Of a stretch of 64,000 nucleotides of DNA, positions 1-64,000 are shown piece after piece. This DNA is from Dryococelus australis. Taxonomy: Eukaryota; Arthropoda; Insecta; Phasmatodea; Phasmatidae. Under the pieces are notes generated by a model. It saw only the letters and a list, made by a program, of their open reading frames with translations, did not search any database and was not told the origin of the DNA. The position numbers and the translations under genes are program-made. Location: positions 221,340,172-221,404,171 of the forward strand of contig CM056997.1 of the NCBI GenBank assembly GCA_029891345.1. The letters run 5' to 3'. How positions within the stretch are numbered: position 1 is the stretch's first letter; the number at the start of each line of letters is the position of its first letter.

Positions 1-354
1 TTTGGTTGGAATCGACCTACGAAAAGAGTGTTTTTCCCATGACCAACTATATGTTGGTTTATCACGAGTTGGAAGTCCCGAGACACAGTACATTTTGCTA
101 CCAAACAATAACAGGACGTCAAACATTGTCTACAGAGAATGTCTTAGCCAATAACATATTAAATACTTCTATCTCAGATAAATTGCATTGTAATATAATG
201 TATATTAATATGAAAAATGATAAAAAAGTAAAAATATATCAAATAAAAATAGCAAAAAAAACTTTAAATTATAATGTGCTTTTTTTAAATGCTTTAGGAG
301 AGTTTACCCAACATAATTAACGCCGGGTTAAGCAATTTTTTTTATCTTAATTGC

Positions 355-384
355 ACCCGTGCGAAGCCGGGGCGGGTCGCTAGT
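355..384 (+). mobile_element. Possible Helitron 3' terminus
   Basis: A short hairpin (ACCCG at 355-359 pairs with CGGGT at 373-377) is followed three bases later by CTAGT. A small GC-rich hairpin just upstream of a CTAG-type end is the hallmark of the 3' end of Helitron or Helentron rolling-circle transposons, and a similar GCGAAGCCGGGGCGGGT-type tail is familiar from arthropod repeats. No Rep/helicase coding sequence is present, so this would be a non-autonomous or truncated copy lying upstream on the plus strand. The AT-rich open frame at 6-320 (104 codons) would fall inside it; I do not recognise that protein. The left end is not visible in the window. Confidence 0.45.
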
Positions 385-944
385 TTTTCATATAGTACAA
401 TGGTACTATATAAAATAATTTTAATTAAATTTATTCCATTTCTGTAGCATTTAAATTATAATTAAATTCTGCAAAATTAGGAAAAAAACTATAAAATACA
501 ACACAATTTTAATCATATGGCTTTTTTTTTATTCAACTAATTTATTACAGTGTTACAGTCTTTAAGGAATCTCGGTATTTACACTCGTGTTGTCTTTGCG
601 CGAAAATATCATGCCATTGATTACACCAACCCACTGTGCAGTACAGGTTATGTAGGTAACTATAATTATGAAGACATGTACCGAAGTCACAAGAAACCTG
701 CTTGCAGCAAACCAGGTACCGAGGTACTGATAAGAAATGGTATTCACCTTTACAGGTCTTTGCATGTCTAAGTAAATTGTCGCTACGGTTGGACTGCTTA
801 CCGCACCTGGCATACAAATATTACATGCAACAAGAATTCTTGGTAAAACGCACCTCCCCCTGCTCCACAAGGCCATCGCCAATAAGACGCCGAGACACCG
901 CTGGTCATGTGGCCTCTACCGCGGACGAGGGTATCTCCGTACGC
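384..944. other. Unassigned intergenic stretch
   Basis: The first part is AT-rich with T-runs; from about 560 the composition becomes more even and short overlapping ORFs appear on both strands (545-882). None has a recognisable domain, a consistent codon pattern or splice context. I see no promoter, RNA gene or clear repeat here. Confidence 0.5.
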
Positions 945-1354
945 TATAGTCTGTCCACGGCAATGAAGCACTTCTGAAACCAACCGCTGTGCAATGTCAC
1001 TGCTCCTACCTGCTTGCGCTGTAATGTGCACACTGGCTGGAATGCACTCGGTCAAGTTCGTAGCGATAGAGGGAACAATAGTTACAAGTTCTAAAGTTTA
1101 ATTAAAATTGTTAGATAAACGTTTGTGAACACTGACAATATTTCGTCTTCTTTTTTAATGCATCGACGAGTAGGAATATCAGGTTTATAAAATATTTACA
1201 TTTCTAACAATTCCACATTTTCACCTTACCGACGTATAAATGAAATGTTGAAATCCATGACAATGTTAACTTTACATGCGGTGTAAGAATACAAAAACGA
1301 GTAGAGGTTAAAGAGAGATACATAAAGAACTCAGTTTACCGTGAACAAGCAATA
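945..1354 (+). mobile_element. TIR-A element, unexpanded copy
   Basis: The left end reads TATAGTCTGTCCACGG and the right end is the inverted form, CTCAGTTTACCGTGAACA followed by AGCAATA. The right half (from about 1050) matches the right halves of the elements at 18313-18697, 45901-47714 and 56114-58698: a motif like GTTCGTAGCGATAGAGGGAA, then an AT-rich stretch with TTTGTGAACACTGA, then the terminal repeat. No transposase is encoded, so it is a non-autonomous MITE-like element. Unlike the 46-kb and 56-kb copies it has no internal tandem array; positions 998-1040 hold a single 43-bp segment resembling their units. TA-type ends suggest the Tc1/mariner superfamily, but this is inferred. Confidence 0.65.
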
Positions 1355-1840
1355 TGTGCCCGCGCGAACGTGTCCCAAGGCCCTGCGAACTAAAAAACTA
1401 GAACCCACATACGTCCCCTCTCCTGGCCGTATCAGGCAGCGCGTATTAATTATTTATCAGCGGAGCCGCGATGTGACTTATGTAATAATAGATCGAGGGA
1501 TGGGAACAGGATCCACAAAGGACGCCGCTGTATTTGGCGGTCACTGGTTGTCGCCATTCGTCAGGCAGCGGAGTCAGACTCGATAAACATTCACAACGAT
1601 GGGAGGATTGTTTGTTCGCGCACCGTCGTCCGTAGGCAAGTACACGAGAGGTTGCAATTGAGGGCTAACTTCTCGGAAGTACCCTGTACCCTGTACCCAA
1701 CCAGTTATTGATCTTACACTGCATTACACACATAACTACTCAACTACGAACTCGTATTTATGATATTGATTTCACCATAATTTCGGCAGAATTAATACTG
1801 TGACGTATTCATGAGTTCGTAGTTATCTTGTCTTGTTTGT
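1355..1840. other. Unassigned intergenic stretch
   Basis: There is an open frame at 1341-1586 (81 codons) with no recognisable motif. The sequence contains short direct repeats (ACCCTGTACCC at about 1681-1697) and nothing else I can name. Confidence 0.5.
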
Positions 1841-2074
1841 AAGATGAGTGAGTGGGCGGCTCTTAACATCGAGATCATGACAACCAATGAGGGTGAAGTG
1901 AGGTGCGTATGGAGCAGACTTAAAATCAAAGACGGGGGAAATGGGAGATCGCCGATAAAACCCGCCGACCAGTGGCATCGTCTGACAGGATTCCCACTTG
2001 CGAGACGGCCAGGGATTGAACCCGGTTCGCTTTGGTAAGAGGAAAGCATTGTAACCACTCAGCCAAAGCGGTCC
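1841..2074 (-). mobile_element. tRNA-derived SINE (copy 1)
   Basis: Read on the minus strand it begins with a tRNA-like head: an A-box resembling TGGCTGAGTGG and a B-box GGGTTCAATCC near 2005-2020. This is followed by the family body, which includes the blocks GGGAATCCTGTCAGACGATG and GGCGGGTTTTATCGGCGATC. It ends with the GTTAAGAGCCGCCCA tail near 1856-1870. The same body occurs at about 12 other places in this window. RNA polymerase III would transcribe such an element. The ORFs here on both strands are incidental. Confidence 0.8.
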
Positions 2075-2726
2075 ATCTTTGTGTTAGTGACAGGAAAATA
2101 TTGTCTCTTAAGGCAAAAGATAACGTTTTGAGTCTTTAATTGTTATTACTTTCGAAAACAAAATGTAGTATTCCAGACACACCTGATCAGGTTCGTTGTA
2201 CGAAACCACGGATGATAGCTGAAACTTCTTGATCTTTTATCGGATATGATGTTCATTACGTATGTCCACGACAGCAGGAATCACACTTCCTTATTTGGAG
2301 AACTGACATTTTGCGAAATATTTATTAGTTGTATTGTTAGCAAAATGTTAAGTATTAAGTAAACTTGATCAACGATAATGGAACTGAAACATAGTTGTTT
2401 TAGACACATGTGTCTAATAGGACGCTCACAAAAGCACAAATGTAGAATTATTCGACAGTAACATTCGATGGAGAAATGATTCGACCCGGCTGTACACGTT
2501 ATTGAAGTCTTGCCGAAATACTCAAAATTTTTACAAGAGAAGCACTCAGGAAAATAAAAAAACTGGAAAAAATTATACTTGAATTTAATTTTACTCTATA
2601 TAAATTGTATACTGCCATTGTATTACATTGCAACGTTGTTTCTTTTCGCAGGACGTCAAGATGCGCATATTTAGTAAATAACGTGGTTTAACAGATATTT
2701 CACTGCGTGTTTCACTTGGATTCCCC
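2075..2726. other. Unassigned intergenic stretch
   Basis: AT-rich sequence without long open frames or recognisable repeats, running up to the edge of the 46-bp tandem array. Confidence 0.5.
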
Positions 2727-3366
2727 TTTTGTCACCACCTCTGTAATAACTCGTTCAAGTATTGTATTTCTCTTTTGTCACCACCTCTGTAATAACTTGT
2801 TCAAGTATTGTATTTCTCTTTTGTCACCACCTCTGTAATAACTTGTTCAAGTATTGTATTTCTCTTTTGTCACCACCTCTGTAATAACTTGTTCAAGTAT
2901 TGTATTTCTCTTTTGTCACCACCTCTGTAATAACTTGTTCAAGTATTGTATTTCTCTTTTGTCACCACCTCTTTAATAACTTGTTCAAGTATTGTATTTC
3001 TCTTTTGTCACCACCTCTGTAATAACTTGTTCAAGTATTGTATTTCTCTTTTGTCACCACCTCTGTAATAACTTGTTCAAGTATTGTATTTCTCTTTTAT
3101 CACCACCTCTGTAATAACTTGTTCAAGTATTGTATTTCTCTTTTGTCACCACCTCTGTAATAACTTGTTCAAGTATTGTATTTCTCTTTTGTCACCACCT
3201 CTGTAATAACTTGTTCAAGTATTGTATTTCTCTTTTGTCACCACCTCTGTAATAACTCGTTCAAGTATTGTATTTCTCTTTTGTCACCACCTCTGTAATA
3301 ACTCGTTCAAGTATTGTATTTTTCTTTTGTCACCACCTCTGTAATAACTTGTTCAAGTATTGTATT
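2727..3366. repeat. Minisatellite, 46-bp unit, 14 copies
   Basis: The block GTCACCACCTCTGTAATAAC recurs every 46 bp from 2731 to 3329, giving 14 copies. Units are nearly identical; differences are single bases (CTCGTT/CTTGTT, GTCACC/ATCACC, CTGTAA/CTTTAA). The low divergence points to recent expansion or ongoing homogenisation. The unit length is not a multiple of three and stops break every frame, so there is no coding potential. Confidence 0.95.
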
Positions 3367-3374
3367 ACAAAAAC

Positions 3375-3871
3375 AGCGTAGCTTGGTGCTACACAACAAT
3401 TTTGTTAGGAGAGAAACACAACAAATTTTCGTGGATGAAACATACTGTTGTTAAGAACGACTGTGCGAACGTTGGTTTCTAAATGACGTGTCTTACCCGA
3501 GATAGCAGTTAGTCCCAAAATACGGGGTTGGTTTCCGCTTCCCGTGTCTCGAAATGGCATCCTCACAAGCAACGAGGAAGTCCCCCAGAGGTTGTTTCAG
3601 TAATTGTGGGAACTGACATGGCAGGTCACCGTAGATCGTCGCATGTCGTGTCTGGGTGGGGCAGTTAGAACGCAGTTCCGCCGAGGTCACAGGAGTTTCA
3701 TCGTCAAAACTGGCAAACGGGCACACAGTAATGCTTAAGTAAAAGTAAATATTTTGGCGGCAAATGTCCAGAACACAGATTACAAAAAATAATCATGGGG
3801 TGTGTACACAGGTGATAGAAGTAAATTTGGTGAAGGAGTGAAGAGCAGCAGAAGAGAAAGGAGACAATGTG
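3375..3871. other. Unassigned intergenic stretch
   Basis: Mixed composition. A minus-strand frame at 3493-3726 (77 codons) has no recognisable domain. I see no repeat shared with the rest of the window before the SINE begins. Confidence 0.5.
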
Positions 3872-4109
3872 GAGTGGAGAGATTTGGGCGGCTCTTAACA
3901 TCGAGGTCTTGAGAGCCGATAAATGCAAAGGGAGGTGGGTATGGAACAGCTCTGGAATGCAAGAGCGGAGGAAACGGAAGATCCCCAAGAAAAACAGCCA
4001 GCCAGTGGCATCATCCGGTAAGATTCCCACGGGTGACCCCGCCGGGGATCGAACCCGGTTCACCTTGGTGAGAGGCGAGCGCCCTAGCCACTGCGTCATC
4101 GCGGCTCCA
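3872..4109 (-). mobile_element. tRNA-derived SINE (copy 2)
   Basis: Full-length minus-strand copy. The head near 4109-4030 reads as a tRNA-like region with B-box CGGGTTCGATCC, followed by the conserved blocks CCGGATGATGCCACTGG and TTGGGGATCTTCCGTTTCC, and the tail GTTAAGAGCCGCCCAAATC near 3885-3903. The 149-codon minus-strand frame over this interval is the SINE body, not a gene. Confidence 0.85.
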
Positions 4110-4223
4110 GGAAGGAAAGCGGGGAGGTATTTGTAGCGATCCAGTGGCAACATAATTGAGGAAACAACCAGTAGTAAGAGGTAATATCAGCGACATCCAC
4201 ACCTAACACGTGAACTCCTGGTC

Positions 4224-4502
4224 CATGGTGGCAGTCGCGTTATCGACGTTGCATTTCCGTTCTCCTCACCACGTAGTACGTTTGACGCCCTGACCCACCT
4301 GCCACCAGGGCGAACCGAGTTAGATTCCCGGCTGGGTCACTCCTTACTTTCGCATGTGGTAATAGTGGCAGACGATGCTGCTGTCCAGCGAGTGTTCTCT
4401 GGCGGCTCTAATTTCCCCCTACATTGCATTCAGGGGCTGCTCCATATCTACCTCGCTTCACCCACATCAGCTCTCAAGACGCCGTATATCGAGCGCCACT
4501 GT
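4224..4502 (+). mobile_element. Degenerate tRNA-derived SINE (copy 3)
   Basis: The region CCACCAGGGCGAACCGAGTT, then GATTCCCGGCTGGGTCACTCC, then a diverged body and CTCAAGACGCCGTATATCGA near 4474-4493 follow the SINE consensus on the plus strand. The head (4224-4290) appears rearranged, with extra sequence between the A-box-like part and the B-box. It is more diverged than the neighbouring copy on the opposite strand about 100 bp away. Confidence 0.65.
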
Positions 4503-4510
4503 ACTGCCTC

Positions 4511-4992
4511 AGGAGGATTCATTACAGTGTACAATGTTGACTCTTGTATTTTGCCAAATGACGTGCCTTATAATACTTCAAAACAGAACATTTTCATACT
4601 GGTCATTCATTTTAAATATTCATGTTATATTCACCAGCAACCTAATAAAGCTATCAAATTGTGGTTAAACATGTTTTTAATTATCTTCACTAAGAACATA
4701 GTTATAACCTTGAAACGATTTCGCTTTATCCGCCGTTGTAGCCGCTAATATTGTAGGGGTAAACGATTATTCCAAAGGCATTGCACTCTTTACAATAAAG
4801 TAATAAAAGGATATAAAATACGGGAGCAGCATAATGCGAGGCGGCGAAGTAGTGGGAGAGAGAAAAACCGATAGCTTCTGTAGCGCTACTGTCGTTAATA
4901 GTGATCATAGGCAGGAGGTGCTCTCAGGTGCACAGCAGCAGACTCATTCTTCCTGTGCTCAATCCTCTTACGCGACCACATGAACCGAGATC
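4511..4992. other. Unassigned intergenic stretch
   Basis: AT-rich sequence with short ORFs on both strands (4356-4748, 4726-4908), none convincing. I see no repeat shared with the rest of the window. Confidence 0.5.
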
Positions 4993-5380
4993 TATAATCC
5001 GCTCACAGTTACTTTGCACTTTTCCCAACAGCTGCTTAAGTTCTGCTTCTAGGATATTCCTCAGCCTCGTGCCAACAAAGCTTAGTTAACTGTAGAAAAT
5101 TACACCAATGAAACAACGTGTCACGTTCGTGCACTCTCAGTGAGATAATATTTTGTATAAGAAATATTTCTTACTAGGCTTTACAGACACATCCATTTTT
5201 TCCCTGTTTTATTTCATATTATTGGTCAATTAAGTATTATAATTTATGGATGAACTATAACTAAGAGTTTGCAATTTTACCAAAAATATGGTATGTTTTT
5301 ATCAACAGAAGTATAAAACGTTTGTGATACAAGACATATTTAGGAAACAAAAAATGTGAAGAAACTGTGAATAGATTATG
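4993..5380 (+). mobile_element. TIR-B element, full-length copy
   Basis: The left end reads TATAATCCGCTCACAGTTAC and the right end AACTGTGAATAGATTATG, which are inverted repeats of each other. The internal sequence includes GGATATTCCTCAGCCTCGTG, AAGCTTAGTTAACTGTAGAA and an AT-rich distal part. The same order is seen at 11959-12337 and 21165-21538, and in reverse at 53759-54197. At about 390 bp with no coding capacity it is a MITE-type non-autonomous DNA transposon. Confidence 0.7.
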
Positions 5381-5912
5381 GCGTGTTTTGTATATCCTGG
5401 TGTCGAACGGGTATATCCGGTTCCCAATAATTGCTATTCGGTTAATATTTTTGGCAGCGAACAATTGCAAATTATGTAGGTCTCTACGTTCTATATACTC
5501 AGATACTGAGGGAAAATTTTACGTATCTCTCTCTGGAGGCTTTGTGTGATGTAGATCATGTTAAAGGAAGTGCATTACTCTCAGACACACTATCTGCACT
5601 TGGGGCAAATAATTCTTTGTGAACTAGTTGCCAAATATTTTCTTATAACTCTACAAATGAAACGTATATTTGAAAACCCATTATTTTAGAAAACATACAA
5701 AATTCTTTATGTACCTCAATGTTTATAATAAACTTGAATTTCGCAACACTCGTTTGTTAAAAAAATCGTCATTATAGTTTTACATATTCAACTCAACTAA
5801 GGTTTTATAGAGTGTTCTCGAATTTATTTGTAGTGTTACAATAATATCTTAGGCAAATAGTTTCTAAAGAATTCCTTGTAGAAATACAACAACAATTTTA
5901 CGTCGCACGTAA
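5381..5912. other. Unassigned intergenic stretch
   Basis: AT-rich sequence with no ORF of note and no repeat I can match. It ends at the first unit of the 125-bp array. Confidence 0.5.
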
Positions 5913-6662
5913 CAGTAGGGGACAGCTAACGGGCGCTCTTTGTCTGGAAGAAGATGTAACGTCGAGGTAAATGCTGTTATCGCAAAAGTAATACGATAAC
6001 TTCGATACGTTCTATCGTTCTGTCAGTGACATTCCTACAGTAGGGGACAGCTAACGGGCGCTCTTTGTCTGGAAGAAGATGTAACGTCGAGGTAAATGCT
6101 GTTATCGCAAAAGTAATACGATAACTTCGATACGTTCTATCGTTCTGTCAGTGACATTCCTACAGTAGGGGACAGCTAACGGGCGCTCTTTGTCTGGAAG
6201 AAGATGTAACGTCGAGGTAAATGCTGTTATCGCAAAAGTAATACGATAACTTCGATACGTTCTATCGTTCTGTCAGTGACATTCCTACAGTAGGGGACAG
6301 CTAACGGGCGCTCTTTGTCTGGAAGAAGATGTAACGTCGAGGTAAATGCTGTTATCGCAAAAGTAATACGATAACTTCGATACGTTCTATCGTTCTGTCA
6401 GTGACATTTCTACAGAAGGGGACAGCTAACGGGCGCTCTTTGTCTGGAAGAAGATGTAACGTCGAGGTAAATGCTGTTATCGCAAAAGTAATACGATAAC
6501 TTCGATACGTTCTATCGTTCTGTCAGTGACATTTCTACAGAAGGGGACAGCTAACGGGCGCTCTTTGTCTGGAAGAAGATGTAACGTCGAGGTAAATGCT
6601 GTTATCGCAAAAGTAATACGATAACTTCGATACGTTCTATCGTTCTGTCAGTGACATTCCTA
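5913..6662. repeat. Minisatellite, 125-bp unit, 6 copies
   Basis: CAGTAGGGGACAGCTAACGG starts at 5913, 6038, 6163 and 6288, and its variant CAGAAGGGG starts at 6413 and 6538, giving exactly 125 bp per unit. Copies differ only at a few bases (CAGTAGGGG/CAGAAGGGG, CATTCC/CATTTC), so amplification is recent. Each unit carries a short inverted repeat, GTTATCG and CGATAAC separated by 11 bases. There is no continuous reading frame. Confidence 0.95.
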
Positions 6663-8822
6663 CAGAGTGGTTTTTCGCTGTGAGGCAATTGTGTTGGCAA
6701 AGTAAATTTCGAGAAATTATAGAAATTTACCACTGAAAAGTATTCAGAAATTTCCATGAAATTACACATTAGTCTTCTTTGCAAAATAAATTTCAGTGAA
6801 TTTTATGGGCACCTTTGTAAATGTGTGGAAGATTCCGTAATTTTGATAAATATATATTTTGTAGACTTGTGAAGTGGAACAAATCAAAAGCTTAATTTTC
6901 AATGCGACATTGCATTACGTATTTTTTATTTTTTTGTTCTGGAGTATGGTTAGAGCAAATAATCGTAACTACTCTTGTCTATAGCATTATTTTAAATAAT
7001 GTGTAGAGCCAAACGACGGGACCTAAATTTTACTCAGTCGTATTGTTGAAGTACAAAATTGCTAGAGCCTATCCAAGTGCTTTCTGCTAACTTTTGATGC
7101 ATAAAGGTATACATGTACGTTGCGAGAAGATGCTACTGCAGCAGAAACGGTAAAACTGAGGATTAAAACTGCAAATATCTCTATGTGCAGCTTCGGTATT
7201 TTTCGTATCCACCTCCTGAAGATAAAGCTTAAATACGAACGAGTTTCATATGTGATACACAAGTCCTCTCTTCTCACTTTGCGCCGACATTACAGTTCGT
7301 ATGTCCCTTATTTGCAAATTTACCACATTAGTGTATACGCACAGTGAAAAAGCGAGTAATGTATAGCTTTTAGCATACATACACGTAAGTGTCCCCACAT
7401 TGGCTCAGGTGAGAGTGGAATGCATAGGGAACTTGCCAACTTTGCACTTTAACATTCCGATGTTTCAGCCAGTTATGTGGTATAATTTCCATACTATGTA
7501 TAGGTTATAAACTTCCATTATCTTTTAGAAAGTTAACTAAACACCATTTTACAAGGTAGGTGCACATTTCCTTAAAATTTTCTACAAATCTATGGCAATA
7601 TTTTTTTTCGCACTCAGCACTCTTGCCTCACGTGTATTCGGAACCCCAGCTAAATTTTTATAGTGGCATTATTTACTGTACCACATTCAAGAGAGAGAGG
7701 GGGGGAGTGGGGATTTTTCAATCCCAAGGCCAACTTTTCAATTCAGAATGGTAACTTAAGAATTACGTTAATTACCAGGATGTGTTAAAACCACAGTATA
7801 TTTGTACTAAAAATATTTTTATGTAGTTCTGATTAAACTCAAACACATTTAAAAAAATTCATACAGACATTTTTATCTGAAGATACTTTGAGGGAAACCG
7901 AACTGCATGACTGTAGTTCTGTTTGTTTCAGCAGTACAATAGACATGCCTGTCTCCCCTATTGTGTTTAGGATGTACCAAATACAAAAGAATGCTTTCTG
8001 TGCTTGGTCGGGTAGGAGAGACCTTACTGTGACATTTCATAATTTTTTTTCCTTCTGCGGAAGCCAGGGACCACAGAAAGTTTCTTCAGGAAGTGAGCCG
8101 AAGCTAGCTGCTCCCAAGATTTAAATTAACCTTTGTAACCAAAGCACCAAATCCCAGACTTCCACCTTCCGCATTAGTATGCGTAGACAGGCGGGGCGCC
8201 CTCTCAGTTATGAATTTCTTCTAGATTCATCTACAGATAAACTGGATATAGGCCAAGCTGATTGTGAGGAAGGTTCAGGCTTAATCCATTCAAGCCAGAG
8301 TCGAGTCCTTCAACAAAGAAATATCGTTTACTCCATCTCTTTCTGCTACAAAAAACCAGATTTGTGTGGATGCGGGTAGATATTATGTGAAAGGAAATAA
8401 AAAGATTCAAGGACAGGTTTAAAACTATTTCGAGAATATATAATCATCCTTTTAGAAAATTATCAGTTCTACATATAACCAATTTTTTTTAGCCTAAAAA
8501 TTAAGTTGTAATGGAACACTATGGAAACATTTCAAATGTATTACAACTACACTACCTATGCAAAATTAGATACAAGAGAGGTTAATAAAACGGTTTTTAT
8601 AAAAACTGTCTTACTTGGTTGTATTTTAAAGCCTCACTTCTTGTTGCAAGATTTGAGAACTATATGTATATAGCAAATTTATTCCGAGTGGTCTGTTCAG
8701 ACAAAAACGGCTTCCCACAGTCAGAAACAAAGGAAAAGCGATCGCTGTGAACACAGGAATACACACAAAGCCTTTAACTTGCACGCATGATATATCAACG
8801 ATAGGCTGGTATCTCGGTACAC
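6663..8822. other. Unassigned intergenic stretch
   Basis: About 2.2 kb of AT-rich sequence. Short ORFs (7062-7277 minus, 7120-7347 plus, 7888-8124 plus, 8179-8379 plus) lack recognisable motifs. A short G/A-rich run lies at about 7689-7707. I cannot assign any element here. Confidence 0.5.
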
Positions 8823-8984
8823 ATAGTCTGTTCACTTTAAGTGAGCACTTTTGAGGTCATAGTTACTTTTTACTTTCGGCCATTTTGTATCCTTGAGTCC
8901 ACCTTTGAAAATAACTTTTGCCGTGTAAGTAACAAACACAGTGTGTGTATTCCACAGCACTCGGAAGTTACCGTCTAAGGCTAC

Positions 8985-9057
<73 letters not shown>

Positions 9058-9111
9058 TATTCCACCTGACAGATCTTCAAAAAGTGCTCAATTTACCATG
9101 AATAGCCTATA
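8823..9111 (+). mobile_element. TIR-A element, short subtype, with internal (AT)n
   Basis: The left end reads CATAGTCTGTTCACTTTAAG followed by TGAGCAC. The right end reads AAAGTGCTCAATTTACCATG followed by AATAGCCTATAG. The interior resembles the elements at 28848-29088 and 58388-58646, including a CACAGTGTGTGTATTCCAC segment. A 66-bp AT dinucleotide run (8988-9053) has expanded inside it. The right end directly abuts the 78-bp tandem array. Confidence 0.65.
8988..9053. repeat. (AT)n microsatellite
   Basis: An uninterrupted alternating A/T run of about 66 bp lies inside the TIR-A element. Confidence 0.97.
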
Positions 9112-9823
9112 GCATAAAATAATTCATCATATCAAGTCAGTTTGCGTACATAAGCTAAAATTCTTGGCTACGGAAGCGACACTAAAGCACAATGAAATAA
9201 TTCATCATATCAAGACAGTTTGCGTACATAAGCTAAAATGCTTGGCTACGGAAGCGACACTAAAGCACAATGAAAGAATTCATCATATCAAGACAGTTTG
9301 CGTAAATAAGCTAAAGTTCTTGGCTACGGAAGCGACACTAAAGCACAATGAAATAATTCATCATATCAAGACAGTTTGCGTAAATAAGCTAAAGTTCTTG
9401 GCTACGGAAGCGACACTAAAGCACAATGAAATAATTAATCATATCAAGACAGTTTGCGTACATAAGCTAAAATTCTTGGCTACGGAAGCGACACTAAAGC
9501 ACAATGAAATAATTCATCATATCAAGACAGTTTGCGTACATAAGCTAATATGCTTGGCTACGGAAGCGACACTAAAGCACAATGAAAGAATTCATCATAT
9601 CAAGACAGTTTGCGTAAATAAGCTAAAGTTCTTGGCTACGGAAGCGACACTAAAGCACAATGAAATAATTCATCATATCAAGACAGTTTGCGTAAATAAG
9701 CTAAAGTTCTTGGCTACGGAAGCGACACTAAAGCACAATGAAATAATTAATCATATCAAGACAGTTTGCGTAAATAAGCTAAAGTTCTTGGCTACGGAAG
9801 CGACACTAAAGCACAATGAAATC
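9112..9823. repeat. Minisatellite, 78-bp unit, 9 copies
   Basis: AATTCATCATATCAAGACAG and close variants recur every 78 bp starting at 9121. Because 78 is divisible by three and one frame lacks stops, a 239-codon open frame (9164-9883) results, translating as 26-residue repeats. I regard it as a by-product: there is no flanking coding context, and the units vary in patterns that trace duplication rather than protein constraint. Variant bases (CGTACA/CGTAAA, GAAAG/GAAAT, TTCATC/TTAATC) recur with a four-unit period. Confidence 0.93.
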
Positions 9824-9830
9824 TACATTT

Positions 9831-10672
9831 TTAACACAAATGCAGTTACGGACACCACATGCCATACATCAAGTATTATATAATTTAGTCAATAAATAAG
9901 TTCACAAAATTTGCCACGATTTTCGCATGAGCAGTGTTTGGAAGAGTAGTAACTATACATTTGAGACGTTTTATACAGTTTCCGAAATACAGGTAATACG
10001 TGAGTTCTTAAATTAAGTTCCAAAAAAATTTTCTGATTATACCTCAGAGGCTGATACAGCTAAAGAGTCACAACCAGTTTGGAACTTTAGGTAGTGCATG
10101 GGTGTTCTACCACATGCCTTTAAATTAGTTTAGTATTAGGTATTTAGTTTTGCGACTAGGTTATTATTTAGGTAATTTTCCGACTAAGTTTCTGGCACCA
10201 TGAAGAACGTTTGGAAACCATTTAAAGCTAGGGAAAGAAATGTATACACGAATAAGCAAGCAGGTTGCAATGAAAAACTGGAATAAATGCCACTGATAAA
10301 ATGAGCAAACGTGGACCGAGGTGTGTTAAAATTTATTGAACCTACAAATGATTTTAGGACAGAGACACCCACAGACGGGAGATAAGAGACACGAGCACAT
10401 TAAAACTAATATTTTTTAAAGAGATGATTATTATTTGGGTATAGGTCCGAAGAATGTAAACCATGAGAAAATGCAAGCGCCTGAGGTGCGGGGATCAGAG
10501 CATCTTGCCTATAAACAGAGTGATTAGTCCCACACTGGGCATGCGAGTATGCGACATTTCTCTGCACAAGGCAGAAAACCAAGGTAATTCCCTCCATATT
10601 TCTATGTCCGAGAATCAGAATGCTAGGAACGAAACCCTAAACATTATAATTGGGAAGGTACTTCAAAACCAC
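9831..10672. other. Unassigned intergenic stretch
   Basis: AT-rich, with a few short ORFs (10184-10372 and 10406-10597 minus, 10463-10687 plus) and no recognisable features. No repeat match was seen before the TIR-C element. Confidence 0.5.
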
Positions 10673-10674
10673 AG

Positions 10675-11070
10675 TATACAGAGGTGAAATTGTATGGCGA
10701 TTCCTTTGAGCTGGAGGAGCCGCGGTTGCTGAGCGGTTAGACTGCTCGCCTTCCACCAGGGCGAACCGGGTCCGATCCCCGGCTGGGCCACTCCCGTATT
10801 TTCTCACGTGGGAATCGTGCCGGACGATGCCACTGGTCGGTCGGCGGATTTTTCTCGGGGATCTCCCGTTGCCTCACATTTTTTCATTCCGGCACAGCTC
10901 CTTACTCACCTCATCGGCTGTCAAGACCACACCGCCCACATTTATTCACTCACTCCATGCTCGATTGACTGGACGCGCGAGGCCCTTGACTGGCTACCGC
11001 CTGCTTCGATATGAATTATCTGTTGACTGTGCTGCCGAAGACTGGAGAAGATCGTACCGCCGGAGAGTAC
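10675..11070 (+). mobile_element. TIR-C element interrupted by a SINE
   Basis: The left end is TATACAGAGGTGAAATTG followed by TGGCGATTCCTTTGA, matching the TIR-C start. A plus-strand SINE occupies 10716-10958. The element resumes with GATTGACTGGACGCGCGAGG and CCTTGACTGGCTACCGC, which correspond to the reiterated TTGGCTGG-type blocks of the family. The right terminal repeat is not obvious; a separate TIR-C copy in the opposite orientation starts at 11076. Confidence 0.6.
10716..10958 (+). mobile_element. tRNA-derived SINE (copy 4)
   Basis: The head GGAGCCGCGGTTGCTGAGCG contains an A-box-like TTGCTGAGCGG, and the B-box region reads GGGTCCGATCCCCGG. The body has GGGAATCGTGCCGGACGATG, CTCGGGGATCTCCCGTTGCC and CTTACTCACCTCATCGGCTG. 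The tail is slightly diverged. It lies inside a TIR-C element, which must therefore be older than this insertion. Confidence 0.85.
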
Positions 11071-11075
11071 GTAAG

Positions 11076-11220
11076 TATACAGAGGTGCAATAGCCATCAA
11101 TATGACGTCACTGACCAGCAAGACGTGGGAATGCGCAGTGGCCAATCAGAGAGTCGCATAGCTAACCAGTAAGTGGGTACGCTGGTATCAAAGGAACGAC
11201 CATGTCATTTCGTATCTGCG
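11076..11220 (-). mobile_element. TIR-C element, internally deleted copy
   Basis: The left end TATACAGAGGTGCAATAGCC and right end CATGTCATTTCGTATCTG are imperfect inverted repeats of each other. Between them are GACGTCACTGACCAGCAAGA and GGCCAATCAGAGAGTC, matching the reverse-orientation TIR-C copy at 44487-44760 but with most of the middle missing. Confidence 0.6.
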
Positions 11221-11958
11221 AATTTATTTAATCTGCGGTACCGTGTTGTTTCATTTCTCCTCCGTATCAGACGTGAGGCAAGCCTTCATAGTCATATTCC
11301 TGTACATCTCAAGAAATACATATAATCACAACTTCCTGAATGTAAACAACAGAATTCCAGGGCCACGCGCGACGCTCCAGCATTCTCATGTACATCCACC
11401 GAGCCAATTTCCACTTCACACTTCATCTTAGCGACTTGAAGACGCAGTCCTTGTTGGACAAAAACTCATCTTCTCCTCCCAAATTACGTCAGAAAGTTCA
11501 TAAGCCCTACGCTTTATCTTTAACATTTCTCCTATGTGTATTTCTAATAAATATCTATACATAAATAGGATTCTCAGGTCTCTGACTTTGCACAATCTTG
11601 AATGATGTGTTCAGGTGAACGTGACAGATTGCATGTTTGTCAGAGCGAACTGTCAACCAGACAAAATGAGAACAGCCTCTACTAGTAACAATGGCGACAA
11701 GGGGTGGATCTAAATGTGGGGGGGGGGGAGGCTCCAACAGCAGGATGTGCGAAGTCATGTCCCAGCTCGCGAGCTGCAGTCCCGTCCTGCTACTGCCCTC
11801 ATTTCCACTCCGACCGCGCGCCCTTCATCAAACCTGCACTGGACACAGATCATCTCGCCGTACAGATGCCAATCTATCACCTGCGACACAGAGTCTTATG
11901 TACCTGAAGCTGTTTTGCCCGTTCAAGTCCCAGAAGCGAGGGAGTGATTGAGCCACAC
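11221..11958. other. Unassigned intergenic stretch
   Basis: Moderately GC-rich near 11690-11830, with a nine-base G run at about 11719. Overlapping ORFs in all three plus frames (11691-11951) and a minus-strand frame (11555-11758) show no domain I recognise. No repeat match. Confidence 0.45.
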
Positions 11959-12337
11959 TATAGGCCATCCACGGTTATTTCACACTTTTCTGAAGCCCTA
12001 ATATTCCAGTATATTCCTCCGCCTCATGAAAACTAAGCTTAATCAAGTCTAGAAAATTACACCACAGAACAGCGCACCGTATTCGTATGCACTCACTGTA
12101 ATACCATTTTGTGTAAGAACTATTTCTTTCTAGGTCTTACCAAAATACGCATTTTCTCACTGGGTTATTTTATATTTATTATAATTCAAATCATATTATT
12201 TACAAGTAAAATAAAAGTTAAAGTTCAATTTAACCAAAAGTAAGGTACTTTTATGTTAACACGACTATAAAATACTTGTGACGGTGTGATTTTTCAGTTT
12301 TGTTTCTAAAGTATGAAGAAAACATGAATATACTATA
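11959..12337 (+). mobile_element. TIR-B element, full-length copy
   Basis: The left end is TATAGGCCATCCACGGTTAT and the right end AACATGAATATACTATA. The internal blocks AGTATATTCCTCCGCCTCAT, AACTAAGCTTAATCAAGTCT and AGAAAATTACACCA line up in order with the copy at 4993-5380. It is non-coding. Confidence 0.65.
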
Positions 12338-13179
12338 CGACGCGCGCCTACCGCCTCCTCGCCCATAGACGTAACGGCTGAACCCGCGCGGCGTACAGCG
12401 ATTCTGTCGTCACGCTTTTATCTGCAAAGTGGCACTTCTCTATACTCCTACACATTTAACTACAGACCTACAGTTGTACTTTCCCAAGAAACTGCGCGGG
12501 ATGGCTCTACAAATGACATTTTTTGTTTTACTCTTCATACAACTTTTTTTTTTTTTAGAATACGTACTCTTTATATGAATAACACCAAACCACAAGGCAC
12601 TAGATCATTGTTTTTTTTTATTTCTAGCAAAAAGTCGTATTCCCAAATAATTCATTTACTGAGACACGCTTGTGCGCGGGAATAACAACTCCACAGAAAA
12701 TATTTGAGTACATAGTCCTCTTAACAACACGGAGGTTAAAACGCTGCCTGCTTAAACTGGGTTCACGATGAAAAACGTGTGTATAACGAACTTGTACGTA
12801 TGAAGATGAAAGTACGTATTCTTTATGGCATAGTTCATTGCCATTGTCTAAGTTAGGGCTGTTCACGTATACAAGAACGGTGCCGCAAAGACTGCCTTTC
12901 ATTTTGACACGCACTTTTTCATCGTGTAGCAAGTTTAATCACTTAGAACACAATGCCCAAGCGTAATTTGGGGTGCCATTAAAAGGAGGAACATTTCTCT
13001 GCCTCTGGAAATCAAATTCGTTTGGATATAATTTCATTATTTCGTAAACGACTGCCAAGAACTTAAAAGGACATTCCAGCAGATCACTGCTAATTACCGT
13101 GAGTAGTAATAATAATAATTATATTTTATAACAGCTCAAAATAATATTGTAGATGGTATTACATGTTACACATGAATAA
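12338..13179. other. Unassigned intergenic stretch
   Basis: There is a CpG-rich patch at 12335-12420 and T-runs at 12545-12620. A minus-strand frame at 12624-12932 (102 codons) has no recognisable domain. I see no mobile element signature. Confidence 0.45.
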
Positions 13180-13436
13180 ATGATAGGGTAATTACTAACA
13201 ACTCGGCACTCCATTGGTTGAGAGCCAACCAGTGATAAGCCTTATTTCGAGGAGTAGGCGTGTCAAGTGTTGTGTGAACCAATAGGACGCTGGTGATTGG
13301 AAAAGCAGATACTGGCAATAATGTTGTTCTTGTAACGATGGATATAAGTAGCATGTATTGAATGCCAGGAAATGTGCACAGAGCGCTAAGACCGGTATTA
13401 CAGAACGTTTTATAAGCCATGTACACAACACCTTAT
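13180..13436 (-). mobile_element. Probable TIR-D related element
   Basis: In reverse orientation this segment resembles the TIR-D copies at 43540-43792 and 53464-53754. It has several CCAAT/ATTGG motifs (CCATTGGTTGAGAGCCAACC, GAACCAATAGGACG, GGTGATTGG) in similar spacing. The terminal repeats are too diverged to define ends. Confidence 0.35.
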
Positions 13437-13469
13437 TAGTAATCCAAAACGCTGTAATGCTGTCTAAGG

Positions 13470-13588
13470 CCTTAGTTAAGCCATGGCCGAAGCCTTAGTT
13501 AAGCCATGGCCGAAGCCTTAGTTAAGCCATGGCCGAAGCCTTAGTTAAGCCATGGCCGAAGCCTTAGTTAAGCCATGGCCGAAGCCCT
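13470..13588. repeat. Minisatellite, 23-bp unit, 5 copies
   Basis: CCTTAGTTAAGCCATGGCCG plus AAG repeats every 23 bp (13470, 13493, 13516, 13539, 13562) with a degenerate sixth start. Units are almost identical, and each contains the 8-bp palindrome GCCATGGC. Confidence 0.95.
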
Positions 13589-13924
13589 AATCTTAGGGTG
13601 ATTTATCCTTTGGCCAAATGAAACCTATGCATGGGCAGAACGCATATCACTTAGCTGGTGCCAGCAGCGCGACGAACTCCATAAAAATGACTACACGTCC
13701 TGACCGTTAAACGCCCTAGTGTAATTATTTATTTAAAAATGATAAAATCAGCATAATTGAGTTGTTTTGCAAATAGAAGTTACAATTTGGCAAGAATAGT
13801 GTGTAATATGTATGGCATGTTTTATAGGCTTTCAACATTAGCAACAACGCAAAACACATAATAGCTCTCTGTGTGTGTGTGTATGTGTATATATATACAC
13901 TTGTTTCACGTTTGTTCTCTACGA
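13589..13924. other. Unassigned intergenic stretch
   Basis: AT-rich, with a short GT/TA dinucleotide stretch at about 13870-13899. Nothing else recognisable. Confidence 0.5.
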
Positions 13925-13993
13925 GTCGTGGTAGCGCAACTGGTATTGTGTCAGCCGGCGGTTTGTGCGTTTCTGGTTCAAGTCCTGGCCGAT
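13925..13993 (+). other. tRNA-like Pol III promoter (probable SINE head)
   Basis: TAGCGCAACTGG (13932-13943) fits the A-box and GGTTCAAGTCC (13975-13985) fits the B-box, with tRNA-like spacing. The putative acceptor and T stems pair poorly, so this is not a functional tRNA. It is more likely the head of a different SINE family or a tRNA pseudogene. An AT-rich tail follows. Confidence 0.5.
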
Positions 13994-15003
13994 GTCAATT
14001 GTTTGTTAAGGTTTTTAAATGAACTAGAACTGTTATATTTGTAGAAGTATTTTGTTGAATAAAGTATATTTACTTGCATAATCGAGCTAACTGATGGATT
14101 GTTGACAGTGCGATATAATGGCAATTATTTGACATATGAATTTTTTTTAATGGTAATATTTTGCGTTTCTCCATTTTTTAAAACCTTACTTTTAAAAAGA
14201 GTATGTAGTGTGTACAAACTGTATTTGCGAGGCCGCTTCTACAAAGGTAAAACCATATCTGTGACGGAACGAATTACAACTGTGGTTGATATGTGTATTT
14301 CAGAGAATATTTAGAACTGCACATATATCAGTAGATAAGTTTTATTGAAACACATGGGTAGGTAGCAAAATTTTTACTACCTAAAGTCAGTTCCCATGCT
14401 GCATACTCCATAAATGTAAGACTTAATTCTTGTTCAGTGTTCTCGTATTGGGGTTAGGAACTTGATCAACGTGCAATTTTATTCCTTATCACTATCTGAC
14501 TTTTGCTTCAACAATAGACCCCTACAATAAAGCTGAGATTTGCAGAACCGCTAAATGTCGTGGATTTATTTACTGGTATGGTCACATAACCAGAAAGTTG
14601 CGTTTATGCTTTTCCAAAGCATTTGCACCATTTAAAATTGACGTCTACAATTTCCACTTTACAAATACGAAACATATCATGTACGTTCCATAAGTAATCA
14701 CGTAACAGAGAAAACAAAATAACAATATCACATTAGACAATAATATTAATTAATATTTCTATTATTCTATGAACAGTTATTTTAAGCCTGTAATAACTGC
14801 CAGCGCTACTTATATCGTAACAAATAAACCCCGCATGTACATGTTTATTTCTGCAGAAACTATTATAAATAATCACTTTATAATGTCGCTTTAATTTGTC
14901 TATAGCATCGCATGGGACGGCGAATAACAAACAGCGACACATCAGACAACATATCACGATATAGACAAAACACGTTCACAAATATGTTTCGCGAGTTAAG
15001 GAT
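13994..15003. other. Unassigned intergenic stretch
   Basis: AT-rich sequence with small ORFs (14099-14314 plus, 14733-14957 minus) that show no known motif. No repeat assignment. Confidence 0.5.
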
Positions 15004-15424
15004 TAAAGTCCATTCACGGTTCCTTGGGATGTTTTGAAACCATACTTTGAAAAATTATTCTAGGCGTAACATATCAATATGCTTTTTTAATTACTTGTGT
15101 ACCACAAATATATAATACTGTGATTAACTTTAAAATACTGTATTATTGAATAAATGAAACTTTAACTTAGTATCCTTTATTATTTTTAATATTTATAACG
15201 TATTAAATATTAATTAACAACAGCGAGAGCAGCGATGTGTTGGCAACGACCAGTAAGAAATAGTTCACAGTTAAAATATTATTTTAACCTAGTTTTTTAG
15301 TATACTATTTGTAAATAAAACGTTGCCTATTGATATATTTGAATTTCTAGGTATCACTGAAGGAAACATATTTCATTGTTACAGTTAAAAATATCAGTGC
15401 AAATCACCGTGCGTAGGCTCTAGC
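15004..15424 (+). mobile_element. Possible degraded TIR-B element
   Basis: The left side has AAAGTCCATTCACGGTTCCT, and the right side has GCAAATCACCGTGCGTAGGC, an imperfect inverted form. The interior is AT-rich like other TIR-B copies, but I cannot align it block by block. Confidence 0.4.
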
Positions 15425-16016
15425 GACATGGTTTTTTTTTTCGCCTGAGGAAGAATATTCAGTAGGTGGAGCGAAGTTTGTCTCTCTCTCTCGCTCTCTC
15501 TCCCCCTCTCTCTCTCGGGAAGATTCACACCGGCTTTAGTAGCAGGAAATTATACATGTGCTCCATTTTAGCATATTTCATACATATTACATCAAAAATA
15601 ATGATGTTTTAATTTGTAATTAACGTCTGAAACGAGCTAGTATTTTTTGGATACTTATTATAATATATTTAGATGTGATGGCGGGACGGTTACAAATCTG
15701 AAGTTGGCATAAGTAGCGACTGGCAACGTCAACATGACATGGCGTGTTTCTTGACGAAGCGTCAAGTTCGTACTCATTGTGTTTTTTAAACTTTTCTAGG
15801 CAAGTTACGATGTTGAGATAAATTTGGTTTTTCTACGGCAGAAATAAAGAGACTATAATAAAGTGCGTAGTGACCGCTGTGTGTGTGTGTGAAAAAGTAC
15901 TGTTGCCATCACGTTACGTTGGACCAGTGTGTGTGCCTGCAAATATCGAACTTGTGAAATTTATACGTTTTAACCGTGAATTGTGTTTAAGACGAAATTG
16001 ATTGTTTGTAAGTCTG
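15425..16016. other. Unassigned stretch with a CT microsatellite
   Basis: An imperfect (CT)n run lies at about 15480-15517 and a short GT run at 15879-15890. The rest is AT-rich and unrecognised. The segment ACTGGCAACGTCAACATGACAT (shown here only in part as ACTGGCAACGTC, 15719-15730) is an ordinary unique-looking sequence. Confidence 0.45.
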
Positions 16017-16204
16017 TTTATCACGACTTTGTAACCTATCCCTAGGCTTCTGTATCACAACTTTGTAACCTATCCCTAGGCTTCTGTATCACAACTTTGT
16101 AACCTATCCCTAGGCTTCTGTATCACAACTTTGTAACCTATCCCTAGGCTTCCGTATCACAACTTTGTAACCTATCCCTAGGCTTCTGTATCACAATTGT
16201 GTAA
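16017..16204. repeat. Minisatellite, 34-bp unit, 5 copies
   Basis: CCTATCCCTAGGCTTCTGTA recurs at 16035, 16069, 16103, 16137 and 16171 (34-bp period). Copies are nearly identical (one TCCG/TCTG change), and each contains the palindrome CCTAGG. Confidence 0.95.
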
Positions 16205-16732
16205 CGTGTTTACTATACTTCAAGTTTGTCGTTGCTGCGTACAAAAAAAAGTGGTACACGAGTTGCGTGTTAAAATTTAATGCGTCTATTCATTAGAATG
16301 GTTGCGCCTTCGTTTTAATTTTTATTCCATCTGAGGCCATACTTCTAACGAAATAACCCAACACATATCAATAACACGAGGTAAAATACTACAGTTCCCC
16401 CGCAGTTATAACAGTGTTGAACACAGCCGCGGTAAAATATTAACGTGTGTTATGTGTGCTATGTCGAAACAAATATGTCAATGTAAAATAATAATCGCAA
16501 AAACTATTGTCAACATAGGCAGTGTTAAAAAGTCACAAAGCTGACCTAAATATGGTTATAGGCCTAAATCGTGAACATTCGTACGAAATTATTGTTGACA
16601 TAATACACAATTCTTTGAACAGCTGAAAACAGTAAACAATAACCATTTAAAATTTTAAACGTAGTCACATGGCCGTGTTTACATGTAGCGGAAGTAAACA
16701 TACTCGGTAATCAAAAGTAGAACTTTAGCACG
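16205..16732. other. Unassigned intergenic stretch
   Basis: AT-rich sequence with no open frame of note and no repeat match. Confidence 0.5.
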
Positions 16733-17006
16733 CTACAGAAAAGTGTGAAGTGACCGTAAATGGCCTATAGTGATGGCTTTCCAATCGCCCAAGATGGTAG
16801 CACATACGTAATGCGAACTTAACGTTCTGTAACGCCAGCCTCCGCGATCTCCAGCCGCACGCACATGCCAGCAAAATGGCGACACTGACGAGCAACGTGT
16901 AGAAACGACGTTCGCCAATCAGAGCGCAGTAGTCCGTTTCCAGGGCACCGCGAAGCCAATCAGATAATGGGTATGTCCACAAGGGTACGTCATGAATTCG
17001 GAGTCC
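16733..17006 (-). mobile_element. TIR-C element
   Basis: Reverse-orientation copy. It starts TACAGAAAAGTGTGAAGTGA, continues with CAGCCGCACGCACATGCCAG, CAAAATGGCGACACTGAC and GACGTTCGCCAATCAGAGCG, then GCGAAGCCAATCAGATAATG and GTACGTCATGAATTCGG at the right. Block order matches 44487-44760 and 49310-49620. Both ORFs over it are incidental. Confidence 0.6.
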
Positions 17007-18312
17007 GCTTCTAGATAAGGTTCGCTTGTAAAATCACACCAGCCGCCATTTGATACGAGGCGCGTGTTCAAGTTCCTGTACGCTGAAACACTTTTTCTAG
17101 GCTCATCAATGTGTCGTCACTGGATCGTGCTGCGGGATCGCTTCTCACAACTACGCCTCTAAATAATCGTGTTTCGAACTAAAACATTGTCTGCTATGGT
17201 GTCTGCGTAATCCTCTTTATTTCTTGTTAAGTGACAGTAGACTGCAATTTTGACGTCCTTTTGGTTCTCATTTATAATTAGAGTTTAACATGTCCTGGAC
17301 GATTGTTCAGGCAGAATTAGATGATATAAGGCATAACTTCACTGACAACGAATTTATTCCGATGAGTTTAAAATGTGTGTATGTTTGCAGTTGTTCAGCA
17401 GTCGAACGACAGTTCATCTGAAGTGTTCTGACGGATATTGAACCAAATAACCACCCTCAGCAAAACTTGTGTTAGGCTGTGCAAATCCGTATGCTTATAT
17501 CTACAGCACAACAAGAAACCTACCACTACCACCACTTATTTAAATACTATATTATGCTCTTAATAACACATTAAAAATTGATTTTATTGTAATTTTTTGC
17601 AAGGTTACTTGATGTATGTCTATGTTTAAGTATAAATTCATGCAGGTACGAGAGGAACTTTTTTCAAAAGCAGATATTGAAAGTTGTTATAGTGAGCCAT
17701 CGAAACAGTAGATGACGTTTAGATAGAGTGTGCGTGGAAGATACACGTTACCACTTTGCATGTCCCAATATTTGACTAATTTTCTGCCAATAGCACTGTA
17801 AAAAACAATGTCAATTATCATTCAAGTTTAGAAGGCTGCCTGTGTAAGTAAGTTTGTTGAGATGTCTGTATAATGCTTCCAACCTAGTTTCAATAGAACT
17901 ATAGTATATTCAAGTTAGTGCAAGTATTTTATTAACATAAAAGTCTGAATATGTTACAAATCAAAGGTAAACAAACACGTTCATTACTGTTAACAATGTG
18001 GCTTTAAAATTTATATTGGTTATATATTTATCAGTCTCAAGGACCATGCGCACAAGACTAAAACTGGTCTAACTCATTTTTAATCTAAGGTAATTCCTAG
18101 TTATTTCTATGGCAATGTCTCTCACCATTGCTATGTTCACAGATTCACAGCTACTAGCCATTTCCAAACAACCGTACTTCGCGGTCACACCACGATGCAA
18201 CAATGGACCTTTCATTTTGTCGTTTCTGATTGGACACAGTCCTACAAGATTCTGAGCCGATCACGAGCATGGAGTAGCTGTTTGTAGTCGAGTCAACAGG
18301 CGAACGACTTCA
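17007..18312. other. Mostly unassigned; one weak candidate exon
   Basis: The left 280 bp is more GC-balanced and is followed by a 43-codon frame at 17290-17421 (ATG preceded by TTTAACA; product begins MSWTIVQAELDDIRHNF). The peptide has even composition, unlike the repeat-derived frames, but I recognise no family and see no convincing splice partner. The remainder to 18312 is AT-rich with no clear element. Confidence 0.3.
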
Positions 18313-18697
18313 ATATGCTGTTCGGGATTATTGAGAACGTCAGAAATCAACCTTCGAGAAGTGGTACTGCCCCTGGGCACACTGAGTCTCATGCACCCAG
18401 TGTTGGTAAAAACGGAAAGAGACAAGTTCCTGGTCTTCACGTCGAATTCAAAGTCTTACATAAACATTTGTGAACACTTCATTGCCTCTTGATGCACATA
18501 AGTGTAAGAATTAGCATAACTTGTAAAATATTTACTTTCCTAATAACTTTATTGTTTCACTTGACGGAACCGTAAATATAAAGCAATAAGGCGTATGACA
18601 ATGTTATGTTTACACATTGCAGAAGAATTTGCAACGTTCATACAAGAAGATCTTAAGCATGTGTTTCAAAGTGCTCAGTTTGCCGTGAACAGCCTAT
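18313..18697 (+). mobile_element. TIR-A element, unexpanded copy
   Basis: The left end is ATATGCTGTTCGGGATTATT and the right end AGTGCTCAGTTTGCCGTGAA followed by CAGCCTAT. The right half shares TAAACATTTGTGAACACTTC, the AATTAGCATAACTTGTAAAA block and the terminal repeat with 945-1354 and 45901-47714. The centre (18365-18430) holds a short, diverged version of the site where other copies carry tandem arrays. Confidence 0.65.
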
Positions 18698-20847
18698 GAA
18701 GGAAGCGGTGGCGATTCTCGTGTAAAGACCGTTACGTCCAGCCTGCTGGACGACGCAAACATACAGTCCCTCTCTCTTCCCCCCCCCCACCCCCCCCCCC
18801 TCATTTTTGGGGTGTCATTGAGCTTGCGATCTCCGATCAGTTGTCTGCCTATACGCCAGAGCAAAGCCTCGTCAAGCAGCAGGAGAGACCGGACCCGTTA
18901 TACGCGGCAACGCTGCGTGTGGCTCGTCAATATGTGCACTATCATCGGATTTAAAGAACGGCTCACATTCTCCAAGCCACAAGCCGCTTGCCGTTCGATT
19001 TTCTTTTTGTACCTGCCCGCTTCTCCCCTTCTCCCCCCACCAACTAGCCTCCATGAAGAACGGAAGGAGAGCGCGCATTTTGTGCGCCGGCCCGCCCGGA
19101 GGATGACCTCAAAATACGCGGGACTTTCGAAAAAGAATGTGGGTTCGGGCGGGGAGCCTGTCCCCGTTCAAGGTTACCGTGGTGCCCGAGAGAGACCGTT
19201 CTTGCCCTCCCTGATGGAGGGGAGGGAGAGGGTGGTCTTCTTCTAAGAAAGGATCGTCCCCTCTGAGCTAAGGACATGGTTTGTTGTTTTTTTACGTCAC
19301 TATGGCTCGTTCGCGTTTATACACCTATTCTAAAAGAATCTGCTTAGTCCGTTCAGTTCCGAATTAATTTCCGAGCTCAAATGTTCCAATGATTGAATTT
19401 AATGATGTGTGCTGTACTTATGTTGAGAGAGCTACTAACAACTAATTAACGACGTGCTACGTGTTAGTCGTTATCAGCATTAACCATTCACAAATGAGAG
19501 ATGCAGAAACTTAACAAATCCGATGACTCGGAACCAAAAAGGTTCAAAACACGGTGTTGACAATAAATACCCCTGTGCAACTTATATTTGATGGTGGAAC
19601 ATGCGGGCTAAACGAGTTAGTACGTTCGGTCACGTATTCATTTGTGAGCCGAAGTGTTAGAATCGTGTAATATTTCGATGTGCGCTGTACTTGTGTAGTG
19701 TACTTCTCGCAACCAGCCAACAATGTGGCTGCGTGCTCGAAGACATCACCACCAGTCACTCATTGGAACAGAGTGTCTCAGTGGCCACCAGACCAAGACC
19801 ACTATCACGTATACAAAACTTGCCCCCAACTTCACAACCATGTCATTCATGATGCACAAAAATTGGAGGCAAATAAGGAAATAAAATCAGTACATATTTC
19901 GTTTAGTTGGGTAACAGCAAAAAGTGGAAAAATAAAACTAGTTTCCAATTAGAATTTTAATTTCCGAGCACCTCACATCTTTTTATTTTTTTTATTTCCT
20001 CCTCCCCAAAAGATACAAAATAGTAAATAAAACATGGTACAAAAATTATGACTTTGTAAAAAGTGTACATGTATAAATTTACATTTCCCCAAATACCTTT
20101 AAACATTATAATTATTAATATCAAATTTTAAGGTGTTACATAAAAATGTAGCATTTAAATAATACAAATATACGAGGTACTTAACTGGCCGTCACCGAGT
20201 TTGTCAGGAAATTAATAGTACATATTCCGCAACCGTCGTCCTCCCCAAAGCTGTGGAACACGTTCTTGAAACGGACGTATAGTGGCGTCCAATCAAATTC
20301 AAAGGCGACGTTGACGTCACAAGACGACCCCCACAGTCATACCAGCCACCGCTAGGTGGAAGGAAAAGTTGCTAACCGAACGAAACTCCGGCCGTCGCTG
20401 AAGTTACCAGGCACCAGCGTCATGGAGTCGAACTCTTCCTCGGGCTACCGTCAACTGGCAAATGTCTTCAGCAACGCAAGAGCCCATGAGCCGAGTCAAA
20501 TTGACGTGAGCTGGAGTAACTCCGTTACGTCATAAGCCATAGTTGTGGTAACGTTCACAAATAAGAATACCCGTAGGGAAGACTCTCAGAGTATTGGATA
20601 TTGATGCCTCGCTGCGTACAGCACTGGCAGTAAATATTCTTCGTGTGCAAAGTGGCCACAATTGTGGACACGGTGACATAACGGGTTAGTTTAACACATT
20701 GCGGTCTGGGAATATTCACAGATATTCGAGAAAAGCTAGAAGTCGACCACAACAGGAAGTCTAATCCTCTTGGTTTCTTTATTGCCACTCAACATAGTCT
20801 TATTAGTACAAACCATATCAGAAAATACACCGTGAGTAGATAGGCAT
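18698..20847. other. Unassigned stretch, GC-rich in part, with homopolymer runs
   Basis: A C-rich run lies at 18779-18801. The region 18800-19260 is GC-rich with overlapping frames on both strands (18812-19246 plus, 144 codons; 18872-19277 minus); the translations are compositionally odd and match nothing I know. The sequence 19960-20200 is very AT-rich. A CpG-containing patch (20215-20530) contains GTCCAATCAAA and TTGACGTCAC motifs and a small candidate exon at 20422-20505. No mobile element signature was seen. Confidence 0.4.
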
Positions 20848-21090
20848 GAAGAGGCAGAATGTTATGGCAGATCCTTTGATATAGGCGTGCCTATTTTCTG
20901 GTTACCTGAGTGAGGCCCTGTGAACGGACTTCGTGTCTCATTGGCTTCTGCGTGCTGCGATAGGTCTCCTACTGTCTAGGTTGCCAGCTGTTAAGTAGGC
21001 TACCAGGCGATATAACTGTAGCCGAAAACATAGGCTACAGCTGATTGGCCGTCACAACGAAGCAAGTGTTTTGTCGACCTTAGTACAGTG
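20848..21090 (+). mobile_element. Degraded TIR-C element
   Basis: The order of blocks GCAGATCCTTTGATATAGGC, GTGTCTCATTGGCTTCTGCG, TGCCAGCTGTTAAGTAGGCT and ACCAGGCGATA follows the forward TIR-C consensus. Terminal repeats are eroded (AAGAGGCAGAATG at left). Confidence 0.4.
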
Positions 21091-21164
21091 TGCGTAATAA
21101 AATGTTTTGTTTGTAACACCTGCAATTGTAAATTAAAGTTAGTCTTAAGCCTCATGTCTTGTTG

Positions 21165-21538
21165 TATAGTCCGTTTGTGGTTATATCAACTTTTCCGAAG
21201 TCCTGCTAATTCTTAACTTTGGGACTGCTTCTCCGCCGCATGCAAAGAAAGCTTAACCAGGTCTAGAAAATTATACCAGACGGACAACGCACCGCATTTG
21301 AGAACACTTGGTTCAGTAATATTTTTGCATGAAAACTATTTGTTACTAGACATTACAAACACACTTATTTTATCCCTGCTTTTAAACATATTAATTTAAA
21401 TAAAGTACAATAATTTATAGATGAAATATAAGTAATAGTCCAATTTAACAAAAAACGAAGATACTTTTAAGTTCACAAAAGTAAAAATCGTATGTGATAG
21501 AAGTTTTACTTAAGAAACAAGCAAACACGTCGTATATG
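21165..21538 (+). mobile_element. TIR-B element, right end unclear
   Basis: The left end is TATAGTCCGTTTGTGGTTAT. The internal blocks GGGACTGCTTCTCCGCCGCA, AAGAAAGCTTAACCAGGTCT and AGAAAATTATACCAGACGG align in order with 4993-5380 and 11959-12337. The right terminal repeat is missing or strongly diverged near 21530. Confidence 0.55.
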
Positions 21539-21850
21539 ACCGGATTTCTCAAAGGCTTGATTCCAAGAGTATGAAAATAGTACGAGCAAACTATGTCTGC
21601 TGTCCAGGCTTGATTTCTTGTCGATGACTCGTGCTGCCAGCTGCTGCTTTCTCGTGTTGATGGAGGGGGGAGGGGAGTGGGACGGGGTGCTGACGGCGCG
21701 TATCTCGGCGGGTCGAGGGGTGTGCCTGCCCCGAACACCAGCCTGACTGAGCATCGTCTTTCGCACATCGTCAGTGCACTGGCTCACGAGTCACACGCAC
21801 AACTTCCTAACACTCCGATTCAACCAATCCACGAATTTCGCATATTCTCT
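21539..21850. other. Unassigned intergenic stretch
   Basis: GC-balanced, with a G-rich patch at 21660-21690 and overlapping short frames on both strands. Nothing recognisable. Confidence 0.45.
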
Positions 21851-22060
21851 CGGAGTCATGAGGGTGCAATAAGGTGAGAATGGAGTAGCGCCGGAATGCC
21901 GATTGGGGGCAACGGGATATACCCGACAAAACCCGTCGACAGGTGGCATCGTTCAGCACGAGTTCCACTTGCGAAAATTGAGGAGCGACCCGCCCGGGGA
22001 CCGAATCCGGTTCGCATTGGTGGGAGGCTAGCAGTCCAACCGCTCAGTAACCGCAGCCCC
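21851..22060 (-). mobile_element. tRNA-derived SINE (copy 5)
   Basis: The minus-strand head runs from 22060 (GGGGCTGCGGTTACTGAGCG with A-box) to a B-box near ACCGGATTCGGTCCC. It is followed by the family body ending about 21851. The distal GTTAAGAGCC tail is missing, so the 3' end is truncated relative to the full 250-bp form. Confidence 0.8.
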
Positions 22061-25000
22061 ACCAGGCAGTAGTCAATGAGTAAACAGTTGTGACTCGAGA
22101 ATATAAATAACAGCGAAGTCAAGGCTGGGGCAAAAACAATTCGTGAAATCCAAGTACCACCATTTACTCTTGTTCAAGTCTCAACATACTCGTGCCTTTA
22201 CAGAAATTAAAAATTCATCAAATCATGAATACATTCCCACGAAACTTGGTTTACGTCGTTGAAATGAAACCTTTTAACAAACACTGAAGTACGAAGACAA
22301 ATGCCATACTGCATATCTGGGAATTCCTCTCTATGTTCCTTTTATCAAGTAACAATAATCTACTAGTTTTGAAATATCCATCTTCTCTCAGTATTTGTTA
22401 GCAATGAATCAGTAATTTTAGCCTACATTTATTAAAGTAAGTCATCTGAAGGTATTTGACAATTATTTTAGCACGAAAAATATTAAGCTGCTAATAGAGC
22501 TCTCTGCTCAGAACGGAACACAATATTAACACTGAAGTTCAATTTTTTTACGTTTAGCCTGTCTACAGATGAAGCACAATATTTATCTTCTTCCTAAAGA
22601 CAGCGAAATGTTAGCCAATTTTATACTTGTTAATGAGTTTATTAAGCGCAGCTATGCTAGTACACTTTACCTTTTTCAGTGACGGAGAACTATACATTAA
22701 ACTTTCAGCAAGCAACCAGCTTTGTGTTTGGAACAGCACATGTCTCAATGTAATGTTTCTTTGAACATGCAATCGATGTATTGATTTATGAACTTAAGCA
22801 AAAGCCTTACCAACAAATGGTTTCTTTTACATCACATATAATTTATTTACTGGCCACTGGTTATATGTTCAAAACTGTTAAACAATAAATCATTTTACTA
22901 TACAATTTATGCCACAGAATGAACACTGTTACTAGAATATTATGTTGGTTAAGGAGCCCGCCTACCATCCAAGCCAGCATGCACGGGGTTTAAATTGGGA
23001 ATTAATGTTAAGAAATTCCTTCTTAATACATTAATTTGAAAGATAACTGCTTTAAAAAATAATATTCTGAGCAACATTACTTAAGGGATACTGACAAGTT
23101 AAAAAAAGATTGCTAATTTATGTTGAATATACACAATGGTTTTTCGTATGGGTAACTGATCTGTAAACCTTGATACTGTTCTAGACCACTAATGGTTATT
23201 TATAAAAGTAAACACATAGCCTACAGCTCATTGCTTGTGGTAATGAATAAGTGATGCGTCGGCTTAATGTACAACATGTAGTATTTTAAAATTTCTTATT
23301 TGCACCAAATACCATAGATTAAGTCTTCCACCTACATAGTGTTTAAACAGCGTTTCAGTGAGTTTGAAATACTTATAGGTTTTTAAACGAACTAGAAGTT
23401 CGTCCAATGTGGTGATCTACGAGAATAGCACACACTCCAAACGAAGACTGCAGAGTGCTCTCAAGAGGTCACGTCAATTAGAAACATAATTTCAGGGTAC
23501 TCCTAAATGGCTGAAAACAGCCTTTTCACAGCGCTATATTTCAAAATATACGCATCAGATGCATACATAACTACTCGAAGGACTTGCACTGGACCTTCCT
23601 ACAGACACTCCGCCAACAAAACAATAGGGTCACAGCTGAAAGTCCCGTAGATACAAGCAGTGCAGTGCGACTATATCAAAGCACGTGAGTTGAGAGAGAG
23701 CCTTGCGTGTAGCAGCAATGGTATACTTGACACATGTAGTAATGTCGCCCTTATCACTACAGCGCTTCTCGGTCTTAAATGCGGGGAAAATCTCTATGTA
23801 GGCAGGAGCATTAAATTGTTTCTTAAGTAAAAAATAAATAACGAAGGAAATAAATATAATTTTGTGAAAACGCCCTGAGCTTCCAGAAACTTAATAGGCT
23901 TTGTTAATCTGGTTCTAATGTCATATTGTTTCCTATGAAAGTGAGGCCAGGCCACCTGGAAGGAATGATTGAACAGTTGTGGTCAGTTCGTTTCTACTAC
24001 GGCGTGAAAGTGAGATAGCAGTTCCTCGCGACAGATCCCTGCCGTGAGGAGAGTGTATACAGCATGCCTGGCACAGGAGTTTAGTGGGTCTGCCTAAATT
24101 ACAGGCGACTGTTGAGATTCTCACCGGGTGACGTCACACACGAAGGCAACCCCCCCCCCCCCCAACCCATAACAAAAAACTTTGACACGGCCAACAAACA
24201 ACTTAACTTCTACAATAGTCATTCTGGCTTCTGTAAATGGAATAAGTTAATGGCATGGTGTTCGGAATTGTATACGAGAGCCTAGAAATCACTTTACAAA
24301 CTTCAGCTACATGTAGGTATACATGAGTATTTGTCATTGAGTCACAGATATTTTCCCATCTTTTTCATTTATTTAAAACAATACTTACATCATTTTTAAC
24401 GTTGGACTAAAGCTTGTGTTACTTAAAATCCTCAAAATTTCCTCGCTGACTACTAATCAAGAATTTTTCTTATGTTAACACACTATTATAACCTGTAGTT
24501 AAGTAAACACAAAGCAATCTCGTCGTAACTTCATAACACAAAGTAGAAATATGTCCTAAACAAATCAAATTTGCCCTTGCGAAACACTGTAATACACATG
24601 CAACAGATTACTGCCTTCGACAAGTTAAGTATATGGAACTTGTGTAGAAAAACCGACTTAAATTTGCCTTTGTAATAGTTGTTAGTCGTAGTAAAACTAA
24701 ACATTTTTTAATAATACTTTTTTTTTGCTTTACTACTTAAACGTTTGTGTTTTACTGTATACATATATCTACAATATTATAATAAGCATGGTTAGTTTCC
24801 TTGACGTACTATTATGGGAGAGCAGGGTAAAGTGGACAATGCGGGTGAACTGGCCGTGAACTGTTACTCCACTGGAGAGTGCTACAGCCTGGTGGCGAGG
24901 ATTTGTAACAATTACGAAGGAAGCCATTAGTGTTTTGAAAACATATGAGCTGGTTGTCTTATTAGTTATTGATTTTATTAAATTTGATGTGGTTTTTCTT

Positions 25001-26118
25001 TCCATACCTGATGTAACTTTAAGTGACGAATACTGTTATTTTATCTTAGTACGTAGTACGTTTATAATTATTTGCTATGATTCCACTGAAATATTATGTA
25101 TGAGGCTTTAAACGAGGCGTGATGAAATGTAATATATTACTTAGTTTCTTACTCTAGACGAGTCCAAGAGGGTAAAGAGGCAAGCCGCCTAATTAGAATT
25201 AACTGTTCGCGATATTCGCCTGTTGAGAGTGCAATGTTTGCAGTTAACGAAATGAGAAGTAATACCATTCGACGGGAAATGTCACGCTAGGGACAGTGCA
25301 ATCGCTCCTAGCAGACAGCTGGCTGGACCAATAGGACACAAGTATCTTCCAAACGTCCCGCCCTGCAATATTACCCAGCGTATTTGCATTGATTTTCGTC
25401 ACTTACTAGTCTTTAATTCGGTCCACAGCTAATATATATATATATATATGTCAAAGAAGAGAAACCGTTCAATGCAAAGAACGTAAGTGGCCATTCTGTA
25501 AAAACATTTAAAAATTAAATAAAACTATAACAACACACACTACATATAAAATAAGTTTCGTTTTTTGCACAATAACTATGTTGCACGGAGAGATATCCTG
25601 TCCTTGTTTGACTTAAACAAGGCGTTTTGAATATAATTTCTCTTTTAAGTGGCACATTTCCCTGCGCTCTCCAACTTGATTCATGACTGTAAAATGATAC
25701 AACATATTTACTACTTGCCAGTTGGCCACGACTACTTTCATCACAAATATTACTGCAAATTATTTCAATGCGATTGCAGTTTTACCACATTTGGAATGGG
25801 CGATTCATTCACCAGACCTGCACTTCTTTAATGCAAGTGTAAAACACTATTTTCGTTTCAAAAGAGAAATTAACTTTTTTTTTTTTGTATTTTAAAAACA
25901 CTGCATTAAGCAACACATTCGCTGTATTTTATTTAAAGTCCACAAATTTGGGACTATTTTAACTTATCTCAACTCCCGCTCCTCATGTAATTGATTTGTA
26001 ACGCAACACCTGTTTTCAGGTGCATCATACATTACCGGAAAAAGTCAGGTTTAGACATTCTTCACTAATGTTCAGACTGACAACAATTAAATTAAATGCA
26101 CATGCACGTGCGCATGTG
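22061..26118. other. 4-kb stretch without assignable features
   Basis: AT-rich sequence. A poly-C run lies at about 24150-24163, a T-run at 24718-24726 and a short TA microsatellite at 25434-25449. Short ORFs (23933-24124 and 24769-25005 minus, 25649-25831 plus) lack recognisable motifs. CCAAT-containing sequence near 25330 (GACCAATAGGACA) may be an eroded mobile element, but I cannot place it in a family. Confidence 0.45.
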
Positions 26119-26295
26119 TATAGTCCATTCGCGGTATAATCACACGTAAGTCAAACATTTCTAAAATTACCTCGTGTATGAAGCGAATGGTTCTTTCTTA
26201 ATATGCCCTCTATCACCAGCGTTTTATATTACCATTGGCACCGCAGCATCAATTCGCTCAGGTTTTTTGAAGTTATTTAAACACATACCATATAT

Positions 26296-26698
26296 TTGCG
26301 ACTACCCGTGACAACCTGCGACTACTTGCGGTTACCCATGACTACCTGCGACTACCTGCGACAACTTGCGACTACCCGTGACTACCTGCGACTACTTGCG
26401 GTTACCCATGACTACCTGCGACTACCTGCGACAACTTGCGACTATCTGTGACTTGAGACTACCTGTGACTACTTGCGACTATCCATGACTACTTGCGACT
26501 ATCCGGACTACTTGCGACTACACGTGACTACTTATTACTCCCCGTGACTACTTACTACTCCCCGTGACTACTTGCGACTACCCGCGACTACCTGCGACTA
26601 CTTGCGACTACTCGTGACTACCTACGACTACTTACGACTACCTGTGACTACTTACGATTACTTGCGAGCACCTGCGACATCTTTCGACTACTTGCGAA
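26296..26698. repeat. Degenerate minisatellite, 10-bp unit, about 40 copies
   Basis: Variants of GACTACCTGC and GACTACTTGC follow each other in 10-bp steps. Copy-to-copy divergence is high (GTTACCCATG, ACAACTTGCG, ACTCCCCGTG), so the array is older or less homogenised than the others. Confidence 0.9.
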
Positions 26699-26726
26699 CT
26701 TATAATATTAAGATAATATTCTAAGC

Positions 26727-28180
26727 CACTGCGGCCCCACTTAAGATTGCTCTAGCCACTAAGACAATGCGTACCCACCTGATATATTTTTATCCACTGA
26801 GCCACTGCGGCCCCATTTGAGAGTGCTCTAGCCACTATGGCACTGTGTCCCCAATAGGTATCGCTCTACCCACTGGGACACTGCTGCCCTATTTGGGATT
26901 TCTCTAGCGACTGAGACTGCGGCTACACTTGAGATATCTCTATTTACTGAGCCCCATTTGAGAGTGCTATAGCCACTATGCCACTGTGTCCCCACTTGGG
27001 ATCGCTCTAGCCACTGAGCCACTGCGTACTCACTTGATTATTTCTATCCACTAAGCCACTCCGGCCCCACTTGAGAGTTCTCTAGCCACTGAGCTACTGC
27101 GTCCCCACTTGAGATCGATCTAGCCACTGGGAAACTGCTACCCTATTTGGGATCGCTCTAGCCGCTGAGTCATTGCGTACTCACTTGATTATTTCTATCC
27201 ACTAAGCCACTCCGGCCCCACTTGAGAGTTCTCTAGCCACTGGGATACTGAGTCCCCACTTGAGATCGTTCTAGTCACTGGGACACTGCTATCCTACTTG
27301 GGATCGTTCTAGCCGCTGAGCCACTGCGTACTCACTTGATTATTTCTTTCCAATAAGCCACTCCGGCCCCACTTGAGAGTGCTCTAGCCACTATGCCACT
27401 GTGTCCCCACTTGGGATCGCTCTAGCCACTGAACCACTGCGTACTCACTTGATTATTTCTATCCACTAAGCCACTCCGGCCCCACTTGAGAGTTCTCTAG
27501 CCACTGGGATACTGAGTCCCCACTTGAGATCGATCTAGCCACTGGAACACTGCTGCCCTATTTGGGATCGCTCTAGCCGCTGAGCCACTGCGTACTCACT
27601 TGATTATTTCTATCCACTAAGCCACTCCGGCCCCACTTGAGAGTGCTCTAGCCACTATGCCAATGTGTCCTCACTTGGGATCGCTCTAGCCACTGAGCCA
27701 CTGCGTACTCACTTGATTATTTCTATCCACTAAGCCACTCCGGCCCCACTTGAGAGTTCTCTAGCCACTGAGCTACTGCGTCCCCACTTGAGATCGCTCT
27801 AGCCACTGGGACACTGCTACCCTACTTGGGATCGCTCTAGCCGCTGAGCCACTGCGTACTCACTTGATTATTTCTATCCACTAAGCCACTCCGGCCCCAC
27901 TTGAGAGTTCTCTAGCCACTGAGCTACTGCGTCCCCACTTGAGATCGCTCTAGCCACTGGGACACTGCTACCCTACTTGGGATCGCTCTAGCCGCTGAGC
28001 CACTGCGTACTCACTTGATTATTTCTATCCACTAAGCCACTCCGGCTCCACTTGAGAGTTCTCTAGCCACTATGTCACTGTGTCCCCACTTGGGATCGCT
28101 CTAGCCACTGGGCCACTGCGGCCCCACTTGGCATTACTTTACCCCCTGGGCCTCTGTGGCCCCACTTGATATCGCTCTAG
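26727..28180 (-). repeat. Minisatellite, 37/38-bp unit, tRNA A-box-like, about 38 copies
   Basis: Units such as CTAGCCACTGAGCCACTGCG plus CCCCACTTGAGATCGCT repeat every 37-38 bp. On the minus strand a unit reads GGGGCCGCAGTGGCTCAGTG followed by GCTAGAGC, which matches the 5' tRNA-like head (including the A-box) of the SINE family in this window, for example GGGGCCGCGGTGGCTCAGCA at 61030. Units are organised into higher-order blocks of 113 bp (three units) and 151 bp (four units), marked by CCACTAAGCCACTCCGGCCC. The B-box is absent. Confidence 0.85.
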
Positions 28181-28182
28181 CT

Positions 28183-28460
28183 TATGTCCATATGGAAGAA
28201 TGTAGCTTTCTAACAGTGAAAGAATTATAAGTATTGGCCCTGTAGTTTTGGTAGAGCATGCTTAGAAAGCAGCCAAGTAACTGGTTTTTTTCTGACATGG
28301 TTTAAAGATTTTGTAATTTCTCAAGGACCTTTTTTTTTTTAATTTAACACAGCCTATGGTCATCTGGAAGAATGTAGCTTTCTAATAGTGACAGAATTAT
28401 AAGAATCGGCTGTATAATTTCCGAGAATACCCGAGACATATAAACAAATAAACTCACATT
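28183..28460. mobile_element. Two fragments of a Helitron- or RTE-like repeat
   Basis: GGAAGAATGTAGCTTTCTAA and AGTGAAAGAATTATAAGTAT with CCTGTAGTTTTGGTAGAG (28190-28256), and a second similar stretch ending TTTCCGAGAATACCCGAGAC followed by ATATAAACAAATAAAC (28368-28455), resemble a tail motif common in arthropod Helitron- or RTE-type elements. The two stretches may be a local duplication of about 75 bp. No coding sequence is present. Confidence 0.4.
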
Positions 28461-28847
28461 ACCTCTAGTATTGATTAACATAAAAGTATATTATTTTTGG
28501 TTAAATTTAATTTTTAGCTGCATTTCATTTATAAATTATAATATTTAATTTATAATTAATACGAATAATAAGCGAAATATAATAGGTGTGTTCGTAGTGC
28601 ATAGTTCCAAAATATTATTAAACAGAATGCACACAAACGTGTTGTGTTGTCACCTTTAATGTAATTTTGAAACTTTCGTTAAGCCTTGTTTGCATTAGGC
28701 GGAGGAATATCCTGAAAGTAGAACTTAACAGGGCTTCAGAATAGTTTGATGTAACCATGAATGGACTGTATATGCATGTTTGTGTGTTCAGTATAAATGT
28801 ATGTACGTATTACGGTACAAATACATATACGTATGCCTATATATATC

Positions 28848-29088
28848 TATAGACTGTTCACGGTAAAGTGAGCACTTTTTAAGGCCCTGAGAAATTTTTC
28901 CTTTCATCTAGTTTCCATCTTCCTGCGGTTTATAATATAAACATTGCAATGTGACTAATAAATACAGTGTATACACTTTACCGCCCTCAGAATTTAATGC
29001 CTGAAGATGCAATAAGATATATTTATTAGTGGTTAATGCCTGTTGGAAGGGCCTTAAAGAGTGCTCACTTTACCGTAAACAGCCTATA
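28848..29088 (+). mobile_element. TIR-A element, short subtype, intact 241-bp MITE
   Basis: The left end is TATAGACTGTTCACGGTAAA followed by GTGAGCACTTTTTAAGGCCC; the right end is GGGCCTTAAAGAGTGCTCAC followed by TTTACCGTAAACAGCCTATA. The inverted repeats are about 40 bp and nearly perfect, the best-preserved in the window. The interior has ACATTGCAATGTGACTAATA and ATACAGTGTATACACTTTAC, seen reversed in the copy at 58388-58646. TA bases at both ends are compatible with a TA target duplication. No ORF is present. Confidence 0.85.
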
Positions 29089-29216
29089 CATATGAGTACA
29101 CACTGATATACAGACGTATGCACAAACTGAAAATATCCATTTATTTTGCTATGTGCTCTGGGCCAACTTAATTCCGCGAAAAACAAGAATGCTAAATCAC
29201 AATGGTGCAAAACATG

Positions 29217-29218
<2 letters not shown>

Positions 29219-29277
<59 letters not shown>
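29219..29277. repeat. (TA)n microsatellite
   Basis: About 59 bp of alternating T and A, followed by TATGTATG variants. Confidence 0.97.
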
Positions 29278-29286
<9 letters not shown>

Positions 29287-29757
29287 GCAGGTTGAGTAGG
29301 CTAGATAATGTGGCCATCCGTAAATGGCCTGTGTAAATTCTTTTTCACCAATAAAAAAGTGTTTCTTGTATTGCTCTGTAAACTTGAAAAGTATGTCACA
29401 CCGGTACAATGCTAAATGAAACTTTCTGTAAAGATGGCGATTGAACAGCCAGTTAAAATGCACAACTACGCAATCAACTGCCCGCGAGCACCATGGTTTT
29501 TATTATTTTAAATTCCAGCATAACCAATACAAAAAGCAACAGGAAATGTTGATGGTTAAATACGTATTCTTATAATTTGACAATATTGCTGCCGATAACA
29601 TTAATTTTTGTTGCCACTGTTTATAATTAATAATAAAAGTAAGTAGGCTTATGGTTAGAGACATTGGAATATCGTGGAAAGTGTTTGAGCCAACATATAT
29701 TTTACTACACTGCGGCTAGTTTATCCCTTTACGATTGGCTAATGCTTTTTTTTTTTT
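29278..29757. other. Unassigned intergenic stretch
   Basis: AT-rich, ending in a short T-run (29746-29757) just before the SINE head. No feature was recognised. Confidence 0.5.
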
Positions 29758-29941
29758 GAGCCGGCTAAGTCATTCGCAGACGAATCACAATCTCGCCTCC
29801 CACCAAGGCTAAGCAGGTTCGATTCCCGGCCGAGCTGCCCCAAGATTTTCACATGTGAGTATCATGCCGGATGATTCTAATGGTTGGCGGGTTTTCTCGG
29901 GGTTCTACCGTTTCCCCCACCCTTGTATTCCAGCGCTGCTA

Positions 29942-31034
29942 CACTCTAAATCGGAATCAGTTATTTTTTACAGATTGTCAGTTGAAACTGCTCCATCCGG
30001 AATCTGTAGAAAAAATATCACTAATTCATCAGCTAAAATAAATCCACTAATTCAAGAAGTAGAAAACTAGTTATTTATAGTTGGTGAATGCAAGTACATG
30101 TCTTTGCTAAGTTCAAAAGTCAATCTATCTTTAGTTGAGTTAGGATTCTGTGCTTTAAAATATAAATATAGTGATTTCAATGTATGAGGTTATCGATGTT
30201 AACCGCCCTTTTACAATGTAACGAGACACTACAGATTTAAACTATTATTTTTAGTGACATATAGATCAGTGATAATTTTACGGGCTCGATAGTGCGGTGA
30301 TTAAATAAGAAAGGTAGATTTACACCAACAAAAGTTTTGTGGTCCGCAAGTTAACAGATCAAATAATGAGGAGATGACAAACACAGGTATTACTAGTCAA
30401 TCTGTCTCTTCAAAATAACAGTTTCATTCAATAAAATCCCGTTGCATTGTTAAATGGCAGATACATATAAAACACCGACAACACCGTTAAAACAACTATA
30501 TATCTCTTTCAAAATACACAATCTGAACTAAACTTAACTTGGAATGACTTTCGAGTCTTACAAAGAAATATACCTGCGTACGCATAATGCGTATATTTCG
30601 ACAACATGAAGTACTTTCACATTACACTTACAGCAGTTCGCCATTGCAAGTTTATGTTACTACGCAAATCCGAGACCGTGTATCTCAGCGGCAACGTAGC
30701 AGGGTTGGTAGAACGCTAGCCAAAAGAAACAAGAAAATGTGTTGCGTTTTGGGATGGCGGTTCGATACTAACCACTTCCGAAATTTCCTTGTACATGTAG
30801 GCTAATAATTTTGTTTTGAGACAAAATAATTGTAATTTATTTATTTCAAATCGTAATGCACGGTTTTTAATCTTTGATCTTTTTATTAATAGACTTAAAT
30901 AACTGATTTTCTACTGTTCGTATTAATGTATTTCATTAAACTGAAGAGATTAATAGTTTTCTTTTGCTACTGATTCCGGAAGGAACAGTTTCAACTCACA
31001 ATAAGTAAAAAATAACTGATTCCGATTTAGAGTG
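29942..31034 (+). mobile_element. TIR-E element inserted in a SINE, TA target duplication
   Basis: The left end is CACTCTAAATCGGAATCAGT followed by TATTTTTTAC. The right end is the exact inverse over at least 30 bp (GTAAAAAATA, then ACTGATTCCGATTTAGAGTG). Similarity continues inward (GTTGAAACTG-TCC-TCCGGAATC). TA flanks both sides (29940-29941 and 31035-31036), interpreted as a target-site duplication. This suits Tc1/mariner; the CACT start leaves CACTA-like superfamilies as an alternative. At 1,093 bp it encodes no transposase I can see. A tRNA-like A/B-box pair lies at about 30697-30773. Confidence 0.8.
30697..30773 (+). other. tRNA-like A/B-box pair inside TIR-E
   Basis: TAGCAGGGTTGGTAG (A-box-like) and GGTTCGATACTAACC (30759-30773, B-box-like) are separated by a longer than usual spacer. 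A T-stem is partly possible. It could be an older SINE insertion or an internal component of the element; the related element at 48169-49215 has a similar motif at a comparable relative position. Confidence 0.35.
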
Positions 31035-31109
31035 TACATACTCACCTCGTTTACCCTCGTCGGTTCTCAAGAGCTCGATGTTAATAGACGCCTAAATCTT
31101 CCCACTCAC

Positions 31110-32554
31110 ACATAATCCTTCTGGTTTAGGATATCATAAATCCCATTGGCTCATGAATGGGATTGTAGCTTCATATATGCAAGACTGCCAATGACTAAAG
31201 AAAAACGTCGGACAGTGTACAGCACATTGGATCATAGTAAGCAGTCAACTTTTCCCGGCGTAAACCATCATTAGAGACACGGACATGTCGCGAATTCAAT
31301 TGAGGACAAGTTAAACTTCAACAACATGAACATTTGAATTATCAATATATTGGACTACGGTTTGTTATGCACTCCCCGGATCGCTTTCGACCAATAACAA
31401 ACTTGCAAGGGAAACAAGAACGGAAGGAATATCGTGATACCTGCTACGGAGTTAAGGTATATCAACAACCAATGAACAACTAACTAAGGCTCGAGCACAC
31501 CGAATGAATTTCCGGATTCGAACAATAATCTCTACCAAAACCAAGGGACGTGGAAATGTTGTCCTTGTTCTCCTGCAAATTTGATATCGGTTCAAAGTCG
31601 TTCAGAGCGTGTGTTAAAAACACTGTGACCTAGAGGCCCTGCAATCTCTCGTTATACCGAATGTTATTTGATAACATACCAAGGAGCTACTGAAAAATAT
31701 GAAGTTTTTGACACCAGTCATTGGATTTACGCATACCAAACACACCATCGATAATTTTGAATAAATTGTAGACTATTTAGACAGGGGGTCTCATTTTCAC
31801 GTATTTTTCTGACCCCCTCCCCCGCTACTCGCCCGTACATAGTCTTCCATTTCACCGCTCGACCGACCGCCATGACTTGCTGCCTTCACAACTACCGACA
31901 ACCAAAAGTTTTGTTAAATAACCTTTGTTTTTTTCCGAAATTAATAGTGAAATTGTATTATAATCTACGTACGCTTACTTTAAACCACCAACCTGAAGTT
32001 CTGTGAACACTGGAAGTTCTGGGACGGACTTTGTTTTCGACAAAGTAGGCGCACAGCCATCCTGCAGCACGACCGTTTGCACGGCCGGCACTTAAGGCGA
32101 TATTTCACGATACCAGATTCCGTAAAGTGAAAGGTCTGCCATAGCGACCGTTATACCGGCTAGTATGGCACCCGTCATGGCATTTCCCGCCTTGCACGGC
32201 CAGATTTCATACCAGGTTTGGTAACTGGACATGTCTTATTTTCCGTAGCAGATCCCATACCAGGTTTCATACTTGGCCAATCTCATCGCAGTTTCAGAGC
32301 GTAGGGCGCTCCCCGTGGCTACTACTTGCACGAATTGATGACGAAACAGAAAACGACGCCTCCATCTTGATTATACATCTGTGAGGTTGAAACTCTTTCA
32401 TATAGATTAAAAATACGACAACGACGAATAATATTGGTGATTAAAAATTTTATTACTGCTTAAAACCGTTCTAAATAGTAAAAAAATTTCTTACGGTATG
32501 TAAAATATTAATTCAAAGATAACTCATATTTATGGTGTATGAACTCACATTCTA
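31110..32554. other. Unassigned intergenic stretch
   Basis: Mixed composition. The part at 32100-32300 has a short motif ATACCAGATTCC / ATACCAGGTTTGG / ATACCAGGTTTC three times in loose spacing, and is GC-balanced. No ORF or repeat family was recognised. Confidence 0.45.
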
Positions 32555-32703
32555 GCGCGAGAATTGGTAGTGTAATGGTAGAGTAACGACGCCCACGAGA
32601 ATAGTGTAATATTTGAGCGTGAGTTCAAAACTCCGCCAAACTCAAAATTTTTATCATTAAATTGTGCATGTGGATAATATCCCGGAGAAAAAAAAAAAAA
32701 AAC
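32555..32703 (+). mobile_element. Possible second SINE family with poly-A tail
   Basis: TTGGTAGTGTAATGGTAG (A-box-like, 32564-32581) and GAGTTCAAAACTCC (B-box-like, 32621-32634) lie 40-50 bp apart. An AT-rich body and an A-run (about 32688-32702) follow. The layout (Pol III head, short body, poly-A) fits a LINE-mobilised SINE distinct from the main family. Confidence 0.4.
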
Positions 32704-32926
32704 AATTATTGCAACCTGTAAGCAGTTTCCGTCAAAATTAAAAATAATACACTCATACTCTAGTGACTTCGCGTTATAAAAAAAATTTAAACTTACTAGT
32801 ACGCAATCAATGTAAGTAAAAGGTGGACAGTAATAGCAATATTAAGACATGCTAGCTAGTTTTTTTTCATAGACTTATGCAAGTTACTAACTGGTTGCAC
32901 AGTTCTACGAATGGGGTTCATAATTA

Positions 32927-32927
<1 letters not shown>

Positions 32928-32976
<49 letters not shown>

Positions 32977-33003
32977 ACACACACACATCACACACACACA
33001 CAC
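32928..33003. repeat. Poly-A run (about 47 bp) and (CA)n
   Basis: An uninterrupted A-run to 32974 is followed by an imperfect CA dinucleotide repeat to 33003. No element body could be identified immediately upstream, so it is listed as simple repeat only. Confidence 0.95.
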
Positions 33004-36000
33004 TGCGCACCCACCGAGGGTGCCAAATGTTAGTACGCGAACTGCTGTCGTGTAACGTGAAGTTTCCATGGCGACTCATATAGCGGCTGGTAAACCGGCT
33101 CGTACACCAGGCCTTATACAAGCTTGACAACAACCAAGTACGGCAGCAGGTATCGTGTAATAACGGCTTTAGCGTACTGCGGCTGGAGCAGCCGCCGCAG
33201 GTGTGACGTCATGGCCTACGCAGTTCCACGGGGTCAGGAGTTTCTCACGCCAGTTCAGCTTGAAGTGTTTAGTGAAGAGCATTATGGAGATTTCCTTGTC
33301 ATGTTATTGGCTACTCATTTAGGGCTTACCCCTCTCGAGATAGTAAATTAATTATTGGGTGTATTACTCCTGCGCGGCTCAGTCGGTTGAGAACGCGCGG
33401 CCCAGGCAACTTCAGACTTGAGTTAAGTATGAACTAGAGATATTGTAAATTCTCATCAGTATAACCCTCATGGTCGGAAGTAGGAAGGACTTGCTGAAGT
33501 CCTTGTAGCTCAAACTTTGAAAATAGGGTTCATATCAAAGCACGAGAAAACTTTTTCAACTTTCCTTTTTCCTTTTTAGAAAAATGCGGCTTATTGTAAA
33601 AAGTACCAAGTTCTGCCGCGATTTTTGAGGGACCAGGAAGTGGCAAATTTTAAAACGAGATTTTTAAAGATTTATTTTTGGCGTGAGTTTTCGCCAATTC
33701 TGGTTTAATAATTTTCACTTGGAATCGATTTGTATCAATACTCTGTAAGAATAACGAAATATGTATTTAATGGTTAATGTATGGCTAGGGAGACACCAGT
33801 ACTACCTATCTCATAGAAGATGGCAAGATTATGACAGTTCAACTAATGTTTACTTTTAGTTTATGTATCCTTTCGCCATCAGCTGGTGTGCCAGTTTAAT
33901 GCTACACGAAAACAAGGAAATGGGTTTCGGAAGAAAAAATGGCGTGTTTAGGACATAGGCGGATAATTACTGGCCCAATAGAGATTACTAGTAATTAAAA
34001 TCGCTGTACACGAAATGTATGTTGCTTTAAAAACTATGCAGAGCTCGCGGAAAAATAAAACTATTGGTATATGTTCGTAAATTTGTTATTTCACATACGA
34101 AACATATTCATTTGAACGTTATAGCTGGTTAGGTTCGAGAAAGTACACACAGATGGCGCATACGATATGGTTAATTTTGTGAGCCGACAGATAGCAGCAG
34201 GTTCGCCGCCTCTAGATCATGCTTCTTAAAACTTGACTTTTCTACTACTACTGTCTCGAAACGACCCGAATTTGAAATACATTTCGTCAAATTATTTGAA
34301 AAAATAATTCATTATTATCATGCAATATTTCTGTAGGTTTTTGGAATTAATATGAAGCACATGTGCAAAGCAAGGATGGACAGTGGGAATACGACATGAA
34401 CAGATCTAAGGATAGAAGTCGCTTTTCATCCAACTCTGAATCATCTTATTGTGCATTTGATTTTGAACACCTATTCATTACTACTTTAGAACGAAGAATA
34501 GTTTGTAACACTTACAACCGCTGCTTTGTCACCACGTAAAATAAAATATATTAATTAGTCCAGGAACTCTTTGTTATCGCGTATTTTAAACTTGTGTGAT
34601 GTGGCCATTACGGTTTTGGAGATAAAATGATAACGTGTGCTTGTAAAAGGAAACTTGCAGGAAAAATATCGATTTCAATTTGTAATAAATAGCGGATAGC
34701 CTTCAGAAGGCTTGATATATACCGATATTCTAATACGTCTTTTCCGAAACAATAAATCGTATTTGTAGAGAAATCGCAAGGATTTAAAAGTATAAGTGAC
34801 ATTTTTAATATTTTGTCCCTGTAAAGCCTTTTGACGGCTTGGCCAAAACTTGTACAATCAGTAGTAATTTCACAATCAGAATAATCTCATAATTGTAATT
34901 TGGTAAAAGCCTAGTAGCTACATCATATTCGATCTTCCGAGATTGAATGGCTTTAGTGTTGGGCTGGTTAGCCAAAAAGTAATTAAATGATTAGAAAATC
35001 ATTTTGTAAGTTTTCTCCTCAGAGAGATACAATATTTTTCTATGAGTCTGGAGAAATTTCGATGTTTGTACATTTCTTGCAGTGTGATCCAAAAGGATAT
35101 ATATATATAAATATTAATTAATTAATTTATTTATTTATTTTTTTCCCCCATATCTGTAAAACATATAAAGTTTTCATTGCTCTTTCACGTATCTGTTTGG
35201 TTAAGAAGCGCCACATTTTTCAATTTAATTAAAACACATAATGTTTGCATTGCGCTTTCACATATCTGTTTGCTTAAAAAGAGCCTAACTTTTAACTTAT
35301 AGACTATGTGTATAGATGTTTCTTATATTTTTGTACATCATATATAAATGTCATAATAATGCAAGTAAAAATGTTTTCATGTGTTTTGCTGCTTGGGTTG
35401 GGGAATACTGTTAACACTCTGTCTTGAAGGTTAGGTTTTGGATTTTTCCATTCTGATATTGACTTATTGTGATGTGCTCGGGTGGCACGTTCTTGAATTG
35501 AACAGGAGAATGAGATCCAACTAGGACTACAACCAATTAGGTAGTTGACCTCTGCTCGATTAAGCCTAGGCTAGCGCCGCTTTATAACGCGAAATGACAG
35601 GGCAGCATCTACTACGATCCAGTTGAGTAAGAAACTGAATTGTGAATGTTTTTATAGTCTATGTTGTAAAAGTTTGTTGCAAACATTTCCGGACACTTTG
35701 ACTACTCGGAGAAGTTACATAACAAAAGACTGTAACAAGCTACACTCGAAACATATATGTGTGTCAATGAGGAGGTTAACATTTCATTGTCCGTTGCTTA
35801 TTCCTTTCTGCAGGTATCTTGTTCGCTGGTCCACGGAGAACTCATCGCATGTACCGATGAAGGATTGTTAATGGTCCTCTATGTTCAAGGCTGTGATCAT
35901 ATTCATGTCCGCCGCTAACAACAGCAAACCACAACAAATAGTGTTTGTAAGCATATCAAGATTCTGCGTCTTTTATGGTTGAGCTGTGTTTTTCACCCGT

Positions 36001-37195
36001 AATAACTGTTTTGAGGGACACAAACTGTGTCTTGTGCTATTTGATGATCAGACTTCATAATAAAATTGATATATAAATTGATGACGTTTTAAAAGCGAGG
36101 GAATATAAATAAATGACAGCATATAGGCACAGTGTTGTATGTATTTTGGGAGCGGACTTTGTGTTACCGGTTATACGTGATCCCGGCACTGGGGGGGAGG
36201 AAGGGGGGTGCACCTCAACCTTCCCGTCCCCTGGCAAACACGCCCACCGTTCCGCCGCCAGGTGGCCGGGAGAATGCTTGAAATCTGACCTGGCTGGCGT
36301 CACAGCCCCTCCTCTTCCATTGCCGGAGTAGTCGACGAATTGAGAGGATGAGCACGAATATTCTGGTTTGGTAATCATGTCCCACGGTGCAACGCGGCAT
36401 GTAGAGAAATGTCTGGGCTATGGCTATCGGGTCAAGTGTGATGCAGTGAGGGATGACGGAGGGCGGACAAGTGTTTGTGCGTGTGTACGAGTAAAGTGCT
36501 ATTGTACATGAGGGCGCGCGGAGATCTCTACCACATTTCGCTCTGGTGGAATCTTGACTGAATTTAGGTGGTACTGTTTCAGTATGTGGTACAGACTTTA
36601 TTGTAAATACTAGAACTGTCAAATATGATAATGTAAATTACAAAATAATTCAATAGGTTATGATACACTGTTTATTGGGACGGATTTTTAGTTATTTCAT
36701 TGCATTTACTTTTCGAGGCGCTTGTAGATTGTATTGTTAAATTAATTAATTGTAAGTAGCGAGTGATAGCAATTTACTGTTAGATATTAAGACGAGAGTA
36801 TTTTGTTTGTAAAGTTTGTAAATACATATGCAAACTATTATTAACTCTTTTATTTAATTAAGACCTCCATTCCTTAAAGAACCTGGCTTAAACCTGCTAA
36901 GCCCACTGACTTAAGAATATGTACCAGTATGAAGCATTGCCTTGTTGGTAGAAGACCAATGCATTGGCTGGAAGGGAACCGACAACCCTACAGCTCTAGC
37001 TCGACCATGTCTGAAGGCGTGACCTCCCCCAGACACGGCCAGTTGACCTGGAGTCACCTACAGGCGGGCTTCTGCGACATCCTGTCAGGGGTGTCTACGC
37101 CCGCCTCCCAGCTAATACCAATTGTACATTATACTGTCTACAATCCGTACTTACAGTAAGACAGCGAGCATCGAGATATGTTTGTGCCTATTTCC
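33004..37195. other. 4.2-kb stretch without firm features
   Basis: Two small frames stand out slightly. One is 33210-33350 (ATG within TGACGTCATGG, product begins MAYAVPRGQEFLTP, 46 codons). The other is 35623-35871 (82 codons). Neither matches a family I know. A tRNA-like A-box string (GGCTCAGTCGGTTGAG, 33375-33390) lacks a good B-box. The sequence 35098-35140 is TA/TTTA-rich. A G-rich patch lies at 36191-36210. The segment 37020-37150 contains CTAATACCAATTGTACATTA and may be an eroded TIR-D relative. Confidence 0.4.
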
Positions 37196-37785
37196 AAAAT
37201 AGCCTACTGATGGGAGAAATAAATGGTCTAGATACAAAGTTTCCTGTTAAAATAGCCTACTGGTGGGAGAAATAAATGGTCTAGATACAAAGTTTTCTGT
37301 TAAAATAGCCTGCTGGTGGGAGAAATAAATGGTCTAGATACAAAGTTTCCTGTTAAAATAGCCTACTGGTGGGAGAAATAAATGGTCTAGATACAAAGTT
37401 TCCTGTTAAAATAGCCTACTGGTGGGAGAAATAAATGGTCTAGATACAAAGTTTCCTGTTAAAATAGCCTACTGGTGGGAGAAATAAATGGTCTAGATAC
37501 AAAGTTTCCTGTTAAAATAGCCTACTGGTGGGAGAAATAAATGGTCTAGATACAAAGTTTCCTGTTAAAATAGCCTACTGGTGGGAGAAATAAATGGTCT
37601 AGATACAAAGTTTCCTGTTAAAATAGCCTACTGGTGGGAGAAATAAATGGTCTAGATACAAAGTTTCCTGTTAAAATAGCCTACTGGTGGGAGAAATAAA
37701 TGGTCTAGATACAAAGTTTCCTGTTAAAATAGCCTACTGGTGGGAGAAATAAATGGCCTAGATACAAAGTTTTCTGTTAAAATAG
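37196..37785. repeat. Minisatellite, 53-bp unit, 11 copies
   Basis: AAAATAGCCTACTGGTGGGA recurs every 53 bp from 37196 to 37726, followed by a partial twelfth copy. Variation is limited to single bases (CTGATGGG/CTGGTGGG, CCTGCTG/CCTACTG, GGTCTAG/GGCCTAG). High uniformity implies recent expansion. Confidence 0.96.
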
Positions 37786-38819
37786 GCTCTGCAAAATACG
37801 TACTGCTCCAATTTTTTATAACTAACAAAAACTCTTTGGTAACTACTTATTTTTTTTATCACTGCACGTAAATAGTGTATGTTAACATATTACTTTCTGA
37901 AATGAACAAAATAGTGTACGTATCTACACATTTGAAATAAATTTTCTTCTTAAAATTCAACTTTAGTGTTACGTACTCCACAGTGAAGTAGAGCAAAATT
38001 TGCTCTAATTGATTTGTGGTGTTTCAATAATTATCTGGAGAGCTGATTCCCTAAATATAGTTCGCAAATAAACAACAAATTTCAGTGCACCAGTTAAATG
38101 AATTCTGTTACGGCCAGAGAATAACTTGCTCATGATTACAACGATTCTTGATTAACTCATTAACGTTTACAAGTATTTACTTGGCATTTAAGACAGGTTG
38201 GAGATAAGTCACCCATATCTACCCCTGCAGGAACACCGATTGTGCATCCTGAACTTGTAACATTTCCTTTGGTTATTTGCTCAGGCATTATCAAGACTAC
38301 CTCGTTCACGGACTTTTAACTTAAAAATTGACAATTGCTTTGAACGCGCAGCTAACAAAGAAGGTGAAAATCAACCAAATAGATAAGTGTAACCAATAGA
38401 ATATTTGGCTGCTGCAAATACATACTTTGTTCAATATATACCACACGTAACTAAACATATTATTTTGTTGCCAAATTATAACGATACTATAACAACAACA
38501 TATTTGTTTGGCGCAAACACAAATTGTTTTAAATAAATAAGTTAGATTTCGAACAAATTGCATTCATTTTGTGTAATGGATGTTTGGTTGTATGACCAAA
38601 ACATCGTTTAGCAGAAACAAATATATTTGTTTTCTTGAAACAGTTATTTTTCACAGTGCGGTCTCTGTGTTCACACCCGCCTCCGAGCATGTTTGCTGTA
38701 CATTACAAGTTTATTACTGGTTTGTCATCAACCACTGGAGTGCAGGATTATTTGCCCCTACCAAATTACTGCCATTGTGTTAAATAATTTCACAGTCAAA
38801 CTTATCCTTTCGTTCGCAA
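37786..38819. other. Unassigned intergenic stretch
   Basis: AT-rich. The end of this stretch (38655-38770) has TCAACCACTGGAGTGCAGGA and may be a degraded TIR-D relative. Short ORFs on both strands are unconvincing. Confidence 0.45.
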
Positions 38820-39021
38820 GTACACAGAGATAGTACGGCATGGCGGTTCCTTTGATGTGGCCATGGCCATGTTCTGTATGGTTGCGCCTTGTGTTTGACT
38901 GGCCTACTATGTGGGTGGCCAGCTGACAGGCAGGTTACCAGGCCCGGCCGGAGATCTGCGCCTCGACCCCGTGGTCGCCATGTTGCTAGCAGCTGTGTAA
39001 TGTCGTGTACTCTGTGCGTAC
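38820..39021 (+). mobile_element. TIR-C element
   Basis: The left end GTACACAGAGATAG and right end GTACTCTGTGCGTAC are short inverted repeats. Between them lie CATGGCGGTTCCTTTGATGT, TGTTTGACTGGCCTACT, CAGGCAGGTTACCAGGC and CGCCATGTTGCTAGCAGC, in TIR-C order. The short ORFs overlapping it are incidental. Confidence 0.6.
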
Positions 39022-39205
39022 GCACACTCTCTGCAGTAAGTGACCTCTGTGAGAAACACGTGGCGTGCAGCGCAGCAGACTGCCCGGGTCACCAGTCCAC
39101 ACAACTGATAAGACCGCCTCTCACCTGGGAAGGTACACGCACAATCTTGTGCCCATAAGTCTACGAGTACGCAAAGGGGAGGTAAAGAAGGCCGTTTCCA
39201 TCCCT

Positions 39206-39453
39206 CTTCGGGGCTGCGCTGATGTAATGGCCACCCACGCAAGCGAACCTGATTCGATACCCGACAGGGTCATCCCGGAATTTTCACAAGTAGGAATAGT
39301 GCCGAATGATGCCGCTGGTCTGCAGGTTTTCTCGGGGATCTCCCGTTTCCTCCGTCATTCATACCACCGCAGCTTCATACTCGTCTCTTTTCACCCTTAT
39401 CGGATCTCATGTCCTCGAGTTTAAGAGCCGCCCAACTCTCTTCGCTTACTCTA
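39206..39453 (+). mobile_element. tRNA-derived SINE (copy 7)
   Basis: The tRNA-like head is diverged (GGGCTGCGCTGATGTAATGG), then a B-box-like GATTCGATACCCG, then the conserved body GGAATAGTGCCGAATGATGC, TTTTCTCGGGGATCTCCCGT and TTAAGAGCCGCCCAACTCTC. Clear family member, somewhat mutated. Confidence 0.8.
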
Positions 39454-41737
39454 CGATTATACTTTGAATGGCGCACGAATAAAATTATTAGGCCCATGGA
39501 AAGTAAATTTTACATGAGCTGCAAAGATTCAAAATGAGGCAGGATAGTGGATCCTAATCAGTACTTCCAACAATGTCAATTAACCGTGGACAGCATGTAT
39601 TATCTTGTCCAAAAACACGAAATGCCTGTTTGTACTGTTGTGTATTCTGAAAGAAACCAAAAAACGTAACCAAGATTCTGGTAGTTGCGCTGTCGCATGC
39701 GTGCCTTCCCACGTCTGCTATAAGAACAGTACACACGTGTATTTTTTGTGCGGAGTAAGCTCGCGGCAGTGTTGCCAAACCAACGTATGCAGGACGTACA
39801 GCTCGAAACGACCCGTTCTTACACCGAACGCTTTCATAAGCTGGGTGCCGGGCCGCGCTAGCGAGAAACGTCTGCAGGATCCGGTGAGCTGCAACTCACG
39901 TGCGAAACCTTACAACGATCATAGAAAAAATTATAAACTCTGCCGGCCGATACAATGAACGGAAATGCACGGACTCATGCTGCTAATCAAAACAGTCGAT
40001 TTTCGGAGCTCTAGGAAGTATGTTTAATAATGTGACCTTGATGGACATTGCTAGTGCCCGTGAAACACGCAATATTGTTAGGTGACGGGGTCACACAAGT
40101 GAAATCTTTTCTAACGTGTTTGTTTGTGGAAGTTAGAAGTGCTCAGTGATTGACAACATTTATCTTGCAAAAATTAAAGTATAATTACATGTGAGAGAAA
40201 TAACAAAGCTCGCGAACATTACGATGTACTTGAAGCTGGTGATTCAGTTCAATTAATTATCAGCTATCAAAGTCAATTCTGCTTTACAGTATGATAGTAA
40301 AACTAATTTATGTATCTTTATACAATCTACAAGATAATTTGAATTCTCTAGCCATATCTTAAGTGTATTTTTTCTGGTCTGCAAATGACTACAAAAGGTG
40401 TTATATAAATTAGTATAGTTGCAAAATTCCCCGTTACCCAAAATTTCAATTTTTATAACGGATTTCGCTTTCGCGTGTTTTGTTAAGTTACTGTACGATA
40501 GATTCACAATTTTCCACAACGTTGCATGTCACGTCAGTTTTGAGCGCATATAAGCGATCAGTAATTCAAAACACGTTACAACTTTGGTTTTAACTTATCT
40601 GCTCCACTCTGAAAGCAGCATTACCTTTGTGACCACATCAACAAGAATCACTTACTAACATAGGCAAAAATATTTCTCATTTCTAAACGTGAATACTTAT
40701 ATTAATTTAGAGTTTAATAGAATTTTTCTTTTGTCTATGTCTAGGGGTAGGTGTTTAACTAGTTGTACGCCAAAACACGTTAGTTTAGAACCAACTTCAT
40801 GATTGGATTATTTTAACTGTCACGCTTCTTAGTTGTTGACATCAAATCACTGACATTTAGTGTTGGAGTTACGTAATTATGAATGGCCCTGTCAGGTAGG
40901 ACATACTTCTCACACAGGGACGCGGCCAATAGCAGAAGGAAATGAGCAAATTTGTACGCAGATATTAAAGTTAAGTAGAATGTGCACATATAATTTCGAA
41001 AAAAAAAAAAAAAAAACGGGTGGCCTTACACTGTAAGAAAAGTGTAATTTTTACTGAGAAATTGTATGCAATGTTACTAATACTTGTAACAGTACAGAAG
41101 TTTCTCTTGTAAAACTATACAAGGGCTGTGTTTGTAATAGAACTCAAGAAATGTTTGTACTATACTGAGCCATATCCACGAGCTTCAGAAAAATGGCGGA
41201 CACTCAACAACGTCAAACCCTAAATAGCTGTTTGCGCGTGCAAAAATTAATGTGTTGCAAGTCCGAATAACGCAAAACACTTAAGACAACTCAAATAGTC
41301 ATAATAAGACGACAATTGCAATAAAACGTGAACGCACTACTCATTAAGTGTTAATGTTTCCTTGCTACACAGAACTCTTATATCGGCTCTCGAAACCTCG
41401 TTGTTAAGAGCAGTCCAAAACTCTCAACTCAACAACAGAACTCTTAAAATGATATAAACGTATTCTTTAGGATCATATAACTTCCTTAATACTGTAACAT
41501 TTAACTCTGCTACACCATTTTTTATTAAAGTTGGGGTATGCAAAAATATCAAAAATATCCTACAGAGAAATTAATATTTTCAACTCTGAACACTAGAATT
41601 ACTGCACTTATATTAAAATTAACTATTAAAAGTTCAAATAAACACTACACCAGTCAGAAAAACTGCCGTTGCACATCTGCCACAAATGCCAGTATTAATA
41701 GTGCATTATATTATAAAGGAGTAAGCTGTTGTTAGCT
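39454..41737. other. 2.3-kb stretch without firm features
   Basis: AT-rich. The frame 39605-39958 (117 codons) is Cys- and Ser-rich by chance composition and matches nothing I know. An A-run lies at about 41000-41016. The segment 40253-40519 has a minus-strand frame without motifs. Confidence 0.45.
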
Positions 41738-41808
41738 GTTCGTGCAAGCTAAAACTTATCTGTTGTCGAACTGTAGGGTAGTACCACAGTTCCACTGCGT
41801 ACGGTCCT

Positions 41809-41930
41809 ACGGGGGAATAGATGTCCTGAAGTCACTCTGCGAACCAGGACTCCCGAAGTCGAAACCAATTCAGTAGGAGGTATATATCCCGATGTCGTTC
41901 CGCAAAGCAGGACCCATGGCGTCGAATTCA
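41809..41930 (-). repeat. Degenerate tandem duplication, about 60 bp
   Basis: On the minus strand TTCGACGCCATGGGTCCTGC with TTGCGGAACGACATCGGGAT and TTCGACTTCGGGAGTCCTGG with TTCGCAGAGTGACTTCAGGA are two diverged copies of one unit. The 81-codon minus-strand frame (41749-41994) reflects this duplication. It is older than the perfect triplication just downstream. Confidence 0.6.
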
Positions 41931-42002
41931 GGACTGGAACACTGGACGTCGATGATGCAGGCAGATGCTCCTCTGACCTCTGGACAGTGTACAATTACAT
42001 TT

Positions 42003-42485
42003 ATTTGGATGGGGACGTCACCTGTTACCTCTGGAAACCGTCGCTCAACTTCCGTCGTACTGTCGTCATACTTAGTTGAATTCCACTGACGAGATCATAC
42101 TCTTCGGGCTTGTTGTTCTCTTGTTTCAAATATCCTCTTCTAGGCATTAGTTTATCCAATATTATTTGGATGGGGACGTCACCTGTTACCTCTGGAAACC
42201 GTCGCTCAACTTCCGTCGTACTGTCGTCATACTTAGTTGAATTCCACTGACGAGATCATACTCTTCGGGCTTGTTGTTCTCTTGTTTCAAATATCCTCTT
42301 CTAGGCATTAGTTTATCCAATATTATTTGGATGGGGACGTCACCTGTTACCTCTGGAAACCGTCGCTCAACTTCCGTCGTACTGTCGTCATACTTAGTTG
42401 AATTCCACTGACGAGATCATACTCTTCGGGCTTGTTGTTCTCTTGTTTCAAATATCCTCTTCTAGGCATTAGTTTATCCAATATT
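42003..42485. repeat. Tandem triplication, 161-bp unit
   Basis: ATTTGGATGGGGACGTCACC starts at 42003, 42164 and 42325; each 161-bp copy appears identical to the others by eye. The third copy ends at 42485 where the sequence diverges (TTTAGCTTTT). Identity this high implies a very recent duplication or an assembly duplication. Confidence 0.95.
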
Positions 42486-43539
42486 ATTTAGCTTTTCTTC
42501 TTTTACTGCGTTGCTGTATCAAATTATTTCCATTTGACAAATTTACGGACATAAGATTCAAATAATTCTGGAGCCCTTCGTGTTTTACTTGTTTAGAGTG
42601 ATTAAAAGAGAACAATACAACAATTATTCAAATAAAAATTACACTTTCACTGGCATAGACAAAACTCATGAATCAATTAAACAATTTTGCACACTACGAA
42701 ACAATACAACTGTCAAAATAAACCCCTTAACATGCTAAACCTATGCAAAACATTTCACACATCAAACATTTACGAAATGTACATTAAATCATGGACATTC
42801 ATAGCATTATCATAACATTGGTAAACTTGAGATGTTGCATCATCTTGTTCGAATTTGCAGCTATATTTATTATGAATATAAGTGTTGAGCTTGTAAGTCA
42901 AGTTGATCTTGTGGTTAAGGGCGCTGGCTTGTATTAAAAGGCGAAGTGTAATTTTTTCCTAAATTATACTTTGAAATTTTTTGTTAGTTATTCTCTGTTA
43001 TTAATTCATCATGCGTGTTTTCCAGGAAAAAAGTAATTTATATTTATTTACTTACACTTTTCAATAATGCAAGTTGTAGTCCCTAATACAAGGCCATAAT
43101 TTGTAATATCACAAATATGATATGTTTTGCAGATTTAACAAGAAAACTGTTTGTAGTTTTCCAAAGGATTTTCTCGGCAACTGTGGGTTACCAATAATTT
43201 TCCTCCTAAAAGTACAAAACCTTGTTTAGAGTGTACCTACGTCTTTGAGTAAAGCTATTTCAATCTTTAGTATAGTTAGATAACCACTTTGACATTAACA
43301 TTGCCAACAAGCAATGATCGACTGTAAATATCCGTCATTTTATTTGGTGACTAGCTCTACTGGAATCACTGACGTGCATGTTAGTTCTAAATTTGGAGTA
43401 GTATACGTTATCTGACACGGCCTGCAGTAACCCGAGTTAATTGTAAATCCTCAATAACTGAAAAACTCATCGTGTGAAATTCACTCAAGTAGACTACGAA
43501 ACGGATAAAAACATATTTTTCTGCTATATGTAGCCTAGA
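42486..43539. other. Unassigned intergenic stretch
   Basis: AT-rich. A GGTTAAGGGCGCTGGCTTG string (42914-42932) looks like an A-box-bearing tRNA fragment without a B-box. Nothing else recognised. Confidence 0.45.
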
Positions 43540-43792
43540 GACCCGAGAAATCCGCGAGTTCAATGACCTGTAGGCTAGACTTCACAGTCTTATATACTCT
43601 CATACAGATATCAACTGTTTATTGGCTGATTGTTGTGATAGTAAAAGGCGGTGGTTGGACGCACAATTTATTGCATGTTTGTTATTGGCTCATTTATCTC
43701 CAGGAGGTGTCGACCAATTAAAAACGTAACATGGACGTACATGTGTATGAATCCCAACTTGTCTAGAAATGAGCCCGCAAAATTCTCGGGTC
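43540..43792 (+). mobile_element. TIR-D element, 253 bp
   Basis: The left end GACCCGAGAAATCCGCGAGT followed by TCA and right end TGAGCCCGCAAAATTCTCGG followed by GTC are good inverted repeats. The interior has GACCTGTAGGCTAGACTTCA, TTTATTGGCTGATTG, GTTATTGGCTCATTT and GACCAATTAAAAACG. Non-coding MITE-type element; a second copy lies at 53464-53754. Confidence 0.7.
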
Positions 43793-44486
43793 ACTAGCTA
43801 TATGCAAAGAACGATTTTCAAACTCCTACCCCATAACTACACTCCTTATAGATCGTCCTCTTTCTAACTTTACCTCTCACTTTCATTGATTGTGTGGTAG
43901 TGATTTTGAGTCAAGCGGGACAGTTTCAACACATATGCAGTAAAAATCGCTCATTTGGAGCAGTTTAAACTGTTTAAATTTTAGACTGTATAAAGACAAA
44001 ACCCAATAAACATGTTGTATCAATTCCGATATAAACAGATGTCCTATGTACAGCGAAATTCCCCAGTCTCTGTAAATAATGATTGCACACAAGTAAGTTT
44101 TACAAATTCATTCGGTGACATGATAGTCTTCAATTTTGTTATTTTTTATTAAAGTAGTACTATTGGTCTGCACTTCTGTGAACAACGACATATGTGGCTG
44201 AGCCAGTAATATAAGCTTTTCGCGACAATATCTCAGGACAAGTTGTGTTCCATTGCACTTTAGTTCAGAACCACTTTGCTGACGTGCGCCAGTATCGGAG
44301 AAACTTAATTCTGATTTCCTCACTCGCGAACCATCTGTCTTAAGCCACCAGTAGCCAAACGCTGTAAGTCTGCACATAGGTTATTGAAATCTAGTCCCCT
44401 TGTAAATGTTTTCGCGAAAAACAGGTGGCCCTAGATATGTATGTTATATGACGTCATAGTGAGACCGAGCCAGAGAGTAAATTAGA
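43793..44486. other. Unassigned intergenic stretch
   Basis: Two short minus-strand frames (43883-44092, 44108-44377) without recognisable motifs. No repeat match was found. Confidence 0.45.
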
Positions 44487-44760
44487 ATGCAGAGGTGAAA
44501 TAGCTGCATATTCTGCCAACTCCAGTCGCACGCGCCACCAATATGGCGCCATTAGCCAGCAACATGACGGAATACCGTTCGCCATTCAGCCCTCGTGATT
44601 TGCTCTTCAGCCACTAGCCGAGCCAATAGCGTAAGTTTATCAGCACGTAGTACCAATCAGACGCAATATCGGTTGGGAACCGGCCTTGTGTCTCGCACAG
44701 CCAATCAGAGAATGATTAGGCCCACACCTAAGGAACTGCCGAGTCATTTCATCTCTGTAC
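44487..44760 (-). mobile_element. TIR-C element, best-preserved copy
   Basis: The left end TGCAGAGGTGAAATAGC and right end GTCATTTCATCTCTGTA form clear inverted repeats. The interior, in reverse orientation, has CAGTCGCACGCGCCACCAAT, CGTTCGCCATTCAG, GAGCCAATAGCGTAAG, GTACCAATCAGACG and CAGCCAATCAGAGAATG, giving at least four CCAAT motifs in 274 bp. No coding capacity. Confidence 0.75.
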
Positions 44761-44998
44761 TTGTCTGAAGTGTGGCCGCAATAACACTAAATACTGCACG
44801 GGGAACATTGCCGTCATTGAACACCTTTTTATTTTTATGCAATCGACGATTCGAACATGAAACATCCAGTATTCGTGCAGATATGAATTGACGAATTTGA
44901 TGGGGGGACTCCAGAAGTATTTAGTAGTCAGTTACCATGCAAGTATTTGACAATAGGGCAACAAGTATACTCGTAATGGGATATTTACACAAAACTAG

Positions 44999-45310
44999 AG
45001 CCCGGACTGTCGTGGGCCCGGACTGTCGTGGGCCCGGACTGTCGTGCGCCCGGACTGTCGTGCGCCCGGACTATCGTGGGCCCGGACTGTCGTGGGCCCG
45101 AACTGTCGTGCGCCCGGACTGTCGTGGGCCCGGACTGTCGTGGGCCCGAACTGTCGTGCGCCCGGACTATCGTGGGCCCGGGCTGTCGTGGGCCCGGACT
45201 GTCGTGCGCCCGGACTGTCGTGGGCCCGGACAGTCGTGCGCCCGGACTGTCGTGCGCCCGTACTGTCGTGCGCCCGGACTGTCGTGCGCCCGGACTGTCG
45301 TGGGCGCGGA
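44999..45310. repeat. GC-rich minisatellite, 16-bp unit, about 19 copies
   Basis: GGGCCCGGACTGTCGT and its variant GCGCCCGGACTGTCGT repeat every 16 bp. The unit has no stop codon in three plus frames or in at least one minus frame, which explains four overlapping open frames of 95-139 codons here. Each unit holds two or more CpG dinucleotides, and many hold the palindrome GGGCCC. Confidence 0.95.
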
Positions 45311-45640
45311 CGTAAAGTCCGCGGAACGTGGGTGGCCTAAATGTGAAGTTAGTTAGCGTTAGCGAATGTTTACTCTTCACTCATATTTTGACGCTATCCG
45401 CGGCTGCCTATTTCTCGTTTCGTCAGGGCCGGCAAAAAAAGTTTGAGGCCAGTTATCTTTGTTTAGGCGTGCTAAAAGCTGGCACTGCACAGTTTCACAA
45501 CCAGAGGCATTCGTGTGCGCCGCGCCAAATACTCAAGTTACGCGACTGATGTTCGCCGCAGAACCACTTTCTAGACCCACGCGCAGCCCACGGGCGACCA
45601 CATAGATCGTACAACAATACAGACACGAAATAACGCGGCT
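45311..45640. other. Unassigned intergenic stretch
   Basis: GC-balanced, with a 73-codon frame at 45328-45549 lacking motifs. No repeat match. Confidence 0.45.
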
Positions 45641-45775
45641 GTTACTTTGATATGTGCGTGCCCATTTCTTCATTGGCCTCGTGAAGCTCTGTCGCGGGCC
45701 TTGTGTCTGACTGGCTACTGCGCGCTTTTAACATTCCTTATTAGCTGAGCTGCCTGTTGTAATGCAAGTATAGGC
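45641..45775 (+). mobile_element. Partial TIR-C element
   Basis: GCGGCTGTTACTTTGATATG, CTTCATTGGCCTCGTGAAGC, GGGCCTTGTGTCTGACTGGC, TACTGCGCGC and AGCTGAGCTGCCTGTTG follow the forward TIR-C consensus. The 3' half is missing. Confidence 0.55.
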
Positions 45776-45900
45776 CTTTACACCGTAAAAAAAAACTTTA
45801 GCGTTCGACTGACATTCCCTTTCCTTTGACGAAACCAGCGTACACAACACAATTATAAAGTCAAATTTCAGACATTTGAAATACGGTTCTGCAATATTCG

Positions 45901-47714
45901 TATAGGCTGTTCACGGTAATCGGGGCACTTTACAAATTAACCTCTAAAAAATGCAATTCCTTCTAACTGTAACATTCCCCAGGTCTGCGACAATTCTCCT
46001 AACTGCGACATTCCTCCTGCCTGCGACATTCCTCCTGCCTGTGACATTCCTCCTACCTGCGACATTCCTCCTACCTGCGACATTCCTCCTACCTGCGACA
46101 TTCCTCCTACCTGCGACATTCCTCCTACTTGCAACATCCCTACTACCTGTGACATTCCTCCTGCCTGCGACATTCCTCCTACCTGCGACATTGTTCCTAC
46201 CTGCGAAATTCCTCCTACCTGCGACATTCCTCCTACTTGCAACATCCCTACTACCTGTGACATTCCTCCTGCATCGACATTCCTCCTACCTGCGACATTC
46301 CTCCTACCTGCGACATTCCTCCTACCTGCGACATTCCTCCTACCTGCGACATTCCTCCTACCTGCGACATTCCCCTACCTGCGACATTCCTCCTAATTGC
46401 GACATTCCTCCTACCTGCGACATTCCTCCTACCTACGACATTCTTCCTACCTGCGATAGTCCTCCTACCTGCGACATTCCTCCTACCTGCGACATTCCTC
46501 CTACTTGCGACATTCCTCCTACTTGCAACATCCCTACTACCTGCGACATTCCTCCTGCCTGCGACATTCCTCCTACTTGCAACATCCCTACTACCTGCGA
46601 CATTCCTCCTACTTGCAACATCCCTACTACCTGCGACATTCCTCCTACCTACGACATTCCTCCTACCTGCGACATTCCTCCTACTTGCGACATTCCTCCT
46701 ACTTGCATCATCCCTACTACCTGCGACATTCCTCCTACCTGCGACATTCCTCCTACCTGCGACATTCCTCCTACCTGCGACATTCCTCCTACTTGCAACA
46801 TCCCTACTACCTGCGACATTCCTCCTACTTGCAACATCCCTACTACCTGCGACATTCCTCCTACCTGCGACATTCCTCCTACCTGCGACATTCCTCCTAC
46901 TTGCGACATTCCTCCTACTTGCATCATCCCTACTACCTGCGACATTCCTCATACCTGCGACATTCCTCCTACCTGCGACATTCCTCCTACCTGCGACATT
47001 CCTCCTACCTGCGACATTCCTCCTACTTGCAACATCCCTACTACCTGCGAAATTCCTCCTACCTGCGACATTCCTCCTACCTGCGACATTCCTCCTACCT
47101 GCGACATTCCTCCTACCTGCGACATTCCTCCTACCTGCGACATTCCTCCTACTTGCGACATTCCTCCTACTTGCAACATCCCTACTACCTGCGACATTCC
47201 TCCTACTTGCAACATCCCTACTACCTGCGACATTCCTCCCACCTGCGACATTCCTCCTACTTGCAACATCCCTACTACCTGCGACATTCCTCCTACCTGC
47301 GACATTCCTCCTACCTGCGACATTCCTCCTACCTGCGACATTCCTCCTACCTGCGACATTCCTCATGTCCGCGAATATTTTAACGAGCAAATTGGCGGGC
47401 ATGTGCCCAGTAAAGTCGGTAACGATATAAGGAAATAATTTCCCTGCCATTTAAATGAATGTGTTAGTAAACATTTGTGAATACTGAAAATATTTCTTTC
47501 GCTTTCTGTTTATTTAATGTAAAGGTGACTAAGAATTAGCATATTTATAAAATTTTTACCTGTCCAATAATTCCACGGTTTTTACTTGACCGACGCAAGT
47601 AGTATAAAGTGAACATGCTCGTGACAGTGATGATGTTAAATGTGGTGGAAAAATACACAGTGTGCGTACAAGTAGATCTTCAGAAAGTGCTCAGTTTACC
47701 GTGAACAGCTTATA
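45901..47714 (+). mobile_element. TIR-A element containing an 18-bp array
   Basis: The left end is TATAGGCTGTTCACGGTAAT and the right end AGTGCTCAGTTTACCGTGAA followed by CAGCTTATA. The right unique flank (47370-47714) has CAGTAAAGTCGGTAACGATA, AACATTTGTGAATACTGAAA and AAGAATTAGCATATTTATAA, aligning with 945-1354, 18313-18697 and 56114-58698. Inside, 1.4 kb of 18-bp repeats occupy the position where the copy at 945-1354 has one 43-bp segment. Without the array the element would be about 410 bp, the usual size for this family. Confidence 0.75.
45966..47366. repeat. Minisatellite, 18-bp unit, about 78 copies
   Basis: The base unit is ACATTCCTCCTACCTGCG, with frequent variants ACATTCCTCCTACTTGCA and ACATCCCTACTACCTGCG that usually occur as a 36-bp pair. 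Because 18 is a multiple of three, long open frames appear on both strands (495 codons at 45951-47438, 399 codons at 46251-47450 minus, others). Their products are six-residue repeats such as CDIPPT or NVAGRR. All frames are open at once and the boundaries fall inside a transposon, so I do not call a gene. Confidence 0.96.
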
Positions 47715-48168
47715 AAAATGATTATATTGTTATGTAAATCATTGTAGAGCTTGGCTTAATATATATAGATGAAAATCGCCCTATAGTGAACAGAAATCCG
47801 CTCCACACCTCAGATAGTTTCTCGGCAAAATGGCTGCTTGTTATTGGTTTTATAAGTTCGAACTTTTCCATATTGCAAAGCCAAAGGCTTGGTTATCACT
47901 GACAGTAAAAAGCAAACGTGAAGTCAAAATCTGACTGAGGCGTGCCGCCATGATTCTCGGTCCACTCTGATGTAATGTTTAGACTAACCGCCTCACACCT
48001 AGGGGAACCGGGTTCGATTGCTGGCGGGGTCTCTCACGGATTTTCGCATGTGGGAATCGTGCCGGACGATGCCGCTGGACGGCGGGTTTTCTCGGAGAAC
48101 TCCCGTTTCCCCCGCGCTTGCATTCCGGTGCTCCTCCATACTCACCTCGCTTCATTTTCATCGGCTCT

Positions 48169-49215
48169 CACTTTAAATCTGAATCAGTGAGAATTTCACT
48201 GTTTCAATCAGTCAAACGTATCTGACTTGTAAAACAGTCAGGTCAGTGGATTTAACTGATGAACCTGTGAAAAAATGCCATATTTCCTTCACTGATTGAT
48301 TCAGTGACATTTCCCACTGATTCGTTAGTCATTTTTTCCACTGTTTTCTCTGTGGTTTATATTTTGACTGATGGATCAGTGAAACATCTGAGAAACTTGC
48401 TCCATGTCTATTTTTGACTGATGTATCAGTGAAACTGCGTGTAAAAATGGCTATCAAACATAGTTTAAAAATGGCCGTTAAACAACGTGTATCAAGTGAA
48501 GTAACAACGAATAAACAAATAAAACTAATACAAGATATTTTCTCTAAAATATGTTTCGTCTTTCAAAACACCATTTTACGAGGTAATATAAACACATAGG
48601 CTTTCATTCCGGTTGTACGTATTTCATTTCGATTCCATGGGATTGTCACAGCGCTCTGTTTGAAGGTTTAAATTGCATATAATGTGGCGAAGAGAGTGCA
48701 CTCATATATACTATTCGTTTTAAGAATACTAACTGTAACAATCAAACCAAACACGAAAAGTATGAGCATGCAACTTCAAACTACACGATTTCGCAGCGAA
48801 ATTATGACATATATTTGCCTCCTATAATTTCAAACTTTGTATGTTAACTCAGGTGGCAAGGTAACTGCATAGAGTCGAAGGGTGCGCGAGTTCATCCCGG
48901 CCATATGCGGAACGTTTTTTACTTGTTTAAATTACGGTAAATCGCACAATATAAATAGTAGACTTTCGTTAATATGTGTATTTCACGTAATTATTTACCT
49001 ACATTCAATAAAAGCAATATTTAATTCGCCACTGTAGTCGGCCGTTACTTATTTAATCAGCGAAATTGTTTCACGTCACTATTTCAATCAGTGGAATTTT
49101 TTCTCCGAAACAATCAGTGGTATTCCACTGAATCTAAGCGGAGTCATTTCCATTGATTAGAGTTGTTGAATTTCACTGCGAATCAGTGGTTTTCCACTGA
49201 TTCGAATTTATAATG
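48169..49215 (+). mobile_element. TIR-E element inserted in a SINE, 1,047 bp
   Basis: The left end CACTTTAAATCTGAATCAGT and right end ACTGATTCGAATTTATAATG are imperfect inverted repeats related to the element at 29942-31034. CT flanks both sides (48167-48168 and 49216-49217), consistent with a 2-bp target duplication. Both subterminal regions are filled with ATCAGTG/CACTGAT motifs in both orientations. A tRNA-like motif pair lies at 48854-48900. No transposase is visible; the 61-codon frame at 48414-48599 is AT-rich and unrecognised. Confidence 0.72.
48854..48900 (+). other. tRNA-like A/B-box motifs inside TIR-E
   Basis: TGGCAAGGTAACTGC resembles an A-box, and GAGTTCATCCCGG (48888-48900) resembles a B-box, at short spacing. 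It sits about two thirds of the way along the element, as does the motif pair at 30697-30773 in the sister element. Pol III activity is not demonstrated. Confidence 0.35.
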
Positions 49216-49309
49216 CTGAAGAGCTCGATGTTAAGAGCCACTTACGTAATGCTGGTGGCACGTGCCAGGCAGAATACGTGGCAGGCAGTGTTATTAAGTA
49301 GGCTACACT

Positions 49310-49620
49310 ACGTGGCAGTCTCAGAGGGGCTGCAGGCACGCGCTGTTATCGGTCGGCGCTCCTGTTTCCCGTCACATTGTTGACTGACCACTGTGAACTC
49401 CTGAACCCTTCCCACGCCACGCCACGCCGCACCGTCACTCCTCTGGGCCGCTGAACCACTTGACTGCCAACTACAGCCGCACACGCCAACAAAATGCCGG
49501 CACTGGTCAATGCTGGAACGCCGTTCGCCAATCAGCGCCCAGTATCCTACTCGCCTGCCGGTAGCCCAGCCAATAGGGAACATTCTGCAGAACGCTGTAC
49601 GCTATAATGCTTAGGCGTAT
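49310..49620 (-). mobile_element. TIR-C element
   Basis: In reverse orientation: CTACAGCCGCACACGCCAAC, AAAATGCCGGCACTGGTCAA, GGAACGCCGTTCGCCAATCA and GTAGCCCAGCCAATAGGGAA match the family. The left portion contains a local CACGCCACGCCACGCCGC repeat. Ends are eroded. The overlapping minus-strand ORFs are incidental. Confidence 0.55.
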
Positions 49621-49742
49621 TTGTTCAGCTGCATTTAAAAGAAACAGTTTAATTTATTAAATACTTACTATTTTTGTTGACAATAAATTTATATTCACAA
49701 CTGCCTACCTGCATGGCGTACTTCGTGAAGTTCTTACGATTT

Positions 49743-50086
49743 TCATATGTATTGTCGCCATTAATGTTGACTTGACATAACATTTTCATATGTATTGTCG
49801 CCATTAAGGTTGACTTAACATAACATTTTCATATGTATTGTCGCCATTAAGGTTGACTTGACATAACATTTTCATATGTATTGTCGCCATTAAGGTTGAC
49901 TTAACATAACATTTTCATATGTATTGTCGCCATTAAGGTTGACTTAACATAACATTTTCATATGTATTGTCGCCATTAAGGTTGACTTAACATAACATTT
50001 TCATATGTATTGTCGCCATTAAGGTTGACTTAACATAACATTTTCATATGTATTGTCGCCATTAAGGTTGACTTAACATAACATTT
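49743..50086. repeat. Minisatellite, 43-bp unit, 8 copies
   Basis: TCATATGTATTGTCGCCATT followed by AAGGTTGACTTAACATAACA recurs every 43 bp; differences are TTGACTTGACAT/TTGACTTAACAT and TAATGTT/TAAGGTT in the first units. Unrelated in sequence to the 43-bp unit at 56-58 kb. Confidence 0.95.
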
Positions 50087-50300
50087 TCTGCCCTTGAAAA
50101 CTGATTGAATCGCTTCAACTATACCTACATTTGATTGACAACAGAGACCCAGGTTAGTTTTGTGTATATTGTACCACAAGTATTTGTAGATTACCTACGA
50201 ACACTGCGCGATTTTGCTTTATAAAATCGTGTTTTAAATACGAGCATTTTTCAAAGAAATTTTCATCGTTCAAATATCGTTGATTAGAAGTTTGTTTCCC

Positions 50301-50382
50301 TCACTCATCTTGAGTCCTGGTCACTTATCTTAAGTCCTGGTCACTCGTCTTGAGTCCTGATCACTCATCTTGTGTCCTGGTC
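50301..50382. repeat. Short minisatellite, 20-bp unit, 4 copies
   Basis: TCACTCATCTTGAGTCCTGG and variants (CTTATCTTAAG, CTCGTCTTGAG, CTCATCTTGTG) follow each other in 20-bp steps. Confidence 0.9.
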
Positions 50383-51394
50383 AGGAATGTCAATATTCAA
50401 CGGCAACGATCAGAGAGGGAAACAATTCGTGCTTGGATATTTCTGAACATGTTCACACTTGGCAAACGAGTTTAGTGACAAGTCCTAGCTGCCAATACAA
50501 AAATCACAGGTGTTAGTGATTGGAACCACCTAATTCTGTACGTCTAGGACAAGCTTTAAAAATCGTGTTCCACACAAAAATAAAATAAAAAACAATCGCT
50601 TCAAATATGCCCGCAACTTATTGTACCATAGGTATACTACGCTTGGGATTCTCTGGAAAAATACACTAGTTACGTCCAAATAGCTAATTACTATGGCAAC
50701 CGAAACTGTAGGTTATAACTATAGGGACACCAGATTGTAGCGAAAAGAGTCGGACATTCCATCAGCTTTAATTTCGTGTTCGTCACATGTCTTTATGAGA
50801 AGACATTTCGTTTGTTGACTAGCCAATCATAAAACGGTTACCCCGGTACTGGACGTCTCTGATTGGCAGACAAGCACATAATACTCCTAACATAGTGTAT
50901 CTGGTGTGTTTTTAAATACAGATACTGATGAAATATTTTGGCGTAAAACAGGCGCCGTAGTACTAACTGACGGTAGTCTGCTGTCGGATAAGCTATTGTT
51001 TAATGGCAGCAGTGTTTATTTCTTCCGCCGCATGGCGCTGCTGTCACATTCACTGGTAATGGCTGGAGGTTGCCGTCATTTCCGCCGCGGGCGGGAAGAA
51101 CAATATTGCTGCAGAATTGTCGGCAGTGGAAGAAAACCAGGCCTGAGATGAAACACACTCGAGACGGACTCGCTTTCAAGTTAACAGCCATGAACGAAGA
51201 TATCGATCGGAACATACAGAATACATCATGACTTTCCAGCATTTTCTAACATAGCCTTCAAACTGCTGATAACATGCTTGGAAAGTTTTATACACACGGG
51301 ATAATGTACTGAGGAATTGACAAGTTTCATATGTTCACCCGAATCCCTTAGTCCTTTCAACCACAGACAGTCATATGATTTTAGATGTTGCAAC

Positions 51395-51422
51395 GAACAC
51401 ACACACACACACATAGAGAGAG

Positions 51423-51498
<76 letters not shown>
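51395..51498. repeat. (CA)n followed by (GA)n microsatellite
   Basis: A CA run to about 51412 leads into a long GA run that ends where a SINE tail fragment begins. The GA repeat accounts for the ORFs seen on both strands here. Confidence 0.97.
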
Positions 51499-51501
<3 letters not shown>

Positions 51502-51536
51502 ATTTGGGCGGCTCTTAACAGCTAGGTCTTGAGAGA
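51499..51536 (-). mobile_element. SINE 3'-tail fragment (copy 9)
   Basis: ATATTTGGGCGGCTCTTAAC followed by AGCTAGGTCTTGAGAGA matches the last 35-40 bp of the SINE family in minus orientation. The GA microsatellite lies exactly at the position of the SINE 3' end, suggesting it grew from the SINE tail. The rest of the SINE is absent. Confidence 0.65.
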
Positions 51537-52064
51537 ACAAAGAACTAATTTTTTGTTTGGAGTTTAGCATATATCAGTACAACGCACTGTTACATGTCGG
51601 AACCAATTAAAAACGTGATTTTATTTCATGTTATTGCGAGCAGTTCGTTATCAGACTGCTGCTATCACTACACTATGACTGCTACTATCATTAATAAAGT
51701 TGTCCGTATGAGGCAAATTGCTACTTTCTTCACGGCTGTTACAAGAAAGAAAATATTCATGGTAACTCATGTGCAATAATTTAAAACGTTCTGGGAAGTT
51801 ATTAGGTCGTCAAAATTCTATAGGCATAAGCCTTACAAAACAATAATTGTGCCAAAAAAATTTGCCATGAGTTGAGAATGGAGAGATTGATCTCGCTGAA
51901 CACATTGACACATAATGTACACGATTGTGAACATTGGCTTCTTGCAGGTTATTTTTGGCCGGTCTTGAATAATACTAAGTTCCATTTCCAAATTATCTTC
52001 CCTGTACAGAAATTGACTCGTAAGACATACTACTGCTTCAGGACATTGAAGATAATCACACTGA

Positions 52065-52245
52065 GGAGACATGGCGCTGCGATTACTTTGATGTGGGCGT
52101 ATCTATTCTCTCACTGGCTGCACGAAGCTCCAGAACGGGCCTTGTGTCTAACTGCAGGCTACTTGCGTGTTGTGAAATTCGTCCATTGGCTGGACTGCCT
52201 GCCGGCTGGCAAGTAAGTTACCACACGATGAATTACGAAGGCGTT
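52065..52245 (+). mobile_element. Partial TIR-C element
   Basis: GAGGAGACATGGCGCTGCGA, TACTTTGATGTGGGCGTATC, CTCACTGGCTGCACGAAGCT, CGGGCCTTGTGTCTAACTGC and TTGGCTGGACTGCCTGCCGG follow the forward consensus. The distal half after GTAAGTTACCA is lost. Confidence 0.6.
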
Positions 52246-53463
52246 ATACAAATTTGTTGTCGTGTGGCTGAGGTACGTTGAATAAGCGGGGTTTATTGCA
52301 ACGCCAGTGTAGGTGTGTGGGTGTGTGCGCGCGGGTGTGTGTGTGTGTGTTTGAGGATATGCTTGAATGAGTTACAACGTGCAGTTTAATTTGTTCCCCA
52401 TAGTGTCTTACTCGTAGACACCAATTTGCGTGGTGTCAAGAGGTTTTCTAAAATCTCGCTTGACCCCAAATGAAAATAAGCCATTTCCTATTTAAAAAAG
52501 CTAGATTTATCTAAATATACTTAAAATCATGTAATCAGAGTTAAATTATTATTTCCTGATTTTATTTATTTACAATAAATTAAAAAAATTCTCTCTACCC
52601 AACATCTCACAATAAAATGATATCCCTTGCTGTTTACAATTAATGAATTGAATAATAAAAATTTACAATTACCTCGAAGAATTTAATGTAATAAAATAAT
52701 TAAAAATCAGTCCCAATAGAGAGTGTATCAAAACCTAATCAATTATTTCATTGATTATATGTCCATATTTAACAGTTCCAATATTTACATAAAAGTCCGT
52801 ATCACATGTCCATTCAGTCCCCCCTGCGGCGAGCGACCTAGCAGTGAACGGATCTGCCTGGGGTCACTCACATAGAGACGGTCAACGCATTGAGCTCGCT
52901 CGCGTCAGAGTGTAACAATACATTCATTCAAAATGTGTATTTATTAAATGTGATTTTCTCTGAGTTATCGGGGTTAATTTCTACATCCTCAGAAGAGAAG
53001 GAAACAACATGTGACTGTTTTATTGTTTAAATAAAACCCACAATCTGTTTTACTCATATTGAAGAAAAAGCTAGATTTCTCGCTAGGCGGTCTAAAAATG
53101 TTATGTCGCTAAACTGAACTTTGTAAAAGCTATACTTGGCGAACAAGGAGCTAAATTGGCAACACTGAGTCCACGCAATGGAAGCGAAGTTGGCGAAGAA
53201 TCGACGAAGGGGGAGATTATCAGCTGACGGCGCCTGGGTTGCAACTCAGTGTCCTGCAGTTGCTGTATGGTTTTTTGTGGTTCGGCGTCGCTGCGTGATG
53301 GACGCAGGATTCCTCTTCTCGACGACTCCTCGGCCACGCCGCAGAGATAAGACATGTACAGAAGCAAGTGTTGCAGTCCGCCTCACTGCCGGCGGCTACA
53401 TTACATACGTACTTACTTCTTTGACAAACTACTGCCGTTGTGGCATCACTTACAGTTAAGAAC
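52246..53463. other. Unassigned intergenic stretch
   Basis: A GT-rich run lies at 52310-52352 and AT-rich sequence at 52480-52780. A GC-balanced patch (53100-53400) contains frames on both strands (53101-53367 minus, 53178-53459 plus) without recognisable domains. TTGGCAACACTG at 53156-53167 is unremarkable. Confidence 0.4.
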
Positions 53464-53754
53464 ACCAACATTTCGTTTCGCCTTTTATACGACCTGTACG
53501 CTAGACTTTACGGTCTCGTGTACTTCCGAGACTCAGCTTTCTGTTCATTGGCCAATGCCACCCCAGTCTGTGGCCAGTATTACCTCAGAGCAGGTGGCAC
53601 GCAGTTCGGAGCTTGTTTTCTTGCAGCTCTGTTATTGGCTCATAGTTCACCTCACGTGTCTAACAAATTATCATCCTATTGTAAACATTACAGAAATACA
53701 CATTTGTTTCAAGTCTAACTTGTCATAAAATGAATTCGCGAAATTTCACTACCT
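53464..53754 (+). mobile_element. TIR-D element, diverged copy
   Basis: GACCTGTACGCTAGACTTTA followed by CGGTCT corresponds to GACCTGTAGGCTAGACTTCA in the 43540 copy. CATTGGCCAATGCC and GTTATTGGCTCATAG match its CCAAT/ATTGG blocks, and the right end ATGAATTCGCGAAATTTCAC resembles its right end. The ORFs over it are incidental. Confidence 0.55.
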
Positions 53755-53758
53755 CAGC

Positions 53759-54197
53759 TACAGTCTATTCGCGGTTTCTTCGCACTTTTTAAATCAAACT
53801 TTTTGAAAAATCACCCAGTGTATGACGTGTTTGCTTGTTTACTAAATACATCAATTATCACGAGTGTTTTATATTCGTGTTAATATAAATTGACATAAAA
53901 GAACCTTAATGTTAATTTAATTAAAATTTATTTATATTTGATTCATAAATTGCACATTTGATCTGTACTTGTGAATGAAAACAGTGAGAAAATAGGTGGG
54001 TTGGTAATGCCTAGAAATATATTGTTGCTATGCAGAATATTATTAGACAGAGTGCGCACGAATGCGGCGCGTTGTCCCTCTGGGGTAATTGTCTAGACTC
54101 AGTTAAGATTTATTAGCATTACGCGAAGGAATACTCTGGAAGTAGAACTTTAGCAAGGTTTCAGAACAGTTGGAAATAACTGTGAATTGTCTAAATA
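53759..54197 (-). mobile_element. TIR-B element, full-length, reverse orientation
   Basis: The left end TACAGTCTATTCGCGGTTTC and right end AATAACTGTGAATTGTCTAA are inverted repeats. Reading in reverse, GGTATTCCTTCGCGTAAT and AAATCTTAACTGAGTCTAGA correspond to the GGATATTCCTC and AAGCTTAGTTAACTGTAGA blocks of the 4993 copy. It is about 440 bp and non-coding. Confidence 0.7.
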
Positions 54198-54244
54198 TTC
54201 TACAACGGTTCGCGGACTCAACACCCAATCGCAGAGTATGCAAG

Positions 54245-54415
54245 GGTACAGAGGTGAACCAGCCACTTATTCCGCCAATTGCAGCCGTACACGCCAGCTA
54301 AGCCGGCAACCCGGCGAATTTGAACTTGCAGGCGCGGTAGGTCGCAGCCAATCTGGCTCAAGACCCTTTCCAGAGTCTCACGCAACAAATCAGAGTTTGG
54401 TTACGCACACATCAG
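54245..54415 (-). mobile_element. Partial TIR-C element
   Basis: GGTACAGAGGTGAACCAGCC, CCGCCAATTGCAGCCGTACA and CGCCAGCTAAGCCGGCAA, then GCAGCCAATCTGGCT and CGCAACAAATCAGAG, follow the reverse-orientation consensus with internal loss. The right terminal repeat is unclear. Confidence 0.5.
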
Positions 54416-54666
54416 AGAAACCCCCTCGCAATTTGTACACAGAGTAAAACAAGCGGGGAGGAACTGGCTGGTGTCGCAGTGTGGGACATGTTGAATGGAG
54501 TACTTAGTCGACACGACCTCACCTTCACGTATTACCTTTAACGGACCTCCCTGGTGTTTGTATGTGCCTGTGGCTACCCAGCCGAGCACTCACGACGCCT
54601 ACCTTGTTGTAACACGGCGATCAGAAGAGCGAAACGTTACCAGGGCGACTGCCTCATAGTAGTTCA

Positions 54667-54840
54667 GTACGCAGAGAACAAATCGCGTGCCAGCTCTTTC
54701 GATGTGGGCGTTACCATTTTCTCATATGCGAGCGTGGTGTCTGATTGGCTATTGCGTGCTGCGAAGCACTACTTATTGGTTGACTTGTCGACTGGCAAGT
54801 AGATTACCGAGTACTTGTTGGCGAACGGCGCAGCGTTCCG
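54667..54840 (+). mobile_element. Partial TIR-C element
   Basis: GTACGCAGAGAACAAATCGC, TTTCGATGTGGGCGTTACCA, GTCTGATTGGCTATTGCGTG, TTATTGGTTGACTTGTCGAC and TTGTTGGCGAACGGCG fit the forward TIR-C order. It ends before the right repeat. Confidence 0.55.
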
Positions 54841-55776
54841 GCCGTAGACTAAAGATGAGGTAGACCGATTATTCGACTTCTGGGCATGTACCCAAAATTG
54901 ACCTATCCTACGCCAACACAATCGTCAAAGTCGCATGGTGAACAGTGATGAACATGTTTTTTTATATATAGTTTTCTAAAGACAAGCGCTTTAACATAAA
55001 TAAAAATAAATAAAATACTTTTACCAATTTGTATTTTATCAAACTGTATTACAAATTGGTAAGAGGAAGTATATAAGCATCTCAAATAACTTGTTTACTA
55101 AACAGTATTCTAATCTCTAATCCTATACACATCGTCCATGACAGTCGTATTGGTAGGTGAGTAGTTAAAACGTCGGGGCAGGGAGAATGGGTATGCTCAG
55201 CTAGCGTGATCACTCTAGGATCCCAATATGATGCTGGCCAGTAACGGAATGTTAGTGTCGCGCGCAGGAGCTGGGGGAGAAATTAACAGTTTCGCGTCTG
55301 TATTGTTGAGTAGCGTGTGTTGCCAGCGACAGTGTCGTAGCCTCTTGGGCGGCCGCATGACATATGTTCCGCTCGCCGCCTTAATTGGCTACTCGAGCCC
55401 GCAAACGGCCAATAAAACAAGTTATACTGCTTGTCGGAGCTCACGGCCACCTCCGGCACTAAACCGCACAGCGAGAGAGGCGTAAAAAAAAGCGCTGCTC
55501 GAGCACATCGTCTTGATCATGCGTAAATTACGAACAGCTACGCGTCGGGTCGTATTTTATTATCAGCGCCGCGCTGATGCCAGCCGCGAGTGCACGGGAT
55601 GTGAAGCGAGTCCTCGCCGTTTCAGTCTACCGGCGCTTCCGTTTTCAACGATTTGATAAGGAACGAATATGATTCGTGCACACACAGTAGTCAGAATGTT
55701 TTCCCAGTAATGTGTCAAGTTACACCTTAAAAAAAAAAAAAAAAAAGTTCCATATTCTGCGATGTCTAGAGCCATC
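54841..55776. other. Unassigned stretch, CpG-containing in part
   Basis: The part at 55160-55500 is CpG-rich with TTAATTGGCTACTCG and CGGCCAATAAAAC motifs and could be an eroded CCAAT-rich element or a promoter; nothing decides between them. An A-run lies at 55729-55746. Confidence 0.4.
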
Positions 55777-56037
55777 TGGGACTGCGGTTGCTGAGCAGTG
55801 AGCAACTCGCCTCCCACGAAGGGAACCAGGTTCAATCTCCGGCCGAGTCACTCCCAAATTTTCGCAAGTGGGAATCGAGCCGGGCGGTGCCTCTGGTCGG
55901 CAGGTTTTCTCGGGGATCTCCCGTTTTCCCCGTCCCTTCATTCTGGCCGTGCTCCATACTCACTTCGATTCACCCTCATCGCCTCTCAAGACCTGGCTGT
56001 TAAGAGCCACCCAAATCTGTTCAGCCACTCACTCTAC
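55777..56037 (+). mobile_element. tRNA-derived SINE (copy 10)
   Basis: The head TGGGACTGCGGTTGCTGAGC (A-box) is followed by CCAGGTTCAATCTCCGGCC (B-box), the body GGGAATCGAGCCGGGCGGTG and CTCGGGGATCTCCCGTTTTC, and the tail CTCAAGACCTGGCTGTTAAG followed by AGCCACCCAAATC. Full length. Several ORFs across it are incidental. Confidence 0.87.
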
Positions 56038-56172
56038 AGCCACCTGTTTTTTTTTTTGCGAACACATTAATGTGCAAGCTAGATTTCTCTACTTCAAGTG
56101 TGCACTTGTAACATGAAAGCCGTTCACGGTTAATCGAGCAGTTTTGACTATCAACTTTTGAAAAAAAAATGC

Positions 56173-58114
56173 CACTATCCATACCTGCGTGTATTGTAAA
56201 GGGCACAGTGACTGTCACTGTCCCTCCCTGTGTGTATTGTAAGGGGCAGAGTGACTGCCACTGTCCCCCCCTGAGTGTATTGTAACGGGCAAAGTGTCTG
56301 TCACTGTATCTCCCTGCATGTATTGTAATGGGCACAGTGTCTGTCACTGTCCCTCCCTACGTGTACTGTAACGGGCACAGTGTCTGTCACTGTATCTCCC
56401 TACTTGTATTGTAATGGGCACAGTGTCTGTCACTGTCCCTCCCTACTTGTATTGTAACGGGCACAGTGTCTGTCACTGTATCTCCCTACTTGTATTGTAA
56501 CGGGCACAGTGTCTGTCACTGTCCCTCCCTGCATGTATTGTAACGGGCACAGTGTGTAGTCACTGTATCTCCCTACTTGTATTGTAACGGGCACAGTGTC
56601 TGTCACTGTCCCTCCCTGCATGTATTGTAACTGGCACAGTGTCCGTCACTGTATCTCCCTGCATGTATTGTAAGGGGCACAGTGTATGTCACTGTCCCTC
56701 CCTACTTGTATTGTAATGGGCACAGTGTCTGTCACTGTCCCTCCCTGCTAGTATTGTAACTGGCACAGTGTCTGTCACTGTATCTCCCTACTTGTATTGT
56801 AACGGGCACAGAGTCTGTCACTGTATCTCCCTGCATGTATTGTAACGGGCACAGTGTCCGTCACTGTATCTCCCTACTTGTATTGTAACGGGCACAGTGT
56901 CTGCCACTGTCCCTCCCTGCATGTATTGTAACGGGCACAGTGTGTAGTCACTGTATCTCCCTGCATGTATTGTAAGGGGCACAGTGTATGTCACTGTCCC
57001 TCCCTACTTGTATTGTAACGGGCACAGTGTCTGTCACTGTATCTCCCTACTTGTATTGTAACGGGCACAGTGTCTGTCACTGTCCCTCCCTGCATGTATT
57101 GTAAAGGGCACAGTGTGTAGTCACTGTATCTCCCTGCATGTATTGTAACGGGCACAGTGTGTAGTCACTGTATCTCCCTGCATGTATTGTAACGGGCACA
57201 GTGTCTGTCACTGTCCCTCCCTGCGTGTATTGTAACTGGCACAGTGTGTAGTCACTGTATCTCCCTGCATGTATTGTAACGGGCACCGTGTCCGTCACTG
57301 TATCTCCCTACTTGTATTGTAACGGGCACAGTGTCTGTCACTGTCCCTCCCTGCATGTATTGTAACGGGCACAGTGTCTGTCACTGTCCCTCCCTGCGTG
57401 TATTGTAACTGGCACAGTGTGTAGTCACTGTATCTCCCTGCATGTATTGTAACGGGCACCGTGTCCGTCACTGTATCTCCCTACTTGTATTGTAACGGGC
57501 ACAGTGTCTGTCACTGTCCCTCCCTGCATGTATTGTAACGGGCACAGTGTCTGTCACTGTATCTCCCTGCATGTATTGTAAGGGGCACGGTGTATGTCAC
57601 TGTCCCTCCCTGCGTGTATTGTAACGGGCACAGTGTCTGTCACTGTATCTCCCTATTTGTATTGTAACGGGCACAGTGTATGTCACTGTCCCTCCCTGCA
57701 TGTATTGTAACGGGCACAGTGTCTGTCACTGTATCTCCCTACTTGTATTGTAACGGGCACAGTGTCTGTCACTGTCCCTCCCTGCATGTATTGTAACGGG
57801 CACAGTGTGTAGTCACTGTATCTCCCTGCATGTATTGTAAGGGGCACAGTGTATGTCACTGTCCCTCCCTGCATGTATTGTAACGGGCACAGTGTCTGTC
57901 ACTGTATCTCCCTACTTGTATTGTAACGGGCACAGTGTCTGTCACTGTCCCTCCCTGCATGTATTGTAACGGGCACAGTGTCTGTCACTGTATCTCCCTG
58001 CATGTATTGTAAGGGGCACAGTGTATGTCACTGTCCCTCCCTACTTGTATTGTAATGGGCACAGTGTCTGTCACTGTCCCTCCCTGCGTGTATTGTAACG
58101 GGCACATTGTCTGT
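56173..58114. repeat. Minisatellite, 43-bp unit, about 45 copies
   Basis: Two unit types alternate in places: CACTGTCCCTCCCTGCATGT and CACTGTATCTCCCTACTTGT, each followed by ATTGTAACGGGCACAGTGTC and TGT. Some copies carry GTGTGTAGT instead of GTGTCTGT, giving 44 bp. It lies inside the TIR-A element. Short minus-strand frames over it are repeat by-products. Confidence 0.95.
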
Positions 58115-58387
58115 AACGCGCCCTGTAAAGTTAGTAACGACGGAGGGAAAGTAGTTACGTGACTCAATGTTCAATTAAAAGTGTTGGTTTAATATTTGTG
58201 AGTATTGAAACTATTTATTTTGCTTTCCATTTTTACGTATGTATATGTAACTACTTGCAACTTTGTACAAAAATTACTTTCCTAGAAATTCAAATGCCAC
58301 TGTCCTACGCATTAATAAAATGATCAGGCCCATGAAAATGTTAATTTTACATGTGATGAAAGAATATACAATGTATTCAAATACAAT

Positions 58388-58646
58388 TATAGGCTGTTCA
58401 CGGTTTAGTGAGGAATTTTTAAGGCCCTCCCTTAAGGCAGTAAGCCCTAATAATTATATTTGATTGCAGTCTCAGACATTAACCTTTGAGAGTGATGAAA
58501 TGTATGCACTGTGTTTATTAGTCATATTGCAATGTTTACATTAAAAAGTGCCGGAAAATTAGAAATTAATTGAAATGAAAACAATTTGTAGGGCCTTAAA
58601 AAGTTAGCACTTTTTAAAGTGCTAACTTTACCATGAATAGCCTATA
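58388..58646 (-). mobile_element. TIR-A element, short subtype, nested
   Basis: The left end TATAGGCTGTTCACGGTTTA and right end AACTTTACCATGAATAGCCT followed by ATA are inverted repeats. The interior is the reverse of the 28848-29088 copy (CAGACATTAACCTTTGAGAG, GTTTATTAGTCATATTGCAA). Near the right end the terminal sequence forms an extra hairpin, AGTTAGCACTTT against AAAGTGCTAACT. Confidence 0.8.
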
Positions 58647-58698
58647 TGGATCCTCAACAGGACTTTCTAAATTGCTCAGTTTAATGTCAAGATCCTAT

Positions 58699-59033
58699 AC
58701 CTTTGGTTATTTCCTTTGCATCTGTGTGGCATTTTCAAAAACAACTGGGACAATGAGAATTAACTTATTCCAAAAATGAACAGCCGTGATTGGTCAACAG
58801 ACAACTATGTAGCGTAATAATTTAAAACATCCAATGAAAGAAGTGGATCTGATCTAATGTGTGTTGGACAAAGAAATAAATGTGGAAGACTTTGCAATGT
58901 ATATTTTCTATATTTCATGGTATATTATGGTATATTTCATGGTATATGGTATATTTCATTATATATGTATATTTCATGGTTTATCTAATAGACGATGTGA
59001 GTAAATTTCCTACGCAAAGTTAACAGTCAGAGA
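58699..59033. other. Unassigned AT-rich stretch
   Basis: Contains a low-complexity TATTTCATGGTATAT-like stretch at 58905-58985. Nothing else recognised. Confidence 0.5.
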
Positions 59034-59378
59034 CAGTCTGACCCATCTGCGAAACAGTACAGCGGCTCACGGTTGTACTCTTGTTTCACTTGTTACCGCT
59101 ATATGGCCCAAATAACGGACGTCACTGGACCTCCACAATTCCCTACACAGTCTGGCCCATCTGCGAAACAGTACAGCGGCTCACGGTTGTACTCTTGTTT
59201 CACTTGTTACCGCTATATGGCCCAAATAACGGACATCACTGGACCTCCACAATTCCCTACACAGTCTGACCCATCTGCGAAACAGTACAGCGGCTCACGT
59301 TTGTACTCTTGTTTCACTTGTTACCGCTATATGGCCCAAATAACGGACGTCACTGGACCTCCACAATTCCCTACACAG
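59034..59378. repeat. Minisatellite, 114-bp unit, 3 copies
   Basis: CAGTCTGACCCATCTGCGAA (or TCTGGCCC) starts at 59034, 59148 and 59262. Copies differ at a few bases only. The length is divisible by three, which yields a 115-codon frame at 59073-59420 of three 38-residue repeats; there is no sign of coding constraint or a surrounding gene. Confidence 0.95.
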
Positions 59379-60298
59379 TTTACCTTCCTATGGCTAAGTA
59401 TACAAAGGATAGCACGGTAATCATTTGCAATAAAATTTATACAATTACGATAATGGCACTCAGAAAAGCGTGTGGGATTATATGGCGACTTATTCTATCC
59501 AGCAAGAATTTTATGAATGAATCCACTTCAACAAAAACGCATTATATAACGCATGTACTCTAAGAACAAGAGCACACAAGCGTTGTATTTGGAATAAATT
59601 GGAACATATTTAATTCCGCACTCGTTTCAGATAAGCTAGTCGTGTGTTCAGCACCGCAGTAACACCAGTTCTTTTTCTCTGTATTCTCACCGACAACACT
59701 GGACGCAACGTTCTCTACTAGCTGGCCGCCACTCAGTGCGAATGCAAGGGCGGGGAGATGGGAGATCCACGAGACAACCCGCCGACCAGCGGCAGCGTAC
59801 GACACGATTCCCACGTGCCAAAATCCGAACAGCGTTCCCACCCGATATGTATGCTACATGTTCTACACAATTTTGCTTAGCTACACAAACATTTTCTTCG
59901 TTCACGAAAGCTATAGTTAGTGCGACGAAGTTATCTCGTAAGATTGTGATATATACTAGCGAGTTAATGAAGATTTATTCGCTTAAGTTTAATCTTCGGG
60001 GATATAGAAACTTGCGTATTAGTTGCCAAATTTGTTGTTATTTTGAACATTTAAAATACGCTTGAAACATGTATGCTTATTTTTGGCTGTAGTCGTTGGA
60101 CTACAATTTGTGTGACAGGCCTTGGGCGGCTTTTGAACGAGAAGGAAATACCAACCTACACGATGCCCTACTCACGTTCAACCCAATCCAAATAGAAAAT
60201 AAAGTATTCACTGTTACGAGCGGAAGTCGGTAACAACATCCTCTAGAACAAATAAAGAAGGAAGAAAACAAACTTTACGACCAGATCACAGAGTAGAT
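59379..60298. other. Mostly unassigned; contains a SINE fragment
   Basis: Apart from the SINE at 59736-59841 no element is visible. The 109-codon plus frame at 59736-60065 starts in the SINE and has no domain. Confidence 0.45.
59736..59841 (-). mobile_element. tRNA-derived SINE, partial (copy 11)
   Basis: On the minus strand GGGAATCGTGTCGTACGCTG, CGGCGGGTTGTCTCGTGGAT and CTCCCATCTCCCCG match the middle of the family. Both the tRNA head and the GTTAAGAGCC tail are missing. Confidence 0.75.
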
Positions 60299-60470
60299 AA
60301 GTATACAGAGACAGAATTGCGTGGCGGTTCCATTGATATGGCCATAACCACTCGCTGAGTGAGTGGTTGCTCGAGGCCCTGTGCCCCATTGGAAGGACTA
60401 ACAGCTGGAAAGTACGTTACCAGGCGCTGATTGGAGAACGGCGGACAGACCAGGGTTGGGACCTAGGAAA
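60299..60470 (+). mobile_element. TIR-C element, right end eroded
   Basis: AAGTATACAGAGACAGAATT, GTGGCGGTTCCATTGATATG, GAGGCCCTGTGCCCCATTGG, AAGTACGTTACCAGGCGCTG and ATTGGAGAACGGCGG follow the forward consensus with one internal deletion. Confidence 0.6.
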
Positions 60471-61019
60471 TCCCACCGCGTGTAGATCCATGGCGCAGTA
60501 AACAACAAATTATAAAATAATTGGAGTGTCAGCAACAGGCATTGTCCAGCGAAGGGAAGTCTGCAACATGTCAAAGTGAACTAGTATCTTCGGGATAGTA
60601 TGTAAACTGGTTAAAGAAATTTTTGCCAGTGCTGCTGGCAGATCTCCTCTCCCCCGACTGAAGTATCTAGTCCATCCCTGTTCCCGGCGAGTGCTACAAG
60701 GAAGACACGAGCGAGAAGCTCGGGCGACCAGTGCCAGTCGAACACGACGTCTTCTCGGAGAACCACACACGCGGAGCGACATGAAATGCGTGCGTCGCAG
60801 CAGAGGTCACGACGCCGCGTCACACGAGCCAAGTGTGTCATGTGCAGTTCAAGTGCTGAGCTGGTGAAATGCAGAGCGGACACCTGTTCGCACGTCACAA
60901 CACTACGGAAACAAACGCGTCTACTTTGATTCAGGAAGTGAAGAAACGCCCAATGTTATCTCATGTGACAGTCACAGTGACCTATTATGGGTAGAGACAG
61001 GGAAAATTCGTGCATTTAT
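60471..61019. other. Unassigned intergenic stretch
   Basis: GC-balanced with Arg-rich minus-strand frames (60510-60782, 60611-60898) that match nothing I know. No repeat assignment. Confidence 0.45.
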
Positions 61020-61291
61020 GTTAGGACTAGGGGCCGCGGTGGCTCAGCAGTTAGACAGCTCTCCTCCCATCAAGTCGAACCGGCTTCATTCACCGGCCGG
61101 GTCACTCCCGGATTTTCACATTTGGGAATTGTGCCGCACGATGCGCTGGCTGTCGGGTTTTCTCGGGGATCTTACGTTTTCCCGAACTTGTTTCCCGGAG
61201 CTGCTCTATTCTCACCTCATTTCCCCCTCATCGGCTATCACGATCTCGTTGTTAAGAGCCACTCAAATCTCTCATCTTACGTTAGGACTAG
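61020..61291 (+). mobile_element. tRNA-derived SINE with target-site duplication (copy 12)
   Basis: The SINE body is 61031-61280: head GGGCCGCGGTGGCTCAGCAG, B-box region diverged (GCTTCATTCACCGGCC), GGGAATTGTGCCGCACGATG, TTTTCTCGGGGATCTTACGT, and tail GTTAAGAGCCACTCAAATCT. It is bounded by GTTAGGACTAG at 61020-61030 and again at 61281-61291. A perfect 11-bp duplication marks the exact integration event and defines the ends of the family: about 250 bp, with no poly-A tail. Confidence 0.9.
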
Positions 61292-61666
61292 TTAGGCCTT
61301 AAACACATGTGTATCTCTGTTATGTTTACAATTGGATCACGGTTTATTAGACACGACCATGTGAACTTTGAGACAATTACATACTTGCAAGGAAAGAATC
61401 ACCGAATCCCGTACCACCTGGTTCAGGATAATACTGGCTACAACATTGGGGTAGCAGCCAATGAACAGCCAGCTGTGTCTCTAGTGTACAAAGAACAGCG
61501 GAGTCTAGCCTACAGATCGTTTGAAACCCGAATTTTTCCTGTCCCTATTTATAGGTCATTGCACAAGGACTACTTGTTATAAAAAATACTGCACTCAGCA
61601 GAAAAATACATTCAATAAAAAAAGTTCCTCGCGACGTTGCAGACGTCATTCGTTTCTGTACTGTAT
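61292..61666. other. Unassigned intergenic stretch
   Basis: A 91-codon frame at 61307-61582 has even composition but no family I recognise and no splice context. The remainder is AT-rich. Confidence 0.4.
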
Positions 61667-62026
61667 TCCGACACAGAGATGAAATGAGGTGGCAATTCCT
61701 TTCATGTAGTTGTACTTATTCTCTGATTGGCTACGCGAAGCTCCAGTGCGATCATTGTGTCCGACTCTCTACTGTGTGCTGCGGAAAATTCCGTATTGGC
61801 TGGATTGCCTGCTGGCTGGTAGAGTGCCAGACGCTGAATGGCTGGGCTGCCTGATGGCTGGTCGAGTGCCAGGCGCAGTTTGGCTGGGCTGCCTGATAGT
61901 TGGTAGAGTGCCAGGCGCTGATTGACTGGGCTGCCTGATGGCTGGTAGATTGCCAGGTGCTGATTGGCGAACGGTGTCCCGACATGTTGCAGGCCAGTGA
62001 CGCTGTGCCTGCGCGGCTGGAGAGAG
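61667..62026 (+). mobile_element. TIR-C element with internal 42-bp tandem repeat
   Basis: The left end is CCGACACAGAGATGAAATGA followed by GGTGGCAATTCCTTTCATG. Then come TCTGATTGGCTACGCGAAGC, CTACTGTGTGCTGCGGAAAA and TATTGGCTGGATTGCCTGC. The GGCTGG-type block is repeated four times in 42-bp steps (61806-61973), then GATTGGCGAACGGTGTCCCG and CGCGGCTGGAGAGAGCGG. The right terminal repeat is not clear. Confidence 0.65.
61806..61973. repeat. Tandem repeat, 42-bp unit, 4 copies
   Basis: TGCCTGATGGCTGGTAGAGT followed by GCCAGGCGCTGATTG recurs at 61806, 61848, 61890 and 61932. Copies differ by several bases. The array is confined to a TIR-C element. Confidence 0.88.
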
Positions 62027-62034
62027 CGGATGAG

Positions 62035-62284
62035 TGAAGAGATCTGGGCGGCTCTTAAGAGCGATGTCTTTGAGAGCCGATTACACTGATTGGGGTGAGA
62101 ATGGAGCAGCGCCGGAATGAAGGGATGGGGAAACGGGAGATCCCCGAGAAAACCCGCCGACCAGCGGCATCGTCCGGCACGATTCCCACATGGGAAAATC
62201 CGGGAGTTACCCGACCGGGGATTGAAGTAGCGTGTTCGCCTTTGCGAAAGGCGAACACACTAACCGCTCAGCTACGGTGGCCCC
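62035..62284 (-). mobile_element. tRNA-derived SINE with palindromic head (copy 13)
   Basis: Full-length minus-strand copy, with tail (GGGCGGCTCTTAAGAGC at 62046) and body (GATCCCCGAGAAAACCCGCC, CATCGTCCGGCACGATTCCC). In the tRNA-like head, where other copies have GGTTCGCC...GGCGAGCAGTC, this copy has GTGTTCGCCTTT-GCG-AAAGGCGAACAC (62233-62259), a perfect 12-bp palindrome with a 3-bp loop. The B-box sequence is altered as a result (GGGGATTGAAGTAGCG). Confidence 0.87.
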
Positions 62285-63769
62285 TGTGAAACTGATGCAC
62301 GTTCAAGGTGATGAAGCGAAGGAGCGATACGGGCGACACTAACACGCGCCCCTAGCGTCTCATAGCTTCTACGCGCAAGGCCTAGAGTGTTTCTCTCGTG
62401 CGAATTAGATATATAACCGAGGAACTTTATTGTACGAGATGAAAGCCCACATATTAGGCTAAACCCATGTATTCGTACTTTTGTCGCAAGCTCTGAAAAT
62501 GCGATATTTGACAAGTTTCACTATTAATTTTTCTATGGATATACTGTATATGTGATTAATTTTAAAAAAGGAACATTGATAATAGTTTTTTTTTCTTTAA
62601 CATTTTTGGCAAAAAGTGTATTTCAAGAAGTTTTATTTTCCGAGATACACGTTTCAGCACAAACAACTATTTCACAGACTACGTTTCAGTACGTACTCGT
62701 CTAAAGTAGCTGTTTCACTTATGTAGTCGGTTAAGTAGTGTTATATTAATTCTGATTTATATTCTAACGAAAAATATCTTAATTATTACAATTCACTGAT
62801 GAGTTTATCCTGTGATTGGAAGGATTAATAAGATAAGAAAAGAAATGGGCGTTTATGTAGTTCCTCTTTTTCAAGATTTTCACTCGTAATATGTAATGGC
62901 GAATGTACCCAATGCACTCTGGAGAATTTCCGTTGCTGAATTTCCTAACGTTTTTATACCTATCATCTCAGTCAGCTACCTACCAACTTCTCCCCTCGAC
63001 TATGTTGACAACTGAATGGGGTTTAACTTTCAGTTTCAGAAAAATTACTATCTCAATACACAGTTTTAAATTAAATGACAGAATCATCTAGTTGAAACAT
63101 TCGTTAGCGGAATAATACTCACACAGACACAAGCTTGTATACTCACACAGACACAAGCTTGTATACTCTATAGCAACTGGCTTGCCAAGACCTCACATCA
63201 CTTTCTGACAACACATGCCAGTACGATGTTCACAACTACAGTAAGTTTCAAAACAGATCACCAAGTGATTACACCTACATTACACTACTCATAATAGTTT
63301 TGCAGCACGTCACCTATGTTGTGTGTTTTTACGTCTTGTCATACTGCCGAACTACTTCACGACATCGACTTACAAAACGATCGCAAAGTATGTACATCCG
63401 GATACCTGTCGTCACGTTTGTTCAAGGTCACTCCACCACCGCCATCAAAGTCCATGAAGCTGGCTGCCGAGTAACCGTCACGTACTCGCACAAGGTTATG
63501 CAAAACACAACTCTTTACACTATCATCGACCAAGATAATTAAATAAACTGTCACCAGTTCCCTGAAAAACGCACAGTTTCTTCCATAGAATTCTGATTTT
63601 AAATTGCATAAAACATTTTGCTACTGCCTTTAGAGAGCTGGAAACTTTACTTCCTTTTAGAATGGCTGGTCTAAATGAGATATCTCATCTCTCTCATCAT
63701 TCACAGCAAACACAAAAGAATTACCTTATCTGCATGCGGGGCCATTATTAAATATTAACTTTGTCGGGT
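62285..63769. other. Unassigned intergenic stretch
   Basis: AT-rich. The only structured sequence is a two-copy 24-bp duplication, TACTCACACAGACACAAGCT plus TGTA, at about 63117-63167. Short frames (62903-63091, 63300-63542) show no motifs. Confidence 0.45.
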
Positions 63770-63984
63770 TATAGTCTATTCGCAGTCATTACAAACTTTT
63801 GAAACAAACCTTTGGAAAATCCTCTCATGTATAACGAATTTAGTTATTTCCTATTATTTAATGTACCACAAGCCTTGTTATACCTCTGTTAACTGGGAAT
63901 CATCTTATTAGCAGGTAAATAGAACATTCATTTGTATTTTATGTATAAATAAAATGTCTCATTAATAATTTATTCGAATAAAAC
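63770..63984 (-). mobile_element. TIR-B element, partial
   Basis: TATAGTCTATTCGCAGTCAT, GAAACAAACCTTTGGAAAAT and CATGTATAACGAATTTAGTT align with the left part of the copy at 53759-54197. It runs into a GA microsatellite near the window edge, so the other end cannot be seen. Confidence 0.6.
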
Positions 63985-64000
63985 AGAGAGAGAGAGAGAG
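63985..64000. repeat. (GA)n microsatellite at the window edge
   Basis: AGAGAGAGAGAGAG runs to the last base; the full length is unknown. Confidence 0.85.

Follow-up and report, generated by a model that had tools for sequence, protein, structure and literature searches.

A MITE-like element of Dryococelus australis with an internal zone that is probably prone to minisatellite formation

A TIR element of ~424 bp in the genome of Dryococelus australis probably contains a zone, at consensus positions ~35–150, that is prone to short tandem duplication and spawns independent minisatellites after insertion. Two expanded copies in the window, i.e., the whole 64-kb stretch of DNA analysed here, and 14 expanded copies beyond it together make up 16 flanked copies with 12 unit lengths (18–44 bp). 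Since all of these arrays belong to one family, different minisatellites arose from it repeatedly. The original prediction, made from the window sequence, had proposed a repeat-prone core yielding minisatellites independently; repeated origin within one TIR family is upheld by the 16 flanked copies, while the core is wider than had been stated.

Element copies in the window

The window contains four full copies of the element, two expanded and two unexpanded. Their features are as follows.

45901..47714, + strand: TIR element copy with 18-bp array (profile matches 45903–45971 and 47357–47713; sequence)
45985..47364, + strand: 18-bp minisatellite, 76.8 copies by TRF, unit GACATTCCTCCTACCTGC, homologous to consensus 52–69
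56114..58698, + strand: TIR element copy with 43-bp array (nhmmer matches 56117–56217, 58069–58376 and 58649–58698)
56173..58114, + strand: 43-bp minisatellite, 45.0 copies by TRF, unit aligned to consensus 52–94
58388..58646, strand not assigned: short nested TIR element that interrupts the right part of the 56-kb copy between model positions 364 and 374 (TIR matches; sequence)
946..1354, + strand: unexpanded copy (nhmmer 948–1347, model 3–417, E 8e-84)
998..1040, + strand: single-copy 43-bp segment in the 1-kb copy, matching the 43-bp unit at 31/43 bases, its first part homologous to the 18-bp unit
18313..18698, + strand: second unexpanded copy, with a short deletion within the core (nhmmer 18315–18697, model 3–423, E 4e-66)

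According to nhmmer, the left part of the 46-kb copy (45903–45971) corresponds to model 2–70 and its right part (47357–47713) to model 54–423 (E 6e-68). The 56-kb copy is split into 56117–56217 (model 3–98), 58069–58376 (model 51–364, E 5e-59) and 58649–58698 (model 374–423), and many single 43-bp units match the model from about position 51. The nested element has TIR matches at 58388–58431 (−), 58390–58422 (+) and 58606–58645 (+). The copy at 18313–18698 had not been reported in the original prediction.

By TRF, both arrays fall within the definition of a minisatellite (many tandem copies of a unit of ~10–100 bp). Degenerate 18-bp units extend left of the TRF start to ~45950, and the array total of ~78, with ends chosen by hand, agrees with the predicted number. 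The predicted ~45 copies of the 43-bp unit likewise correspond to the TRF value; this array is also fitted by a 388-bp period, equal to nine units.

Structure and class of the element family

The family consensus, from a profile built from copies outside the window, is 424 bp long, and a near-exact family 25-mer occurs at 74,852 places genome-wide. In window and fetched copies, TIRs of roughly 37 bp are present at both ends, as reverse-strand matches of model 2–37 on 387–423 and the converse. T precedes the first model base in 59/68 full-length copies and TA ends were found in 59/68, tallied end by end in a set that includes one copy (L008/L059) twice. The two unexpanded window copies contain no ORF of at least 140 aa, which is nearly trivial at such length. 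With its TIRs, constant short target site (TA), small size and high copy number, the element is MITE-like. The TA target site fits the Tc1/mariner superfamily, of which TA alone is no proof.

Two other classes were considered and rejected. A Helentron or HINE element, with no TSD, subTIRs and a 3′ palindrome, is ruled out by TA flanking the element on both sides and by its two outward TIRs. A Tetris-like foldback element carries tandems within long TIRs at both ends; here, in the 14 flanked copies mapped, the tandems are one-sided and start at consensus 35–105, at or beyond the inner TIR edge. Some long-unit loci (48–73 bp units) take in part of the left TIR.

Common origin of the two window units

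The 46- and 56-kb copies had been predicted to belong to one family with shared termini and right flank, and both profile matches and direct alignment bear this out. A blastn comparison of the two window right flanks gave no match, and scored local alignment with shuffles was used instead. The right flanks were identical in 187 of 279 columns, with a score of 169 (highest among 300 shuffles, 77); for the left flanks, 50 of 73 columns were identical and the score was 43 (highest shuffle, 35). Non-homology of these flanks, which would have spoken against the prediction, was thus not found, as the computed scores exceed those of the shuffles. When the 56-kb and 1-kb copies were compared by their short left flanks only, the score of 24 did no more than equal the shuffle maximum (24); this link is carried by the profile match.

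The 18-bp unit matches the consensus at 15/18 positions and the 43-bp unit at 34/43, and in each case 0/200 shuffled units aligned as well. Both units align from consensus position 52, and both arrays begin at ~48–54, the start of the 18-bp array being set by eye. A recount confirmed the predicted similarity of segment 998–1040, which is 43 bp long, to the 43-bp unit, and 14 of its first 16 bases are shared with the 18-bp unit, as had been claimed. Sequence comparison therefore supports the derivation of both units from one single-copy segment of the element.

Capture of pre-existing satellite DNA into the element at the array site, as suggested for some Helentron-like and MITE families, is a very improbable source of these arrays. 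At first sight the units do appear unrelated between copies, and capture has been suggested, in the literature as excerpted here, for miDNA4 and for Helentrons carrying tandem repeats. However, the window units find their match in single-copy sequence of the element itself, to which no shuffled unit aligned as well, and the arrays of L072, L073, L085 and L086 are exact duplications of local element sequence.

Expanded copies across the genome

Further expanded copies were collected by genome-wide word scans and fetched loci, and a copy was counted as flanked if element sequence was present on at least one side. Exact-word scans favour near-consensus copies and yield no rate. As anticipated, copies with one, two, three and many units of differing length were found genome-wide, the flanked expanded ones ranging over ~2, 3, 6, 8, 12, 32, 45 and 77 units. 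In the core zone, arrays (period × copies) were recorded in L069 (44 × 6.2), L072 (19 × 2.2), L073 (30 × 2), L082 (21 × 12.2), L084 (22 × 32.5), L085 (42 × 2), L086 (30 × 3.1), L089 (30 × 8.1) and L070 (24 × 20), the last running to the end of the fetched stretch with a left flank only. In a second zone, they were recorded in L074 (39 × 12.1), L079 (34 × 3.2), L080 (44 × 3.2) and L081 (43 × 3), and in L075/L076 as a 41-bp array whose ends were fetched (~46 copies if continuous).

Seventeen more loci are known from their element-like tandem units alone (up to 73 bp); the longer core-containing units (48–73 bp), seen at eleven loci, were judged by unit sequence only. One locus would hold ~180 units if it is continuous (ends unread). 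The flanked count leaves out L083 and L087/L088 (core-word arrays with no element match), L071 (ambiguous), the CTGC microsatellite loci, and the loci at C7:17.98 Mb and C8:30.88 Mb.

Core expansion is rare among copies: a core array was present in 0/61 distinct sampled copies (62 fetched loci, L008 and L059 being one copy). An 86-base dimer DNA query gave no match beyond about one unit among the 41 matches listed (best 40 of 473 candidates scored). Copies cut near the core (L005, L040, L043, L054 and L066) were read as breaks or nested insertions and not as hidden expansions, and the 368-bp period of L046 proved to stem from a near-duplicate of the element itself, not from a core array.

These data also bear on the idea that a few master copies, already carrying at least two units, spread by transposition and left the present arrays as descendants. 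Cg_HINE and Tetris families pass an array from copy to copy (PMC7492417 and PMC4079207, as excerpted), and in L080, L081 and the array at C2:371.7 Mb, tandems with a period of 43 or 44 occupy overlapping positions. Such descent is nonetheless improbable given the absence of a core array from the 61 sampled copies and the diversity of unit lengths across the flanked loci; in addition, the divergence of the window units from the consensus (15/18, 34/43) is similar to that of their flanks (identity 0.82 and 0.75). Expansion probably occurred in place after insertion.

Position of the arrays within the element

The tandem units are spread over consensus ~35–150. The claim that arrays lie at the same internal site is not borne out as worded, the site being a zone ~100 bp wide. 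Some units lie at 78–117, 91–124 and 104–148, so that arrays at different internal positions, named beforehand as evidence against the prediction, were in part observed. The word GTAAAGTTGGTAAC, just right of the core, had been chosen as a negative control; it gave 213 matches, with at least nine tandem loci among the 100 listed, more than the core word gave. The hot zone is therefore wider than the core first proposed, and a single site as originally worded is ruled out by the GTAAAGTTGGTAAC arrays beyond it.

Left breakpoints cluster, with 10/11 at 48–55; this fails for some loci with 48–73 bp units, which run into the TIR. Arrays of at least three copies were found at the core words and at GTAAAGTTGGTAAC and at 2/21 left-TIR loci, versus 0/2 and 0/3 loci for two right-half control words, whose loci (two and three) were all two-copy. 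In the sample, with L008/L059 counted twice, the right-half words are about as frequent (24 and 30) as the zone words (22–36). The left-TIR word is three times as common in the sample, and its 21 loci amount to the same yield per word frequency as for the core word, though only two of them reach three copies. Several left-TIR loci resemble nested insertions. For periods of 15–45, the core word alone gave 5 non-microsatellite loci versus 2 and 3 for the right-half words, and without the second zone this excess is not decisive.

The most serious alternative, which we regard as possible though less likely than a prone zone, is that the element is not special and that sheer abundance in a minisatellite-rich genome or region spawns arrays at any position. 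The many thousands of 25-mer sites, the density of minisatellites in the window (see below), the two-copy duplications at both right-half words, the duplications of two and three copies at the left TIR and the absence of core arrays from the sampled copies are all consistent with it. However, arrays of three or more copies occur at the core words and GTAAAGTTGGTAAC and not at the similarly frequent right-half words, and similar breakpoints recur in different copies.

Proposed origin and growth of the arrays

After insertion, a decaying copy would suffer one duplication via replication slippage or microhomology-mediated repair. This first duplication would set the unit length, and further slippage or unequal exchange could then expand the duplicate to a minisatellite, growth being perhaps easier in minisatellite-rich surroundings such as the window. 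The 18-bp and 43-bp arrays would represent two independent events of this kind in two old copies.

Short direct repeats are present in the zone (TAACG at 78, 117 and 147), and two of these consensus words are 39 bp apart, which is the period of L074. At the breakpoints, L072 has an exact-run surplus of 3 bp and L086 one of 4 bp. No surplus, and therefore no microhomology, was seen in L073 and L085; the other loci tested had broken exact runs and were uninformative. A GC-rich stretch at 82–105 can fold into a hairpin, which stands out only moderately (z −2.9 for 54 nt, −1.3 for 92 nt). Signs of block exchange are the 388-bp period of the 43-bp array and, for the 18-bp array, self matches at an offset of ~340 bp.

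In keeping with growth after insertion, body identity to the consensus was 0.75–0.82 in four copies with at least six units versus 0.83–0.93 in five copies with two to three units (one-sided p = 0.008), the identities coming from a set of 74 copies that counts L008/L059 twice. The p value becomes 0.048 if L069 (6.2 copies) is classed as short or if the window copies are omitted, so the trend towards larger arrays in more diverged copies is fragile. Within the window, unexpanded (0.78 and 0.77) and expanded copies (0.82 and 0.75) are similarly diverged.

Regional minisatellite richness and chromosome ends

Whereas the 64 kb of the window contain 17 minisatellites, the sampled loci contain 3 in a total of 206 kb, a length that counts L008/L059 twice. 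The adjacency of the two expanded copies may partly reflect this minisatellite-rich region.

Long element arrays lie less than 10 Mb from a contig end in 4/8 cases versus 0/8 for short ones (p = 0.04). With long-unit loci added, the values are 4/12 versus 1/20 (Fisher's test, p = 0.053; rank test, p = 0.017). Both tests class L069 (6.2 copies) as short, though another six-copy array is classed as long; with L069 reclassed, 4/13 versus 1/19 are near ends (p = 0.074, rank 0.028), and leaving out the window gives 3/12 versus 1/19 (p = 0.15, rank 0.05). The test was post hoc, 16 of the 32 loci being known from the scan only and not fetched, and the end bias of long element arrays can serve only as a lead. 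Of 11 probes placed ~4.5–5 Mb from contig ends, 3 contained minisatellites of any kind, versus 3/61 sampled loci and 0/3 interior probes (p = 0.04), with unequal probe lengths (4 and 1.5 kb versus 3.3 kb). Among the three sampled loci with an array, L018 is itself situated 7.8 Mb from an end.

A more speculative and rather doubtful extension is that an intrinsically fragile 100-bp zone around a GC-rich, replication-stalling hairpin makes the element, through its copy number, the minisatellite nursery of the genome, with duplications sown everywhere and those near chromosome ends growing long and helping to build minisatellite-rich regions like the window.

Implications and comparison with known systems

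Minisatellite birth is hard to observe because usually only the finished array remains. This family supplies related starting sequences by the tens of thousands, together with stages that range from exact two-copy duplications to dozens of units. With such a graded series and a known ancestral breakpoint sequence, the features that seed duplication and the surroundings that favour growth become measurable. The family also gives cause for caution, as unrelated-looking minisatellites in large genomes may have one common transposon source.

A TIR host had been thought unusual, which is not borne out by the literature as excerpted here: MITEs with internal satellite arrays have already been described. 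In miDNA4, a Tc1/mariner MITE of Xenopus tropicalis (Scalvenzi and Pollet 2014, as reported in PMC12628747 and PMC9659126), the internal satellite is present as one monomer or a variable array. Like the present family, it is a MITE with an internal satellite in varying number, for whose growth microhomologies are invoked; its account describes one satellite unit, thought to be captured, whereas here many unit lengths come from overlapping pieces of the element's own zone. The Xstir MITE repeats of Xenopus (Hikosaka and Kawahara 2004, as reported in PMC12628747) are likewise tandem repeats from internal MITE sequence, but stem-loops between neighbouring elements are invoked for them, in contrast to many independent short duplications here.

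Different minisatellites within dispersed copies of one TE family are also reported for human Alu and mouse B1/MaLR (Jurka and Gentles 2006; Bois 1998; Kelly 1994, as summarised in PMC9659126). Those are retroelements, whereas here breakpoints recur within a single 100-bp zone of a TIR DNA element. Group 2 of the Cg_HINE non-autonomous Helentrons of the Pacific oyster, in the excerpted parts of PMC7492417, similarly combines related flanks with differing central tandem repeats; however, these elements have no TSD and T-rich targets, with units of 100–500 bp analysed, in contrast to the TA sites, TIRs at both ends and self-derived units found here. In the Tetris foldback element of Drosophila virilis, as described in the excerpted parts of PMC4079207, element-internal repeats likewise seed satellite arrays; they lie within long TIRs, whereas the repeats of the present flanked copies are confined to one side and reach no farther out than the inner edge of a ~37-bp TIR. 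Satellites from MITEs and minisatellites from other TEs are thus already known, and the present family is an unusually rich case.

Expanded Copies in the Window

A profile made from copies outside the window identified four full copies of the TIR element within it. The window lies at C5:221,340,172–221,404,171 of the 3.4-Gb assembly, 6.7 Mb from the end of the 228.1-Mb contig. The copies and the two minisatellites delimited by TRF are as follows; array sizes are as assembled, the assembly sequence being the sole source.

Full copies of the TIR element and their arrays in the window
946–1354, full copy (profile search)
18313–18698, full copy with a core deletion between CCCCT and GGGCAC (profile search and sequence)
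45901–47714, full copy expanded by the 18-bp array (profile search)
45985–47364, 18-bp minisatellite, 76.8 copies (TRF)
56114–58698, full copy expanded by the 43-bp array (profile search)
56173–58114, 43-bp minisatellite, 45 copies (TRF)

Homology between the two expanded copies extends to both sides of their arrays, with alignment scores of 169 for the right flanks (shuffle maximum 77) and 43 for the left flanks (shuffle maximum 35). Both arrays start within the A-run preceding GTCACTG or just after it, the start of the 18-bp array having been set by eye. The 18-bp array, its unit length being divisible by 3, yields open frames of 495 aa on the plus strand (45951–47438) and 399 aa on the minus strand (46251–47450); these are probably meaningless, although an annotation might take them for a repetitive protein.

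Against the family consensus, the 18-bp unit matched best at positions 52–69 (15/18) and the 43-bp unit at 52–94 (34/43), and none of 200 letter-shuffled units equalled either value. By these alignments, both units are pieces of one single-copy element sequence. The hand count of the original prediction, 31/43 between the 43-bp unit and segment 998–1040 of the unexpanded copy, proved exact on recount.

The TIR Element Family

The family was sampled by searches with the window copies, scoring the best 40 candidates per search, which gave 62 loci outside the window with 1.5-kb flanks each (61 places, since L008 and L059 coincide). The consensus, from an alignment of fetched copies with some loci left out, is 424 bp long, with TIRs of ~37 bp according to reverse matches between the ends of the profile model. 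Since T precedes the first A in 59 of 68 full-length copies and TA stands at the end in 59 of 68, the data agree with a TA target site. Allowing up to 2 mismatches, a 25-base anchor occurred at 37,541 + 37,311 places genome-wide (reversed control, 0).

Short elements at 28848–29088 and 58388–58646, the latter nested in the 56-kb copy and breaking it near its right end, have TIRs in common with the family and little or no body match to the profile. The family thus belongs to a broader set of TIR elements that share their termini. Another short element (8822–9111) has the same kind of TIRs and holds a (TA)33 tract at 8988–9053; a 78-bp × 9 array (9117–9822) begins 6 bases past its right end.

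Core expansion is rare among family copies, since no locus among the 62 fetched (61 places) had a tandem array at the core at a TRF score of 50. Three loci were broken near the core (L040, L054 and L066), and L046 holds a near-duplicate of the element itself, not a core array. Expansion of two of the four window copies is unusual relative to this sample (Fisher's test, p = 0.003), in a window put forward for that very feature.

Genome-Wide Scans for Tandem Copies

Words present twice within a short distance were counted genome-wide; exact words favour near-consensus copies and give no rates. Core word CTGCYCMTRCCTGC at periods of 15–45 gave 12 matches at 7 loci. Two of these loci looked like CTGC microsatellites on visual inspection; of the remaining five, all fetched, four lay in the element, L071 being doubtful. 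At periods of 46–76 it gave 46 matches at 14 loci, 11 of which were new and element-like, judged on unit sequence only. Core word CACTGCYCMTRC (periods 14–44) gave 44 matches at 14 loci, against 1 forward and 1 reverse match in the control; eight of the ten loci fetched lay in the element, L083 and L087/L088 being outside it.

GTAAAGTTGGTAAC, just right of the core, gave 213 matches, with at least 9 loci on C1 and C2 among the 100 matches listed. Five of the six fetched had an element flank. The sixth (C2:371.72 Mb) matched the element by its units, each 43 bp long and together spanning at least 7.8 kb, its ends lying beyond the stretch read. This array (C2:371720035–371727828, ends L077 and L078) was the largest seen, with ~180 units if continuous, and its units match element positions 107–148.

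Right-half words TGACCGACGCATGA and AGATCTTAAGCAGG gave 2 loci for one and 3 for the other, all two-copy. Left-TIR word TGAGCACTTTTGAA gave 23 matches at 21 loci, two of them three-copy and several resembling nested insertions. Frequencies in the 62 sampled loci were 22 and 25 for the core words, 36 for GTAAAGTTGGTAAC, 24 and 30 for TGACCGACGCATGA and AGATCTTAAGCAGG, and 70 for TGAGCACTTTTGAA. Relative to frequency, the left-TIR word equalled the core word in number of loci, but far fewer of its loci reached 3 copies.

Of the expanded copies, sixteen were flanked by element sequence on one or both sides: the window pair, four from the first scan set (L069, L070, L072, L073), five from the GTAAAGTTGGTAAC set (L074, L075/L076, L079, L080, L081) and five from the CACTGCYCMTRC set (L082, L084, L085, L086, L089). 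Their units measured 18, 19, 21, 22, 24, 30 (three copies), 34, 39, 41, 42, 43 (two) and 44 (two) bp, at 2 to 77 units per array. Element-like units, judged within the arrays, occurred at 17 further loci: 11 from the CTGCYCMTRCCTGC scan at periods 46–76, C1:41.3, C1:95.1, C2:262.2 and C2:371.72 Mb from the GTAAAGTTGGTAAC scan, and C3:287.5 and C15:82.8 Mb from the CACTGCYCMTRC scan.

Of 11 core-zone tandems, 10 started at consensus 48–55 and one at 35, their first units ending at 65–78 or 95–96. Second-zone units covered about 78–117, 91–124 and 104–148. The left limit is a property of short units, because some longer units (from the CTGCYCMTRCCTGC loci with periods of 46–76) partly include the left TIR. 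The original prediction of repeat birth within one TIR family thus stands, whereas its single internal site is contradicted by the GTAAAGTTGGTAAC tandem loci, which indicate a hot zone instead. This zone also loses sequence, since the copy at 18313–18698 carries a core deletion.

Proposed Birth and Growth of the Arrays

We infer that duplication arises in the hot zone by slippage or a microhomology-mediated route, which would constitute the first step. Among young loci, L072 and L086 had an exact-run surplus over whole periods of 3 and 4 bp, respectively; L073 and L085 had none. In L074, the period of 39 bp is the distance between two TAACG words of the consensus. The consensus contains a hairpin-forming stretch at 82–105; folding of a 54-nt segment including it was matched by just 3/200 shuffles, that of a 92-nt segment was less distinct (22/200 as good), and an 85-nt right-half segment showed no special folding (178/200).

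Growth would then proceed by exchange of blocks of units, as suggested by a 388-bp period in the 43-bp array (TRF) and self matches offset by ~340 bp in the 18-bp array.

Among the 9 of 16 flanked copies that gave a value, identity to the consensus was 0.75–0.82 in four with at least 6 units versus 0.83–0.93 in five with 2–3 (p = 0.008), a fragile trend (p = 0.048 with L069 classed as short, or without the window copies). The window's two unexpanded copies (0.78 and 0.77) are as diverged as its expanded ones; median identity of 74 other unexpanded copies was 0.876.

Surroundings and Chromosome Position

Minisatellites (period at least 10, about 3 copies or more, score at least 100) numbered 17 in the 64-kb window versus 3 in 206 kb of sampled loci. 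The profile had no match inside the window arrays at 2726–3366 (46 bp × 14), 5912–6665 (125 bp × 6) and 37196–37785 (53 bp × 11).

Long element arrays lean weakly towards contig ends: 4 of 13 lay within 10 Mb of one, versus 1 of 19 other element arrays (p = 0.074, post hoc). Two probes ~4.5–5 Mb from contig ends were entirely tandem, L090 (C1:399000001–399004000) with 93 bp × 43 and L098 (C3:5000001–5001500) with 30 bp × 50.

Comparison with Known Systems

Satellites and minisatellites born inside transposable elements, including MITEs (miDNA4, Xstir) and Alu, are described in reviews (PMC12628747, PMC9659126); Tetris (PMC4079207) and oyster Cg_HINE (PMC7492417) are further comparison systems. 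Among the titles and abstract openings listed, which included 20 of 153, 10 of 64 and 10 of 754 matching records and few subscription journals, we found no description of a single MITE family giving rise to many unit lengths from one of its zones. Birth of satellites from transposable elements is already known; what may be new here is the many unit lengths arising from a single zone of the family.
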